IMG/VR virus record: IMGVR_UViG_3300008266_000100
Location: 1 to 45,796 of that record
Source of the DNA: a virus
Length of the DNA stretch: 45,796 nt
Reading direction: 5' to 3' (one strand)
Shown here: piece after piece, positions 1-45,796 of the stretch
Numbering within the stretch: position 1 is the first letter of the stretch
How the letters are laid out: each line of letters opens with the position of its first letter
Program-made: the position numbers and the translations under genes
Notes under the pieces: generated by a model
What the model saw: only the letters and a program-made list of their open reading frames with translations
What the model was told of the DNA's origin: nothing
Databases searched by the model: none

Positions 1-114
1 TATTCCAGGCCCAATCGGCCCTACTGGCGCGACAGGAGCCACAGGGCCTCAGGGGCCTCAGGGCGACACCGGAGCGACCGGGGCAACGGGCCCTCAGGGC
101 CCTCAGGGGGACAC
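1..114 (+). repeat. Terminal direct repeat, copy 1 (identical to 45683-45796)
   Basis: All 114 bases match the last 114 bases of the window. The overlap contains non-repetitive sequence as well as collagen-type repeat, and the coding frame is preserved across the join. This indicates a circular or circularly permuted genome of about 45,682 bp. It is more likely an assembly overlap than a physical terminal repeat. Confidence 0.9.
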
Positions 115-1060
115 GGGCGCGACCGGAGCCACAGGCCCTCAGGGCCCTCAGGGCGACACGGGAGCGACCGGGGCAACGGGCCCTCAGGGACCGCAGGGGG
201 ACACAGGCGCGACCGGAGCCACAGGCCCTCAGGGACCGCAGGGCGATACTGGACCTGCTGGACCGACAGGCGCGACAGGAGCGACCGGGCCCGCCGGAGC
301 GACAGGCGCGACAGGTGCGACAGGAGCGATCGGTCCGACAGGTGCAACGGGTGCGACTGGTCCTGCTGGTCCCCAGGGCCCGCAGGGCGACACGGGAGCG
401 ACCGGGGCAACGGGTCCACAGGGACCGCAGGGCGATACAGGCGCGACCGGACCTGCTGGTCCTACCGGGGCAACAGGAGCGACGGGCGCGACGGGTGATA
501 CGGGTGCGACGGGTGCGACGGGCGCGGCTGGTCTGATTCAGGACTTCGGCTACGACTCGGGGGACTACTACGGGCCGACGATCACCTCCACGACCAACCT
601 CACCGTTACCGAGGACCGGACCTACTATGCGCCCGTCTATGTCACAGGCACGAGAGCGTTCGACCGCATTGCCATTCGCACAGGCGCAACCTTCTCGGGT
701 ACCGGAACGATCCGGCTGGGTGTCTACAACAACTCGGGAGGCATACCGACCACGGTTCGGTTCGATGCGGGGACTGTTTCGGCAACAGCCGCCAACACGA
801 CCTACACGATCACTATCACCGAGACGCTGGACAGCGGGTGGTACTGGCTGGCATTCAACTCGCAGACGAACGCCACAACATCCAACTTCATCTCCTCCTC
901 CACGGTGACCTATCCCACGATTCAGAAGTACGCATCCAACGGGTCGTTTGGTTTCTTCAACTCTGGCTGGTACGAGGCGAGCATCACGGGAGCGTTTGCG
1001 ACCGCTGGAACCCTGCTGGAGAACAACAATGTCCCGATCGTCACTCTGAGGGCGACATGA
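2..1060 (+). CDS. Neck-connector / collagen / C1q-like fibre fusion, 3' part (begins at 44400)
   Basis: Codons start at position 2 and continue the frame entering from the end of the contig. Up to about 533 this is pure Gly-X-Y, largely a 15-residue unit with [15 protein letters not shown]-type sequence. The remaining roughly 175 residues form a Thr/Asn/Tyr-rich beta domain (begins [14 protein letters not shown], ends IVTLRAT) that looks like a receptor-binding or trimerisation head. The stop TGA overlaps the ATG of the next gene. No start codon with a ribosome site exists in this part, which supports its being the continuation of the 44400 gene. Confidence 0.8.
29..250 (+). repeat. 45-bp tandem repeat coding collagen-like units (block 2)
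   Basis: About five near-identical 45-bp units encode a 15-residue Gly-X-Y motif of the type [15 protein letters not shown]. Irregular Gly-X-Y sequence extends the block to about 533. DNA identity between units is much higher than in block 1, so recombination or assembly collapse could alter copy number. Confidence 0.85.
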
Positions 1061-1296
1061 GAGTCGTCACATTTGGTCTCGGTGGATTTGATCTGACGAA
1101 ACCGAACAACAACATCGTTGAGGACATCGAGATACCAGATCCTCCTCGTCAGCCATTGTCCGAGGTAGGGGCTTTGGCAACCCTGCTCGCTGTGACGGAG
1201 ACTCTCACGGTGGAGGACGCAGCCAATGCGGTCGGGCTGTCTCCTGAGGATCTCATCGCCGAGGCTCAGGCATGGGAAGCCGCGAGGCTAGGCTGA
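1057..1296 (+). CDS. Small conserved phage tail-region protein
   Basis: This is a 79-residue protein whose ATG overlaps the fibre stop. The N-terminus ([20 protein letters not shown]) resembles small proteins found beside tail genes in actinophages. The C-terminal half is helical with an HTH-like stretch ([20 protein letters not shown]). Function is unknown; position between the fibre and the tail-completion genes suggests a virion or assembly role. Confidence 0.6.
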
Positions 1297-1302
1297 TCTG
1301 CT

Positions 1303-1572
1303 GTGACTATTCCGCAGGATCCTGCTGTCGCCGTCGCCGTCCTCTACGAGCGGATGGGCCATGTCATCGAGAAGATGGATGCCCTGTCACGGAAGTTGGA
1401 TGCTCAAGACAAGCGACGCACCGCTGCGCTTGATGAACTCGAGGAGCGAGTTGAGAGGATCGAGGCGCAGGTCTCAGGAGTGCGGTGGTTCCTCGCAGGC
1501 ATTGCTGCAGCAGGAGGAGCACTCGGGGGCTCTGTCGCAGCAGGAGTCGCCCGCATGATCGGCGGAGGCTGA
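1303..1572 (+). CDS. Coiled-coil membrane protein, XhlA/holin-like
   Basis: The 89-residue protein starts with GTG. Residues about 15-55 form an amphipathic coiled coil rich in Glu, Arg and Lys, followed by one hydrophobic Ala/Gly-rich helix (about 60-85). This coil-then-TM layout is like XhlA-type haemolysin or lysis accessory proteins, but the gene sits among neck genes far from the endolysin, so it may have another role. A TAGGCT box ends 8 nt before the GTG and no ribosome site is visible, so the message may be leaderless. Confidence 0.6.
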   Translation: MTIPQDPAVAVAVLYERMGHVIEKMDALSRKLDAQDKRRTAALDELEERVERIEAQVSGVRWFLAGIAAAGGALGGSVAAGVARMIGGG

Positions 1573-1994
1573 TGGCGCAGAGCATCAGGCTCAACCGCCG
1601 GGAGATCGCTGACCTGCTCGCAGGCCCCGCAGGCCCTGTCGCAGCCGATCTCAGGCGCAGGGCAGAGAATGTCAGGAAGGAGGCTCGCAGGCTCGCCCCG
1701 GTGCAGAATGGCACTCTCAAGAACTCGATCTCCTGGGAGATGCGGATCGAGGGGGGCTCCCTCGTCGCCCGGGTCGGCACCAACATCGAGTATGCCCTCG
1801 CAGTCCATCAGGGGACGCAGGCCTACACGCTGAGGCCTCGCAACAGGCAGGCTCTGGCGTTCTCTCGATGGCCCAACGCCCCGGCAGGTGCTCGCAGGAG
1901 CAAGCAGGGCAGGTATGTCTACAAGTCAGTCAGGATTCCTGCCCGGGCAGGGAGGCCGTTCCTGGCTGATGCTCTCCGCGCAGCCCGACTCTGA
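1572..1994 (+). CDS. HK97 gp10-like neck / tail completion protein
   Basis: This 140-residue basic protein has the ATG overlapping the upstream stop. The central sequence (RRLAPVQNGTLKNSISWE ... VGTNIEYALAVHQGT ... RPFLADALRAA) matches the pattern of HK97 gp10-like tail-completion proteins: a conserved P-x-x-T/N-G-x-L-x-x-S-I core followed by Y-A-x-x-x-x-x-G-T. Such proteins cap or join the tail tube at the neck. Its place before the tail chaperones is the normal one. Confidence 0.75.
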   Translation: MAQSIRLNRREIADLLAGPAGPVAADLRRRAENVRKEARRLAPVQNGTLKNSISWEMRIEGGSLVARVGTNIEYALAVHQGTQAYTLRPRNRQALAFSRWPNAPAGARRSKQGRYVYKSVRIPARAGRPFLADALRAARL

Positions 1995-2007
1995 CTCAGG
2001 GCCCTAC

Positions 2008-2013
2008 TACAGT
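2008..2013 (+). promoter_or_regulatory. TACAGT -10 box, leaderless start
   Basis: TACAGT is followed by 7 nt and then the ATG of the tail chaperone at 2021. There is no Shine-Dalgarno sequence, so transcription probably starts at or next to the A of ATG. Confidence 0.5.
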
Positions 2014-2020
2014 CGCAGGC

Positions 2021-2434
2021 ATGACGCGACAGAGAGCATTCGAAACAGCAGCCTCCCGACGACGGCGCGATCCGATCGTCTGGATCATCGATGGAGTCCA
2101 AGTGCGCCTCCGCGCATCCGTGGACATGATCGAGATGGGCGAGATCCTCGAGAGGCTCAAGGACGAGAAGCCTGCAGGGATGAGCGACATCGCCTGGACT
2201 GCTGATCGCAGGCGAGTCCTCGAGGAGGTGCTCCTTGGCTTCATCGAGCCGGAGTCGCATGAGGGATGGGAGACAGTCCTCCCCGACATCGATTTTCCGA
2301 TGATGAACGAGATGCTGTCTGACCTGATCGAGGAATACACAGGGCAGGCAAACCCTACGCAGGCACAGTCATCCTCGGGTGGATCGTCTCTGACTGGGGG
2401 CGGTTCGATGGCTGGTGCTCCTCTCGAGGCGTAG
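2021..2434 (+). CDS. Tail assembly chaperone (gpG-like)
   Basis: This 137-residue mostly helical protein lies directly before the tape measure, the usual place for lambda G/GT-type chaperones. These bind the tape measure and tail protein during assembly and are not in the virion. The C-terminal 25 residues are a low-complexity Ser/Gly linker, while the -1 frame below them reads as real protein, so most of this tail may be an alternative ending made only when no frameshift occurs. The start is the ATG 7 nt after a TACAGT box. Confidence 0.75.
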   Translation: MTRQRAFETAASRRRRDPIVWIIDGVQVRLRASVDMIEMGEILERLKDEKPAGMSDIAWTADRRRVLEEVLLGFIEPESHEGWETVLPDIDFPMMNEMLSDLIEEYTGQANPTQAQSSSGGSSLTGGGSMAGAPLEA

Positions 2435-2619
2435 ACGCAGCATCGCTCCCCTGCGATCGTGCCTGCCACGCCTATCTGTTCGCCATCCGCGAGTATGCCG
2501 ATGAGGACACTCTCGCCAGGATCGAGAGCGCACTAGAGCCTCCTGCCTCGTATCGCGTCGGAGGCGTTCCTGCATGGTATGGGAGCGATGATGATGCATG
2601 GGCCTCGTGGCAGGCATAG
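2350..2619 (+). CDS. GT-type extension of tail chaperone by -1 frameshift
   Basis: In the -1 frame relative to 2021-2434, an open stretch ends with TAG at 2617-2619 and reads as a compact domain (WIVSDWGRFDGWCSSRGVDA, ACHAYLFAIREYADEDTLAR) with the same codon use as neighbouring genes. It has no convincing start codon or ribosome site. I infer it is joined to the upstream protein by -1 slippage, as in lambda-type tail genes. Candidate slip sites are G GCA AAC at 2347-2353 and T GGG GGC at 2395-2401; neither is a perfect canonical heptamer. The -1 frame already looks coding before 2395, which favours the first. Confidence 0.65.
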   Translation, partial: KPYAGTVILGWIVSDWGRFDGWCSSRGVDAASLPCDRACHAYLFAIREYADEDTLARIESALEPPASYRVGGVPAWYGSDDDAWASWQA

Positions 2620-2685
2620 GTCGGCGGGTCTCCGGGGCGAGCGTCATGCCCTGGAGGCTCGCCTCCCCTCGCCCCTGCTGTCAGG

Positions 2686-2691
2686 TACACT
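2686..2691 (+). promoter_or_regulatory. TACACT -10 box, leaderless start of tape measure
   Basis: TACACT is followed by 6 nt and then the GTG start of the tape measure at 2698. No ribosome-binding sequence lies between. Confidence 0.55.
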
Positions 2692-2697
2692 CCTGCC

Positions 2698-4491
2698 GTG
2701 GCCAACCCAATCGCAGAGGCGTTCGTCGAGATCCTGCCCGACTCGTCCAAGTTCACAAAGGAACTCGAGGAGCAGGTCGGCCCTGCGATCAAGGACGCGG
2801 AGAAGCAGGCCTCGTCTCTCTCAGGCAAGGTCTCCAACTCGTTTGATGAGGCCGGGGTATCTGCTGACAGGCTCGCCAGTCGTGCAGCAGTCGTCTCGAC
2901 TGTCGCGATCGGCGCGATCGGCGCGGTCGGGGGCATGGCGATCAAGCAGGCATCTGATCTCTCTGAGTCGATCAACGCAGTCAATGTCACCTTCGGCGCA
3001 GCGTCTGAGGGCATCAGGAAACTAGGGGAGGATGCTGCGACATCTGTCGGCCTCTCCAACGCTGAGTTCAACGGGCTCGCGGTACGGTTCTCCGGGTTTG
3101 TGAAGCAGGTCGCAGGCGATGGCGGTGATGTCATCGGCACGATGGATGACCTGACGACGAGAGCAGCCGACTTCGCGTCGGTGATGAACCTCGATGTCAA
3201 TGATGCTGCACAGATTTTCCAGTCGTCTCTCGCAGGCGAGTCTGAGTCCATCAGGCGGTTCGGCATTGACATGAGTGCTGCAGCGGTAGAGGCGCAGGCT
3301 CTCGAGATGGGGCTCGGCACAGTCACCAAGACAGGCCTCTCGCTCACCGAGTCAGAAAAGGTCATGGCTCGCTACGAGTTGCTGATGTCCTCGACTGCAT
3401 CAACAGCCGGAGACTTTGCAAACACTTCAGATGGGCTCGCCAACTCGCAGAGGATTGCGTCAGCGCAGATCAAGGACGCGGGCGCAAAGATCGGGAACGC
3501 TCTGATGCCTGCGCTCGCCAAGGCAACGAATCTCCTCGCATCGTTCGCAGGATGGGCCTCGCAGAACACCGGGCTCATCCTCGGGCTCGGCATCGCAATC
3601 GGCACCATCGCGACAGCAGTCCTCGCGGTCTCGACTGCCTACAAGGTGTATCAGGCCTATCAGAAGTTCATGCTTCTCTACACGGCGTTCCAGGAGAGGG
3701 CCAACTGGCGACTCAACGCCTCGTTCCTCGCAAATCCTGTCGTGCTGATCGTCGCAGGAGTCATCGCCCTCATCGCAGCCCTTGTCCTCGCCTATCAGAA
3801 GGTTGAGTGGTTCCGGAACGCTGTTGATGCTGTGTTCTCCGCGATCAAGACAGCCATCGGGGCTGTCGTCGATTTCTTCGTCGCAGCCTGGGATGTGGCG
3901 TTCGCAGTCGTCAGAGGAGGCATCGAGTTCGTCGTCTCTGTGTTTACGAGATGGTTCGACTTCCTCGCAGGAGTCGTGCGCATGTATGTCGATGCATGGA
4001 GTCGCATCTTCCGCACGCTCTGGGATGGCATAAAGGCGGGATTCGGCGCGGTGCGAGATGTCGTCGTCAGAGTGTTCGATGGCATCTCCGGGGCGTTCAA
4101 GGCGGTCATCAACGGCATCCTCGGGGCTCTCGAGTGGGGCGTGAACATGGCGATCAAGCCCATCAACAAACTGATCGATGGAGTCAATCTCCTGCCGTTC
4201 GTAGACATCCCTAATGTCCCTGAGATCAAACTGCCCAGGCTCGCAAACGGAGGCATCATCGGAGGCCCGACGATCGCGATGGTCGGCGAGGCAGGCGCAG
4301 AGGCTGTCATCCCGCTGACTCGCCCAGGCAGGGCGATGTCCCTCATGGAGCAGACAGGGCTCGCCGATCTCGCTCGAGGCTCCTCTGCTGCAGTCAGGAT
4401 CGACAACGCCACATTCGTCGCCCCGGTCGATGCTGATCTCGTCGCTCAGAAGGTGCTCGTTGCCGAGAGACTCAGGTCGTTCGGCTCGTGA
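2698..4491 (+). CDS. Tail tape measure protein
   Basis: The 597-residue protein is mostly alpha-helical. The N-terminal third contains a TP901-type tape-measure core (SADRLASRAAVVSTVAIGAI, then GLSNAEFNGLAVRFSGFVKQ and SLAGESESIRRFGIDMS). Hydrophobic segments lie around residues 290-365 and the C-terminus carries the common LANGGIIGGPTIAMVGEAGAE motif. It sets tail length; about 600 residues implies a fairly short siphovirus tail near 90 nm by the usual 1.5 angstrom per residue rule. No lytic transglycosylase or peptidase domain is visible. GTG is the start because of the TACACT box. Confidence 0.9.
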   Translation: MANPIAEAFVEILPDSSKFTKELEEQVGPAIKDAEKQASSLSGKVSNSFDEAGVSADRLASRAAVVSTVAIGAIGAVGGMAIKQASDLSESINAVNVTFGAASEGIRKLGEDAATSVGLSNAEFNGLAVRFSGFVKQVAGDGGDVIGTMDDLTTRAADFASVMNLDVNDAAQIFQSSLAGESESIRRFGIDMSAAAVEAQALEMGLGTVTKTGLSLTESEKVMARYELLMSSTASTAGDFANTSDGLANSQRIASAQIKDAGAKIGNALMPALAKATNLLASFAGWASQNTGLILGLGIAIGTIATAVLAVSTAYKVYQAYQKFMLLYTAFQERANWRLNASFLANPVVLIVAGVIALIAALVLAYQKVEWFRNAVDAVFSAIKTAIGAVVDFFVAAWDVAFAVVRGGIEFVVSVFTRWFDFLAGVVRMYVDAWSRIFRTLWDGIKAGFGAVRDVVVRVFDGISGAFKAVINGILGALEWGVNMAIKPINKLIDGVNLLPFVDIPNVPEIKLPRLANGGIIGGPTIAMVGEAGAEAVIPLTRPGRAMSLMEQTGLADLARGSSAAVRIDNATFVAPVDADLVAQKVLVAERLRSFGS

Positions 4492-5357
4492 TCTACCTGA
4501 CGCACTCATCCCTCGGGCAACTGGACCTGACCGCTGCAAACGGGTTCGTCGTCGTCTCGTTCACCATCGGGTGGCCCGAGGTGCGCACAGTCATGGACAA
4601 CCGCGCCCTCGCAGATGGAGTCATCGACACCACCACCTACCTCGGCTCTAGGGCTGTCACCATCGCCCTCAGGCTCGACAACACAGGATGCCCCGGCTAC
4701 TCAACGCAGGATCTCATCGATCAGGTCACGCCCTATCTTTCCCCCCGCATCAGGCCAACGCTCGTCTACACAGTCGATCAGAACGATCCTGTTGTCTCCC
4801 ATCAGCGGTCTCTCCTCCTCCGCGGAGCAGACGGGCCCCTGACAGTCGATGCCCCCAAGGCCCTGACGCTCGTCTGCCAGTGGGTCGCCTCAGAGTCGTT
4901 CACGCAGGCCCTCGAGGACTCCTGCGCAGTCGCCATCCTCACAGGAGGCACCGAACTCGGCAGAGACTACGATCTCGAGTTCGACCGGGACTACCCTGCC
5001 TCTCCCCCGTTTGGCATCACCTACTTCTACCCCGCAGGCAACGCCCCGATGGACTGGATTCTCACGCTGACATCACAGATCGAGGATCCGACCATCACCA
5101 TCAACGGCATCCCGATCGTGTTCTCCGGCCTGACGCTCCTGCCGGGGCAGACAGTCATCATCGACACTCAGGCCCGCACCATCCTGCGCAACGGCGATCC
5201 CAACGACTCCGTGTATGGGCTCACTAACTTCTTCGACTGGACATGGGATGACCTGCGAGTCACTCCAGGGGAGAACAGCCTCCTGCTGACTGCTGTCTCC
5301 TCCGCGGGAGGCTCACCGTCGGCGACGCTGTGCTACTACGACCGTTGGCACCTCTGA
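4488..5357 (+). CDS. Distal tail protein (Dit-like)
   Basis: The 289-residue protein begins at a GTG overlapping the tape-measure stop. An N-terminal half with alternating beta strands (GWPEVRTVMDNRALADG, TTTYLGSRAVTIALRL) and a C-terminal beta domain ending DWTWDDLRVTPGENSLLLTA match the layout of Dit / phage tail proteins. These form the hub ring joining the tail tube to the baseplate. Position right after the tape measure supports this. Confidence 0.75.
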   Translation: MIYLTHSSLGQLDLTAANGFVVVSFTIGWPEVRTVMDNRALADGVIDTTTYLGSRAVTIALRLDNTGCPGYSTQDLIDQVTPYLSPRIRPTLVYTVDQNDPVVSHQRSLLLRGADGPLTVDAPKALTLVCQWVASESFTQALEDSCAVAILTGGTELGRDYDLEFDRDYPASPPFGITYFYPAGNAPMDWILTLTSQIEDPTITINGIPIVFSGLTLLPGQTVIIDTQARTILRNGDPNDSVYGLTNFFDWTWDDLRVTPGENSLLLTAVSSAGGSPSATLCYYDRWHL

Positions 5358-5360
5358 CCG

Positions 5361-6431
5361 ATGTCCCTCCCCTACACGCTCGCTCTCGGGCCTGCCTCAG
5401 GCTCTGTCCCGACTCAGGAGGTGACGACATTCTCTGACTGGTCGCTTACTCGCAACCTCGACGATGGATGCACGCTCTCTATCTCGATGATGGGAAACAG
5501 CCTGCCTGGAGTGCTGATGCTCGAGTTGGAGACCGACCTGTTCCTGTATCGCTCAGGAGTCCTCATCGATCGGTTCCGCGTCGTCACAGTCTCCAACGAG
5601 TGGGGCGAAAACGGCGAGCATCGCCTGTCGGTTGGGGCTGTCTGCTACAGGAGGCTCCTGGCTGCGAGGCATGTCATCACGCCCCTCACCTATGTCGCGA
5701 CATCACAGGGCGACATCGTTTGGGGCCTCATTCAGCACACTCAGGCGCAGACAAACGGCTCCCTCGGCATCACGCTCGGCTCAGCAGGGCCATCCATCCC
5801 AAGGGATAGGGCCTATCCGCCGGGACAGAACATCCTCGAGGCGATCGTCGATCTCAGCCAGATCGACGGAGGCCTGACATGGGATGTCGATGCAAACAGG
5901 CAGTTGATTGTTTCGATCCCCTCCTCGTATCCTGTGAGAGCGCAGCCTGTGCAGATGGGCACCAACGCCCGCAAACTCGCCAAGCCATCAGGCTCCGATC
6001 TGTTTGCGAATGTTGCCCTTGTCTCGGGAGATACTCAGACGACAGTCCTCGAGGTGGAGCAGGCTGCGACGCTGCCCCTCGATCCTCGAGGCAGATGGGA
6101 GCGGTTCCGGGCGTTTCCTCAGGAGGCCTCGCAGACTGCCCTCGATGAGCAGGCCCGGGGGATCCTCGAGGAGACGCAGAGCCCGCTCGTCGTCTGGTCG
6201 TTTGATCTCGTCCCCGACAGGTATCTGACTGACTCTGACTATGCCCTCGGCGACTTTGTGACGATCGTGCGCCCCGCGACCGTCGTCCCCGGGACTCCTG
6301 ATCCGACAATCCCCTACCTGACTGTGCCTGGAGGATCAGTCCTCACGCAGATTCTCACCATCTCGCTCCGGGTCGATGCCGACGGTAACCTCGATGTCTC
6401 GATGACCGCGATTGAGAGCCCTGCGCCATGA
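5361..6431 (+). CDS. Baseplate hub / minor tail protein (Tal-like)
   Basis: The 356-residue protein starts 4 nt after the Dit stop. It resembles Gp37-like/Tal minor tail proteins of actinophages: an N-terminal beta region with SDWSLTRNLDDGCTLS, a middle stretch with YPPGQNILEAIVDLSQIDGG, and a C-terminal beta domain with SDYALGDFVTIVRP. It probably forms the tail-tip hub. No peptidoglycan hydrolase domain is seen. Confidence 0.7.
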   Translation: MSLPYTLALGPASGSVPTQEVTTFSDWSLTRNLDDGCTLSISMMGNSLPGVLMLELETDLFLYRSGVLIDRFRVVTVSNEWGENGEHRLSVGAVCYRRLLAARHVITPLTYVATSQGDIVWGLIQHTQAQTNGSLGITLGSAGPSIPRDRAYPPGQNILEAIVDLSQIDGGLTWDVDANRQLIVSIPSSYPVRAQPVQMGTNARKLAKPSGSDLFANVALVSGDTQTTVLEVEQAATLPLDPRGRWERFRAFPQEASQTALDEQARGILEETQSPLVVWSFDLVPDRYLTDSDYALGDFVTIVRPATVVPGTPDPTIPYLTVPGGSVLTQILTISLRVDADGNLDVSMTAIESPAP

Positions 6432-7528
6432 CTCGTCCCCGCTCGACTACATCGCCCTCTGACGAGATGGGGGCCATCCTCTCCTCTCTGAAGTCCCGGC
6501 TCTCGTCTGTTGAACTGCTCGCGCATACGCCCTGCGGAGGCCCGACTCCAGGGGGCCTGACAATCATTGTCTGCACCTCGACGACTCGCCCAGGCTCTCC
6601 TGCGACAGGGCAGGTAATCTACGAAACTGACACCGACTCGCTCCTCGTCTGGAACGGTGCCGCATGGGTTGTGTTCGCAGACGAGCAACTGCTCACGCTC
6701 GACACCGCAAACTCTCGCATCGGCATCAACGACTCCACGCCCTCGTTTGCCCTCGATGTCACAGGAGACATCAGGGCCACAGGCACGATCTACGCTGATG
6801 GCACGATCGTGTTCGAGGGCGCAACAGCAGATGCCAACGAGACGACGCTGACAGTCATCGATCCGACTGCTGACCGCACTATCTCTCTGCCGAACGCCTC
6901 AGGGAATGTTGCGCTGACCTCATCAACGACGGGCGTGATCACGCTCGGCACCGACACCGCGGGCAACTATGTCTCGAGCATCACCGCAGGCACAGGCATC
7001 ACAGTCACAGGCACTCCGGGCGAGGGATGGTCGCCAACGGTCGCATCGACTAGCGGACTGATCCGCATCCTCTCCCAGACCATAGGAACAGGAGTCACCT
7101 CGATCCCCGTGACCGGGGCATTCTCCGCGACATACGACGCGTATCGGATCATCATCACCGGAGGCACGATCTCGGCCGCGGGCTCGGTGACTATGACTCT
7201 GGGAGCCTCGGCTGCGTCCTACTACTACGGGGCGACGCTCGTCACCTACTCCACAGGCGCGGTCACGGGGACAGCAGGAAACAATGTCGCCAACTGGGTA
7301 ATCGGTATGGCCAACACGAACAACATCTGTGTCGTGGTCGATGTCGTCAATCCGAATCTCGCCAAGCCGACCTCGTTCGGCTCGTTTGACTCCAACGGCA
7401 TCTCTCAGGCCCGCCAATGGGCCGGCTACCACAATGTCGCGACCTCCTACACCGACTTCACCATTGGCAGGACTGGGGCAGGCTCCTACACCGGAGGAGA
7501 GATCGTGGTGTATGGGTACACCATGTAG
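6428..7528 (+). CDS. Tail fibre / receptor-binding protein
   Basis: The 366-residue protein has its ATG overlapping the upstream stop. After a short helical N-terminus, the rest is Thr/Gly/Ser-rich beta structure. Features typical of tail fibres include a GQVIYETDTDSLLVWNGAAW segment (a common tail-attachment module), SFALDVTGDIRATGTIYADG repeats like those before intramolecular chaperone or beta-helix shafts, and a C-terminal jelly-roll-like domain. Likely a host-recognition fibre; the receptor is unknown. Confidence 0.7.
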   Translation: MTRPRSTTSPSDEMGAILSSLKSRLSSVELLAHTPCGGPTPGGLTIIVCTSTTRPGSPATGQVIYETDTDSLLVWNGAAWVVFADEQLLTLDTANSRIGINDSTPSFALDVTGDIRATGTIYADGTIVFEGATADANETTLTVIDPTADRTISLPNASGNVALTSSTTGVITLGTDTAGNYVSSITAGTGITVTGTPGEGWSPTVASTSGLIRILSQTIGTGVTSIPVTGAFSATYDAYRIIITGGTISAAGSVTMTLGASAASYYYGATLVTYSTGAVTGTAGNNVANWVIGMANTNNICVVVDVVNPNLAKPTSFGSFDSNGISQARQWAGYHNVATSYTDFTIGRTGAGSYTGGEIVVYGYTM

Positions 7529-7561
7529 CCTGTAGCCTCAGCGAGGAGCCCTCCGCTCGGT

Positions 7562-7567
7562 TACACT
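7562..7567 (+). promoter_or_regulatory. TACACT -10 box, leaderless start of collar fibre
   Basis: TACACT plus 7 nt leads directly to ATG 7575, in a 46-nt gap between two fibre genes. It allows the second fibre to be transcribed independently. Confidence 0.55.
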
Positions 7568-7574
7568 CCCGGGC

Positions 7575-8819
7575 ATGGCATTCGACTCCCTATGGCTTCA
7601 GAATGTGGACTATCCCGCGCGGATAGACCGCACCGTGTTCGACAACATCTGGACTGAGGGCATCCTCGGATCAGGTTCGCTCGCAGTCTCTCAGTCGGCC
7701 CCGACCGCCATGAGCGTGCAGGTTGCAGCAGGTACAGCAGTCGTCCAGGGCGACGATCAGACAGCGCAGGGCAAGTATCTCGTGCGGGAGATTCTGCCGA
7801 CCACAGGAGTCGCGATCTCTGCTGCGCCCGGATCAGGCTCGCGTCACGATCTCGTCGTGCTCAAGGTGAACGATCCGAACGCAGGAGGCACTCCTGGCGA
7901 CGACTCAACGATTGTCGTCGTGACAGGCACGCCCTCGGCCTCCCCTGTCGATCCTGCAGTCCCTGCCTCGGCCTTGGTGCTCGCTCGCGTGCGAGTCCCT
8001 GCAGGCACAGGAGTGATCACCAACGCCCTGATCGACGATCTCCGGGTTGCCTCCTACGATGCCCACAACACCATCGCCCCAGGCTCTGTCGATGTCGCCG
8101 ATCTGTCTCCTGCTGCTCTCGCCTCGCTCACGCCGACCGGGGCCATCGTTGCGTTCGGCGGATCGGCTGCGCCCTCAGGATGGCTCCTCTGCGATGGGAG
8201 TGCGTATGCCACCGCGACATACCCTGCCCTGTCGGCTGTCCTCGCAGGGGCATACGATACCTCTGCAGGGCAGGCCTCTCCTGGCGCAGGCAACTTCCGC
8301 GTCCCGATTCTGAAGGGCAGAGTGCCTGCAGGTCTCGATGTCGGCGTGCCTGCGTTTGCAACGCTCGGCTCTGCGGGCGGTGCTGTGGATGTCACGCTGA
8401 CTGCTGCAGAGTCAGGAGTCGCATCGCATACGCATTCTGTATCCGCGACAGGCACCTCAGGCAACAACTCGGTATCACACTCCCATACATTCACCACAGC
8501 CTCAGATGGATCGCACTCCCACACCATCGATCTGATGGGGCAGAACCTCGCCAATCTCGGCGAGCACAAGTCGGCCTCCTCGAGCAACTATGCAGCAGGT
8601 GAGCCTGATGGTAACAACTTCGGGGGAGGCTCAAGGAGCGGGATTGTGAACTCAGGAGGATCGCACACTCACACGGGGACGACCGCGAGCAACAACGCCA
8701 ACCACACTCATGCAGTCACAGTCTCCGGCAACGCCACAGCCCCGACGACTGCCTCCGCTGTATCTGCCCACAACAACCTGCAGCCATACCTCACGATCAA
8801 CTACATGATCAAAACCTGA
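7575..8819 (+). CDS. Tail collar-domain fibre with His-X-His repeats
   Basis: The 414-residue protein carries a phage tail-collar domain near residues 190-265 (GAIVAFGGSAAPSGWLLCDG, then FRVPILKGRVPAGLD). The C-terminal region contains at least five His-X-His pairs (SHTHSV, SHSHTF, SHSHTI, SHTHTG, NHTHAV), like the metal-binding HxH sites of T4 gp12-type short fibres that coordinate iron along a trimer axis. The end, NLQPYLTINYMIK, is the usual closing motif. Likely a receptor-binding short fibre. Confidence 0.85.
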   Translation: MAFDSLWLQNVDYPARIDRTVFDNIWTEGILGSGSLAVSQSAPTAMSVQVAAGTAVVQGDDQTAQGKYLVREILPTTGVAISAAPGSGSRHDLVVLKVNDPNAGGTPGDDSTIVVVTGTPSASPVDPAVPASALVLARVRVPAGTGVITNALIDDLRVASYDAHNTIAPGSVDVADLSPAALASLTPTGAIVAFGGSAAPSGWLLCDGSAYATATYPALSAVLAGAYDTSAGQASPGAGNFRVPILKGRVPAGLDVGVPAFATLGSAGGAVDVTLTAAESGVASHTHSVSATGTSGNNSVSHSHTFTTASDGSHSHTIDLMGQNLANLGEHKSASSSNYAAGEPDGNNFGGGSRSGIVNSGGSHTHTGTTASNNANHTHAVTVSGNATAPTTASAVSAHNNLQPYLTINYMIKT

Positions 8820-8820
8820 G

Positions 8821-8851
8821 CCTCAGGTAGAGCCTCAGGAGAGACCTGAGG
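8821..8851 (+). terminator. Hairpin closing the tail operon
   Basis: CCTCAGGT at 8821 pairs with ACCTGAGG at 8844-8851; a third CCTCAGG copy lies in the loop and could form alternatives. No U-run follows, as is common in high-GC phages. A TACACT box follows within 6 nt. Confidence 0.45.
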
Positions 8852-8856
8852 AACGC

Positions 8857-8862
8857 TACACT
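8857..8862 (+). promoter_or_regulatory. TACACT -10 box with short leader
   Basis: TACACT is followed by about 26 nt that contain a strong GAGGAGGAG ribosome site (8878-8886) before ATG 8889. Unlike the leaderless sites, this one makes a leadered message. Confidence 0.5.
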
Positions 8863-8888
8863 CGGTCCATCCGAGATGAGGAGGAGAC

Positions 8889-9119
8889 ATGGGGCTGTTG
8901 GACGACATGCGAGCAGAGAAGATTGTGAAGGGGCCTCCGTGCTCTGTTGGCATCATGCTCGAGAGCATGACCGCGCAGGAGCAGGAGGAGTTCGCCTCGG
9001 CCTGCGCTGACTCGACTATCGCCTCGAGCGTCATCGCTCGAGTCCTCGCTCGGAGGGGCCATGAGGTGCGCAAGGAGTCCATCCGCAGGCATCGCAAGGG
9101 GGAGTGCCGCTGTGAGTGA
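8889..9119 (+). CDS. Small helix-turn-helix-like protein
   Basis: The 76-residue protein starts at ATG after a strong ribosome site. The second half (SSVIARVLARRGHEVRKESI, then RRHRKGEC) has the look of an HTH with a basic recognition helix, as in small DNA-binding or terminase-like proteins. Function is not established. It overlaps the metallophosphoesterase start by 8 nt and so is translationally coupled to it. Confidence 0.65.
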   Translation: MGLLDDMRAEKIVKGPPCSVGIMLESMTAQEQEEFASACADSTIASSVIARVLARRGHEVRKESIRRHRKGECRCE

Positions 9120-10119
9120 GTTTCGCGATGAGCAGACGATTGAAGAACTGCGTCAGGCTTTGATCCATACGCAGAGGCAACTCGCCAAGCAGAAGGCCCG
9201 GACGGACGAACTGGTGGAGGCGACGATCACCGCTGTGCGGGAGGCAGTCCTCGCACAGGGCGGAGTGAAACTGCCTCCTAAGCGGGAGCGATCGAGGAAG
9301 CGCAAGGGCGAGGTGGCCCTCTGGCACCTCACCGACTGGCAGGGATCAAAGGTCACGACGACCTACAACTCGCAGATCATGCGGGATCGCGTGATGCGGT
9401 TCTGCGAGAAAGCAGTCAGGCTCGCCGACATTCAGAGAGCCGACCATCCTGTCGATGATCTCGTCATCATGCTCGGGGGCGACATGATCGAGGGCATCTT
9501 CAACTTCCCAACTCAGCCATTCGAGATCGACGCGAACCTGTTCGAGCAGATGATGATCGTCCGGGCTCTGCTGCAGGAGGTTGTGCAGCAGGCCCTGCAT
9601 CACTTCTCATCGGTGCGAGTCATCGGCGAGTGGGGCAATCATGGCAGGCTCGGCTCCAAGAGGGATGCGGTGCCTCGCTCTGACAACGCTGATCGCATGA
9701 CATACGAACTGGCGAGGCAGAACCTCATCTCTGATCCCCGGGTGACATGGGAGGACTCGCCGGAGGACATTCAGAGAGTCGAGATTGGAAACTACCGCGC
9801 CCTGCTCATCCACGGAGACGAGGTTGGCAGGGGCGGATTCGCGAGCCCTGCGACGATTGTGCAGCATTGCAACAGATGGCGCAGCGGGGCCTACCCCTGG
9901 CAGTTCCGCGATGTCTTTATCGGTCACTACCACACTCATGCGGAGTGGGCGATGGCGAACGGCGAGGGGGCTGTCTATCAGACAGGATCAACAGAGAGCG
10001 ACAATCGCTACGCAGGAGTGATGCTCGCAGCGTCTGCCATTCCCTCTCAGAGGGTTCACTTCGTTGATCCTGAGGCAGGGCGCACGACAGCGCAGTTCAA
10101 GGTGTGGCTCGATGGGTAG
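9112..10119 (+). CDS. Calcineurin-like metallophosphoesterase
   Basis: The 335-residue protein starts at GTG 9112 just after GGGGGAG. A 60-residue charged coiled coil precedes a metallophosphoesterase domain with its motif series: LTDWQG (variant of DxH), MLGGDMIEG (GD), GEWGNHGR (variant of GNHD), LIHGDEV, and GHYHTHAEW (GHxH). The DWQ and GNHG variants mean two usual ligands differ, although this pattern is common in phage members. The substrate could be DNA ends or a small phosphodiester. It sits between tail and lysis genes, so DNA processing or countering a host nucleotide signal are both open. Confidence 0.8.
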   Translation: MSEFRDEQTIEELRQALIHTQRQLAKQKARTDELVEATITAVREAVLAQGGVKLPPKRERSRKRKGEVALWHLTDWQGSKVTTTYNSQIMRDRVMRFCEKAVRLADIQRADHPVDDLVIMLGGDMIEGIFNFPTQPFEIDANLFEQMMIVRALLQEVVQQALHHFSSVRVIGEWGNHGRLGSKRDAVPRSDNADRMTYELARQNLISDPRVTWEDSPEDIQRVEIGNYRALLIHGDEVGRGGFASPATIVQHCNRWRSGAYPWQFRDVFIGHYHTHAEWAMANGEGAVYQTGSTESDNRYAGVMLAASAIPSQRVHFVDPEAGRTTAQFKVWLDG

Positions 10120-10444
10120 GAGGCCTGCCCCCCGCGATGAGCAGGTGACTGTCGTCCTCGTGATGTGGGCTGATGCCTATGCCGACGAGGGCGGATCGTG
10201 GGTAAATCTGCGAGATGTCGCGGATTATGGCGAGTATCTCGTGACGAGCGCAGGCATCCTGCTCAGTCCCGGCCTCGGTGCGCAGACAGGGCATGTCTCG
10301 ATCGTGCAGTCATGGGGCAGGCGAGATGACTGCGGTGACCACATCATCCACATCCCGATCGGGATGGTGCGCTCTGTCCGGGTGATGTCGCCTGGGAAAG
10401 AGACCGAGGCTGTGAAACTACTGAGGGACGCAGGAGCCGACTAG
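10112..10444 (+). CDS. Hypothetical protein, 110 aa
   Basis: The ATG at 10112 overlaps the metallophosphoesterase stop. The protein appears to be a small mixed alpha/beta fold (MWADAYADEGGSWVNLRDVA; HIIHIPIGMVRSVRVMSPG). I recognise no family. Coupled translation suggests it is used with the enzyme upstream. Confidence 0.6.
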   Translation: MGRRPAPRDEQVTVVLVMWADAYADEGGSWVNLRDVADYGEYLVTSAGILLSPGLGAQTGHVSIVQSWGRRDDCGDHIIHIPIGMVRSVRVMSPGKETEAVKLLRDAGAD

Positions 10445-10447
10445 ACT
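10442..10447 (+). promoter_or_regulatory. TAGACT -10 box in CCGACTAGACTCAGG
   Basis: TAGACT lies in a CCGACTA-type half palindrome and overlaps the upstream stop codon. About 27 nt downstream, AGGGAGG precedes ATG 10475, so this would be a leadered transcript. Confidence 0.4.
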
Positions 10448-10474
10448 CAGGTCATCTCTACTAAGGGAGGCCTC

Positions 10475-10795
10475 ATGGCTGATCGAATCGACCTGTTTCT
10501 CGCAGGGGGGACAACGCCTGTCTGCAGAGCGCACCTCGAGACCTACATCGACGAGCCCGCATGGATAGCAGAGCCGAGCGACTACGATGCGTGGAGGCTG
10601 TCGCATGGCGAGGAGATGTCATGCGCGAGATGCAGAGGAGTTCACGGTGACGCAGGAGGAGATCAGATGGGCACTCACCTTCCTGCTGAGGACAGTCACG
10701 AGGGGGCCTCTCGAGGAGGCATGGCTGGAGCATCTGGTGACGAGATTGCGCGACAGTTTGCCTCCTACCTCAGACATCCATCGGTGATCGAGTAG
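10475..10795 (+). CDS. Small Cys/His protein (C-terminal end uncertain)
   Basis: ATG 10475 follows AGGGAGG. The first 50-60 residues look genuine (CRAHLETYIDEPAW ... SCARCRG, a possible zinc-binding CxxH/CxxC pair). After about residue 60 the sequence turns Gly/His/Ser-rich and resembles a shadow frame, while another frame becomes convincing from 10647. Either the proteins overlap by about 140 nt or a frameshift joins them. Confidence 0.5.
   Translation: MADRIDLFLAGGTTPVCRAHLETYIDEPAWIAEPSDYDAWRLSHGEEMSCARCRGVHGDAGGDQMGTHLPAEDSHEGASRGGMAGASGDEIARQFASYLRHPSVIE
10647..10787 (+). CDS. Small helical protein in overlapping frame
   Basis: From GTG 10647 this frame reads VTQEEIRWALTFLLRT then GPLEEAWLEHLVTRL, with the codon choice of neighbouring genes. 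It is wholly inside the 3' half of the 10475 frame. It could be a separate 46-residue protein or the true C-terminus of the upstream gene after a frameshift or sequencing error. Confidence 0.45.
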   Translation: MTQEEIRWALTFLLRTVTRGPLEEAWLEHLVTRLRDSLPPTSDIHR

Positions 10796-10819
10796 TGCCC
10801 CAGGGGCTCTCGGCTCCAC

Positions 10820-10825
10820 TACACT
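10820..10825 (+). promoter_or_regulatory. TACACT -10 box, leaderless GTG start
   Basis: TACACT plus 7 nt leads to GTG 10833, with no ribosome site between. Confidence 0.55.
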
Positions 10826-10832
10826 CAGGGCT

Positions 10833-11258
10833 GTGAGCATCGAGACTGTCCTCAGAGGCGCAGGCCTCTCCCCCTGGGTTGATGCCCGGGCATCGCATCG
10901 CAGGGGCGAGCCTCCCAAGCGTCTGAGTGTCGTCCATCTCGGCGATGCTGAGGACACTCAGCAGGCAATCTCTGCTGCAGTCGCCCTTGAGTCTCCGGCG
11001 ATCCTGCTCGTCATGGCCTCAGGGGGAGTCCTCGTGCTGTCTGAGGGCGGATACGGGCCCATCGCGGTGCAGGGCAGTCAGGAGCAGATGACCGAGGGGC
11101 AGGTCGCGACGCTTGCAATCGTGAGCGAGGCTCTCTCGCGGGCCTATGGGATCGAGGGCGCAGCCCCTGCCAAGAAGCGGGCGAGGAAGCAGACTGAGGA
11201 GCCTGTCGTCGAGCAGGCTTACTCTGAGCCTGCTGATGAGGAGCCTGCTGATGCCTGA
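10833..11258 (+). CDS. Hypothetical protein upstream of the lysis genes, 141 aa
   Basis: The GTG start is set by the TACACT box 7 nt upstream. The body has a hydrophobic strand-rich centre (SPAILLVMASGGVLVLSEGG) and a disordered C-terminus with Lys/Arg then Glu/Pro/Ala runs. No family is recognised. It overlaps the endolysin start by 8 nt and may be the first gene of the lysis operon. Confidence 0.6.
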   Translation: MSIETVLRGAGLSPWVDARASHRRGEPPKRLSVVHLGDAEDTQQAISAAVALESPAILLVMASGGVLVLSEGGYGPIAVQGSQEQMTEGQVATLAIVSEALSRAYGIEGAAPAKKRARKQTEEPVVEQAYSEPADEEPADA

Positions 11259-11778
11259 GCCGTATCGCTCCATCGCTCTCGATGCGACGCTGCGCAGGTA
11301 TGGCAACGGCAAACTGCCTGCGAATCTGCTCGTGCGTGCGCACTCAGGCGAGCCCGGATACATCTGCACGCTCTACGGCCCTGCTGCGTTTTGGTGGAAT
11401 GTCATGTGGTCGGATGCGCAGAAGGCAGGCATCGATCTGATCGCAACCTCCCGCGGATACCGCTCCTACGAGGCGCAGGAGTCGATGTTCCTCGACCGCT
11501 ACTCGCGACTGCCAACTGCTCGCGTACCTCGAGTCACTCGCAAGTGGAGGGGCCACACCTGGAATCTCAAACGAGGCAAGAGCCCCTCGGCAACGCCTGG
11601 GTTTTCCCCGCACGGATGGGGCCTCGCGATGGATGTCCAGGTGCCTGCGAGAACATTCGCATGGCTGTGCGAGAACGCTCCGCGCTACGGGTTCTATCTG
11701 CAGGGCCCTCGTCTCCTCCCGAACGGCAAGCCAAATCCGGAGTACGAGGCGTGGCATTGGCAGTTCTGCCATCTGTGA
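11251..11778 (+). CDS. Endolysin, VanY-type D-Ala-D-Ala carboxypeptidase
   Basis: The 175-residue protein starts at ATG 11251. It carries the M15/VanY metallopeptidase pattern: TSRGYRSYEAQ, then SPHGWGLAMDV (zinc His and Asp), then EAWHWQF (catalytic Glu/Trp and zinc His). It would cut peptide stems of peptidoglycan at lysis. No signal peptide or cell-wall-binding domain is present, so release depends on the holin encoded just downstream. Start choice follows domain length and the overlap with the upstream stop. Confidence 0.85.
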   Translation: MPEPYRSIALDATLRRYGNGKLPANLLVRAHSGEPGYICTLYGPAAFWWNVMWSDAQKAGIDLIATSRGYRSYEAQESMFLDRYSRLPTARVPRVTRKWRGHTWNLKRGKSPSATPGFSPHGWGLAMDVQVPARTFAWLCENAPRYGFYLQGPRLLPNGKPNPEYEAWHWQFCHL

Positions 11779-11794
11779 TCATGGAGGCATCAGC

Positions 11795-12037
11795 ATGACA
11801 TCTCTCAGAGCATGGGCACTCGACACCGCAGAGCGTGCTGTGTTCACCTTCCTCGAGGCTTTCCTCGGTCTGCTCGTCGTCTCTGCATCAGATGCAATCG
11901 GCGGGCTCTCGATCTCCACGATTGAGGCTGCGCTCGTCTCAGGAGTCATCTCTGCTCTCGCCGTGGTGAAGGGCGCGATCGCCTCGTATCGCGAGGGCAT
12001 GTCGCCTGCCTCGCTCGTGCGATCCTCAGAGCCCTGA
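11795..12037 (+). CDS. Holin
   Basis: The 80-residue protein begins at an ATG after TGGAGG. Two hydrophobic helices (FLEAFLGLLVVSASDAIGG and AALVSGVISALAVVKGAIAS) are separated by a short turn, with a charged C-terminus. This is the layout of small r1t-type phage holins. It lies 16 nt after the endolysin. It would form membrane lesions that release the endolysin. Confidence 0.8.
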   Translation: MTSLRAWALDTAERAVFTFLEAFLGLLVVSASDAIGGLSISTIEAALVSGVISALAVVKGAIASYREGMSPASLVRSSEP

Positions 12038-12108
12038 GAGGCCCTCAGGCCCCCTCCGGCTGAGGAGGGGCAGGCAGGGGCTCTGCGCCTCTCCTGAGCC
12101 CTCTCAGC
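12034..12108 (+). terminator. Compound hairpin terminator after holin
   Basis: CCCCTCC (12051-12057) pairs with GGAGGGG (12064-12070), and CTGAGAGG near 12034 can pair with CCTCTCAG near 12100. The rest of the gap up to 12167 shows no gene. Confidence 0.45.
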
Positions 12109-12166
12109 GCATCTGAGGGACAGGTATTGCTGTTTTCTCCCCTGCTCAGGCTCTTTGGCGCATGAC

Positions 12167-12195
12167 TTGACATGCCGACCTGAGTCGGGCATAGT
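12167..12195 (+). promoter_or_regulatory. Promoter with palindromic operator (P-early 1)
   Basis: TTGACA (12167-12172), a 17-nt spacer and CATAGT (12190-12195) form a good sigma-70-type promoter. The spacer holds TGCCGACCTGAGTCGGGCA, an inverted repeat CCGAC-CTGA-GTCGG. ATG 12202 lies 6 nt after the -10, so the first gene is leaderless. Two near copies of this element occur at 30509 and 36867. A repressor or activator dimer binding the palindrome is inferred. Confidence 0.75.
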
Positions 12196-12201
12196 ACCTG
12201 C

Positions 12202-12399
12202 ATGGACATCACAGCCAACACAAACAACAACAACATCCCTGAGGGAGCCCGCGTGCTCTACCTCGGCAAGCCTGCAACAGTCATGGTGGCCGCTTTGCAC
12301 GACTGCGTGTACATCAACATGGACTCCAACAGCCATGACAACGACGAGATGTTCGCAGTCCATGTCTCTGAGGTGACGCTGATGGAGGAGGGAGCCTGA
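12202..12399 (+). CDS. Small hypothetical early protein, 65 aa
   Basis: First gene of the island behind P-early 1. After an Asn-rich N-terminus the protein reads as a small beta-barrel-like fold (GARVLYLGKPATVMVAALHD ... FAVHVSEVTLMEE), similar in feel to small KOW/SH3-like phage proteins. No function can be assigned. It overlaps the next ATG. Confidence 0.6.
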   Translation: MDITANTNNNNIPEGARVLYLGKPATVMVAALHDCVYINMDSNSHDNDEMFAVHVSEVTLMEEGA

Positions 12400-12617
12400 T
12401 GAGCACCAACAGCACTCCCCTGTGGCTCCATGAGGAGGGACGCATCGCCTGCGCCAAGCATGGAGGCAACTACCTCGCCTGCGCCATAGAGGCCGAGCCT
12501 CAGGCTGTGGAGCACCAGACTCCCCTTGGCTTTTGGGCCCTCGCCACGCAGAGCGACATTGACTATCTCGCAGAGAACAACCTGACTGCATCCTGCGAGA
12601 CCTGCGGAGCCTGCTGA
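12399..12617 (+). CDS. Small Cys-containing hypothetical protein, 72 aa
   Basis: The ATG overlaps the upstream TGA. C-terminal CETCGAC and two earlier cysteines (IACAKH, LACAIE) could form a zinc site. No family is recognised. Confidence 0.55.
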   Translation: MSTNSTPLWLHEEGRIACAKHGGNYLACAIEAEPQAVEHQTPLGFWALATQSDIDYLAENNLTASCETCGAC

Positions 12618-12910
12618 TGAGCGAGCAGACATTTATTGCAGGCGATGTCATCGCCTACGAGGACATGGCGAATCCGCGCATGGAGTATCTCGTGCTCGCA
12701 GTCGTCGCAGACAATGCATGGAATCCCTATGTCCTGCAGAGCCTGACGACGAGCAGAGTCATTCAGTCAGACTGCATGCAGAGAGGATGGAGCCTCGTGC
12801 GCAGAGGCGTGGATGGCATGAGCATCACTCTGACATCAGACAGGCATGCGTGGCTGATTGGCGCAGATGATTGGGAGGATGAGGCTGATGATCCTGAGCG
12901 CATCATCTGA
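12617..12910 (+). CDS. Hypothetical protein, 97 aa
   Basis: The ATG overlaps the stop of the preceding gene. The sequence appears beta-rich (FIAGDVIAYEDMANPRMEYL; GWSLVRRGVDGMSITLTSD) with a very acidic C-terminus. Function is unknown. Confidence 0.6.
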   Translation: MSEQTFIAGDVIAYEDMANPRMEYLVLAVVADNAWNPYVLQSLTTSRVIQSDCMQRGWSLVRRGVDGMSITLTSDRHAWLIGADDWEDEADDPERII

Positions 12911-13193
12911 CATCTCATCCTCTGCTGAGGCCCTCTCTGATGGGCGATGGCAGGCTCGCCTGCGCATCGATGGGCATCTGACATCAGAATCTTGCTCTCA
13001 TCGTCATCAGAGTCCTGAGGCTGCGCAGGCCTGCGTCAGGTCAGTCGTGAGGCGATGGGAGAGCATCCGGCAGAGCCTCATCTCCTGCGAGCAGGTCAGG
13101 CCTGACCTGTGGGAGGTGCGCTACAGCCCCCCTCGGTGCCTGCCTCAGGGCACCTGGTCGTCCATCAGAGTGATGATGGCAGAGGCAGGCTGA
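12888..13193 (+). CDS. Hypothetical protein, 101 aa
   Basis: The ATG at 12888 overlaps the upstream gene by 23 nt. The protein looks like a small dsRBD- or ferredoxin-like alpha/beta fold (DGRWQARLRIDGHLTSESCS; SPEAAQACVRSVVRRWESI). No family assigned. Confidence 0.55.
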   Translation: MILSASSDISSSAEALSDGRWQARLRIDGHLTSESCSHRHQSPEAAQACVRSVVRRWESIRQSLISCEQVRPDLWEVRYSPPRCLPQGTWSSIRVMMAEAG

Positions 13194-13195
13194 CG

Positions 13196-13450
13196 ATGGC
13201 ACGCGAGAGCGCATGGCGATTCCTCGGGTACTGGATTTGGCCTGTTCTCAACGACGAGACAGAGGAGACGATGTTCTACGACATCATGGGGCCCTGTTCA
13301 GATCGTGAGCATCGTCGCCCGCGAGCGACCTGCGACTGCCCCATCTCCGTAGATCCCCTCGGGACTGCCTCGTCGCCTGAGGAGGCTCGAGCGATCATCA
13401 GGAGGCTCAGAGCCGAGGTAAAAGCCCTCGGAGACATTCATGCCGACTAA
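13196..13450 (+). CDS. Hypothetical protein, 84 aa
   Basis: ATG 13196 follows the previous stop by 2 nt. A CxxxxxxxxxxxCDC-type Cys/His cluster (PCSDREHRRPRATCDC) may bind zinc, and a C-terminal helix follows (SPEEARAIIRRLRAEVKAL). Function is unknown. Confidence 0.55.
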   Translation: MARESAWRFLGYWIWPVLNDETEETMFYDIMGPCSDREHRRPRATCDCPISVDPLGTASSPEEARAIIRRLRAEVKALGDIHAD

Positions 13451-13475
13451 CCTCGGCACACCGTTCTGCGATGAT
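13441..13475 (+). promoter_or_regulatory. Palindrome and weak promoter before the recombination genes
   Basis: TGCCGA-CTAACC-TCGGCA (13441-13458) resembles the early-promoter palindrome. GATGAT (13470-13475) could be the -10. The leader ends in GAAAGGGAAAAC before ATG 13499, like the leaders at 32371 and 36937. No good -35 is present. Confidence 0.35.
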
Positions 13476-13498
13476 GCAGGCACCTAGAAAGGGAAAAC

Positions 13499-14023
13499 AT
13501 GACAGAGAATGACATCGACCATCTGCTCGCAGGCATCGCCTCGCGGGCACGCGATCTCGCAGGAGATGATGCGACAGAGGGGACGACTGCTCAGGTCGCT
13601 CACAGGCTCTCATCCATCAGGGAGGCCATCACCGCCCTGAGAGAGGCTGACGATCTGCTGAGCGACGATCTCGCAGCACGCATGGAGGAGGACGAGATCG
13701 CCATCACAGGCGTGGGCTCCATCCGGCGCAAGGCACGAACCTCCTCGACATGGATCGACGACTCTGCGCGAGAGCGCATGATGGAGGACGCGATCAGGGC
13801 CATCATCCAGGAGACCTGCGTTGATCCTGCCACGGGAGAGATTCATGGGCCTCTCGCTCAGGTCGCCCGCACCGTCTGGCGACTCACGCACGACTCGTTC
13901 TCTGTCACCGCCGATCCGAAGGTGGCGTTTAGGAGGGCCCTGGGGCTGTCGCCTGACGACTATCGCGCCAAGCGGATGACCGGGTACACCATCAGCATCG
14001 AACATGAGGAGATTCAGCCATGA
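13499..14023 (+). CDS. Hypothetical protein coupled to ERF, 174 aa
   Basis: The start follows AAAGGGAAAAC. The protein is charged and mostly helical (REAITALREADDLLSDDLAA), and the sequence is of the type often found beside single-strand annealing proteins in phages. No catalytic motif is recognised. Its stop overlaps the ERF start, so a role in recombination or replication is inferred from context. Confidence 0.65.
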   Translation: MTENDIDHLLAGIASRARDLAGDDATEGTTAQVAHRLSSIREAITALREADDLLSDDLAARMEEDEIAITGVGSIRRKARTSSTWIDDSARERMMEDAIRAIIQETCVDPATGEIHGPLAQVARTVWRLTHDSFSVTADPKVAFRRALGLSPDDYRAKRMTGYTISIEHEEIQP

Positions 14024-14685
14024 TGCGCCACAGCCAATCAATCACCGCCATCTCGCCTGCGCTCGTCGCAGCACTCGGCGAAATGAGCGACATCAGGAAG
14101 GGCAGGGAGGCGAAGGTGCCGACGAAGGCAGGCTCCTCCTACACCTACACCTACGCTGATCTCGCAGATACGCTCAGGAGCGTCAGGCCTGTCCTCTCGG
14201 CGCATGGCCTCGCTCTCCTGCAGTCGGCATCATCCGGCGAGGGCGAGACAGTCCTCATCTCGACGATCATCCTGCACTCGTCAGGCGAGTGGATCGAGAT
14301 GGAGCCCCTGTCCCTCCCCTCAGGCAGGTCAGCCCAGGAGACAGGCTCTGCCATCTCCTACGGGCGGAGATACCATCTGCTCGCCTCGCTCGGCCTCGCA
14401 GCAGAGGATGATGACGGCGCATCTGCGAGAGGGCGAGGCGCATCTCAGCCTCGTGCTCCTCGCCCGAGGCCTGTCACGCCGATGGCCCCGTCGCCTGCTG
14501 TTGCTCGCACGCCCTCTGAGGCTGTCATCCGCGACCGCATCGGCGATCTCGGCGACGCAGGGGCCCAGGTGAAGCAGGCGTTCGTCGCAGAGTTCGGCAG
14601 GCTCGTCGATCTCTCTCCTGATCGTCACGACGAGGCCCTGACATGGCTCGAGGCGTTTATCGCACAGAACGGCATCCAGTCATGA
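14020..14685 (+). CDS. erf: ERF-family single-strand annealing protein
   Basis: The 221-residue protein has the ERF core: YTYADLADTLRSVRPVLSAH, HGLALLQSASS, ILHSSGEWIEMEPLSLP, and SAQETGSAISYGRRYHLLAS followed by GLAAEDDDGA. A Pro/Ala/Arg linker and a helical C-terminal region follow. These proteins anneal complementary single strands for phage recombination and genome circularisation. It is the only clear recombinase in the genome. Confidence 0.9.
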   Translation: MMRHSQSITAISPALVAALGEMSDIRKGREAKVPTKAGSSYTYTYADLADTLRSVRPVLSAHGLALLQSASSGEGETVLISTIILHSSGEWIEMEPLSLPSGRSAQETGSAISYGRRYHLLASLGLAAEDDDGASARGRGASQPRAPRPRPVTPMAPSPAVARTPSEAVIRDRIGDLGDAGAQVKQAFVAEFGRLVDLSPDRHDEALTWLEAFIAQNGIQS

Positions 14686-14882
14686 GGCAGAGGATCAACA
14701 TCGCAGTCTCGATCGAGATGGATGCAGAGGACTTGGCCCTGCTTGACGATGATCTCGGCGATCATCTCGTCATTGCTGCAGGCAACGGGGCCCTCGCGAT
14801 GATCCCTCGAGCAGTCGGGGCAGTCATCGCAGCCTCGAGATTCAATGTCTCGCCCCCCTACAGCCCGGAGGATGCGTCGTGA
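14682..14882 (+). CDS. Small hypothetical protein, 66 aa
   Basis: The ATG overlaps the ERF stop. It opens with a beta strand of alternating residues (RINIAVSIEMDAEDLALLDD), similar to the opening of the next gene (RITITIEIEVDAAEADALEP), which suggests the two are diverged duplicates. Function unknown. Confidence 0.6.
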   Translation: MRQRINIAVSIEMDAEDLALLDDDLGDHLVIAAGNGALAMIPRAVGAVIAASRFNVSPPYSPEDAS

Positions 14883-15139
14883 GCGAGAGAACTCGCATCA
14901 CCATCACGATCGAGATCGAGGTGGACGCAGCAGAGGCTGATGCCCTCGAGCCTGTGGAGGGATTCATGGCGAGCCCGACCGAGGCTGATCCTCCTGTCCC
15001 CGGCATCCTCGCCCTCGGCAGATGGATGGCAGGGATGATGGCAGGTGATGCTCTGTCAGGGCTCGCCCCTGCTCTCGATCCTGCAGTCGGCCTCATCCGC
15101 GTGACAGTCGATCCGGTCGAGCAGGATGACATCCTCTGA
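14879..15139 (+). CDS. Small hypothetical protein, 86 aa
   Basis: The GTG overlaps the preceding stop. The N-terminal strand resembles that of the 14682 gene. The C-terminal part reads GLIRVTVDPVEQDD. It is the last gene before the strong terminator. Confidence 0.6.
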   Translation: MSERTRITITIEIEVDAAEADALEPVEGFMASPTEADPPVPGILALGRWMAGMMAGDALSGLAPALDPAVGLIRVTVDPVEQDDIL

Positions 15140-15144
15140 TGCAT

Positions 15145-15185
15145 GCAACAGCCCCGCGCGAAAGGGGAGAACGCGGGGCTGTTGC
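15145..15185 (+). terminator. Strong hairpin terminator
   Basis: A perfect 14-bp inverted repeat, GCAACAGCCCCGCG (15145-15158) and CGCGGGGCTGTTGC (15172-15185), has a 13-nt loop. No U-tail follows. It ends the 12.2-15.1 kb operon. The remaining 107 nt up to the next gene hold a possible promoter but no gene. Confidence 0.75.
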
Positions 15186-15255
15186 GGTCGCAGATGGACA
15201 CCACGAGGGTTGCGACAGTCGCACAGTAGCACCTGTCTGCGCCCCAATCAGAGGC

Positions 15256-15261
15256 TATGGT
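15256..15261 (+). promoter_or_regulatory. Possible TATGGT -10 box
   Basis: TATGGT lies 31 nt before the ATG at 15293, with AGGAGG at 15282-15287 as ribosome site. A TTGCGA-like -35 near 15210 is too far for standard spacing. The call is weak. Confidence 0.25.
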
Positions 15262-15292
15262 GCCGAGCCTGGATGGACATCAGGAGGAGCGC

Positions 15293-15877
15293 ATGAGCGA
15301 GATTAGAGCAACGGAGTATTTCGCTCTCGTGCCTGAGTTTGTGATCTACGGGGACATCTCAGCCAACGCTGTCAGGCTGTTTGCAGTCCTGCATCGCTAT
15401 GCCAACAGCCAACTGAGGGCATGGCCCTCGAGGAAAACGCTCGCGGAGGCAATGCGGGTCTCGACTGCGACAGTCGATCGGGCCAAGGACGAACTGGTGG
15501 CACTCGGGGCCCTGACTGTCACCTCGAGGACGAGCGATCTCGGCGATCCGACATCGAATCTCTACACGCTGCTGATGGCCCCCTCAGGGGCATCCTCTGC
15601 CTCCCCTGCGTCATCACAGGTGATGAAGGGTCTCCTCACAGGTGGGGGGACGGGTCTCCTCACAGGTGCTGTTCTAAAGAGAGACAGTAAGAACGAGAGA
15701 CAATCAGGGATGTCATCACTCGAGAGAGTTCACGGCGACAAGGCAGGGCAGGTCGCGGGCCTCATCCGGCTCGGCAGACCGCAGGAGGCTGATGCCTACA
15801 TTGCGGATCAGGAGCCTGCCATCAGGGAGTGGCTGCAGGCAGTCGCCGAGCAGATGCGAGAGCAGGGACAGCCCTAA
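15293..15877 (+). CDS. Winged-helix DNA-binding protein, replication-initiator-like
   Basis: The 194-residue protein starts at ATG after AGGAGG; an upstream in-frame ATG at 15257 has no ribosome site. The N-terminal 100 residues are a winged helix of the phage RepA/DnaD-like type (YFALVPEFVIYGDISANAVR, WPSRKTLAEAMRVSTATVDR, ELVALGALTVTSR, TSNLYTLL). A Ser-rich linker and helical tail follow. With no polymerase or helicase in the genome, this could recruit host replication proteins; a regulator is the alternative. Confidence 0.75.
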   Translation: MSEIRATEYFALVPEFVIYGDISANAVRLFAVLHRYANSQLRAWPSRKTLAEAMRVSTATVDRAKDELVALGALTVTSRTSDLGDPTSNLYTLLMAPSGASSASPASSQVMKGLLTGGGTGLLTGAVLKRDSKNERQSGMSSLERVHGDKAGQVAGLIRLGRPQEADAYIADQEPAIREWLQAVAEQMREQGQP

Positions 15878-16260
15878 TGAGGCGCACTCCGCTCAAGCGT
15901 CGCACGCCCCTCAGCCCAGGAGCCCCTCTGCGCAGGCAGACGAGCCTCAGCAGGGGCACGAGTCTGAGGCGCAGGGCTCGAGGAGTTGCTCGCGATCTCT
16001 ACGAGCAGGTGCTCGCCCGCGACGGAGGATGCATCGCCCGAGGCCTCGTGCCTCAGGTCTCCTGCATGGGCAGGATTGATCCTCATCATCGGCTGATGCG
16101 CTCCCAGGGAGGAAAGGACTCCCTCGACAATCTCATCTCTGTCTGCAGGGCGCATCACGACTGGATTCACGCTCATCCGGCGCGATCGTATGATCTCGAT
16201 CTCCTGCGCCATCCCGACCGCTCAACACAACGATCCGAGGAGGACTCATGCGGAAACTAA
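15877..16260 (+). CDS. HNH endonuclease
   Basis: The ATG overlaps the upstream TAA. A very basic N-terminus (MRRTPLKRRTPLS ... LRRRARG) precedes an HNH fold: DGGCIARG, IDPHHRLMRSQGGKDSLDN, LISVCRAHHDWIHAHP. The conserved HH, N and H are present, while the zinc cysteines are limited to one or two. It may nick DNA during recombination or packaging, or act as a free-standing homing-type nuclease. It is not next to the terminase. Confidence 0.8.
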   Translation: MRRTPLKRRTPLSPGAPLRRQTSLSRGTSLRRRARGVARDLYEQVLARDGGCIARGLVPQVSCMGRIDPHHRLMRSQGGKDSLDNLISVCRAHHDWIHAHPARSYDLDLLRHPDRSTQRSEEDSCGN

Positions 16261-16637
16261 CAACACTCACCATCATCGGCGCACTCGCCCTGTCGGCATG
16301 CACGACAGAGCGCATCGTCGAGCGAGCCCCTGAGACATCCTCGAGGCCCGCTCCGGCTCCTGCTCCGCAGGATCCCTCAGGCGACTTCCTGGCGTATGTC
16401 AATCAGACAGCAGGAGATGCGATCTACTGGAGCGACGACGATCTGCTCGAGGTTGGCCTGCTCGTCTGTGAGGCTCTCGACAGCGGGGCAACGATGCGAG
16501 AGGTTGCGCAGACGATGGAGGACTCTGCTGTGACCAACGGCGATGTCGAACTGTTCGCAACAGTCATGTATGCAGCAGTCATCAACCTCTGCCCGCAGTA
16601 TGAGCAGGCCCTGATGGCCTACATCAACAGCATCTGA
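16248..16637 (+). CDS. Secreted lipoprotein with DUF732-like domain
   Basis: The 129-residue protein has a signal peptide ending in a lipobox (ALALSAC, modified Cys at about residue 18), then a Pro/Ala linker and a helical domain with paired cysteines (FLAYVNQ ... LLEVGLLVCEALDSGATMRE ... VINLCPQYEQ). This pattern matches the actinobacterial DUF732 family. A lipoprotein displayed on the infected cell may block superinfecting phages, as phage lipoproteins elsewhere do; that role is inference. It overlaps the HNH gene by 13 nt. Confidence 0.75.
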   Translation: MRKLTTLTIIGALALSACTTERIVERAPETSSRPAPAPAPQDPSGDFLAYVNQTAGDAIYWSDDDLLEVGLLVCEALDSGATMREVAQTMEDSAVTNGDVELFATVMYAAVINLCPQYEQALMAYINSI

Positions 16638-16638
16638 C

Positions 16639-17130
16639 ATGGCTGACGCATCACCGACGCTGTTTGATCTCCCTGCAGACATCCCTGCGCTCCCCTACGG
16701 GGGCTCCTCAGGATGGGCAGGCTCAGAGACATCAGAGGAGAGAGCCCGCTCTGCTGATGCTGACGGCACGACAGGGCGCAGACAGAGGCGCACACTCTCG
16801 CTCCTCGCATCAGCAGGCCTGCAGGGCATGACATGGAAGGAGATCGCGCAGGAGACCGGATGGCATCACGGCACCGCATCAGGGGCTCTGTCGGTGCTGC
16901 ACAAGGTCGGCGCGATCGCCCGCCTCGCAGAGACTCGATCCCGGTCGGCTGTCTATGTCCTCCCTGCTCATGTCGCAGGCAGGCCAGTCTCAGGCAGACG
17001 CACGACCGCGGGATCGCGTCTGCTCCGGCAGGTGCTCGCAGAGATCGACGCTGATCTCGCAGAGGGGCGATCCTGGGAGGCTCGGCGACGCATCCAGGCG
17101 ACTCTCGAGATGCTCGGGGAGGACGCATGA
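16639..17130 (+). CDS. Winged-helix DNA-binding protein
   Basis: The 163-residue protein starts 1 nt after the lipoprotein stop. A disordered N-terminus of about 45 residues precedes a winged helix (LSLLASAGLQGMTWKEIAQE, TGWHHGTASGALSVLHKVGA, RSRSAVYVLP). The C-terminal helical tail is Arg/Glu-rich. Likely a transcriptional regulator of phage genes, and one candidate to bind the CCGAC palindromes. Confidence 0.7.
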   Translation: MADASPTLFDLPADIPALPYGGSSGWAGSETSEERARSADADGTTGRRQRRTLSLLASAGLQGMTWKEIAQETGWHHGTASGALSVLHKVGAIARLAETRSRSAVYVLPAHVAGRPVSGRRTTAGSRLLRQVLAEIDADLAEGRSWEARRRIQATLEMLGEDA

Positions 17131-17192
17131 CTGCCCTGTGGGGCCTCACGATCGTCGCAGTCGCGATCCTGATCGGATGGGCAGAGGCATGA
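17127..17192 (+). CDS. 21-residue single-span membrane microprotein
   Basis: The frame ATG 17127 to TGA 17192 overlaps the stop of the gene before and the start of the gene after by ATGA. It reads MTALWGLTIVAVAIL then IGWAEA, one transmembrane helix. The double coupling and codon use suggest a real tiny gene. Function is unknown. Confidence 0.5.
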   Translation: MTALWGLTIVAVAILIGWAEA

Positions 17193-17839
17193 CATCCCCC
17201 ATGCTCATCTTCGATCTGTTTGCAGGCACAGGCTCCTCGACGAGGGCGTTCGCTGATGCAGGCCATCAGGTCATCTCGTTCGAGTTGGATCCTGCGTTTT
17301 CTGCGACCGAGAGCGTTGATGTCACGACTCTGCGAGCAGATGACCTGCTCGCCCGCTACGGCAGGCCTGACTTCATCTGGGCATCGCCTCCATGTACATC
17401 GTTCTCTGTCGCCTCGATCGGCAGGCATTGGAGGCTCGAGGATGGAGTCCCTGTCCCGAGGACAGATGCAGCAGTCATCGGGCAGATCGTTGTGGGCGCA
17501 ACTGTCGCCCTGATCGAGGCTCTCGCTCCCCGCTTCGGATGGCTGATGGAGAACCCGCGAGGCATGCTCAGGAAACTCCCAGTCGTCGCAGGCCTGCCGA
17601 GGAGCACAGTCACCTACTGCCAGTACGGAGACTCCAGGCAGAAGCCGACTGACCTGTGGGGAGATGTCCCCGGATGGGAGCCCCGGCCTGTCTGCGATCG
17701 CGGAGCCCCATGCCATGAGGCTGCGCCGAGAGGATCGCGCACAGGCACGCAGGGCCTAGCATCAGCCCGCACTAAGGCAATGGTGCCATACGGCCTCGGG
17801 ATGGACATCCTGCAGGCCATCGAGGAGAGGAGAGGCTGA
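17189..17839 (+). CDS. Short cytosine-C5 DNA methyltransferase-like protein
   Basis: The 216-residue protein has motif I (FDLFAGTGSSTRAF, residues 8-21), the catalytic PPCTSFS loop (Cys 69), MENPRGMLRKLP in place of the usual ENV, and a conserved CQYGDSRQKPTDLWG block. It lacks a classical QRR motif and a separate target-recognition domain, and is about half the normal length. This compact form is widespread in phages and little characterised. It would methylate cytosine in phage DNA, possibly as the substrate for further modification. Confidence 0.75.
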   Translation: MTSPMLIFDLFAGTGSSTRAFADAGHQVISFELDPAFSATESVDVTTLRADDLLARYGRPDFIWASPPCTSFSVASIGRHWRLEDGVPVPRTDAAVIGQIVVGATVALIEALAPRFGWLMENPRGMLRKLPVVAGLPRSTVTYCQYGDSRQKPTDLWGDVPGWEPRPVCDRGAPCHEAAPRGSRTGTQGLASARTKAMVPYGLGMDILQAIEERRG

Positions 17840-18186
17840 TGAGGAGACTGCTCACGCAGGGCGAGATCGAGGAGATGATCCTCGCCATCTCAGCGCAGAT
17901 CGAGGAGGAGACATACGCATACGCATCGCTCTCCGACGAGAGTGCATCAGCAGAGGCTAACTACAAACTCGCAGCAGCCCGACAGATGCTCGCCATCGCA
18001 GCATCGGATCGGAAGATGACTGCCCCTGAGAAGCAGGCGACAGTCGATGTCGCATGCTCCGAGGTTTTCCGGGCATGGCGCATCGCAGAGGCGAGGAGAG
18101 CCTCATGCAAGGAGGCTCTGAACTCCCTGCGAGCGAGGCTCGACGCTCAGAGATCGCTCGCAGCCAATGTAAGGGCGCAGACCTGA
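17839..18186 (+). CDS. Helical conserved phage protein, 115 aa
   Basis: The ATG overlaps the methyltransferase stop. The protein is almost entirely alpha-helical with heptad character (AYASLSDESASAEANYKLAA ... CKEALNSLRARLDAQRSLAA). Similar helical proteins accompany replication or recombination genes in actinophages. No activity is known to me. Confidence 0.65.
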   Translation: MRRLLTQGEIEEMILAISAQIEEETYAYASLSDESASAEANYKLAAARQMLAIAASDRKMTAPEKQATVDVACSEVFRAWRIAEARRASCKEALNSLRARLDAQRSLAANVRAQT

Positions 18187-18200
18187 TGGGCGCATCAGCC

Positions 18201-18214
18201 GACTATGCTCGGCG
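18201..18214 (+). promoter_or_regulatory. CCGA-CTATGC-TCGG palindrome over a TATGCT box
   Basis: CCGACTATGCTCGG is an inverted repeat with a -10-like TATGCT (18204-18209) in its centre, 9 nt before ATG 18219. It belongs to the same motif family as the sites at 10442, 22491, 27228 and 32291. Confidence 0.35.
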
Positions 18215-18218
18215 ACCG

Positions 18219-18458
18219 ATGAGGAAGAACACAGCCCCTGCCATGACCGACCTAGATCGCCTCGAGCAGACGATCATCGAGGGACAGCGTGCCTACGAGG
18301 AGCGCAACGCCCTGATCGTCGCACTCGTCGAGGCAGGAGCCTCGCAGGCCTCGGTCGCTCGCCATCTGAACTCTCTGCGGGCATCATGGGGGGCCCCGAG
18401 CCTCACGCCTGATGCGATCGCAGCAACAATCAAGCGAGTCAGGCAGAGCCGTGTCTGA
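18219..18458 (+). CDS. Small HTH protein
   Basis: The start is either ATG 18219 or ATG 18243; the second leaves GAGGAAG as a distant ribosome site. The protein has a helix-turn-helix-like segment (LVEAGASQASVARHLNSLRA, then TPDAIAATIKRVRQSRV). It overlaps the following methyltransferase GTG and may regulate it, like the small controller proteins of restriction-modification loci; that is inference. Confidence 0.6.
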   Translation: MRKNTAPAMTDLDRLEQTIIEGQRAYEERNALIVALVEAGASQASVARHLNSLRASWGAPSLTPDAIAATIKRVRQSRV

Positions 18459-19950
18459 TCAGCCTCTGACATTCGGCTCCCTGTTCGCAGGAGTCGGGGG
18501 CATCGATCTCGGGCTCGAGAGAACAGGTCGATGGGAGTGCCGATTCCAGGTCGAGTGGGATCCTGCATGTCAGCAGACGCTCGCCTACTGGTGGCCCGAG
18601 GTGCCGAGATGGAGCGATGTCGCGGAGACATCAGGCAGAGACCTGCCCCCGGTCGATCTCATCACCTTCGGCTCTCCATGTCAGGATCTGTCAAACGCAG
18701 GAAAGCGGGCAGGGCTCGAGGGCAGTCGATCATCGATGTTCTTCGAGGCAGTCAGAATCATCAAGGAGATGAGAGATGTCACAAATGGAACTTTTCCCCG
18801 ATTTGCCCTCTGGGAGAATGTCGCGGGTGCCCTCACTTCTAATCGAGGGCGGGACTTCGGCGTCGTCCTCGACTCGTTGGCAGACATCGGGGCTGTGGCT
18901 CTCGAGTGGCATCTCTTGGACTCGCAGTTCTTCGGAGTCCCCCAGAGGAGACGGCGAGTGTTCGTCCTCGCTTGTTTCGATCCTGCAGTCGCCGACCGAG
19001 GTGGACGCGAGATACTCCCTGTCGGCGAGGGCCGCAGCAGGCATCCTCAGAAGGGCAGACAATCGGGGGCGGGCTCTGCCGGAGAGGCTGAGGATCGCTC
19101 TCGAGATCATGTCCCGTTCGTCCTCGACCACGCCTGCCTCTCCCAAGGGCTGAACGCCAAGTACGACTTTGTTGCTGATCAGCGGGATGTCATGCCATGT
19201 CTGATCGCAGGCGGGCCTCATGGAGTCGGTCAGCCTGTCGTCAGCCTCATCGATGGCACGCGGGTAAACGATGTCAGGGTGTATGGCGAGCCTGTGCAGA
19301 CTCTGCAGGAGCGCATGGGCACAGGAGGAAACACGGTGCCGATGGTAACGATTGACTCAGGCGAGCATCAGATGGAGATGTCGTGGTGGGATGGCTCAGA
19401 CATCGTGCCGAGCATCGGGACTACATCGTCGCAGCAGAGGATGCCTGACAAGGGCCAGTTGTTCGCAGTCGTCGGCTTCTCTCACACTCAGGGCCTCGAC
19501 CCGCAGGCATCTGAGACCGCATGGCCCACGTTGCAATCAGAGGGAGGAGGGCATGCGGTGATGGTCGATGCAGAGGCTGAGATCCGTCCGTTCGTGTTTC
19601 AGCCAGGGACGATGATCCGGCAGGGGATGCCTGGGAGCGAGGAGACTGCGCCAACGCTCCGCGCACAGGTCAAGGGAGGCGACAACGCCCCGCATGTGCT
19701 CACAGAGGATGACAGCACAAACATCTCTGCTCCTCTCATGCTGTCGCCATCAGTCATCGTCAGGAGACTCACGCCGATCGAGTGCGAGCGTCTGCAGGGA
19801 TGGCCCGACAATCACACTCTGCCTCGCGCTGATGGCAAGACAAACCCTGACAGCACTAGATACAAGATGGTCGGCAACGGCGTGACATCCAATGTCGCAG
19901 AGTTCATCGGCACGCATCTCGCCATCGCCTGCGATGAGGCCCAGACATGA
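18451..19950 (+). CDS. Cytosine-C5 DNA methyltransferase
   Basis: The 499-residue protein starts at GTG within the upstream stop. Motifs are complete: I (FGSLFAGVGGIDLGLE), IV (FGSPCQDLSNAGKR, catalytic Cys 77), VI (LWENVAGAL), VIII (VPQRRRRVF), and X (MVGNGVTSNVAEF). The roughly 260 residues between VIII and the C-terminal motifs are long and contain several loosely repeated segments (PVQTLQERMGTGGNTVP, AWPTLQSEGGGHAV, APTLRAQVKGGDNAP, MPCLIAGGPHGVGQP), as in multispecific phage enzymes. No partner restriction enzyme is visible, so a role in evading host restriction or preparing DNA for hypermodification is likely. Confidence 0.9.
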   Translation: MSDQPLTFGSLFAGVGGIDLGLERTGRWECRFQVEWDPACQQTLAYWWPEVPRWSDVAETSGRDLPPVDLITFGSPCQDLSNAGKRAGLEGSRSSMFFEAVRIIKEMRDVTNGTFPRFALWENVAGALTSNRGRDFGVVLDSLADIGAVALEWHLLDSQFFGVPQRRRRVFVLACFDPAVADRGGREILPVGEGRSRHPQKGRQSGAGSAGEAEDRSRDHVPFVLDHACLSQGLNAKYDFVADQRDVMPCLIAGGPHGVGQPVVSLIDGTRVNDVRVYGEPVQTLQERMGTGGNTVPMVTIDSGEHQMEMSWWDGSDIVPSIGTTSSQQRMPDKGQLFAVVGFSHTQGLDPQASETAWPTLQSEGGGHAVMVDAEAEIRPFVFQPGTMIRQGMPGSEETAPTLRAQVKGGDNAPHVLTEDDSTNISAPLMLSPSVIVRRLTPIECERLQGWPDNHTLPRADGKTNPDSTRYKMVGNGVTSNVAEFIGTHLAIACDEAQT

Positions 19951-20108
19951 GCCCATGCGAGTGCATCAACTGCGACGATCCAGGCGCAGGAGGCGACTGC
20001 CTCGCCGGATGCTGCGCCTCCTGCCTCTGCTCTCTCGGCTCTGACGAGCCCTGGGGAACGCTCTGCGACGACTGCCAGTTCCTCCTCGAGGAGGAGCGTA
20101 GGCTCTGA
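19947..20108 (+). CDS. Cys-rich microprotein (probable zinc ribbon), 53 aa
   Basis: ATG 19947 overlaps the methyltransferase TGA. Ten of 53 residues are cysteine (CECINCDD, CLAGCCASCLC, LCDDC), consistent with two zinc sites, followed by an acidic helix. Codon use is like its neighbours. Function unknown. Confidence 0.6.
   Translation: MSPCECINCDDPGAGGDCLAGCCASCLCSLGSDEPWGTLCDDCQFLLEEERRL
20099..20104 (+). promoter_or_regulatory. TAGGCT -10 box, leaderless start
   Basis: TAGGCT plus 6 nt leads to ATG 20111 with no ribosome site. It overlaps the last codons of the Cys-rich microprotein. Confidence 0.45.
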
Positions 20109-20110
20109 GC

Positions 20111-20707
20111 ATGATCGTCGATCCCGAGACCATCGCAGAGGTTCTCCTGCAGGGAGCAGTCGCCATCCATGATCGCGACGGGGAAGTCGTCCCGACATCG
20201 TTCGCAATCGGGCACGCCCGCACCATCTTCGCGCAGCCCTTTGATGACTCGGGCCTGAGGATGTCTAGAGAGGCGAGGATCGCGATGGATGCCCTGCTCA
20301 TCTCTGCGACCGGGGCTGTCTGCCTCGGCAGGATTGACGAGTCGTACATCCAGGAGCGAGGGCTCAATGATCCTGCGCCGAGCAGGGACGAACTCATCGA
20401 GCAGGCTGATGTCGATCCGACTATCGGCACAGCCCTGACCGTTCAGGCGATGAGCACTCGCTCGCGGAGAGCGACTGTCGCCCTCGCTCGGCATCATCTC
20501 AGCCCTGAGGGGGAGTCAGTCTGGGATCAGGGGCTCTACACGATGGTCGAGGGGGACGCGATCGTCGCAGCAGTCGAGGCCTGCGCGATGGCTGCAGGCA
20601 TCACCAATCCGATCTCTGATGAGCAACTGCGGGAGGAACTGCTCAACATCGGGTGGTCGATGATCGACTCAGACGACATCGATGGCGACGAGGAGGCATC
20701 CCTCTGA
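20111..20707 (+). CDS. Hypothetical protein, 198 aa
   Basis: Mixed alpha/beta, acidic C-terminus. No recognisable motif; segments such as TSFAIGHARTIFAQPFDDSG and MDALLISATGAVCLG are hydrophobic enough for a globular core. The start is supported by the TAGGCT box. It overlaps the next gene. Confidence 0.6.
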   Translation: MIVDPETIAEVLLQGAVAIHDRDGEVVPTSFAIGHARTIFAQPFDDSGLRMSREARIAMDALLISATGAVCLGRIDESYIQERGLNDPAPSRDELIEQADVDPTIGTALTVQAMSTRSRRATVALARHHLSPEGESVWDQGLYTMVEGDAIVAAVEACAMAAGITNPISDEQLREELLNIGWSMIDSDDIDGDEEASL

Positions 20708-20946
20708 TGTGGTGGATAATCATGGGGGCTCTCCTCATCTCGTTCCTGATTGCCCTGCTCATCGCAGACGACAGCGATCATCGATGCGCCTGGTGCGGGG
20801 ATGGCATCCCCGAGGGGGAGGATGCCCGATGGCGCAGGCCCTATCGCCTCCACACTCTGGAGACGACGCTGTACGGCATGCATCTCTACTGCTCGCGAGG
20901 ATGCGCTCTCTCGCACGCTGAGATGCTCGAGGGATCTGATGTCTGA
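20707..20946 (+). CDS. Membrane-anchored zinc-ribbon protein, 79 aa
   Basis: An N-terminal transmembrane helix (MWWIIMGALLISFLIALLIA) is followed by CAWCGDG and CSRGCALSH, a four-cysteine treble-clef or ribbon. The domain would face the cytoplasm or outside depending on insertion. No function is known. Confidence 0.6.
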   Translation: MWWIIMGALLISFLIALLIADDSDHRCAWCGDGIPEGEDARWRRPYRLHTLETTLYGMHLYCSRGCALSHAEMLEGSDV

Positions 20947-21271
20947 TCAGGATGCTGTCATCAGAGACCTGACTCAGAGCATCGAGGCCCTGCAGAGGGA
21001 GCGTGATGCTGCGAGGAGCGAGTTGATCCATTGGCGAGGCCTTGCCCGGGCACTAGGCATCGCGATGAGCGACTCGTATGAGGGCCCTGCTGCGCTCGAG
21101 CGCGAGGAAGGCGACAGATACCGCAGAGCCGTATGGGTTCTAGCATCTTGGGTTTACGCCTCATCAGTAGATCGCGCTCCTGAGGGCACGACTCCTGATG
21201 TATGGGTTCGATGGGCTCTGGAGCAGACAGAGAGCCCTGTGCCCCCTCCCTGCCCCTCGGTGATAGCCTGA
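20939..21271 (+). CDS. Coiled-coil hypothetical protein, 110 aa
   Basis: The ATG overlaps the previous gene. Residues about 5-40 form a coiled coil (VIRDLTQSIEALQRERDAAR), followed by a helical domain with several Trp residues. Function unknown. Confidence 0.55.
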   Translation: MSDQDAVIRDLTQSIEALQRERDAARSELIHWRGLARALGIAMSDSYEGPAALEREEGDRYRRAVWVLASWVYASSVDRAPEGTTPDVWVRWALEQTESPVPPPCPSVIA

Positions 21272-21368
21272 CCTGATCCCCTGACCGACAGATCTGATCA
21301 GCCACGCCCCGATGGAGGGCACGAGACATCTCGGGCTGTGGGGATCGCCGACAAAGGAAAGCAGACTG

Positions 21369-22493
21369 TTGAGACGCTCTCTCATCGCCTTCAGCATCTC
21401 CATGATCGTCGCTGCGACTGCAGCGCACGCTCTGAGCCCGCGAGAGGAGGCGATGACAGATGACGCGACTCTGCTGAACCTCCCGGCTGATCAGCCTGTG
21501 TTCCCCTCATGGGAGCCCTCGGCGACAGAGGCTGAGTTCCTAGCCTACGCATCCCTGCCTGAGGCCCCGCCGATGGACTACTGGATCAGGCTCGCTCAAT
21601 GCGAGACGAGTCAGAACTGGCAGAACGAGGGCAGGCATGGGGGAGGCCTTGGCTTCTTCACAGTTGGCAGGTTTCCCTCGTCGAGCATGGGGGGATGGGA
21701 GCGCATGGGAGGCGAGCAGTTTGCCGACCATCCAAAGGATGCGAGCCCGACAGAGCAGATCATCATCGCGACTCGCACCGCGCTCCTCGGATGGGGCCCC
21801 ATCCCCCTGCAGAGAGATCCTGCGATGGCGAGGAGCAAGGGCATCCCGATCGACTACGCCTGGGAGACTGATGAGCATGGATACTGGACATGGGGCTGCG
21901 CCAAACGGGTCGTGGGCGATCCCTGCGGGTTCCTTTGGGATGGATCGCGCATCGCAGTCCTCCCTCATGTCAGGCCTGCCTACTGTCGATACATGAAGGG
22001 CAGAGACTACGCATCCCTGCCGACCAACGGCAGATACGCCCACAATCGGGACACTCGAGAGGCGATCGCGAGAGCGAGAGCAGAGGGGGCGCAGTCTGTC
22101 GCCCTGCCATCAGCCGTCGAGTGGCTGTATCCGACCCGCCTGACGACTGCCCCGGTGCCTGAGGATGCTCGATGCCCTGCGCTCTGGCAGCAGGCCCGAT
22201 CAGTCGGCTTCTCTGATGATGAGATCATCATCCTCGAGGGCATCGCATGGAGCAGATCGCGATGCACAGAGAACGCCAAACAGAGGCGACCTGATGGCGA
22301 CATCCTGAGGGGATACACGCTCATCGGGCCCGAGTGGACGCAGTATCTCCGTGACGCAGCCATCCTGTACTCTCCGCAGGATCTGCTCGGATGGGAGACG
22401 CATCTCGAGGCTGTCCGGTCGATCTATCTGACAGAGGTGAGGCTCAGAGGATGGGGATGGGGCCCCTGGGGCGTGAGCCCACCTGCCGACTAG
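21369..22493 (+). CDS. Secreted Rpf-like muralytic protein
   Basis: I choose TTG 21369, because AAAGGAAA lies 8 nt upstream and this start gives an ideal Sec signal peptide (two Arg, a hydrophobic core, cleavage after AHA). ATG 21312 lacks a ribosome site. The mature protein has an Rpf/lysozyme-like fold: WIRLAQCETSQNW (catalytic Glu after Cys), GGGLGFFTVGRF, then GGEQFADHPKDASPTEQIII. A second region of about 200 residues has Cys pairs (CPALWQQARSVGFSDDE ... RCTENAKQRRPDG), suggesting another extracellular helical domain. It could loosen the wall for lysis alongside the VanY enzyme or remodel host wall during infection. Confidence 0.75.
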   Translation: MRRSLIAFSISMIVAATAAHALSPREEAMTDDATLLNLPADQPVFPSWEPSATEAEFLAYASLPEAPPMDYWIRLAQCETSQNWQNEGRHGGGLGFFTVGRFPSSSMGGWERMGGEQFADHPKDASPTEQIIIATRTALLGWGPIPLQRDPAMARSKGIPIDYAWETDEHGYWTWGCAKRVVGDPCGFLWDGSRIAVLPHVRPAYCRYMKGRDYASLPTNGRYAHNRDTREAIARARAEGAQSVALPSAVEWLYPTRLTTAPVPEDARCPALWQQARSVGFSDDEIIILEGIAWSRSRCTENAKQRRPDGDILRGYTLIGPEWTQYLRDAAILYSPQDLLGWETHLEAVRSIYLTEVRLRGWGWGPWGVSPPAD

Positions 22494-22496
22494 AGT
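22487..22496 (+). promoter_or_regulatory. CCGACTAGAGT promoter element
   Basis: TAGAGT (22491-22496) preceded by CCGAC forms most of the palindromic motif. A GAGGAGGAG ribosome site lies before ATG 22515, so the transcript would be leadered. Confidence 0.4.
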
Positions 22497-22514
22497 CCCG
22501 GCTGAGGAGGAGAC

Positions 22515-22748
22515 ATGATCCACGGACGACAGTCTGCGTATGTCGCAGGATGCAGATGCGAGACATGCCGAGAGGCGAATCGCGAGGCGCAGGCCCGCTA
22601 CAGGAGCACAGCCAAAGGAAGGGAGCAGGCGAGGCGCAACGCCCGAGTGCAGCGCAGAGCGCAGGCTCTCGCCCTCGCTCATCTCAGAGCCACCGACCGG
22701 AGGGCATACTTCGCGGTCTACGATCAGGCTAAGGAGGCATGCAGATGA
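22515..22748 (+). CDS. Small zinc-binding basic protein (HGxxxxYxxGCRCxxC family)
   Basis: The 77-residue protein opens HGRQSAYVAGCRCETCREAN, a CxCxxC module known in many actinophage small proteins, followed by a long Arg/Ala-rich helix. The same module begins the 32942 gene. Likely a nucleic-acid-binding protein; role unknown. Confidence 0.65.
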   Translation: MIHGRQSAYVAGCRCETCREANREAQARYRSTAKGREQARRNARVQRRAQALALAHLRATDRRAYFAVYDQAKEACR

Positions 22749-22951
22749 CAGGCGAGTGGAGGCCCCATGAGCATCCGCACTACGAGAGCGCACTCCTGAT
22801 CGAGCATCTCCAGGAGGAGGTAGCGAGGCTCAGCAGGGACATCACCGCCCTGCAGACGCTCATCGCCGTCTACCTCGATCCCGACTCGGAGGAGGAGCAG
22901 GAGCAGGCTCTCTCATCGCTCGATCTGATCGTCCCGCTGCGCCCCCGGTGA
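22745..22951 (+). CDS. Small coiled-coil protein, 68 aa
   Basis: The ATG at 22745 overlaps the upstream TGA. Residues 17-45 form a coiled coil (LLIEHLQEEVARLSRDITAL). Function unknown. Confidence 0.55.
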   Translation: MTGEWRPHEHPHYESALLIEHLQEEVARLSRDITALQTLIAVYLDPDSEEEQEQALSSLDLIVPLRPR

Positions 22952-23112
22952 TGCTCGTCCTCTGGCAGATCGCGAGGTTCCTCGATCCCGAGGGCAGGCA
23001 GATCAGAGTTCATCTGTGGCAGTCGGCAGAGGACGCTCGTCCTCGCATCGAGGCAGAGATCATGATCGACGGAGCCTGGGAGCCTCTCGAGGAGCAGGCA
23101 TCGCGCAAGTAG
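22951..23112 (+). CDS. Small hypothetical protein, 53 aa
   Basis: ATG 22951 shares its A with the upstream TGA. The protein reads as a compact strand-helix-strand (VLWQIARFLDPEGRQIRVHL ... IEAEIMIDGAWEPLEE). Codon use is typical of this genome. No family known. Confidence 0.5.
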   Translation: MLVLWQIARFLDPEGRQIRVHLWQSAEDARPRIEAEIMIDGAWEPLEEQASRK

Positions 23113-23115
23113 CAT
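23110..23115 (+). promoter_or_regulatory. TAGCAT -10 box, leaderless GTG start
   Basis: TAGCAT plus CTCCTC (6 nt) leads to GTG 23122. The same AGTAGCATCTCCTCG string recurs at 36727, after the MuF gene. Confidence 0.4.
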
Positions 23116-23121
23116 CTCCTC

Positions 23122-23433
23122 GTGACTCTCGAGAGGGACTTCGCGAAACAGGTCGAGATGATCCTGGACTTCAGAGGATGGCTGTGGAAGCACGACGAGC
23201 CTGCGAGGAGGCCCTCCGGCGGATGGGCGACAGCGTTCAGAGGCACGCGGGGATTCCCTGACTACATCGCAGTCAGAGGAGATCGAGTCGTGCTCGCAGA
23301 GATCAAGTCGGAGCGAGGCAGGGCCTCAGAGGATCAGCAGACATGGCTGACAGCCCTCGAGCAGTCAGGCCGAGTCGAGGTGTATCTCTGGAGGCCCTCT
23401 GATCTGCAGGCGATCGCAGAGATCCTCAGATGA
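23122..23433 (+). CDS. VRR-NUC nuclease
   Basis: The 103-residue protein matches the small phage VRR-NUC fold of the PD-(D/E)XK class: N-terminal catalytic Glu region (LERDFAKQVEMILDFRGW), FRGTRGFPDYIAVRGDRVVL (catalytic Asp), AEIKSERGRASEDQQTWL (E-x-K), and VEVYLWRPSD. Such enzymes may act as Holliday-junction resolvases in phage recombination or packaging. The GTG start follows from the box upstream. Confidence 0.85.
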   Translation: MTLERDFAKQVEMILDFRGWLWKHDEPARRPSGGWATAFRGTRGFPDYIAVRGDRVVLAEIKSERGRASEDQQTWLTALEQSGRVEVYLWRPSDLQAIAEILR

Positions 23434-23627
23434 GCAGATCCCTGCCGTATCTGCTGTCAGATGAGTGCCCTGACTGCGGTGCTCCCCTCACAGCCATCGT
23501 CCATCAGGTCGTAGGCACGCCTCGCGCGACAGGAGGCCTCATGCGAGTCCCGATCTCGACAGGCCTCGCCTGGATGCAGGCCTGCGCCCATGTCTGGGAT
23601 CCTGATGAGGGCGCAGAGCAGGCGTAG
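23430..23627 (+). CDS. Small zinc-ribbon protein, 65 aa
   Basis: The ATG overlaps the nuclease stop. It has CPDCGAPL near the N-terminus and CAHVW near the C-terminus, a probable C2-CH zinc ribbon. It may assist the coupled nuclease; no direct evidence. Confidence 0.6.
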   Translation: MSRSLPYLLSDECPDCGAPLTAIVHQVVGTPRATGGLMRVPISTGLAWMQACAHVWDPDEGAEQA

Positions 23628-23630
23628 ACT
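23625..23630 (+). promoter_or_regulatory. TAGACT -10 box with leader
   Basis: TAGACT overlaps the upstream stop. AGGAGG (23645-23650) and ATG 23656 follow. It allows separate expression of the modification genes. Confidence 0.45.
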
Positions 23631-23655
23631 GCCTGCTGACATCCAGGAGGACTCC

Positions 23656-25206
23656 ATGATCGCAGACGATCTCAAACCGCTCGCCCGCCCCATCTCTAGC
23701 CTGCACTCCCTCGATGGCAATCCGCGGAGAGGCGATGTCCGGGCTGTGATGCGCTCCTACGAGCAGTTCGGGCAGAGGAAGCCCATCGTCGCCCTGAGGG
23801 ATGGCACCGTCATCGCAGGCAATCATCAACTTGAGGCTGCTCGCCTCCTCGGATGGGCAGAGATCGCTGTCGTGTATGTCGAGGATGACGACCGGACAGC
23901 CAAGGCCTACGCCCTGGCAGACAATCGCACAGGTCAGTTGGGATCATACGACTACGACGCTCTTCGCGACCTGCTGCAGGAGGTATCCATCGATCCTGCT
24001 CTCTACGAGGCGACCGGGTATCAGCCTGTCGCGATCGGGGACATCTCCTCCCTCGTCCCTCCTGCCCCTCAGCCCTCGTCCGATCCCATCGTCGAGACCC
24101 GGGAGATCGCAGTCGAGCAGAAGCCGACGCTCGCAGACCGCTTCATCTTCCCGCCGTTCTCGGTGCTTGACGCACGCTCAGGCCCCTGGCGAGAGAGGAA
24201 GCGCAGGTGGCTGATGACAGGCATCCAGAGTGAGCAGGGGCGTGCAGACAACCTCGCAGGCGTGAGCGAGTTCGTCCTCGACACTTTCTATGCAGGCAAG
24301 AAGCCTCAGCCCCTCACCATCCCCTCCCTGTCGGGGCGCATCCCGACCTACTACGAGCAGAAGAATCAGGCAGAGGCGCAGACAGGCAGGAAACTGTCCA
24401 ACGAGGAGTTTGAGCGCGATCATCTCGTCATCCCTGAGGGCGCAGCCACGCTCTCTCGGGGAGGGACATCCATCTTTGATCCTGTCCTGTGCGAACTCGT
24501 CTACAGGTGGTTCTCCCCCCTGGGAGGCACCGTCCTCGACCCGTTCGCCGGGGGCTCGGTCAGGGGAGTCGTCGCAGGCCTGACAGGCAGGTCGTATGTC
24601 GGCATCGATCTCAGGCCCGAGCAGGTCGAGAGCAACCGTCAGCAGTGGCAGGCCATCAGGTCGGCTGAGAGGGCAGAGCAGGTCAGCGTCGAGTGGCTTG
24701 CAGGAGACTCCCGCGAGATCCTGCCGACAGTCGCTCATCCCTCCATCGATCTCGTGTTCTCCTGCCCGCCCTACGCTGATCTCGAGGTTTACTCAGAGCA
24801 TCCTGCTGACATCTCCAACATGGAGTGGGAGGACTTCCTCGAGGCCTACCGCGAGATCATCCGGGCCTCGGTCGCCCATCTCGCATACGATCGCTTCGCC
24901 TGCTTCGTCGTCGGCGAGGTTCGTGACCGCAAAGGCAACTACAGGAACCTCATCGGGGAGACAGTCAGGGCGTTCACAGACGCAGGATGTCACTACTACA
25001 ACGAGGCGATCCTCGTCACGCCTGCAGGCTCCCTGCCTGTCAGGGCAGGCAGGATGTTCTCCTCAGGGCGCAAGGTCGGGAAAACGCATCAGAATGTTCT
25101 CGTGTTCGTCAAGGGCGATGGCAAGCGTGCATCGCAGGCCTGCGGAGAGGTGGAGGTTTTCCTGCCTGAGGAGGCTACGGCAGAGGGCGACGACCTGCAG
25201 GCGTAA
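23656..25206 (+). CDS. ParB-like / DNA methyltransferase fusion
   Basis: The 516-residue protein has two domains. Residues about 10-115 are ParB/sulfiredoxin-like (ISSLHSLDGNPRRGD, VIAGNHQLEAARLLGW, KAYALADNRTGQLGSYD). After a linker and a block RFIFPPFSVLDAR ... RKRRWL comes an amino-methyltransferase with DPFAGGSVRGVVA (SAM loop, residues 295 on) and SCPPYADLE (motif IV at 369-377, CPPY in place of D/SPPY). It would methylate adenine N6 or cytosine N4. ParB-type domains in phage methylases may guide DNA binding or act as a CTP/nucleotide-using module. It is the first gene of the putative modification cassette. Confidence 0.85.
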   Translation: MIADDLKPLARPISSLHSLDGNPRRGDVRAVMRSYEQFGQRKPIVALRDGTVIAGNHQLEAARLLGWAEIAVVYVEDDDRTAKAYALADNRTGQLGSYDYDALRDLLQEVSIDPALYEATGYQPVAIGDISSLVPPAPQPSSDPIVETREIAVEQKPTLADRFIFPPFSVLDARSGPWRERKRRWLMTGIQSEQGRADNLAGVSEFVLDTFYAGKKPQPLTIPSLSGRIPTYYEQKNQAEAQTGRKLSNEEFERDHLVIPEGAATLSRGGTSIFDPVLCELVYRWFSPLGGTVLDPFAGGSVRGVVAGLTGRSYVGIDLRPEQVESNRQQWQAIRSAERAEQVSVEWLAGDSREILPTVAHPSIDLVFSCPPYADLEVYSEHPADISNMEWEDFLEAYREIIRASVAHLAYDRFACFVVGEVRDRKGNYRNLIGETVRAFTDAGCHYYNEAILVTPAGSLPVRAGRMFSSGRKVGKTHQNVLVFVKGDGKRASQACGEVEVFLPEEATAEGDDLQA

Positions 25207-25372
25207 TCTCCATGATGCGCCATGCGACTCCGCGCTCGCCTGCAGGAGCAGAGGCGACAGCCTCCTCCTCGCTCTCATGCGCCCTCTGGATGTCCTTCCA
25301 TGCGAGGCTGCGAGCCTCCCATGTCTGCACCTTGTAGTACGCTGTGAACCTGACCGAGGACGGTGATCTCAT
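25175..25372 (-). CDS. Small minus-strand protein, about 51-65 aa
   Basis: On the reverse strand a frame ends with TAG (25175-25177) and reads VQTWEARSLAWKDIQRAHES then GVAWRIMEITPAGRRPLP, which resembles small phage proteins with a YRVQVWD...W-x-D-I-Q pattern. Codon choice matches + strand genes. The start could be GTG 25330 (51 aa) or ATG 25372 (65 aa, keeps the likely N-terminal strand TAYYK). It converges on the methyltransferase with a 32-nt overlap. It is the only minus-strand gene I find convincing. Confidence 0.55.
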   Translation of the reverse strand: MRSPSSVRFTAYYKVQTWEARSLAWKDIQRAHESEEEAVASAPAGERGVAWRIMEITPAGRRPLP

Positions 25373-26519
25373 GGAGGAGACAATAGGGGAGCCGACAGCA
25401 GTCGGCAAGTCATGGCAGAGGGGCATCCCCCTCGAGCGTCTCCGGGCAGTTTCCCGCAGATTCCAGGCCCATGATGGCCCCCGATGCCTCGGGGCGTTCT
25501 CCAAGATCAAGGAGAACATCGTCGCGGGATGGATCGCAGAGGAGCGTCTCCTCGAGACTCCCGACGCAGCAGTCGCGTTCAGATGGCTCAGGAGCAGGCA
25601 GACAGTCTCAGACTTCCGGGGCGAGCCCGCCCTCGAGATGCCCCCCGGGGCTCTCTCCATCGAGCGAGTCGCAGGCACAGCCCTCGGCATTTCCTCCGCG
25701 ATCGAGAGCCTCGCTCAGGGAGCCCCTGTCATCTGGCGATCCTGGGCAGATCATCCTGAGGAGATCGAGGCATCAGCCCTGCTCGGCCTGGAGAGGAGCG
25801 GGACGCTCATCAGGGCCTCCTCAGAGGTGCTCGCCCTCAGGAGCCGGGGCGCATCGACTGTCTCCCTGCCCCTGCCCCGCAGGGATTTCGTCGGGATCGC
25901 TCCGCTCGCGATCCCTGTTGATGAGGGGCATCTCGCCCTCGCAGCCGGATGGCCCTCCATCGTCGAGAGCCTCTGGATTGATCACTACTCCTCCTACAAC
26001 AAGCGTCAGTCATGGCACGCGGTCGCCCTGCGCTCATTCGGAGGCGACCCGGCGTTCATCGAGAAGCCTGCTGAGATGAGCAGGCGGTATCAGCAGGAGC
26101 ATCCTGAGAGGCTGTCCTGGGAGATCGCAGACACTCCCCTCCTCGACTCTCTCCCCGGAGCGAGGGCCCTCCTCGGCTCCCTCGGATGCGGAATCGAGCG
26201 AGCCCGCCTGATGCGCCTCACAACCGGAGGAGAACTGTCCCGGCATGCCGACATCACGGATCGCTCTGCAGGGACTCGCCTGGGCGCGATCGCCCGCCTG
26301 CATCTCCCCCTGATCACGCACGAGAGCGTCCGGTTCACCACCTGGAGCATCGATGATCAGCCGACGACTCTCCACATGGCCCCCGGATCATGGTGGTATC
26401 TCGATGTCAGGAAGCCCCACATGGCTGAGAATCCCTCAGGATTCGACCGCATCCATCTCGTCGTGGACTGCATCGTCGATCAGGCCCTCGCGGAGAGGAT
26501 CGAGCAGGCCCATCCATGA
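25344..26519 (+). CDS. 2-oxoglutarate/Fe(II) oxygenase (Asp/Asn hydroxylase-like) with extra N-terminal domain
   Basis: Residues about 285-385 fit the aspartyl/asparaginyl beta-hydroxylase fold: SRHADITDRS gives H301 and D303, KPHMAEN gives H359, and R369 lies ten residues on for 2-oxoglutarate. The N-terminal 200 residues (CLGAFSKIKENIVAGWIAEE, RSWADHPEEIEASALLGLER, IRASSEVLALRSRGA) are suggestive of a GNAT-like acyltransferase, as in Mom-type DNA modifiers, but this is tentative. The start is GTG 25344 or ATG 25371; GAGGACGG precedes the latter. It lies between a DNA methyltransferase and a PLP enzyme, so action on DNA bases or an attached group is inferred. Confidence 0.7.
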   Translation: MNLTEDGDLMEETIGEPTAVGKSWQRGIPLERLRAVSRRFQAHDGPRCLGAFSKIKENIVAGWIAEERLLETPDAAVAFRWLRSRQTVSDFRGEPALEMPPGALSIERVAGTALGISSAIESLAQGAPVIWRSWADHPEEIEASALLGLERSGTLIRASSEVLALRSRGASTVSLPLPRRDFVGIAPLAIPVDEGHLALAAGWPSIVESLWIDHYSSYNKRQSWHAVALRSFGGDPAFIEKPAEMSRRYQQEHPERLSWEIADTPLLDSLPGARALLGSLGCGIERARLMRLTTGGELSRHADITDRSAGTRLGAIARLHLPLITHESVRFTTWSIDDQPTTLHMAPGSWWYLDVRKPHMAENPSGFDRIHLVVDCIVDQALAERIEQAHP

Positions 26520-27220
26520 GATACCCAGTCACGATCACCGAGCATGAGGGCATCCGCGTCGTCAGAGACGACCTGATCCCCGGAGGATCGAAGCAGAGGA
26601 TTCTCGCCCCCCTGATGGAGATGCTCGCAGAGCAGGGATACCGCAGGTTCGTGTTCGGAGGCCCTGCAGAGGGATACGCCCAGTTGGCCCTCGCGTTCTC
26701 AGCCCAGGAGACAGGCCTCGGCGCGACCTACTTCGTCGCAGAGCGCAAGATGCTGCATCCCAACACGATCCGGGCGCAGGAGGCAGGCTGCGAGATCAGA
26801 CAGGTCAGGCATGGCAGGCTCAATGTCGTGCAGGCCCGAGCCCGGGCGTTCTGCCAGGAAACAGGCTCATACTTCTTCCCCCTGGGGTTCTCGACTCCCG
26901 AGTTCGAGAGGATGCTGACAGCCGAGATCGCGGAGGCTCTCGCCCCCATCGATGTCCAGGAGATCTGGTGCGTCGCAGGCTCAGGGCTCCTCTCCCGATG
27001 CCTGCAGCAGGCCAAGCCCTCCGCGACTGTGAACGCAGTCAGGATCGGATTCGAGCCGAGCGTCGGCCTCGCCCGCCTCCATCTCGCCCCGGAGACATTC
27101 TCAGAGCAGGCCGAGATTCTCCCTCCGTTTCCCTCCTCAGCCAACTACGACGCTAAGGCATGGCGGTTCATCCGCGAGCAGGCATCCCCCGGGGCCCTGT
27201 TCTGGAATGTCGGTGCCTAG
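26516..27220 (+). CDS. Short PLP-dependent fold-type-II enzyme
   Basis: The 234-residue protein has its ATG overlapping the oxygenase stop. IPGGSKQRILAPLMEML resembles the catalytic-lysine segment (K26) of the D-cysteine desulfhydrase / ACC deaminase / threonine synthase group. Further blocks are FVFGGPAEGYAQLALAF, FVAERKMLHPNTIRAQEAG, WCVAGSGLLSRCLQQA and PPFPSSANYDAKAWRF. At 234 residues it is 70-100 shorter than metabolic relatives, so it may be a specialised phage family. It could eliminate or replace at the beta/gamma carbon of an amino acid, or act on an aminoacyl-modified base; substrate unknown. Confidence 0.75.
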   Translation: MRYPVTITEHEGIRVVRDDLIPGGSKQRILAPLMEMLAEQGYRRFVFGGPAEGYAQLALAFSAQETGLGATYFVAERKMLHPNTIRAQEAGCEIRQVRHGRLNVVQARARAFCQETGSYFFPLGFSTPEFERMLTAEIAEALAPIDVQEIWCVAGSGLLSRCLQQAKPSATVNAVRIGFEPSVGLARLHLAPETFSEQAEILPPFPSSANYDAKAWRFIREQASPGALFWNVGA

Positions 27221-27227
27221 AGCCGAC

Positions 27228-27233
27228 TACACT
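27228..27233 (+). promoter_or_regulatory. TACACT -10 box, leaderless start of terminase
   Basis: CCGACTACACT is followed by 7 nt and then ATG 27241. It combines the leaderless box with the CCGACTA half-palindrome. Confidence 0.55.
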
Positions 27234-27240
27234 CCTGCCC

Positions 27241-27789
27241 ATGACCGCAGAGGACTCTCCTCGCCCTCGCGCCCCGATCGGGAGGCGCACGCTCCTCACG
27301 CCTGAGGTGCAGGAGGCCATTGTCACCGCAGTCGGAGTCGGGGCGTATCTCGACGACGCAGCCTCGACAGCAGGGATTGGGCCATCGACGCTCCACCTCT
27401 GGATGGCGACAGGCAGGCAGGCGAGAGAGCGATCCGACGCAGGGGAGCCCCTGACTGACCGCGAGGCCCTCTGCCTAGAGTTCATGGAGGCGGTAGAAAA
27501 GGCCCGGGCAGACGCATCCCTCAGGAACATCCACATCATCCAGAGGGCAGCGCAGGAGGGGACATGGCAGGCTGCAGCCTGGTATCTCGAGCGCACCAAC
27601 CCTCGCAAGTGGGGCAGGCACGAGACCTACGAGGTGACAGGAGCCGAGGGAGGGCCCATCCGCGTCGATGTCTCGAGCAAGGACGCTCTCCGGGCCAAGT
27701 TCGAGACTGCTCAGAGAGTCGCCCTGGAGAGGCTCGGGGCCCCGATCGAGGATGCTGAGATCATCGAGGAGAGACGAGAGGCCCTGTGA
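27241..27789 (+). CDS. terS: Terminase small subunit
   Basis: The 182-residue protein contains an HTH of terminase/transposase type (YLDDAASTAGIGPSTLHLWM), a helical middle with SLRNIHIIQRAAQEGTWQAA, and AWYLERTNPRKWGRHE followed by EVTGAEGGPI, a signature of phage small terminases. It binds packaging-start DNA and feeds the large subunit. The start is fixed by the TACACT box; an upstream in-frame ATG lies inside the PLP gene. Unusually, GP88 separates it from the large subunit. Confidence 0.85.
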   Translation: MTAEDSPRPRAPIGRRTLLTPEVQEAIVTAVGVGAYLDDAASTAGIGPSTLHLWMATGRQARERSDAGEPLTDREALCLEFMEAVEKARADASLRNIHIIQRAAQEGTWQAAAWYLERTNPRKWGRHETYEVTGAEGGPIRVDVSSKDALRAKFETAQRVALERLGAPIEDAEIIEERREAL

Positions 27790-28565
27790 CGATCCTGAGG
27801 CAGAACGCTGAACTGAGGAGGGATCGCGTCTGGAACTTCTCGATCCCGGCATGGCATGTCACGCTCCCTGATGGGAGCCGATTCATGACCTGTCCTCATG
27901 CAGGGCCCTGCGCACAGGTCTGCTACGCCCGGAACGGCACCTACCGCTTCCCTGCTGTCCTCGCGTCGCACACTCGGAACCTCCTGATGTTCCTCGACGA
28001 TCCTGAGGGATGGGAGCAGGCCCTGATCGCAGAGTTGCAGGCTCGACGGTTCCGCCCGACCGGGGAGCCTCGAGACCTGCCGATCCAGGGCGATCCCTGG
28101 ATGCAGGCATGGGCTCAGACTGGGGGCGCAGCGGTGCGCATCCATGACTCAGGCGACTTCTTCTCTGCCCCCTATCTGCAGGCATGGCTGAGGATCGCGG
28201 AGGCGACTCCTGATGTCCTGTTCTATGCCTACACGAAAGAGATCAGCCTGTTCCGGGCAGAGCCCCGAGTCGATCAGGTGCCCAACTTCCGGTATCTGTT
28301 CTCGACCGGGGGCCTGGAGGATCACCTGATCGATGAGCAGGCTGACCGCTTCGCGGATGTTTTCCCTGACGAGGAGGCGATCAAGAAGGCAGGCTTCTAC
28401 TCGCAGACAGCCTCCGATCTGCTCGCAGTCGCAGCCCCATCCCGGCTGATCGGCATCCCTGCCAACAACATCCCTGCGTTTCGCAGGAGGCTCTCAGGGC
28501 GCAGATTCTCCGACCTGACAGCAGAGCGGTCAGTCGCGATCAGGAGACGAGCAGGCTCATCGTGA
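27786..28565 (+). CDS. GP88-like cysteine-motif protein
   Basis: The 259-residue protein starts at GTG inside the terminase stop. It matches the phage GP88 family: TCPHAGPCAQVCYARNGTYR (Cys 36, 42, 46, a C-x5-C-x3-C cluster), VRIHDSGDFFSAPYLQAW, LFYAYTKEISLF, and a C-terminal SRLIGIPANN. The cysteine cluster followed by a TIM-barrel-like pattern suggests an Fe-S enzyme related in layout to radical SAM proteins, but spacing is not the classical Cx3Cx2C. Position between the terminase genes and near the modification cassette suggests DNA or nucleotide modification; this is inference. Confidence 0.75.
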   Translation: MTILRQNAELRRDRVWNFSIPAWHVTLPDGSRFMTCPHAGPCAQVCYARNGTYRFPAVLASHTRNLLMFLDDPEGWEQALIAELQARRFRPTGEPRDLPIQGDPWMQAWAQTGGAAVRIHDSGDFFSAPYLQAWLRIAEATPDVLFYAYTKEISLFRAEPRVDQVPNFRYLFSTGGLEDHLIDEQADRFADVFPDEEAIKKAGFYSQTASDLLAVAAPSRLIGIPANNIPAFRRRLSGRRFSDLTAERSVAIRRRAGSS

Positions 28566-29962
28566 CGCAGGCCCCTGATCTCAGGGCCATGTCTCCTCAG
28601 CAGGTCATCGCCCTGGGAGGCGAGTGGGAGCCCCTCCTGGACTCCCTCGATGAGCAGGAGGCTGAGAGCCTGCTCTACGACTGGCAGTTCTGGAGCCGAC
28701 CTGTGCAGCGCATCCCGGAGGAGATGGGCACGCGGTACCGCATCTGGCTGTTCCGAGCAGGGCGAGGCTCAGGCAAGACCCGGGCAGGAGCCGAGGCGAC
28801 CCGCTCCATGATCGAGACAGTCTCGAGGATCGCGCTCGTCGCTCCGACAGCCTCCGATGTCCGCGATGTCATGATCGAGGGCGAGTCCGGTCTCCTCTCT
28901 GTGTTCCCCCCGGATCAGAGGCCCGAGTATGAGCCCTCCAAGCGTCGCGTGACATTCCACAACGGGGCGAGGGCGTATGCCTACTCTGCTGAGGAGCCGG
29001 AGCGTCTGCGAGGCCCTCAGCATGGATGGGCATGGATCGACGAGCCTGCCTCGATGCCCCTCGGGCAGGCCTCGCTCGACAACCTCCTGTTCGGCCTGCG
29101 CCTCGGCGATGCCCCCTGGACGATGATTACAGGCACGCCCAAGCCTGTGAGATGGCTCCGCGATCTCGCAGCCCGCCCAGATACCATCACGACGACAGGA
29201 TCAACCTACGACAACGCCTCCAACCTCGCCCGCGGATTCATCGACGACATCCTCTCCCGGTATGAGGGCACCCGCCTCGGGAGGCAGGAACTCTACGCCG
29301 AGTTCCTCGAGGATGTCGAGGGGGCCCTCTGGACAGAGGCGATGATCGACCGCACGAGGCTCGCAGGGCTCGAGCCTGCCCATCCTCTGCGAGCGATCAA
29401 CGGATGGCAGGCAGACAACGGCATCCCTGCGACGCTCGACCGCAGGCCCTGGCGCACCATCGTCGCCGTCGATCCCCCAGGAGAGACTGCTGAGTGCGGG
29501 ATCGTCGTCGCGATGGCCCCTGTGAACGGGCAGGCAGGCATCGACCGGGCGATCGTCCTCGAGGATGCCTCCACAGCAGGCAGGCCCGAGGAGTGGGGAG
29601 CCCGCGTCGCCTCCGTCGCCCGGAAGTGGCGAGCAGAGCGCATCGTCGTCGAGTCCAATCAGGGAGGCGACATGGTAAGGGCGACCATCCATGCAGTTGA
29701 TCCGACGCTCAGGATCGACAAGATCACAGCCCGCATCTCAAAGGGAGCACGAGCAGAGCCTGTCTCTGCCATGTATGAGCGCAGGCTCGTCCATCACGCC
29801 GGATTCTTCCCGATGCTCGAGGCGCAGATGACGACCTATGTCCCGGGCGAGTCTCGCTCTCCTGATCGCATGGATGCCCTCGTGCATGCGATCAACAGCC
29901 TGCTCCCTCCCCGACCTGTGCAGCGGGCCTCTGTCGCCTCAGCAGTCTCGAGGCGCATCTGA
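28562..29962 (+). CDS. terL: Terminase large subunit
   Basis: The 466-residue protein starts at GTG overlapping the GP88 stop. The ATPase domain has Walker A (GRGSGKT, residues 67-73), Walker B (WAWIDEP, near 155), and coupling motif TGTPKP. The nuclease domain has VAVDPPGE, VESNQGGDMV, and SPDRMDALVHAI with the acidic residues of an RNase H-like fold. It powers DNA packaging and cuts the concatemer. Confidence 0.95.
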   Translation: MTQAPDLRAMSPQQVIALGGEWEPLLDSLDEQEAESLLYDWQFWSRPVQRIPEEMGTRYRIWLFRAGRGSGKTRAGAEATRSMIETVSRIALVAPTASDVRDVMIEGESGLLSVFPPDQRPEYEPSKRRVTFHNGARAYAYSAEEPERLRGPQHGWAWIDEPASMPLGQASLDNLLFGLRLGDAPWTMITGTPKPVRWLRDLAARPDTITTTGSTYDNASNLARGFIDDILSRYEGTRLGRQELYAEFLEDVEGALWTEAMIDRTRLAGLEPAHPLRAINGWQADNGIPATLDRRPWRTIVAVDPPGETAECGIVVAMAPVNGQAGIDRAIVLEDASTAGRPEEWGARVASVARKWRAERIVVESNQGGDMVRATIHAVDPTLRIDKITARISKGARAEPVSAMYERRLVHHAGFFPMLEAQMTTYVPGESRSPDRMDALVHAINSLLPPRPVQRASVASAVSRRI

Positions 29963-30177
29963 TGGAGGCGTGGTCGTGGATCCTGACTGCCTGGGGAGCG
30001 ACAGGTCTCCTGCTCGCAGGGCGCAGAGTGTGGTGGGCATGGTATGTCGGCCTCGCAGGGCAGGGCCTGTGGCTGACCTATGGGCTGACGACCGGGCAGG
30101 GAGGCTTCATCGCCTCTGCGTTCCTGTACGGATTCGTGTACGCTAGGAACGCACGACGATGGACGGAGGAGAGATGA
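29962..30177 (+). CDS. Small membrane protein, 71 aa
   Basis: The ATG overlaps the terminase stop. It has two or three hydrophobic, Trp-rich helices (WSWILTAWGATGLLLAG; WYVGLAGQGLWLTYGLTTGQ; FIASAFLYGFVYARN). Small proteins with this pattern sit beside terminases in many actinophages. Role unknown. Confidence 0.65.
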   Translation: MEAWSWILTAWGATGLLLAGRRVWWAWYVGLAGQGLWLTYGLTTGQGGFIASAFLYGFVYARNARRWTEER

Positions 30178-30467
30178 TGAGCCCGCTGTGGATGCTGATT
30201 GGCGCACTCGCGACATACAGGCTGACTCGACTGATGACTGCTGACAGGATCACCGAGCCTCTGCGCTCGTGGATTGAGACGCGATCAGCGACAGCAGGGT
30301 ATCTCGTTACCTGCGACTGGTGCCTCTCGATCTGGATCGCGCCGTGGCCTGCTCTGCTCCTCGTCGTCGCCCCTGATGCCCCTCTCGTCAGATGGGGGCT
30401 GTCGCTCCTGGCTTTCTCTGCCCTCACAGGGCTGATGTCTCTCGCAGAGCGCAGGCTCGACCGCTGA
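30174..30467 (+). CDS. DUF1360-like membrane protein
   Basis: Start at ATG 30174 or 30177 after GGAGGAG. The sequence LIGALATYRLTRLMTADRIT, YLVTCDWCLSIWIAPW and two C-terminal hydrophobic helices match the DUF1360 pattern of phage membrane proteins. Function is not established. Confidence 0.75.
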   Translation: MMSPLWMLIGALATYRLTRLMTADRITEPLRSWIETRSATAGYLVTCDWCLSIWIAPWPALLLVVAPDAPLVRWGLSLLAFSALTGLMSLAERRLDR

Positions 30468-30508
30468 TTCAGCCTCTCTGCGCCTAGAAACAGCGTTTAC
30501 AACATGAC

Positions 30509-30537
30509 TTGACCTGCCGACTCAGGTCGGGCATGAT
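30509..30537 (+). promoter_or_regulatory. Promoter with palindromic operator (P-early 2)
   Basis: TTGACC, a 17-nt spacer with TGCCGACTCAGGTCGGGCA, and CATGAT (30532-30537). The spacer palindrome is CCGAC-TCAG-GTCGG. About 40 nt of leader ends AGAGAGGAAAAC before ATG 30578. It is nearly identical to the elements at 12167 and 36867. Confidence 0.8.
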
Positions 30538-30577
30538 TCTCTCTGTCAGGGATCGCCTGACGCAGAGAGAGGAAAAC

Positions 30578-30739
30578 ATGGACATCAACAAGCCCCTGAG
30601 GAACGCTACAGAGCGAGTGCAGGAACTGATGGAGCAGGGCATGACGATGGTGGATGCCATCATGGTGCAGAGGGCTGAGGCCATCGAGTGGGGAGTCGCC
30701 AACGGCAGGCTCGCCACCAAGCCGGGGAGGAAGAAGTGA
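30578..30739 (+). CDS. Small basic-tailed protein, 53 aa
   Basis: First gene behind P-early 2. It is a helical protein (ATERVQELMEQGMTMVDAIM) ending GRLATKPGRKK, a nucleic-acid-binding-like tail. Function unknown. Confidence 0.6.
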   Translation: MDINKPLRNATERVQELMEQGMTMVDAIMVQRAEAIEWGVANGRLATKPGRKK

Positions 30740-31062
30740 TGAGCACGACTGCGAACATCAACCTCTCCTCGCAGGCACTCACAGCGAGGCTCAAGCGAGC
30801 AGGTCTGCGATGCGAGGCAGGCTCCATGTACGAGGGGGGCTTCTCCTGCAGGCAGTATCGTGACCGAGCAGGAGGCCCTGTGAAGCAGGTCAATGTCTAC
30901 TTCTCGCGAGGTCATGGCATGCCAAATGCCGACGCTGCCCTTCTCCTTGCCTCGGTCGTCCTCGCAGACGCAGGCTACGAGGTGGAGATCATCACGCCCA
31001 ACAGGCAGTTCTTTCATAAGTCCTACCTGACTGTGACGAGGCCTGAGGAGGATGCGTCATGA
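30739..31062 (+). CDS. Hypothetical protein, 107 aa
   Basis: The ATG overlaps the upstream TGA. The protein looks alpha/beta (LTARLKRAGLRCEAGSMYEG; VLADAGYEVEIITPN) and may be related to small HicA-like or dsRNA-binding folds, but I cannot show this. Confidence 0.55.
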   Translation: MSTTANINLSSQALTARLKRAGLRCEAGSMYEGGFSCRQYRDRAGGPVKQVNVYFSRGHGMPNADAALLLASVVLADAGYEVEIITPNRQFFHKSYLTVTRPEEDAS

Positions 31063-31283
31063 TAATCCACGGGATGCGCCTCATCGAGGCAGAGGGCATG
31101 CTCTACCCTGTCACGCCCTGCTGCGAGGCTCTCGCAACCGGGACGACTGATGGCATCGCCTGCAAGACATGCTACGAAATCGTCGGCGACGAGTACGGGG
31201 CAGCCTGGACTCCTGAGGAACTGCAGGCAGAGCAGGCCCTGATGCACAGAGATGCGCTCGTCAGCATGGGAGGAGGAGCATGA
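31059..31283 (+). CDS. Small zinc-ribbon-like protein, 74 aa
   Basis: The ATG overlaps the previous stop. PVTPCCEAL and IACKTCYE provide a four-cysteine zinc ribbon, followed by an acidic helix. Unknown role. Confidence 0.55.
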   Translation: MIIHGMRLIEAEGMLYPVTPCCEALATGTTDGIACKTCYEIVGDEYGAAWTPEELQAEQALMHRDALVSMGGGA

Positions 31284-31543
31284 GAGGGCGTACAATCACC
31301 GTTCGCATCCGCGAGCATTCCAACGCACGATTGGATGAGGAGTTCACCATCACTCGCTCTGCGAGCGTCGCAACCCGGGCTGAGGCGCAGCGTTGGCTCA
31401 AGCGTCATCTCGCCCTCGTTGATCCTGAGTCGTCATACGGCGTGGGAGAGGCGACTGAGTACCAGGATGATCCTCTCGATGGGGCTCATCCTGTCGCTTG
31501 GGGATACATCGCCCGAGACGATGAGCGAATGGAGTGGTTCTGA
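31280..31543 (+). CDS. Hypothetical protein, 87 aa
   Basis: The ATG overlaps the upstream stop. It opens with a clear beta strand (GRTITVRIREHSNARLDEEF), then an amphipathic helix (TRAEAQRWLKRHLALVD). No family known. Confidence 0.55.
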   Translation: MRGRTITVRIREHSNARLDEEFTITRSASVATRAEAQRWLKRHLALVDPESSYGVGEATEYQDDPLDGAHPVAWGYIARDDERMEWF

Positions 31544-31974
31544 TGAGCAGAGCGAGATACTTCGTCGTGCTAGGTCGCCCCTCAGAGCCGTGGCTCCTGA
31601 CAGGCACAGAGAGGAGCATCGCCTCTGCTGAGGCCTGGGCTCTCAAAGCCTCGAACGCTGAGGCCAACGAGGCTCAGGTCATTGACCTGAGGACAGGACG
31701 CACCATCAGGGCCTACCGCGAGGGGCAGGAGATTGCCATTCACGATCTGACGCTGACTGTCACGATCCCGCAGAGCGGGCTCGACCTGATGTGGACTCGC
31801 TCCTGCCCATCCTGCGGATGGATCGAGTTCACAGACGAGATGCAGGGAGGCATGCCTCGATCGCTCTCAGGAGGAGACTCCTGTCAGGAGTGCGAGGCAG
31901 ACATGGAGAGCGCAGAGTGGATGGTCGCGGATGAGCCTCATCCGGCATCCCTGAGCAGAGGAGAGATGAGATGA
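31543..31974 (+). CDS. Zinc-ribbon hypothetical protein, 143 aa
   Basis: The ATG at 31543 overlaps the TGA of the upstream gene. The first half is alpha/beta (ARYFVVLGRPSEPWLLTGTE). The second half has CPSCGWIEF ... CQECEADM, a classical zinc ribbon. Unknown function. Confidence 0.6.
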   Translation: MSRARYFVVLGRPSEPWLLTGTERSIASAEAWALKASNAEANEAQVIDLRTGRTIRAYREGQEIAIHDLTLTVTIPQSGLDLMWTRSCPSCGWIEFTDEMQGGMPRSLSGGDSCQECEADMESAEWMVADEPHPASLSRGEMR

Positions 31975-32264
31975 GCAGCATGACTGTATGGGAGTTCCTC
32001 GAGGAGAGGGACGAGAGAGTCGAGGCGACGCAGGCTCTCTACGAGTGGAGTCTCAACTATCATCCGGGGGAGGGCCCGTTCTCGTGCCTGCTCGATCTCG
32101 TCGGATGGTCGGACGAGCACCTCGGCGAGCCCTGCTACCGCGGGGGCAGGCTCGGATGGAGCGAGATACGCCTCCTCTCAGATGCCCTCCGCGAGTGGGT
32201 CTACGACCCGCCTCGCGTCGATGACTGGATCGACCGCGTGATCGCGCTCGAGATGAACGACTGA
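31971..32264 (+). CDS. Hypothetical acidic protein, 97 aa
   Basis: The ATG overlaps the previous stop. It is helical and acidic (VWEFLEERDERVEATQALYE; LLDLVGWSDEHLGEP). No family known. It ends the operon from P-early 2. Confidence 0.55.
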   Translation: MSSMTVWEFLEERDERVEATQALYEWSLNYHPGEGPFSCLLDLVGWSDEHLGEPCYRGGRLGWSEIRLLSDALREWVYDPPRVDDWIDRVIALEMND

Positions 32265-32285
32265 CGCTCGCAATCTGCCTGCACT

Positions 32286-32299
32286 CCGACTAGAGTCGG
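32286..32299 (+). promoter_or_regulatory. Operator-like palindrome over a TAGAGT -10
   Basis: CCGAC-TAGA-GTCGG is a perfect 5-bp-arm inverted repeat containing TAGAGT (32291-32296). No TTGACA lies upstream. The leader of about 70 nt ends AGGAAAGGGAAACA before ATG 32371, matching the leader end at 36937. Confidence 0.55.
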
Positions 32300-32370
32300 G
32301 CATCCTGGGGGCCTCATCAGGCTCGCAGCACAGGTCTCGAGGCCATCCGGCCTCAGAGGAAAGGGAAACA

Positions 32371-32727
32371 ATGACCACAGCAACCGAGCCTCGGCTCACA
32401 ACACTCCAGAGGAAAATCCTCACCTACACGGCGACGCTCGAGGGGCCAGTCACCGCAGAGGATCTCCATGCCCGCGCCAATAAATCAGCAGTCGAGGAGG
32501 CTCTCCTGACTCTGATCACCCACGGCCTCATCGAGTACCGCTTCGATCAGAAGGACTTCATCCTGACTGATGAGGGCAGGGATCGCGCCGAGCGCATCCG
32601 GGCCTTCAACCCGCAGAGGGGCATCCACTGCAAGGCATGCATCAGCGTCGCCTGCGTCTGCGTCGTGCGCCTCGAGTGCATCAGCGATGGCCCCCACTCC
32701 CTCGGATGCCACGGGAGCCACGAGTGA
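32371..32727 (+). CDS. Winged-helix protein with Cys-rich tail
   Basis: The 118-residue protein has a winged helix (LQRKILTYTATLEGPVTAED, KSAVEEALLTLITHGLIEYR, FILTDEGRDRAER) and a C-terminus with five cysteines (CKACISVACVCVVRLEC). A regulator that senses metal or redox state, or a zinc-stabilised DNA binder, is possible. It lies directly behind a CCGAC palindrome, so autoregulation is a simple idea. Confidence 0.65.
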   Translation: MTTATEPRLTTLQRKILTYTATLEGPVTAEDLHARANKSAVEEALLTLITHGLIEYRFDQKDFILTDEGRDRAERIRAFNPQRGIHCKACISVACVCVVRLECISDGPHSLGCHGSHE

Positions 32728-32945
32728 GCGCGGGGCTGACCTTCGAGGAGGGATACGCCCAGGGGGCGCAGGCCTGCGCACAGGGCCTCCCTCGGGCCCC
32801 TGCCCTCGATGCCTCGGCGACGCTCGCCCTGCTCGGCGGGTCGATCACAGGTCGCCCGGTCGGCGCAGCAGAGCCGTTCCTCCAGGGATGGCTTGCAGGA
32901 TGGGATGAGGCAAATCTCGCCGATCGCGAGGAGGACGACGCATGA
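32724..32945 (+). CDS. Small hypothetical protein, 73 aa
   Basis: The GTG overlaps the upstream stop. Ala-rich helical sequence (FEEGYAQGAQACAQGLP; FLQGWLAGWDEANLADRE). No family known. Confidence 0.5.
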   Translation: MSAGLTFEEGYAQGAQACAQGLPRAPALDASATLALLGGSITGRPVGAAEPFLQGWLAGWDEANLADREEDDA

Positions 32946-33319
32946 GGCCCGGGCTCCGTCATGGCACCGAGACGCTCTACCACCGCGGATGCAGATGCGA
33001 CGACTGCCGAGAGGCATTCAGCATCAGGAGACAGGAGCGCAGGCAGGGCATCAGGCGCAGGGGCCTCCCTGCCCGCTACGACGCTCGAGCCCTCCTCAGG
33101 TTCTTCGATCCCGAGGCGACAGACATCACAATCGGCGAGGCCCTGGGAGTCGGCAGGCGACTCATCGGCGAGTGGCGACAGGAGCACGACAACCTGCTCA
33201 ACGACTACCGCGCTGACGATCTCGCGACTCGCATCGGAGCCCATCCCTGCGAGGTGTGGGGCGATGACTGGTGGCGACTTGCCCCTGACGAGGAGGAGAT
33301 GCATGAGAGTCGCAGTTGA
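32942..33319 (+). CDS. Zinc-module plus HTH protein (paralogue 1)
   Basis: The 125-residue protein begins HGTETLYHRGCRCDDCREAF, the same module as the 22515 protein. It then has an HTH-like domain (YDARALLRFFDPEATDITIG, EALGVGRRLIGEWRQEHD, LATRIGAHPCEVWGDDWW). The second domain is duplicated in the next gene. The HPCEVWG ending is WhiB-unrelated but conserved between the two. Likely DNA binding. Confidence 0.65.
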   Translation: MRPGLRHGTETLYHRGCRCDDCREAFSIRRQERRQGIRRRGLPARYDARALLRFFDPEATDITIGEALGVGRRLIGEWRQEHDNLLNDYRADDLATRIGAHPCEVWGDDWWRLAPDEEEMHESRS

Positions 33320-33575
33320 TCGCCCGAGCAGGGCAGAGCCCCGCATCTTTGATGCCCGGGCCCTGCTGCGCTACTTCGATCCTGAGAGCGAGGATGACGC
33401 GATCGCAGGAGCCCTCGGGATCGGCAGGAAAACAGTCGGCAAATGGCGCAGGGACGAGCGGTATCTCGTCTCTGCCTATCGGGCAGACAGGCTCGCGACG
33501 AGGCTCGGGACGCATCCCTGCCTCGTCTGGGGCAGGCTCTGGTGGACGAGCGTCGAGATCGAGGAGAGAGCATGA
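33304..33575 (+). CDS. HTH protein (paralogue 2)
   Basis: The 90-residue protein overlaps paralogue 1 by 16 nt. It aligns with its second domain: FDARALLRYFDPESEDDAIA, GALGIGRKTVGKWRRDE, LATRLGTHPCLVWGRLWW. It lacks the zinc module. The pair arose by tandem duplication or module gain. DNA-binding regulators are likely. Confidence 0.7.
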
Positions 33576-33970
33576 GCGAGAGCATCCCTGGGGCTGAGGC
33601 AGTCCTCGAGGCGTATGGCCTGATCACAGGCCCGAGGCAGACCGCCTACAGCCATCCGAGCGACGACTACCGGAAGGTGACAGACATCTTCGAGGCTCTG
33701 ACAGGCATCCGCCTCACCGTTGATCAGGCCCTGATGTTCATGATCGCAGTCAAGATGGCCCGCCTGCGCACCAACCTCTCGCAGGGGACGCTCCATCGCG
33801 ACTCGCTCGTCGATGCGATCGGATACCTCGGATGCCTCTCAGCGCATCTCGAGAGGGAGGCAGTCCCGGGCTCCCTCGCAGACAGGCATCAGACAGCAGA
33901 GGCTCAGGATGATCCGGAGCACTCTCAGATGTGGCACGAGGTTCGCAGGCTCTACGACCGCGGGGGATGA
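33572..33970 (+). CDS. DUF6378-like protein
   Basis: The 132-residue protein fits a common phage family: AYSHPSDDYRKVTDIFEALT, GIRLTVDQALMFMIAVKMAR, HRDSLVDAIGYLGCLSAHLE. It is helical with conserved Asp/His/Asp-Gly-Tyr positions resembling MazG-like all-alpha pyrophosphatases, so a nucleotide role is possible but unproven. It is the last gene before the portal. Confidence 0.7.
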   Translation: MSESIPGAEAVLEAYGLITGPRQTAYSHPSDDYRKVTDIFEALTGIRLTVDQALMFMIAVKMARLRTNLSQGTLHRDSLVDAIGYLGCLSAHLEREAVPGSLADRHQTAEAQDDPEHSQMWHEVRRLYDRGG

Positions 33971-34013
33971 GGCAGACGCTCTGAGGTAGCATCAACTGGG
34001 CTCATCAGTCCTG

Positions 34014-34019
34014 TACGCT
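34014..34019 (+). promoter_or_regulatory. TACGCT -10 box, leaderless start of portal
   Basis: TACGCT plus 6 nt leads to GTG 34026. No ribosome site lies in the 56-nt gap. Confidence 0.5.
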
Positions 34020-34025
34020 CTCAGC

Positions 34026-35876
34026 GTGCCCGACCGCCGTCGCCGATCTCGATCCCCTCAGCCGAACTCCCTCGTCGCAGCAGCGCAGATCATCTCCGCG
34101 CCAAACGCCCGAGTGGCGCAGTCCTCTGTCACTCAGAACAAGGAGTGGCAGAGGACAGCCTGGGATTACTACGACTGCATCGGCGAACTGCGGTTCGGGA
34201 TCAACTGGATCAGCAATGCGATGTCCCGCGTGAACCTCGTCGCAGCCCGCGCCCCTCTCGCAGCAGGAGACGAGCCTGTCCCGATCAGCCTCGACGATCC
34301 TGACATCCTGCCTGTGCATCGTCGCGCAGCAGAGATTGTCTCCATGATCGCCCACGGGCCTGCAGGGCAGGGGCAGATGCTCGGCTCGTTTGGCACGCAC
34401 CTCTCTGTCGTCGGAGTCGGATGGCTCGTCGTCGAGCCTCCCCTCGATGATCCGATCTCCGATGAGTTCACTTCCTGGACTGTCCTCTCCTCTGACGAGA
34501 TCAGACGCTCTCCGGCAGGTCAGATCGAGGTTCGCGTCTCAGAGACTGAGTGGCGCGAGGTGCATCCGAACGCAGTCGTCGTGAAGGTATGGCGCAGGCA
34601 TCCTCGCAGATCATGGGAGAGCGACTCCCCGGTCAGAGGCACGCTCTCAGTCCTCCGCGAGATCGACCTGCTCGAACGCCACATCCAGGCGACAGCGCAG
34701 AGCAGGCTCGCCGGGGCAGGCCTCCTTGCCATCCCCTCAGAGGCTGTGTTCCCCCCGGGGCAGGGCCCTCAGTCCTCGACAGGAGTCGATCCTGATGATG
34801 AGGACATCACCGCGCCGGAGGACAACTTCGTCGAGACGCTGATCGAGACGATGACAGTCCCCCTCATCGACCGAGGCTCTGCAGCCTCAGTCGTCCCGCT
34901 CGTCGTAAAGATGCCTGGGGAACTCGTCGGGCAGGTCAAGCACCTGACATTCGCAACGCCGTTCGATGATCGCGCCCGCGATCTGCTCGACAACGCCATC
35001 CGCCGTCTCGCTCTTGGCCTCGACATCCCGCCGGAGATCCTCACAGGCACCGGAGGGATGAATCATTGGGGGGCATGGCAGGTCGCAGAGGAGGCCATCA
35101 CGCTCCATGTCGAGCCCCTGACCGAGACTGTCGCCCATGCCCTAACGATGGGCTTCCTCGTCCCTGCCCTGATCGCAGAGGGCTTCGATCCCTCTGATGT
35201 CCTCGTCTGGTACGACACTTCTGACCTGCGAACCCGCCCGGATCGCTCCGCCAACGCTGTGGCTGCATACGATCGGAACGCCCTCTCCCGCGAGGCCCTC
35301 CTCCGAGAGATGGGCCTCTCCGTCGAGGATCTCCCGAGCGACGAGGAGCGCAGGGAGCAGATACTCCTCTCGATCATCCGGGGCGTGCCTGCGCTCGCGT
35401 CGCCTCTGCTCGAGGATCTCGGCCTAATCGGCGCAGATCTCGCAGTTAATCTCGACATGCCCGACGAGGCTCTGATGCCTGCCCTCCCTGTCTCTCAGCC
35501 GGAGACTCAGGGGCCTCCTGAGCCTCAGGTCACCGCCTCAGCCCTGACTGCAGCCTGCGATGTCATCATCCGGCGAGCCCTGGAGCGGGCAGGATCGCGT
35601 CTGCGCTCTGCTGCAGGCAAGGGACAGCCCGGAGGCGCAGCCTCAGTCCAGGTCGGCGATCCCTGCTCCATCCATACCATCATCGACGCATCAGCGCACT
35701 CAGACTTCGCCTCCCTGCTCGATGGGGCCTGGAGCCTTGTCCCCGAGATCGCAGAGCGGTATGGGGCTGACTCCGACAGCCTGATCGACAGCCTCGAGAC
35801 CTACACGCGAGCCCTGCTCGCAGCGCAGCAGGAGCACTCGTATGCCCGCCTCTCCCTCGCCCTCGGCACCGCCTAA
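34026..35876 (+). CDS. Portal protein
   Basis: The 616-residue protein fits the actinophage portal family: NKEWQRTAWDYYDCIGELRF, GINWISNAMSRVNLVAAR, then LIDRGSAASVVPLVVKMPGE, LALGLDIPPEILTGTGGMNH and GAWQVAEEAITLHVEPL. It forms the dodecameric channel for DNA entry at the capsid vertex. The C-terminal 120 residues are an extension with Pro/Gln-rich linker and helices. It overlaps the MuF gene by 35 nt. Confidence 0.9.
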   Translation: MPDRRRRSRSPQPNSLVAAAQIISAPNARVAQSSVTQNKEWQRTAWDYYDCIGELRFGINWISNAMSRVNLVAARAPLAAGDEPVPISLDDPDILPVHRRAAEIVSMIAHGPAGQGQMLGSFGTHLSVVGVGWLVVEPPLDDPISDEFTSWTVLSSDEIRRSPAGQIEVRVSETEWREVHPNAVVVKVWRRHPRRSWESDSPVRGTLSVLREIDLLERHIQATAQSRLAGAGLLAIPSEAVFPPGQGPQSSTGVDPDDEDITAPEDNFVETLIETMTVPLIDRGSAASVVPLVVKMPGELVGQVKHLTFATPFDDRARDLLDNAIRRLALGLDIPPEILTGTGGMNHWGAWQVAEEAITLHVEPLTETVAHALTMGFLVPALIAEGFDPSDVLVWYDTSDLRTRPDRSANAVAAYDRNALSREALLREMGLSVEDLPSDEERREQILLSIIRGVPALASPLLEDLGLIGADLAVNLDMPDEALMPALPVSQPETQGPPEPQVTASALTAACDVIIRRALERAGSRLRSAAGKGQPGGAASVQVGDPCSIHTIIDASAHSDFASLLDGAWSLVPEIAERYGADSDSLIDSLETYTRALLAAQQEHSYARLSLALGTA

Positions 35877-36750
35877 TCCCCGCGACGCGGAGGCCCTCGA
35901 CGACTGGCTCGAGGCTCGAGCACAGAGGCTCGCCCGCCGGATCGAGAGGGCCCTGTCCCGAATCGTCTCCCAAGTGTTCGGGCAGTTCATCGAGTCCATC
36001 GAGGACACCGCGCTGACTGCAGCAGGCGACCTGTCCATCATCGACGACATCATCCCCCTGTGGAGGCTCGTCATCCCTGAGATCGTGCCCGACATCGAGG
36101 AGACCTATCTCGAGGGAGGCATCTCGGCGTTCACCGTCGCAGAGGGATACGCCGTCATCCCTGAGGCTGTCGCTCAGGCATGGACGCAGGTCATCAACAC
36201 TCAGGCGATCGACTACATGGCCCGGGCGAGCAACAGGATGCTTGATGTCGGGCAGACAATCTGGACAGATGTCTCCCGCACCGCGACGCGAGCGATCGAG
36301 CAGGGCCTCAGCCGGGACAAACTCGCAGCGCAACTGCGCGAGGTTAGCGACCGCTTCGCAGGCTACCGAGCCGATGTCATCGCCCGCACCGAGGTAAACG
36401 CTGCATACATCAACGGTGACTTCGACGGCGATCTCGCCCTCGGCGAGTATGGGCCTGTCGAGAAGGTGTGGGTCGCCTCGATGCAGTCGAGGACATCGCC
36501 TCGCCCTGATCATGTTGATGCGAACAATCAGGTGAGGGCGTTCGCGGAGCCGTTCTCTGTCGGGGGAGTGCAGATGATGATCCCGCATGCAGCAGGGGCT
36601 CCTGCGTCGCAGGTCGTAAACTGCCGATGCCACTACGAGGCTCTGTATGTCGGAGATCGTCGCCCCAACGGCACGATCGTCGGGCAGGATGATGTCGTCG
36701 TAGTTGATCCGAGCGCAGGGCAGTCAGACATCCTCAGGCTGAGCGAGTAG
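35842..36750 (+). CDS. MuF-like head morphogenesis protein
   Basis: The 302-residue protein starts inside the portal 3' end. A helical N-terminal region is followed by the MuF core: GYRADVIARTEVNAAYINGD, then SRTSPRPDHVDANNQVRAF and VVNCRCHYEAL. It is a minor capsid protein at the portal vertex. No toxin domain is fused at the C-terminus. Confidence 0.85.
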   Translation: MPASPSPSAPPNPRDAEALDDWLEARAQRLARRIERALSRIVSQVFGQFIESIEDTALTAAGDLSIIDDIIPLWRLVIPEIVPDIEETYLEGGISAFTVAEGYAVIPEAVAQAWTQVINTQAIDYMARASNRMLDVGQTIWTDVSRTATRAIEQGLSRDKLAAQLREVSDRFAGYRADVIARTEVNAAYINGDFDGDLALGEYGPVEKVWVASMQSRTSPRPDHVDANNQVRAFAEPFSVGGVQMMIPHAAGAPASQVVNCRCHYEALYVGDRRPNGTIVGQDDVVVVDPSAGQSDILRLSE

Positions 36751-36770
36751 CATCTCCTCGGGCTCAGGCC

Positions 36771-36824
36771 CCCTGGATGCCCCCGCCCGCGTCCTCCTCC
36801 TCCCCGGGCGGGGCATCCCCGGGG
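36771..36824 (+). terminator. Hairpin terminator after MuF gene
   Basis: GGATGCCCCCGCCCG (36775-36789) pairs with CGGGCGGGGCATCC (36805-36818) with one bulged C. Flanking CCCC and GGGG may extend it. It separates portal/MuF from the next small-gene island. Confidence 0.65.
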
Positions 36825-36866
36825 CTGTTGGCTGTGGATGCGCCTGTCTGAGCCTTTTCCGATGAT

Positions 36867-36895
36867 TTGACATGCCGACCTGAGTCGGGCATGAT
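36867..36895 (+). promoter_or_regulatory. Promoter with palindromic operator (P-early 3)
   Basis: TTGACA, 17-nt spacer with TGCCGACCTGAGTCGGGCA, and CATGAT (36890-36895). The spacer is identical to that at 12167. The leader ends GAGGAAAGGGAAACATCCA before ATG 36937. Confidence 0.8.
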
Positions 36896-36936
36896 TCTCT
36901 CATCGAGGACGCACCTCGAGGAAAGGGAAACATCCA

Positions 36937-37200
36937 ATGGAACCGCGAGTCATCAAGATTCGGCAGAATCACGCTACGGGGCAGAAGGTCATCCTCCCCG
37001 ATCCGCAGGTCATCGAGACCCGGGAGAACAGGAAAACAGGAGCGACCATCCTCCTCGTGAACAACGGTGGAGTATGGACGACGACTTGCGAGACCCACGG
37101 GGCGATGGCAGAGCATCCGACTCGTCGCATGGGCACCTCATGGATGGCAGAGCCGATGGTGTGGTGCGCGGGATGCGCAGAGGAGGAGGTGGCACGATGA
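36937..37200 (+). CDS. Small hypothetical protein, 87 aa
   Basis: First gene behind P-early 3. Two beta strands with Thr/Gly turns (ENRKTGATILLVNNGGVWTT) then TCETHGAM ... WCAGCAEEE, a likely zinc site (CxxH and CxxC). Function unknown. Confidence 0.6.
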   Translation: MEPRVIKIRQNHATGQKVILPDPQVIETRENRKTGATILLVNNGGVWTTTCETHGAMAEHPTRRMGTSWMAEPMVWCAGCAEEEVAR

Positions 37201-37430
37201 GTACCACTACGCCCAAGAAGATTGAGATGCTCGTCAGGGCACTCGCCGATGCGCATGATCGTGCATCATCCCTGATGGATGGAGATGAGTCGTTCTCGCA
37301 GGTGGAGGCTCTGGTCCACGAGGCCCTGCAGCAGGCGATTGACCTGAAGCGCAAAGCATCAACGCAGAGGATGCTCGAGATTGCCTCTCGCCACAACATA
37401 GATACCACAGCACAGGAGGCCCGCTCATGA
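37197..37430 (+). CDS. Small helical protein, 77 aa
   Basis: The ATG overlaps the upstream stop. Entirely helical (KIEMLVRALADAHDRASSLM; ALVHEALQQAIDLKRKAST). Function unknown. Confidence 0.55.
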   Translation: MSTTTPKKIEMLVRALADAHDRASSLMDGDESFSQVEALVHEALQQAIDLKRKASTQRMLEIASRHNIDTTAQEARS

Positions 37431-37585
37431 GCGCACAGCCCTGCTCACGATGCGAGGCCCCCACAGACTCCCTCGCCTTGTTTCCTGGAGGTATCTGCCT
37501 CGCCTGCTACGAGCAGGATCATCAGGACGACTCCCCTGAGGAACTGCTCCGCGCCATCACAGAGGGATTCGGAGGACGCTCGTGA
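37427..37585 (+). CDS. Zinc-ribbon microprotein, 52 aa
   Basis: The ATG overlaps the upstream TGA. QPCSRCEAPTDSLALFPGG then ICLACYEQ forms a typical four-Cys ribbon, followed by an acidic helix. Function unknown. Confidence 0.6.
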   Translation: MSAQPCSRCEAPTDSLALFPGGICLACYEQDHQDDSPEELLRAITEGFGGRS

Positions 37586-37773
37586 GGCACGAGATGCATG
37601 AACTGACTGCTCATGGCGATGCCTGCAGAGGCTGTCGCATGGCCCTCGAGGAGGCTGTCGCGGTCTACCGGGAGACATCTCGCCGAGCGATCGCAGGCGA
37701 CCATCCCTCGCATCCCTCCCATCGTGGAGGCTGTTGGGCTGAGTACGAGACGACGATGAGGAGCGCACGATGA
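37582..37773 (+). CDS. Small Cys/His protein, 63 aa
   Basis: GTG start overlaps the previous stop. HELTAHGDACRGCRMALEEA contains a CxxC pair with nearby His; a second half has HPSHPSHRGGCW. Probably metal-binding; function unknown. Confidence 0.55.
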   Translation: MRHEMHELTAHGDACRGCRMALEEAVAVYRETSRRAIAGDHPSHPSHRGGCWAEYETTMRSAR

Positions 37774-37922
37774 CGCATCAGGTCACAGACGGGGCCCTCC
37801 TGCTCTACGGGGCTGCAATGGGCATCATCGGCGCAGTCATCGGGGCTGTCGTCGTGCTCGCCCTCGTCGCTCGCCATCTGCCCCCTCCTCGCTCGCGATC
37901 AGGGAGACATCTCCGGCGATAG
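37770..37922 (+). CDS. Single-span membrane microprotein, 50 aa
   Basis: ATG 37770 overlaps the upstream TGA. One hydrophobic helix (LLLYGAAMGIIGAVIGAVVV) is followed by an Arg-rich tail (RSRSGRHLRR) that should stay in the cytoplasm. Function unknown; a pinholin-like or membrane-signal role is only a guess. Confidence 0.5.
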   Translation: MTHQVTDGALLLYGAAMGIIGAVIGAVVVLALVARHLPPPRSRSGRHLRR

Positions 37923-37947
37923 AGATGCGCCAGGGCAGAGCATGGGA

Positions 37948-37953
37948 TACACT
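37948..37953 (+). promoter_or_regulatory. TACACT -10 box, leaderless start of capsid protease
   Basis: TACACT plus 7 nt leads to ATG 37961. This selects 37961 rather than the in-frame ATG at 37925. Confidence 0.6.
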
Positions 37954-37960
37954 CCCGCTC

Positions 37961-40246
37961 ATGCCCTTCGGCCCCTACTCCTCATTTGACGATTGTGTTG
38001 CCAAGAACGGCGACAAGTCCAATCCCTCTGCCTACTGCGCCTCCCTGGAGAGGCAGATCAAGGGGGCCTCAGCGCAGGCCTCCCTCGCCTCCCCGCGGTT
38101 CCGCCTGCAGATCGTCCCTGTCGAGGAGCAGACGATGGCTGCAGGCGATCCCTACGCCTACATCATCGACATTGATGGCACGCTCCTTGACGATGAGGGA
38201 GCCCCAATCGAGTCGCGCATCATGGCTGTCAATGGGCTCGAGGGCGAGATCAACATCGTCTCAGGCAGGCTCGAGGCTGACCGGGACGCGACTGAGGCTC
38301 TGCTGACTGAGGCAGGCCTGCGCCCTCATCGCATGTTCCTGCGCTCCGGGGAGGATGTCGGAGTCCTGGAGCACAAGCGGGCTGTCGCCGAGATGCTCCT
38401 CGAGGAGCGCGATGTCAGGCTCGCGATCGAGAATGACGACTCTGCCCGGGAGATGTATCTCAGCCTCGACATCCCGACTGCAGAGCCCGCGATCCTGGAT
38501 GTCGTCGAGGCCGAGGAGATCGGCGAGGCCGAGGAGGCCGACGAGATCGAGGACATGGAGGACGAGGGCGAGATGGCCCTCATCGACATCGAGATCAAGG
38601 ACGAGGATTGCGAGGGCATGGAGCCCGAGGAGGAGATGCCCCAGGATGCCTCCTACGACTTCCGGGCGATGCTCGTCATCGAGGGAGTCTGGACAGGAGA
38701 TGGGCGATACATCGACGAGGGGGCCCTCGGATGGCGCGATCTGCCCCTGCCCCTGATGGCGACTGATCGGACGACCGAGGGCCACATGGACGCGGTGCTG
38801 ATCGGCTCGATCCTCGAGATCGAGCGCGAGGGGCGTGAGATCAGGGCTCTCGGGCGATGGATCCCCTCTGAGGACGATGATGTTCGCAGGCTGCAGAGCC
38901 TCATCGGCAGGGGCGACCTGCGCGGAGTCTCAGTCGATCTCGATGGCATGGAGTACGAGGTGCTGATCCCCTCGACCGCCTCTGAGGCTGTCGTCGAGGA
39001 GGATGGCACCACCGTCATGCCTGGTGAGGAGATGAAGATGCGGATCACCTCTGCCCGGATCATGGGCGCGACAGTCGTCCCGTTCCCGGCGTTCCAGGAG
39101 GCCTACATCGAGTCCCTGCCCGCAATGACTGCGAGCCTGCTGACCGAGGACACCGCCTCAGGATGGATTGATCGCCTCGCCTCGATCGACGACATCGATC
39201 TCTCCCCGCCTCAGGGCGCACGCGAGGAGGCTGAGCGAGGCCTCGCCTGGAGGCAGGAGTATGGGCGCGGAGGCACCGAGGTGGGAGTCGCTCGCGCCCG
39301 GGACATCTCCAACGGCAAGAACCTCTCCCCTGAGACGATCGACAGGATGGTCTCCTACTTCGCCCGCCATGAGATTGATCAGCAGGGCGAGGGATGGAGC
39401 CCCGGAGAGGACGGATTCCCCTCAGCAGGCAGGATCGCATGGGCCCTCTGGGGAGGCGATCCCGGTCGCCGATGGGCAGAGTCCATCCAGGGGCGCATCC
39501 GCGCCCGCAGAGAGCAGGGCTCGATCATCGCGTCAGGCCATGCCATCGAGGCCCCTGTCCTCCCGCCCTCCTCCTGGTATGCCGATCCTGCTCTCGAGGG
39601 CCCGACTCCCCTGACCGTTGATGACTCAGGCAGGATCTACGGGCATCTCGCAGTATGGGGCCAATGCCACATCGGGCATGCAGGGCGATGCGTGCAGCCT
39701 CCCTCCTCGAGGACTGCCTACGCCCACTTCCTGACCGGGGAGATTCTGTGCGACGACGGGGCTCGCTTCCCGGTCGGGCAGATCACGATGAACGGCTCGC
39801 ATGCCCCGCACTCCTACGGAGCGCAGGAGACTGCTCGGCACTACGACGACACCGCTCTCGCGGTGGCTGATGTCACCGCAGGCGAGGACGACTGGGGGAT
39901 CTGGGTATCAGGCTCCCTGCGCCCGGGTCTCGATCCGGCGACTGTGAGGGGCCTGATGGCCTCTGATGTCTCGGGAGACTGGCGCAGGATTGGAGGCAAC
40001 CTCGAACTCGTCGCAGTCCTCGCGGTCAATGTTCCGGGATTCCCCAAGATCAGAGTGCGAGAGGCTGAGGGCCTCGTCGCATCCCTCTCCCTGCCTGCCT
40101 ACTCTCAGGAGGAGGCGATGGAGGACATCAGAGCCCTCGCAGCCTCGATCGGACGCACCGCTGAGGATCGCATCAGGGAGGCTCGCCTCCGGGTGCATGG
40201 CGAACGCATCGCGAGCCTCGTGCAGCGAATCAGAGGAGGAGCCTGA
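37961..40246 (+). CDS. HAD-phosphatase / HK97-type capsid protease fusion
   Basis: The 761-residue protein has several modules. Residues 1-35 form a short Cys module (SSFDDCVAKNGDKSNPSAYC). Residues 65-175 are an HAD-type phosphatase with all four motifs: DIDGT (D70, D72), IVSGR (S101), HKR (K139) and ENDD (D159, D160), most like polynucleotide-kinase phosphatase domains. An acidic linker (178-230) follows. Residues 232-370 fit a prohead protease (TTEGHMDAVLIGS with H275; GDLRGVSVDLDG with S324). A helical module (RGLAWRQEYGRGG, IAWALWGGD) and a C-terminal beta domain (GRIYGHLAVWGQCHIGHAG) common in actinophage maturation proteases follow. The HAD domain is the unusual part. Confidence 0.85.
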   Translation: MPFGPYSSFDDCVAKNGDKSNPSAYCASLERQIKGASAQASLASPRFRLQIVPVEEQTMAAGDPYAYIIDIDGTLLDDEGAPIESRIMAVNGLEGEINIVSGRLEADRDATEALLTEAGLRPHRMFLRSGEDVGVLEHKRAVAEMLLEERDVRLAIENDDSAREMYLSLDIPTAEPAILDVVEAEEIGEAEEADEIEDMEDEGEMALIDIEIKDEDCEGMEPEEEMPQDASYDFRAMLVIEGVWTGDGRYIDEGALGWRDLPLPLMATDRTTEGHMDAVLIGSILEIEREGREIRALGRWIPSEDDDVRRLQSLIGRGDLRGVSVDLDGMEYEVLIPSTASEAVVEEDGTTVMPGEEMKMRITSARIMGATVVPFPAFQEAYIESLPAMTASLLTEDTASGWIDRLASIDDIDLSPPQGAREEAERGLAWRQEYGRGGTEVGVARARDISNGKNLSPETIDRMVSYFARHEIDQQGEGWSPGEDGFPSAGRIAWALWGGDPGRRWAESIQGRIRARREQGSIIASGHAIEAPVLPPSSWYADPALEGPTPLTVDDSGRIYGHLAVWGQCHIGHAGRCVQPPSSRTAYAHFLTGEILCDDGARFPVGQITMNGSHAPHSYGAQETARHYDDTALAVADVTAGEDDWGIWVSGSLRPGLDPATVRGLMASDVSGDWRRIGGNLELVAVLAVNVPGFPKIRVREAEGLVASLSLPAYSQEEAMEDIRALAASIGRTAEDRIREARLRVHGERIASLVQRIRGGA

Positions 40247-40247
40247 C

Positions 40248-40427
40248 ATGGCCTGCGGATGCCGGAAGGGCAGGAGCAACGACTCCAGGAGTCCCTCGTC
40301 CTCCCTGCGCATCGGGCCCTACGAGGTATGGCGCAACGGGGCGTTCACGGGTCGATCCTTCGCCTCGCTTTCCTCAGCGCAGACATACGCAACCCGCATC
40401 GGCGGAGAGGTTGTTGTAGCAGGCTGA
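40248..40427 (+). CDS. Small protein between protease and capsid, 59 aa
   Basis: ATG 40248 lies 1 nt after the protease stop, with AGAGGAGGAG upstream. Begins MACGCRKGRSN, a short motif common in small genes beside phage capsid genes, then a small fold (YEVWRNGAFTGRSFASLSSA). Function unknown. Confidence 0.6.
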   Translation: MACGCRKGRSNDSRSPSSSLRIGPYEVWRNGAFTGRSFASLSSAQTYATRIGGEVVVAG

Positions 40428-40436
40428 CCTGTCTGC

Positions 40437-40542
40437 TACACTCGCTCCCATCCGGCGACTGCCTAGCATCGCCGGAGCGAGGCCCGGGTCGCACTCGGTC
40501 GCATGAGATAACCGATTCCTGACTCATGGAGACCGAATCCCA
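40437..40542 (+). promoter_or_regulatory. TACACT promoter and structured leader of major capsid gene
   Basis: TACACT (40437-40442) is followed by about 100 nt of non-coding leader. It contains TCCGGCGA (40451-40458) pairing with TCGCCGGA (40469-40476), with a competing CTCGCTCC/GGAGCGAG pairing around it. The ribosome site is only a weak GGAG. This is the longest leader found and it precedes the most highly expressed gene; mRNA stabilisation or translation control is inferred. Confidence 0.55.
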
Positions 40543-42153
40543 ATGAACACCATCATGCCCGAGGACATCAACGCTGTGACCGACGAGGAACTGACCGCGC
40601 TCGAGAGCGATCTCGTCGCCGAGTTCGACTCGCTCGTCGATGCAGGCTCCAACGATGTCGCCACTCTGACTCAGATCGCCGAGGCTGTCGAGGCCGTCCG
40701 TGCTGAGAGCACCGCCCGCATCGAGGCAGTCGCTCAGGCTGAGCAGGCCGTGGCTGCGCTCGCCGATCGCGTGCGCGGAGCAGAGGAGATCGACGAGGCC
40801 CCCGAGGCTGTCGTCGCCGAGACCGAGGATGCCGATGAGGCCTCCGACGACAACCACAACCCCGAGGCCGTGGAGGCCGAGGCAACCGAACAGGAGAACG
40901 AACTCGTGACTGCGAGCGCATCCCCCGCCCCCAAGGCTCCCTCCGCTCGTGCGGTGGCCCGCCGTTCCACGACTCCCGAGGTTGCCGAGGCGCAGCCTGA
41001 GGTGGTCATCACCGCTGCAGCCGACATCCCCGGCTTCACGAGCGGATCGAACATCGACACCGTGGGTCTCGCCCGCGCAATGCATGCCAAGGCCCGCACT
41101 CTGTCGAACGGCTCGGGCTTCGTCCCGGTCGCCTCGATCAACCTGCCCCTGCAGCACAAGGTCGGCTCCGACATGGCGACGAACCTCGAGGTGATCGAGC
41201 GTGCGACCGCCCCGGAGGCTCTGACCGCTGCAGGATGGTGCGCCCCGTCGCAGAACATCTACGACCTGTTCGGCGTCGATGCAGGCGATGGCCTCCTCGA
41301 TCTCCCGACTGTGCAGGTCTCTCGCGGTGGTCTCAACATCCCGGGCTTCATCGGCATCGGCGAGGCGAGCGATGCTCTCTGGTCCTGGACCGAGGCTGAC
41401 ACCGAGGATCCCGAGGCGACCAAGCCCTGTCTCCAGATTCCCTGCCCGACCTTCGAGGACTACCGCCTCCAGGCTGCAGGTCTCTGCCTCACCAACGGCA
41501 ACCTGACCGACCGTGCGTTCCCCGAACTGACGGCCCGCTTCATCGCCCTCGCAATCAACGCTCACCTGCACCGCCTCTCGGGCCTGATGATCGCCGAGAT
41601 CTCGGGCAGCGCGACGGGCGTGACGATGAGCGCTGTGGCCTCCTCGGCTGCGGGCTCCATCCTGCATGCCCTCGATGTCCAGGTTGCTGACTACCGCTCG
41701 CAGTACCGCATGAGCGTGAACGCCGTCCTCGAGGCTGTGTTCCCGCTGTGGTCGCGTGAGGCCATCCGCGCCGATCTCGCGATGCGCACCGGGGTTGATC
41801 TGGTGAACATCTCGGACGACCGGATCGACGAATACTTCCGCACTCGCAAGGTGCGTGCGCAGTTCGTCCACGACTATCAGCCCCTCTACACGACTGGTCC
41901 TGCAAAGACTGCGTTCCCGACGACGGTGGACTTCCTGCTCTACCCTGCTGGTGGATACATCAAGGGCGACGGTGGCACCATCGATCTCGGCGTGGTGCGT
42001 GACAGCGTGCTCAACGCGACCAACGACTACACGGCTGCGTGGACGGAGCAGTTGTGGCTCGTCGGTCAGACGGGCCCTGCTGCTCGTGAAGTCACCGTGA
42101 ACTACGCTGTGGACGGCGTGACCGGATGCTGCGTCGAGGCCCCCGCGGTCTGA
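40543..42153 (+). CDS. Major capsid protein (HK97 fold) with scaffold-like N-terminus
   Basis: The 536-residue protein has an N-terminal region (1 to about 160) rich in Ala/Glu with coiled-coil character (DLVAEFDSLVDAGSNDVATL ...), typical of a delta-domain scaffold removed by the upstream protease. The remainder resembles actinophage HK97-fold capsids (PTFEDYRLQAAGLCLTNGNL, then FPLWSREAIRADLAMRTGVD and GGTIDLGVVRDSVLNATND). Codon use shifts toward GCC, CGC, ACC and GAG compared with its neighbours, as expected for a very highly expressed gene. Confidence 0.9.
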   Translation: MNTIMPEDINAVTDEELTALESDLVAEFDSLVDAGSNDVATLTQIAEAVEAVRAESTARIEAVAQAEQAVAALADRVRGAEEIDEAPEAVVAETEDADEASDDNHNPEAVEAEATEQENELVTASASPAPKAPSARAVARRSTTPEVAEAQPEVVITAAADIPGFTSGSNIDTVGLARAMHAKARTLSNGSGFVPVASINLPLQHKVGSDMATNLEVIERATAPEALTAAGWCAPSQNIYDLFGVDAGDGLLDLPTVQVSRGGLNIPGFIGIGEASDALWSWTEADTEDPEATKPCLQIPCPTFEDYRLQAAGLCLTNGNLTDRAFPELTARFIALAINAHLHRLSGLMIAEISGSATGVTMSAVASSAAGSILHALDVQVADYRSQYRMSVNAVLEAVFPLWSREAIRADLAMRTGVDLVNISDDRIDEYFRTRKVRAQFVHDYQPLYTTGPAKTAFPTTVDFLLYPAGGYIKGDGGTIDLGVVRDSVLNATNDYTAAWTEQLWLVGQTGPAAREVTVNYAVDGVTGCCVEAPAV

Positions 42154-42203
42154 TCCCCACATCATCCTGACCGACCTGCGACCGAGAAGATAGGAGCCGA
42201 CCT

Positions 42204-42986
42204 GTGGGAGCATCCCTGGATACATGGCATCTCGTAGATGCCCCCACAGTCGTCCCTCAGCCCTACGGCATCTTCTCGGTCGCAGAGACTCGGCTCACCA
42301 CCGACGAGCATTGGCGACTCGGCATCAGATGGCAGTCTCAGGCCTGCTCGCAGGTCAAGGAGACGACTGGCGAGTGCATCATCCCGCGAGAGGGCGAGGC
42401 CCTCGAGCCTGATGACTACTGCTATGTCGCAGAGTTCGAGCCGTTCACCGTCTACGCCTACGACAACGACTCGATTCCTGGGCATACGCTCGAGGAGCAT
42501 CGCGCTCAGGTTGTTCAGCGTCTGATCAACGGCGAGCAGAGGGCTGTCGAGGAGCGAGTCTGGGCTGCGATCACCGCAGACGCAGGAGCCCCGCTTGATC
42601 TGTCGGCCTATGATCTGCGGTTCGCCCTGGGTTATGTCGAGCAGCAGGTCTCGCAGAACTACTCCGGGACAGGAGTCATCCACATGAGTCACCTCGTCGC
42701 GACTCTGCTGTGGGATGCCCTGTTCGTCTCGGGTGGTCGCCTGCAGACGCTGCATGGCACTCCTGTCGTCGTCGGCGCAGGATACGACACGGCGACCGAT
42801 CCTCTGACGCGGGTCGGATACATCTACGGGACGGGCGCGATGGTGCTCTACCGAGGAGACATCGATACCCGCGAGTCTGCGATCGACAAGGCGGTCAATC
42901 AGGTCTCCTACATCGCCCAACGAGACTACGCAGTCGGTTGGGATTGCTACTCTGTCGCGGTCAAAGCGACCACCGATCCTGCGTAA
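42204..42986 (+). CDS. Probable capsid-associated structural protein, 260 aa
   Basis: GTG 42204 follows TAGGAG. Sequence blocks (PQPYGIFSVAETRLTTDEHW; GHTLEEHRAQVVQRLINGEQ; YIYGTGAMVLYRGDI) resemble a protein family found directly after the capsid gene in several actinophages, perhaps itself with an HK97-like fold. A minor capsid or decoration role is inferred from position. Confidence 0.6.
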   Translation: MGASLDTWHLVDAPTVVPQPYGIFSVAETRLTTDEHWRLGIRWQSQACSQVKETTGECIIPREGEALEPDDYCYVAEFEPFTVYAYDNDSIPGHTLEEHRAQVVQRLINGEQRAVEERVWAAITADAGAPLDLSAYDLRFALGYVEQQVSQNYSGTGVIHMSHLVATLLWDALFVSGGRLQTLHGTPVVVGAGYDTATDPLTRVGYIYGTGAMVLYRGDIDTRESAIDKAVNQVSYIAQRDYAVGWDCYSVAVKATTDPA

Positions 42987-42995
42987 GGAGACATC

Positions 42996-43667
42996 ATGGC
43001 CACCAAGATTCTGAAGTCCATCAAGGGCAAGACTGTTCGCATCACTCGCCTCGATGCGTGTGGCGAGCCTGTCGTCGGCTCCTGCACGACGCTCGTCTCC
43101 GACTGCTTCATCTCTGTCACGCTCGCAGGCGAGTACGAGGCAGGCGAGGAGTTCATTCAGAAGAACGCCTGGGGCGATCTCTGCATCAACGACAAAGATC
43201 CTGATGTTCTCAAGCGAGTGACCACGACTGTTCAGTTCGCCGAGATCAACCCCGACGCTCTGGACATCATGGCCCTCGCCAATCCGGTCATCTCTGGATC
43301 GGACACCATCGGCTCAACATTTGGCCCGACTCCGAACACAGACGCATTCGCTCTCGAGGTTTGGACAAAGCGCACAGGCGTAGACTGCACGACTCCCGGG
43401 ACGCAGGAGTGGGGATACTTCGTCCTGCCGTTCGTGCGCAACGGAAAGATCGACGGAGACATCACCATCGAGAACGCTGCGCTGACCTTCTCGCTCGTCG
43501 GTGATGCGTTCGCGGCATCCTCGGCATGGGGAACCTCGCCCTACACGCCGAACGCATTCATCGAGCCGTTCCCTGATGGCGAGATCTTCGGCATGGTGGT
43601 GACGACTGAGCAGCCTCCGACCGACACGGGCGGATGCGTTGCATACGCTCCTGCTCCCCCGCCCTGA
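42996..43667 (+). CDS. Major tail protein
   Basis: The 223-residue protein starts at ATG after GTAAGGAG. It is beta-rich (GKTVRITRLDACGEPVVGSC; ISVTLAGEYEAGEEF) with the DPDVLKRVTTTVQFAEINPD pattern seen in tail-tube proteins of this phage type, and a Pro-rich C-terminus. A tail-tube role fits a place near the connectors, though it precedes them here. Confidence 0.7.
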   Translation: MATKILKSIKGKTVRITRLDACGEPVVGSCTTLVSDCFISVTLAGEYEAGEEFIQKNAWGDLCINDKDPDVLKRVTTTVQFAEINPDALDIMALANPVISGSDTIGSTFGPTPNTDAFALEVWTKRTGVDCTTPGTQEWGYFVLPFVRNGKIDGDITIENAALTFSLVGDAFAASSAWGTSPYTPNAFIEPFPDGEIFGMVVTTEQPPTDTGGCVAYAPAPPP

Positions 43668-43692
43668 CGCTCGTCTCTGAACGGACGCAGGG

Positions 43693-43698
43693 TAGGCT
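43693..43698 (+). promoter_or_regulatory. TAGGCT -10 box, leaderless start
   Basis: TAGGCT plus 6 nt leads to ATG 43705; no ribosome site lies in the 37-nt gap. Confidence 0.5.
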
Positions 43699-43704
43699 CG
43701 ATCC

Positions 43705-44403
43705 ATGACTTGTGAGGCCTGGACTCCGATCCTCCCCTGCGATGTCTCGGGAGATGATCCTGATCTCGTTGATGCAGCCGTGGCTGCAGGGACATCGATC
43801 CTGTGGGCGATGACAGGCAGGCGATTCGGCCTGTGCTCAACGACCGAGTGGTATCGATCGCCCTGCTCTACTCCCTGCACCGCGCCCTACGCTGACGAGT
43901 TTGGCCCGGGCGTTGAGTGGAGGCTTGGGGCAGGGAGGCGGAGGGCGTGCTGTGCGATCGCTCTCGAGCAGACTCCTGTGCGCTCCATCGATGAGGTTCT
44001 GATCGACGGCGTAGCAGTTGATCCTGATACCTACTATCTCGGCAGGAGCAGGCTCTATCGCATCGGCGAGTGTTGGCCCTGCGAGACCGACTGCGAGGTT
44101 CCTCCTGTCGCGGTCTCCTACACCTACGGCATCGATGTCCCTGTTCTTGGGCAGATGGCCCTCGGCGAGTTGGCCTGCGAACTCCTGCGAGGATGGACAG
44201 GGGCTGACTGTCGCCTGCCCTCCAACGCTGTAGCGGTAACTCGCCAGGGCGTGACTGTTGATCTCGGCACGCCCGAGGTTCTGTTCGAGCAGAACCGCCT
44301 CGGTCTGCCGATCTCTGATCAGTTCATCCGGTCGGTCAATCCTGATCGCCTCCGCTCGGCCTCTCGCGTCTACTCGCCCGATGTCGCGCGGAGAGTCCGG
44401 TGA
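43705..44403 (+). CDS. Head-tail connector / adaptor protein
   Basis: The 232-residue protein has the look of actinophage head-tail adaptors: an N-terminal helical part ([20 protein letters not shown]), a Cys-containing loop ([16 protein letters not shown]), a middle beta region ([20 protein letters not shown], with the common pattern V-D-x-V-x-V-D-G), and a helical C-terminus. It overlaps the connector-fibre fusion gene. Confidence 0.75.
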
Positions 44404-45796
44404 TCTCAGTCTCTGCCCATGATGTAGCCTCCTGGGCTCTCGCAACTGCGAGACAGGCCCTCGAGGACTGCGGTCGCGATGCTGTCTCGACTGCGTATGT
44501 CGGATCAGGCGAGATCGCCTGGGATGACTGCTGCGGCACGCTTGTTGTCGTCCCTGATCGCGTCTACCGCTCGCAAGAGTTCCCGGCTGAGGATACGAGC
44601 GAGGTAATCTGCTTCGACGGATACATCGCAATCGATCTCGTCGTGACTCTCCTCAGGTGCGTCCCTGTCGTCGATGATCGCGGGCGAGCCCCCTCAGAGA
44701 CCGCCCTTGCGACTGCGTATCAGGATCTCCTCGGCGATGCTGCAGTCATCTACAACTCCATGACAGGGCCTGTTCCTGATGACTGGGAGCGCACCAATCC
44801 GGCGCAGACATTCCTCGGAGCGCAGGGCGGATGCATCGGAGTTGAGACTCGCATCACCATCGGCCTCGAGCAGTCGCAGTTCGGCATCTGCTGCACCGTC
44901 CCTGAGCCTCACGAGCCCGGGGATCCTGTCTGCCTCATCACCGCCTCCTCTGTTAGGTTCGATCCCTGCGAGGGGCTTGTCTCGACGAATGTCCAGGATG
45001 CGATCTGCGAGATTGCTGCTGGCGGTGGAGGCACTCCTGGTCCTCCCGGCCCTCCGGGCCCGCAGGGAGACACGGGGCCTCAGGGACCGCAGGGCGATAC
45101 TGGACCGACTGGGGATACAGGGGCGACAGGCCCGATCGGGCCTCAGGGAGATACTGGGGCGACTGGGGCGACTGGTGCGACTGGAGCGACTGGAGCGACG
45201 GGTGCAGGTGGTGCTCTCGGCTACTACGGGTCATTCTTCGACTCGACTGATCAGATCACGACGATCAACACACCGACGGCGATGCTCATCGGAAACACCG
45301 CAGAGGCAAACGGCGTGTTCATCACCGCGGGTTCGGAGATCAACTTTGCCTACAACGGCACCTACGACATCCAGTTCTCTGCCCAACTCCACCACAGGGG
45401 CGGGGGAGGATCTGGTGAGACTGTCGAGATCTGGCTCGCCAAGAACGGCACTCCTCTGCCTGATAGCAACACGCGACTGATCGTTCCGAACAGCAGGTTC
45501 GAGGTTGCTGCGTGGGACTTCCTCCTGACTGTGAACGCCGGGGACTATCTCGAACTGTTCTGGACGACCGACAACGCGAACATCGTCCTCGAGCATCTCC
45601 CTGCTGTCGGTGCGATCCCTGCGATCCCGTCGCTAATCGTCTCGGTGATGCAGGTCATGTATACACAGGTCGGTCCTCAGGGTATTCCAGGCCCAATCGG
45701 CCCTACTGGCGCGACAGGAGCCACAGGGCCTCAGGGGCCTCAGGGCGACACCGGAGCGACCGGGGCAACGGGCCCTCAGGGCCCTCAGGGGGACAC
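44400..45796 (+). CDS. Neck-connector / collagen / C1q-like fibre fusion, 5' part (continues at position 2)
   Basis: The frame opens at a GTG that overlaps the previous stop and stays open to the end of the window, continuing in phase at position 2; the whole gene is 780 residues. Residues 1 to about 140 resemble small Cys-rich head-tail connector proteins of actinophages (motifs [14 protein letters not shown] and [10 protein letters not shown]). A segment typical of fibre N-termini follows (ASSVRFDP ... STNVQDAI). Then come Gly-X-Y collagen-like repeats (about 45025-45212), a beta-rich domain like C1q/TNF-type trimer heads (about 45216-45640), and a second collagen block starting near 45667. 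I infer a trimeric whisker or fibre anchored at the neck. The length of the second block may be wrong if assembly collapsed repeats. Alternative: two genes artificially joined, but no stop or frame break is visible. Confidence 0.8.
45025..45212 (+). repeat. Collagen-like (Gly-X-Y) repeat block 1
   Basis: About 60 codons read Gly-X-Y, beginning [16 protein letters not shown] and ending in a run of GAT triplets. Wobble positions vary between copies, so the repeat is conserved as protein rather than as very recent DNA duplication. Confidence 0.85.
45683..45796 (+). repeat. Terminal direct repeat, copy 2
   Basis: This is the second copy of the 114-base overlap with positions 1-114. It lies inside the second collagen-like block of the fibre gene. 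Confidence 0.9.

Follow-up and report, generated by a model that had tools for sequence, protein, structure and literature searches.

Most known routes to phage DNA hypermodification are believed to begin with hydroxymethyl pyrimidines, with deazaguanines or, as found recently, with carboxymethylcytosine. The Mom protein of phage Mu, which makes N6-carbamoylmethyladenine, is an example of the GNAT fold in phage DNA modification. In the 5hmdU/5hmdC system with ADDT (aGPT-PPlase), an amino acid is placed on the DNA base and is later tailored. In phage S-B43, the CmoA-CmoX-CmoY system yields 5-carboxymethylcytosine; here CmoX, which acts on DNA bases and depends on SAM, transfers a group other than methyl from carboxy-SAM, the SAM derivative made by CmoA, and leaves a handle for more modification, and ParBc genes are common nearby (PMC12783734). 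In RNA, wybutosine is made by transfer of the 3-amino-3-carboxypropyl (acp) group of SAM by TYW2 and then hydroxylation by TYW5, and acp3U (with Tsr3) is a further RNA case (PMC7694415).

The window analyzed here comprises positions 1 to 45,796 of the virus record IMGVR_UViG_3300008266_000100. An initial annotation had treated positions 17189-28565 as one candidate DNA hypermodification system, but the conserved unit is smaller, consisting of three adjacent genes (23656-27220, all on the plus strand) which encode a ParB-methyltransferase fusion of the CPPY family, a GNAT-2OG oxygenase and a pyridoxal phosphate (PLP) enzyme. Our main reading, to which we give a probability of roughly 0.57, is that this cassette hypermodifies DNA by transferring the SAM backbone, which the oxygenase and the PLP enzyme then remodel; the acp or aminopropyl transfer, the base, the order of the steps and the product are what we infer. 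A widespread phage cassette would in this way probably add a SAM-derived amino acid to the phage's own DNA and then reshape that amino acid. Literature searches returned no description of the three-gene cassette, and a computational prediction of part of it may already exist. No close relatives at the DNA level were found among named phages, and a genome scan confirmed no relative of the trio in bacterial genomes.

The three conserved genes and their products

The first gene (23656-25206, plus strand) starts downstream of a Shine-Dalgarno-like AGGAGG, within a longer open reading frame which opens at 23590, and encodes an N-terminal ParB domain (phrog_723, 2e-31) followed by a methyltransferase-fold domain (phrog_498/12517; 7e-111 for phrog_498). 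The latter is a Rossmann methyltransferase domain, matching PF01555 above the cut-off (1.5e-9) as well as the TTHA0409 and CcrM profiles, and it shares with N6-adenine/N4-cytosine methyltransferases (PF01555; CcrM, MboIIA, TTHA0409) the fold, the DPF start of motif I and the PPY of motif IV. Nevertheless, motif IV (CPPYADLEVYS, 24763-24795) has a Cys in place of their D/N/S: all intact relatives read CPPY at this position, and none has the [DNS]PP[YFW] of amino-methyltransferases. In motif I (DPFAGGSVRG, 24538-24567), GGSVRG replaces GxGTT, and in the alignment the Arg occupies the place of the second Thr, where, judging from the sequence, it may contact the SAM carboxylate. The enzyme also differs from CmoX. 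The latter is an SPPC-motif C5-methyltransferase whose donor is carboxy-SAM (PMC12783734), whereas the present one is N6/N4-like, carries CPPY and would use the SAM backbone; neither SPPC nor the C5-methyltransferase fold is found in the CPPY gene, SPPC occurring instead in a short gene at 17189. The record has no match to TIGR00740 (CmoA, the Cx-SAM synthase), and a carboxy-SAM route was rejected on this ground.

The second gene (25344-26519, plus strand; an alternative start lies at 25371) encodes a 2OG/Fe(II) oxygenase of the Asp/Asn beta-hydroxylase type (PF05118, 2.2e-9), whose nearest solved sequence is L-proline cis-4-hydroxylase. The fold and the metal/2OG residues, H301 and D303 (26244-26252) together with H359 and R369 (within 26415-26459), are those of this type, and the HxD...H...R set is invariant in 21 oxygenase sequences. 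The N-terminal part (about 25401-25960) is predicted to adopt a GNAT fold: in the AlphaFold2 model (pLDDT 87) its elements run alpha-alpha-beta-beta-beta-beta-alpha-beta-alpha-beta-beta, and the PDB matches listed are nearly all GNAT acetyltransferases, at E-values of 5e-4 to 3e-3 and a marginal TM-score of about 0.5. The acetyl-CoA motif (R/Q)xxGx(G/A) is not apparent in the family alignment of this domain. The likeness to Mom is one of fold, and in the present protein the GNAT domain is joined to a 2OG oxygenase.

The third gene (26516-27220, plus strand), which begins by an ATGA overlap with the oxygenase gene, encodes a minimal PLP fold-type-II enzyme resembling ACC deaminase and D-cysteine desulfhydrase (phrog_7093, 1.9e-30; the PALP match, at 3.7e-6, is under the Pfam cut-off). 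Its AlphaFold2 model (pLDDT 94) matches the ACC deaminase homologue 1j0a with a TM-score of 0.87 and the D-cysteine desulfhydrase 4d8t with an E-value of 7e-11, and it retains both the Schiff-base Lys26, in GGSK (26582-26593) and invariant across 21 relatives, and the phosphate loop AGSG (26975-26986). The usual PLP-contacting Asn loop (SN/GNH) is lost, the enzyme reading PAEGYAQ / PFCGGAP, and the protein, of 234 residues, is not full-length at its C-terminus. The oxygenase with an extra N-terminal domain and the short PLP enzyme coupled to it by ATGA are as initially described; the ParB-amino-methyltransferase fusion is likewise present, with the qualification that CPPY stands in place of [DNS]PP[YFW].

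Synteny of the trio and the SAM decarboxylase branch

The three genes are syntenic in dozens of divergent phages, where they mostly overlap or abut. When loci were retrieved by the oxygenase alone, the CPPY gene was present in 29 of 29, and a larger sample of oxygenase loci contained it in 65 of 78 and the PLP gene in 56 of 78, despite contig ends. Two Erythrobacter phages carry the PLP domain within the methyltransferase domain, and the same arrangement occurs, in more divergent form, in Pam4. Carriers in culture include the Erythrobacter phages ZS04/R6L, Microcystis phage Mae-JY30, Pseudanabaena phage Pam4, the Mycobacterium phages Vincenzo and LilMcDreamy and Croceibacter phage P2559S. Co-occurrence, synteny and this fusion lend good support to the proposal of a hypermodification system for the ParB-methyltransferase, 2OG and PLP proteins.

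The mycobacteriophage LilMcDreamy combines the same GNAT-2OG protein with an ADDT module, the protein being encoded after ParB, a Tet/JBP-like oxygenase (a weak match, E 0.002) and a Pfam amino acid:DNA transferase (the ADDT model matches gp3). This neighborhood, a single case, suggests that the amino-acid-attaching step was swapped while the downstream oxygenase was kept. When LilMcDreamy gp4 and Vincenzo gp2 were used to look for more remote relatives, only the phages themselves were recovered. In the window, a search with a working control found no thymidylate-synthase-type enzyme; ADDT and Tet_JBP searches also gave no matches there, which is weak evidence, as they had no positive control (for ADDT, the control genomes gave none either). 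A hydroxymethyluracil/ADDT route was rejected for this phage, chiefly on the thymidylate synthase result.

The CPPY enzymes fall into two types according to motif I. Loci with the Arg type, to which the enzyme of the window belongs, never have an adjoining SAM decarboxylase gene (SpeD, 0/68) and carry PLP and/or 2OG genes in 39 of 68 cases, the other 29 lacking both; with the Phe/Met type, SpeD follows in 54 of 58 loci and PLP/2OG genes occur in 0/58. In a record with both types, SpeD lies beside the Phe-type gene. In motif I, Phe/Met stands where the first type has Arg, and an Asp is gained as well; nine of the 11 columns which separate the types lie in the SAM-binding motifs X-III, CPPYxxLExYS being common to both. 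Since the Phe/Met enzymes form nearly one clade (two changes on the tree), the switch amounts to roughly a single evolutionary event, which Fisher's p makes look stronger than it is. The SpeD of phage P2559S has been shown experimentally to be a bona fide AdoMetDC (PMC9992855); the motif ESHxxxHTFPE is kept in nearly all CPPY-linked copies, and an ornithine or arginine decarboxylase activity was rejected on both grounds. The best reading of the motif-I types, from sequence comparison, is a cofactor switch between SAM and decarboxylated SAM.

This branch bears on two other explanations. The CPPY enzyme could transfer the methyl group of SAM, as a DNA methyltransferase of an unusual N4/N6 (or other) kind; the 2OG enzyme would oxidize this methyl or some other position, with the PLP enzyme supplying or processing an amino group, as in the general scheme of the initial annotation. 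The fold and many motifs of N6/N4 DNA methyltransferases, as well as the existence of phage methylation-then-oxidation pathways, speak for this; CPPY in place of [DNS]PP[YFW], and an oxygenase of amino-acid hydroxylase rather than TET/AlkB type, speak against it. We do not favor it and consider it unlikely, because it leaves unexplained the mutually exclusive branch, in which the SAM decarboxylase is genuine and the SAM pocket altered. Alternatively, the genes could be metabolic and unrelated to DNA, with SpeD making a spermidine precursor, the PLP and 2OG enzymes acting on free amino acids, and all of them gathered in a hot spot beside the terminase. Polyamine and amino-acid enzymes do occur in phages (PMC9992855), but none of 36 SpeD-type records yielded a spermidine synthase, SpeD adjoins the Phe/Met-type methyltransferase only, and both the tight gene packing and the PLP domain inside a methyltransferase domain are hard to reconcile with such a role, which we regard as very improbable.

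Proposed chemistry

In the SAM-backbone reading, the ParB-CPPY enzyme would be a DNA base alkyltransferase which takes the C4 backbone of SAM (acp) instead of the methyl, releasing methylthioadenosine, so that the base would carry an alpha-amino acid; this is suggested by the SpeD linkage and the motif-I switch. PF05118 hydroxylases, PLP fold-type-II enzymes and GNATs all act on amines or amino acids. The GNAT-2OG protein would then hydroxylate the base-linked amino acid, a step comparable to the action of TYW5 on the acp side chain in wybutosine, with the amine bound or acylated by the protein's GNAT domain. Through this alpha-amino group the ACC-deaminase-like PLP enzyme would form an aldimine, leading to elimination, deamination or a similar remodeling. 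The PLP enzyme cannot always need a hydroxylated substrate, as 15 Arg-type loci have PLP without 2OG. The order of acp transfer from SAM and then 2OG hydroxylation is the one known from wybutosine, although wybutosine and acp3U belong to RNA and not DNA, involve unrelated enzyme families (TYW5 is a JmjC protein) and include no PLP step. In the sister branch, the linked SpeD would make decarboxylated SAM, from which an aminopropyl group would be added to the base; this group is without the carboxylate on which a PLP enzyme for alpha-amino acids depends. Being bulky, the final product would conceal the phage DNA from host nucleases.

A different order is conceivable: SAM itself would first be altered by the PLP enzyme, perhaps together with the 2OG enzyme, and a fragment of the altered cofactor would then be transferred, with parallels in the SpeD of the sister branch and in the published CmoA/CmoX pathway (PMC12783734). 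The mutual exclusion of PLP/2OG and SpeD would fit such tailoring, and C4 amino acids suit the ACC-deaminase fold; yet the retained motif-I Arg suggests a carboxylate-bearing donor, and in LilMcDreamy, where the GNAT-2OG protein lies beside an amino acid:DNA transferase, its substrate would be base-linked. We judge this order to be quite unlikely.

Extending the backbone-transfer reading, we put at even odds that the CPPY proteins make up a large family of phage transferases which place aminocarboxypropyl or aminopropyl groups on DNA and whose donor can be read from one motif and the neighbor gene, with the amino-acid form remodeled on DNA by the GNAT-2OG and PLP enzymes. If true, the SAM backbone would be the building block of a class of DNA modification, giving phage DNA a handle that bears a primary amine, and an alpha-amino acid as well, and supplying enzymes for placing reactive amines on DNA. 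It would also account for phages which keep SAM decarboxylase without spermidine synthase, and would give functions to oxygenase and PLP families that now have either no annotation or just that of threonine dehydratase. The proposal predicts exact masses and by-products and hence is directly testable, for instance in P2559S, which is in culture and has a SpeD of proven activity.

Neighboring genes in the window

The initial annotation had also included two C5-methyltransferases and GP88 in the system. One C5-cytosine methyltransferase is complete (18412-19950, plus strand; PF00145, 1.7e-53); the other (17189-17839, plus strand) is a C5-methyltransferase-like protein of only 216 residues, belonging to a short SPPC-motif family (phrog_757, 3.5e-31; SPPC at 17384) and exceeding the Pfam threshold of PF00145 by 0.7 bit (22.7 bits). 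GP88 (27786-28565, plus strand; PF17338, 4e-49) does lie between the terminase genes and does carry the cysteine cluster CPHAGPCAQVCY (27891-27929, plus strand). These genes are physically close to the trio and could share its pathway in this phage, but whole-record searches found GP88 in 1/37 related records and any C5-methyltransferase in 5/37, relatives of the 17189 gene occur at 2 of 76 oxygenase loci, and a Pfam search of a sister contig (G057) did not find GP88. None of them is a conserved partner, and we rejected them as pathway members, a shared pathway being improbable. The initial annotation had named absence of co-occurrence in other phages as grounds for abandoning the system; the trio does co-occur, whereas GP88 and the C5-methyltransferases do not.

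The window was also said to have no visible restriction endonuclease, which is accurate for type II restriction enzyme look-alikes, although a VRR-NUC nuclease (23122-23433) and an HNH nuclease (15829-16260) are present. Downstream of the PLP gene lie terS (27160-27789, plus strand; phrog_4102, 3.5e-33) and then terL (28562-29962; PF03237, 6.7e-24); the true start of terS is likely further downstream than 27160.

Gene order around the oxygenase

The viral contig (45,796 bp, 62.7% GC) has an identical 114-bp direct repeat at its two ends (1-114 and 45683-45796, within a collagen-like gene), and therefore probably represents a closed phage genome, the alternative being an assembly break in the repeat. 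All the genes that the initial annotation had assigned to a candidate DNA hypermodification system are present, but three needed correction. The supposed C5-methyltransferase at 17189-17839 is a short, SPPC-type, C5-methyltransferase-like protein (SPPC motif at 17384) whose Pfam score only just clears the cut-off, the amino-methyltransferase fused to ParB (23656-25206) reads CPPY at motif IV, and the extra N-terminal domain of the 2OG oxygenase (25344-26519) is indeed present, with a predicted GNAT fold. The last two genes and that of the PLP enzyme (26516-27220) form a cassette. Just upstream lies a VRR-NUC protein (23122-23433), also found in viral loci L006/L016 and L007; GP88 carries a C-x5-C-x3-C cluster (27891-27929).

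Separate searches with the PLP and oxygenase proteins retrieved different viral contigs, on which in-frame profiles were then run. The order ParB-CPPY, GNAT-2OG, PLP recurs in these related contigs, with 27-50% identity; as a rule the genes overlap, and several contigs have them directly 5' of terminase. The co-occurrence in other phages anticipated by the initial annotation was thus found for this trio, whose genes repeatedly adjoin, while GP88 and the C5-methyltransferases, which it had included in the system, are bystanders, since they are present in only 1/37 and 5/37 related records, respectively. A CPPY gene accompanies the oxygenase in all 29 loci of the first sample (about 5 kb away in two); the second sample was larger, with 78 oxygenase loci, and although many of its contigs stop inside the operon, the CPPY gene was found in 65 loci, PLP in 56 and the two together in 49. 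No oxygenase relative was confirmed in the bacterial genome collection scanned. Erythrobacter phages ZS04 and R6L have the PLP domain inserted in the methyltransferase domain, after motif II and before motif IV; a more divergent one occupies the same position in Pam4, and in loci L010, L040 and L081 the two parts of a split methyltransferase gene flank PLP.

Two further proteins were seen in these operons. One, of about 200 residues, is inserted between operon genes (L021:7390-8010, L032:6308-6907, L033:4061-4660) and has a conserved G-M-C-x-T-T-S-L motif and no Pfam or PHROG match. The other, a small methyltransferase-like protein with SLPD replacing motif IV, lies 3' of either the CPPY gene or GNAT-2OG in several phages (L022:9123-9749, L031, L034, L195, L244 and HCTV-2 gp12, L052:5141-5782); it is mostly found where PLP is missing, and is possibly an alternative tailoring enzyme.

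Motif I and the neighbouring gene in the CPPY family

In every copy that reaches motif IV, a cysteine replaces the Asp/Asn/Ser of amino-methyltransferases; in named phages, annotations of the CPPY proteins read ParB-like protein or DNA methyltransferase. The CPPY gene of Croceibacter phage P2559S and that of Pseudomonas phage ZRG1 each overlap a following gene for S-adenosylmethionine decarboxylase (SpeD); published work by another group established the P2559S enzyme as a genuine AdoMetDC (PMC9992855). In mycobacteriophage Vincenzo the following gene encodes an ACC deaminase-related protein. ZRG1 additionally has an Nmad5-family putative nucleotide modification gene (L056:9843-10442), lying some 4 kb 3' of CPPY and SpeD.

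Eighty further loci were sampled with the decarboxylase-linked subfamily, and the 129 non-identical intact CPPY copies compared are sorted by the ninth residue of motif I. Arg-type copies (DPFAGGSVRG) have a downstream decarboxylase in 0/68 cases and PLP and/or 2OG in 39/68, whereas among Phe/Met-type copies (DCFAGD[TS]VFG) 54 of 58 have the decarboxylase and none PLP or 2OG. Whole-record searches found the decarboxylase family in 0/37 Arg-type records, and found it in the record for most Phe-type loci first scored without it; spermidine synthase was found in none of 36 decarboxylase-type records. Two related phages (L142, IMGVR_UViG_3300025894_000157, and L143, 3300025869_000164) each encode both an Arg-type copy, without evident ParB domain, and a Phe-type paralogue, which SpeD adjoins; the pairing serves as a naturally occurring internal control on the cofactor switch.

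Nine of the eleven alignment columns separating the two types fall in the SAM-binding half (motifs X, I, II, III) and the CPPYxxLExYS and C-terminal RK..HQ motifs are common to both, so that the types differ in the SAM pocket and share the presumed base pocket. Phe-type copies make up nearly one clade (two changes on a tree of the C-terminal half), so what the contingency table records is roughly one switch that divergent phages have retained, and not dozens of separate events. In L145, L146, L149 and L150 motif I has another form, DCFSGG[AS]FGF, which lacks the Arg, and no SpeD, PLP or 2OG lies nearby.

Proposed donor chemistry and tailoring enzymes

Decarboxylated SAM is not known to have a role other than aminopropyl donor. 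The simplest reading is that the Phe-type enzyme would transfer aminopropyl and the Arg-type enzyme the carboxylate-bearing equivalent, aminocarboxypropyl; this would also account for the restriction of PLP and amino-acid-hydroxylase partners to the Arg-type, since only then would the base bear an α-amino acid. Judging from alignment to other methyltransferases, the motif-I Arg may touch the SAM carboxylate. The Arg-type copies without PLP or 2OG (29/68) may install a plain group.

Confidence in the GNAT fold predicted for the oxygenase N-terminal domain is good (pLDDT 87); of the PDB matches listed for it, almost all are GNAT acetyltransferases, with E-values that are marginal. The oxygenase domain falls in PF05118, with L-proline cis-4-hydroxylase as nearest solved sequence and HxD, H and R invariant in the alignment. 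Mycobacteriophage LilMcDreamy encodes the same two-domain protein (gp4), with ParB, a Tet/JBP-like oxygenase and a Pfam amino acid:DNA transferase upstream; its gp2 (L047:855-1787; deposited as queuine tRNA-ribosyltransferase; also phrog_6059) reads as the Tet/JBP-like 2OG oxygenase, with a weak PF12851 match. Although the route of the amino acid to the base would be a different one in this phage, GNAT-2OG has been retained, and an amino acid linked to the base is therefore favoured as its substrate. The PLP protein is an enzyme of fold type II in minimal form; its closest counterparts, ACC deaminase homologues and D-cysteine desulfhydrase, act on C3-C4 amino acids. Its Lys does not vary, but it has lost the C-terminal part and the Asn loop that usually contacts PLP.

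Relation to known systems

In RNA, 3-amino-3-carboxypropyl (acp) transfer by TYW2 is followed by hydroxylation by TYW5 (PMC7694415). This succession offers a chemical template for the acp transfer and hydroxylation proposed here on DNA. In the literature searched, no description of acp or aminopropyl on DNA was found; outside it lies Iyer et al. 2013, a computational survey of phage base-modification systems, which may mention parts of the cassette. The closest published system is CmoA-CmoX-CmoY, which uses a SAM derivative to place a carboxymethyl group on cytosine and commonly has ParBc genes nearby (PMC12783734). The 17189-17839 protein shares the SPPC motif with CmoX, for which it is used as a signature (PMC12783734), and no match to CmoA was found in the window record. 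A similar gene lies directly 3' of GNAT-2OG in locus L219 and 5' of it in L192.
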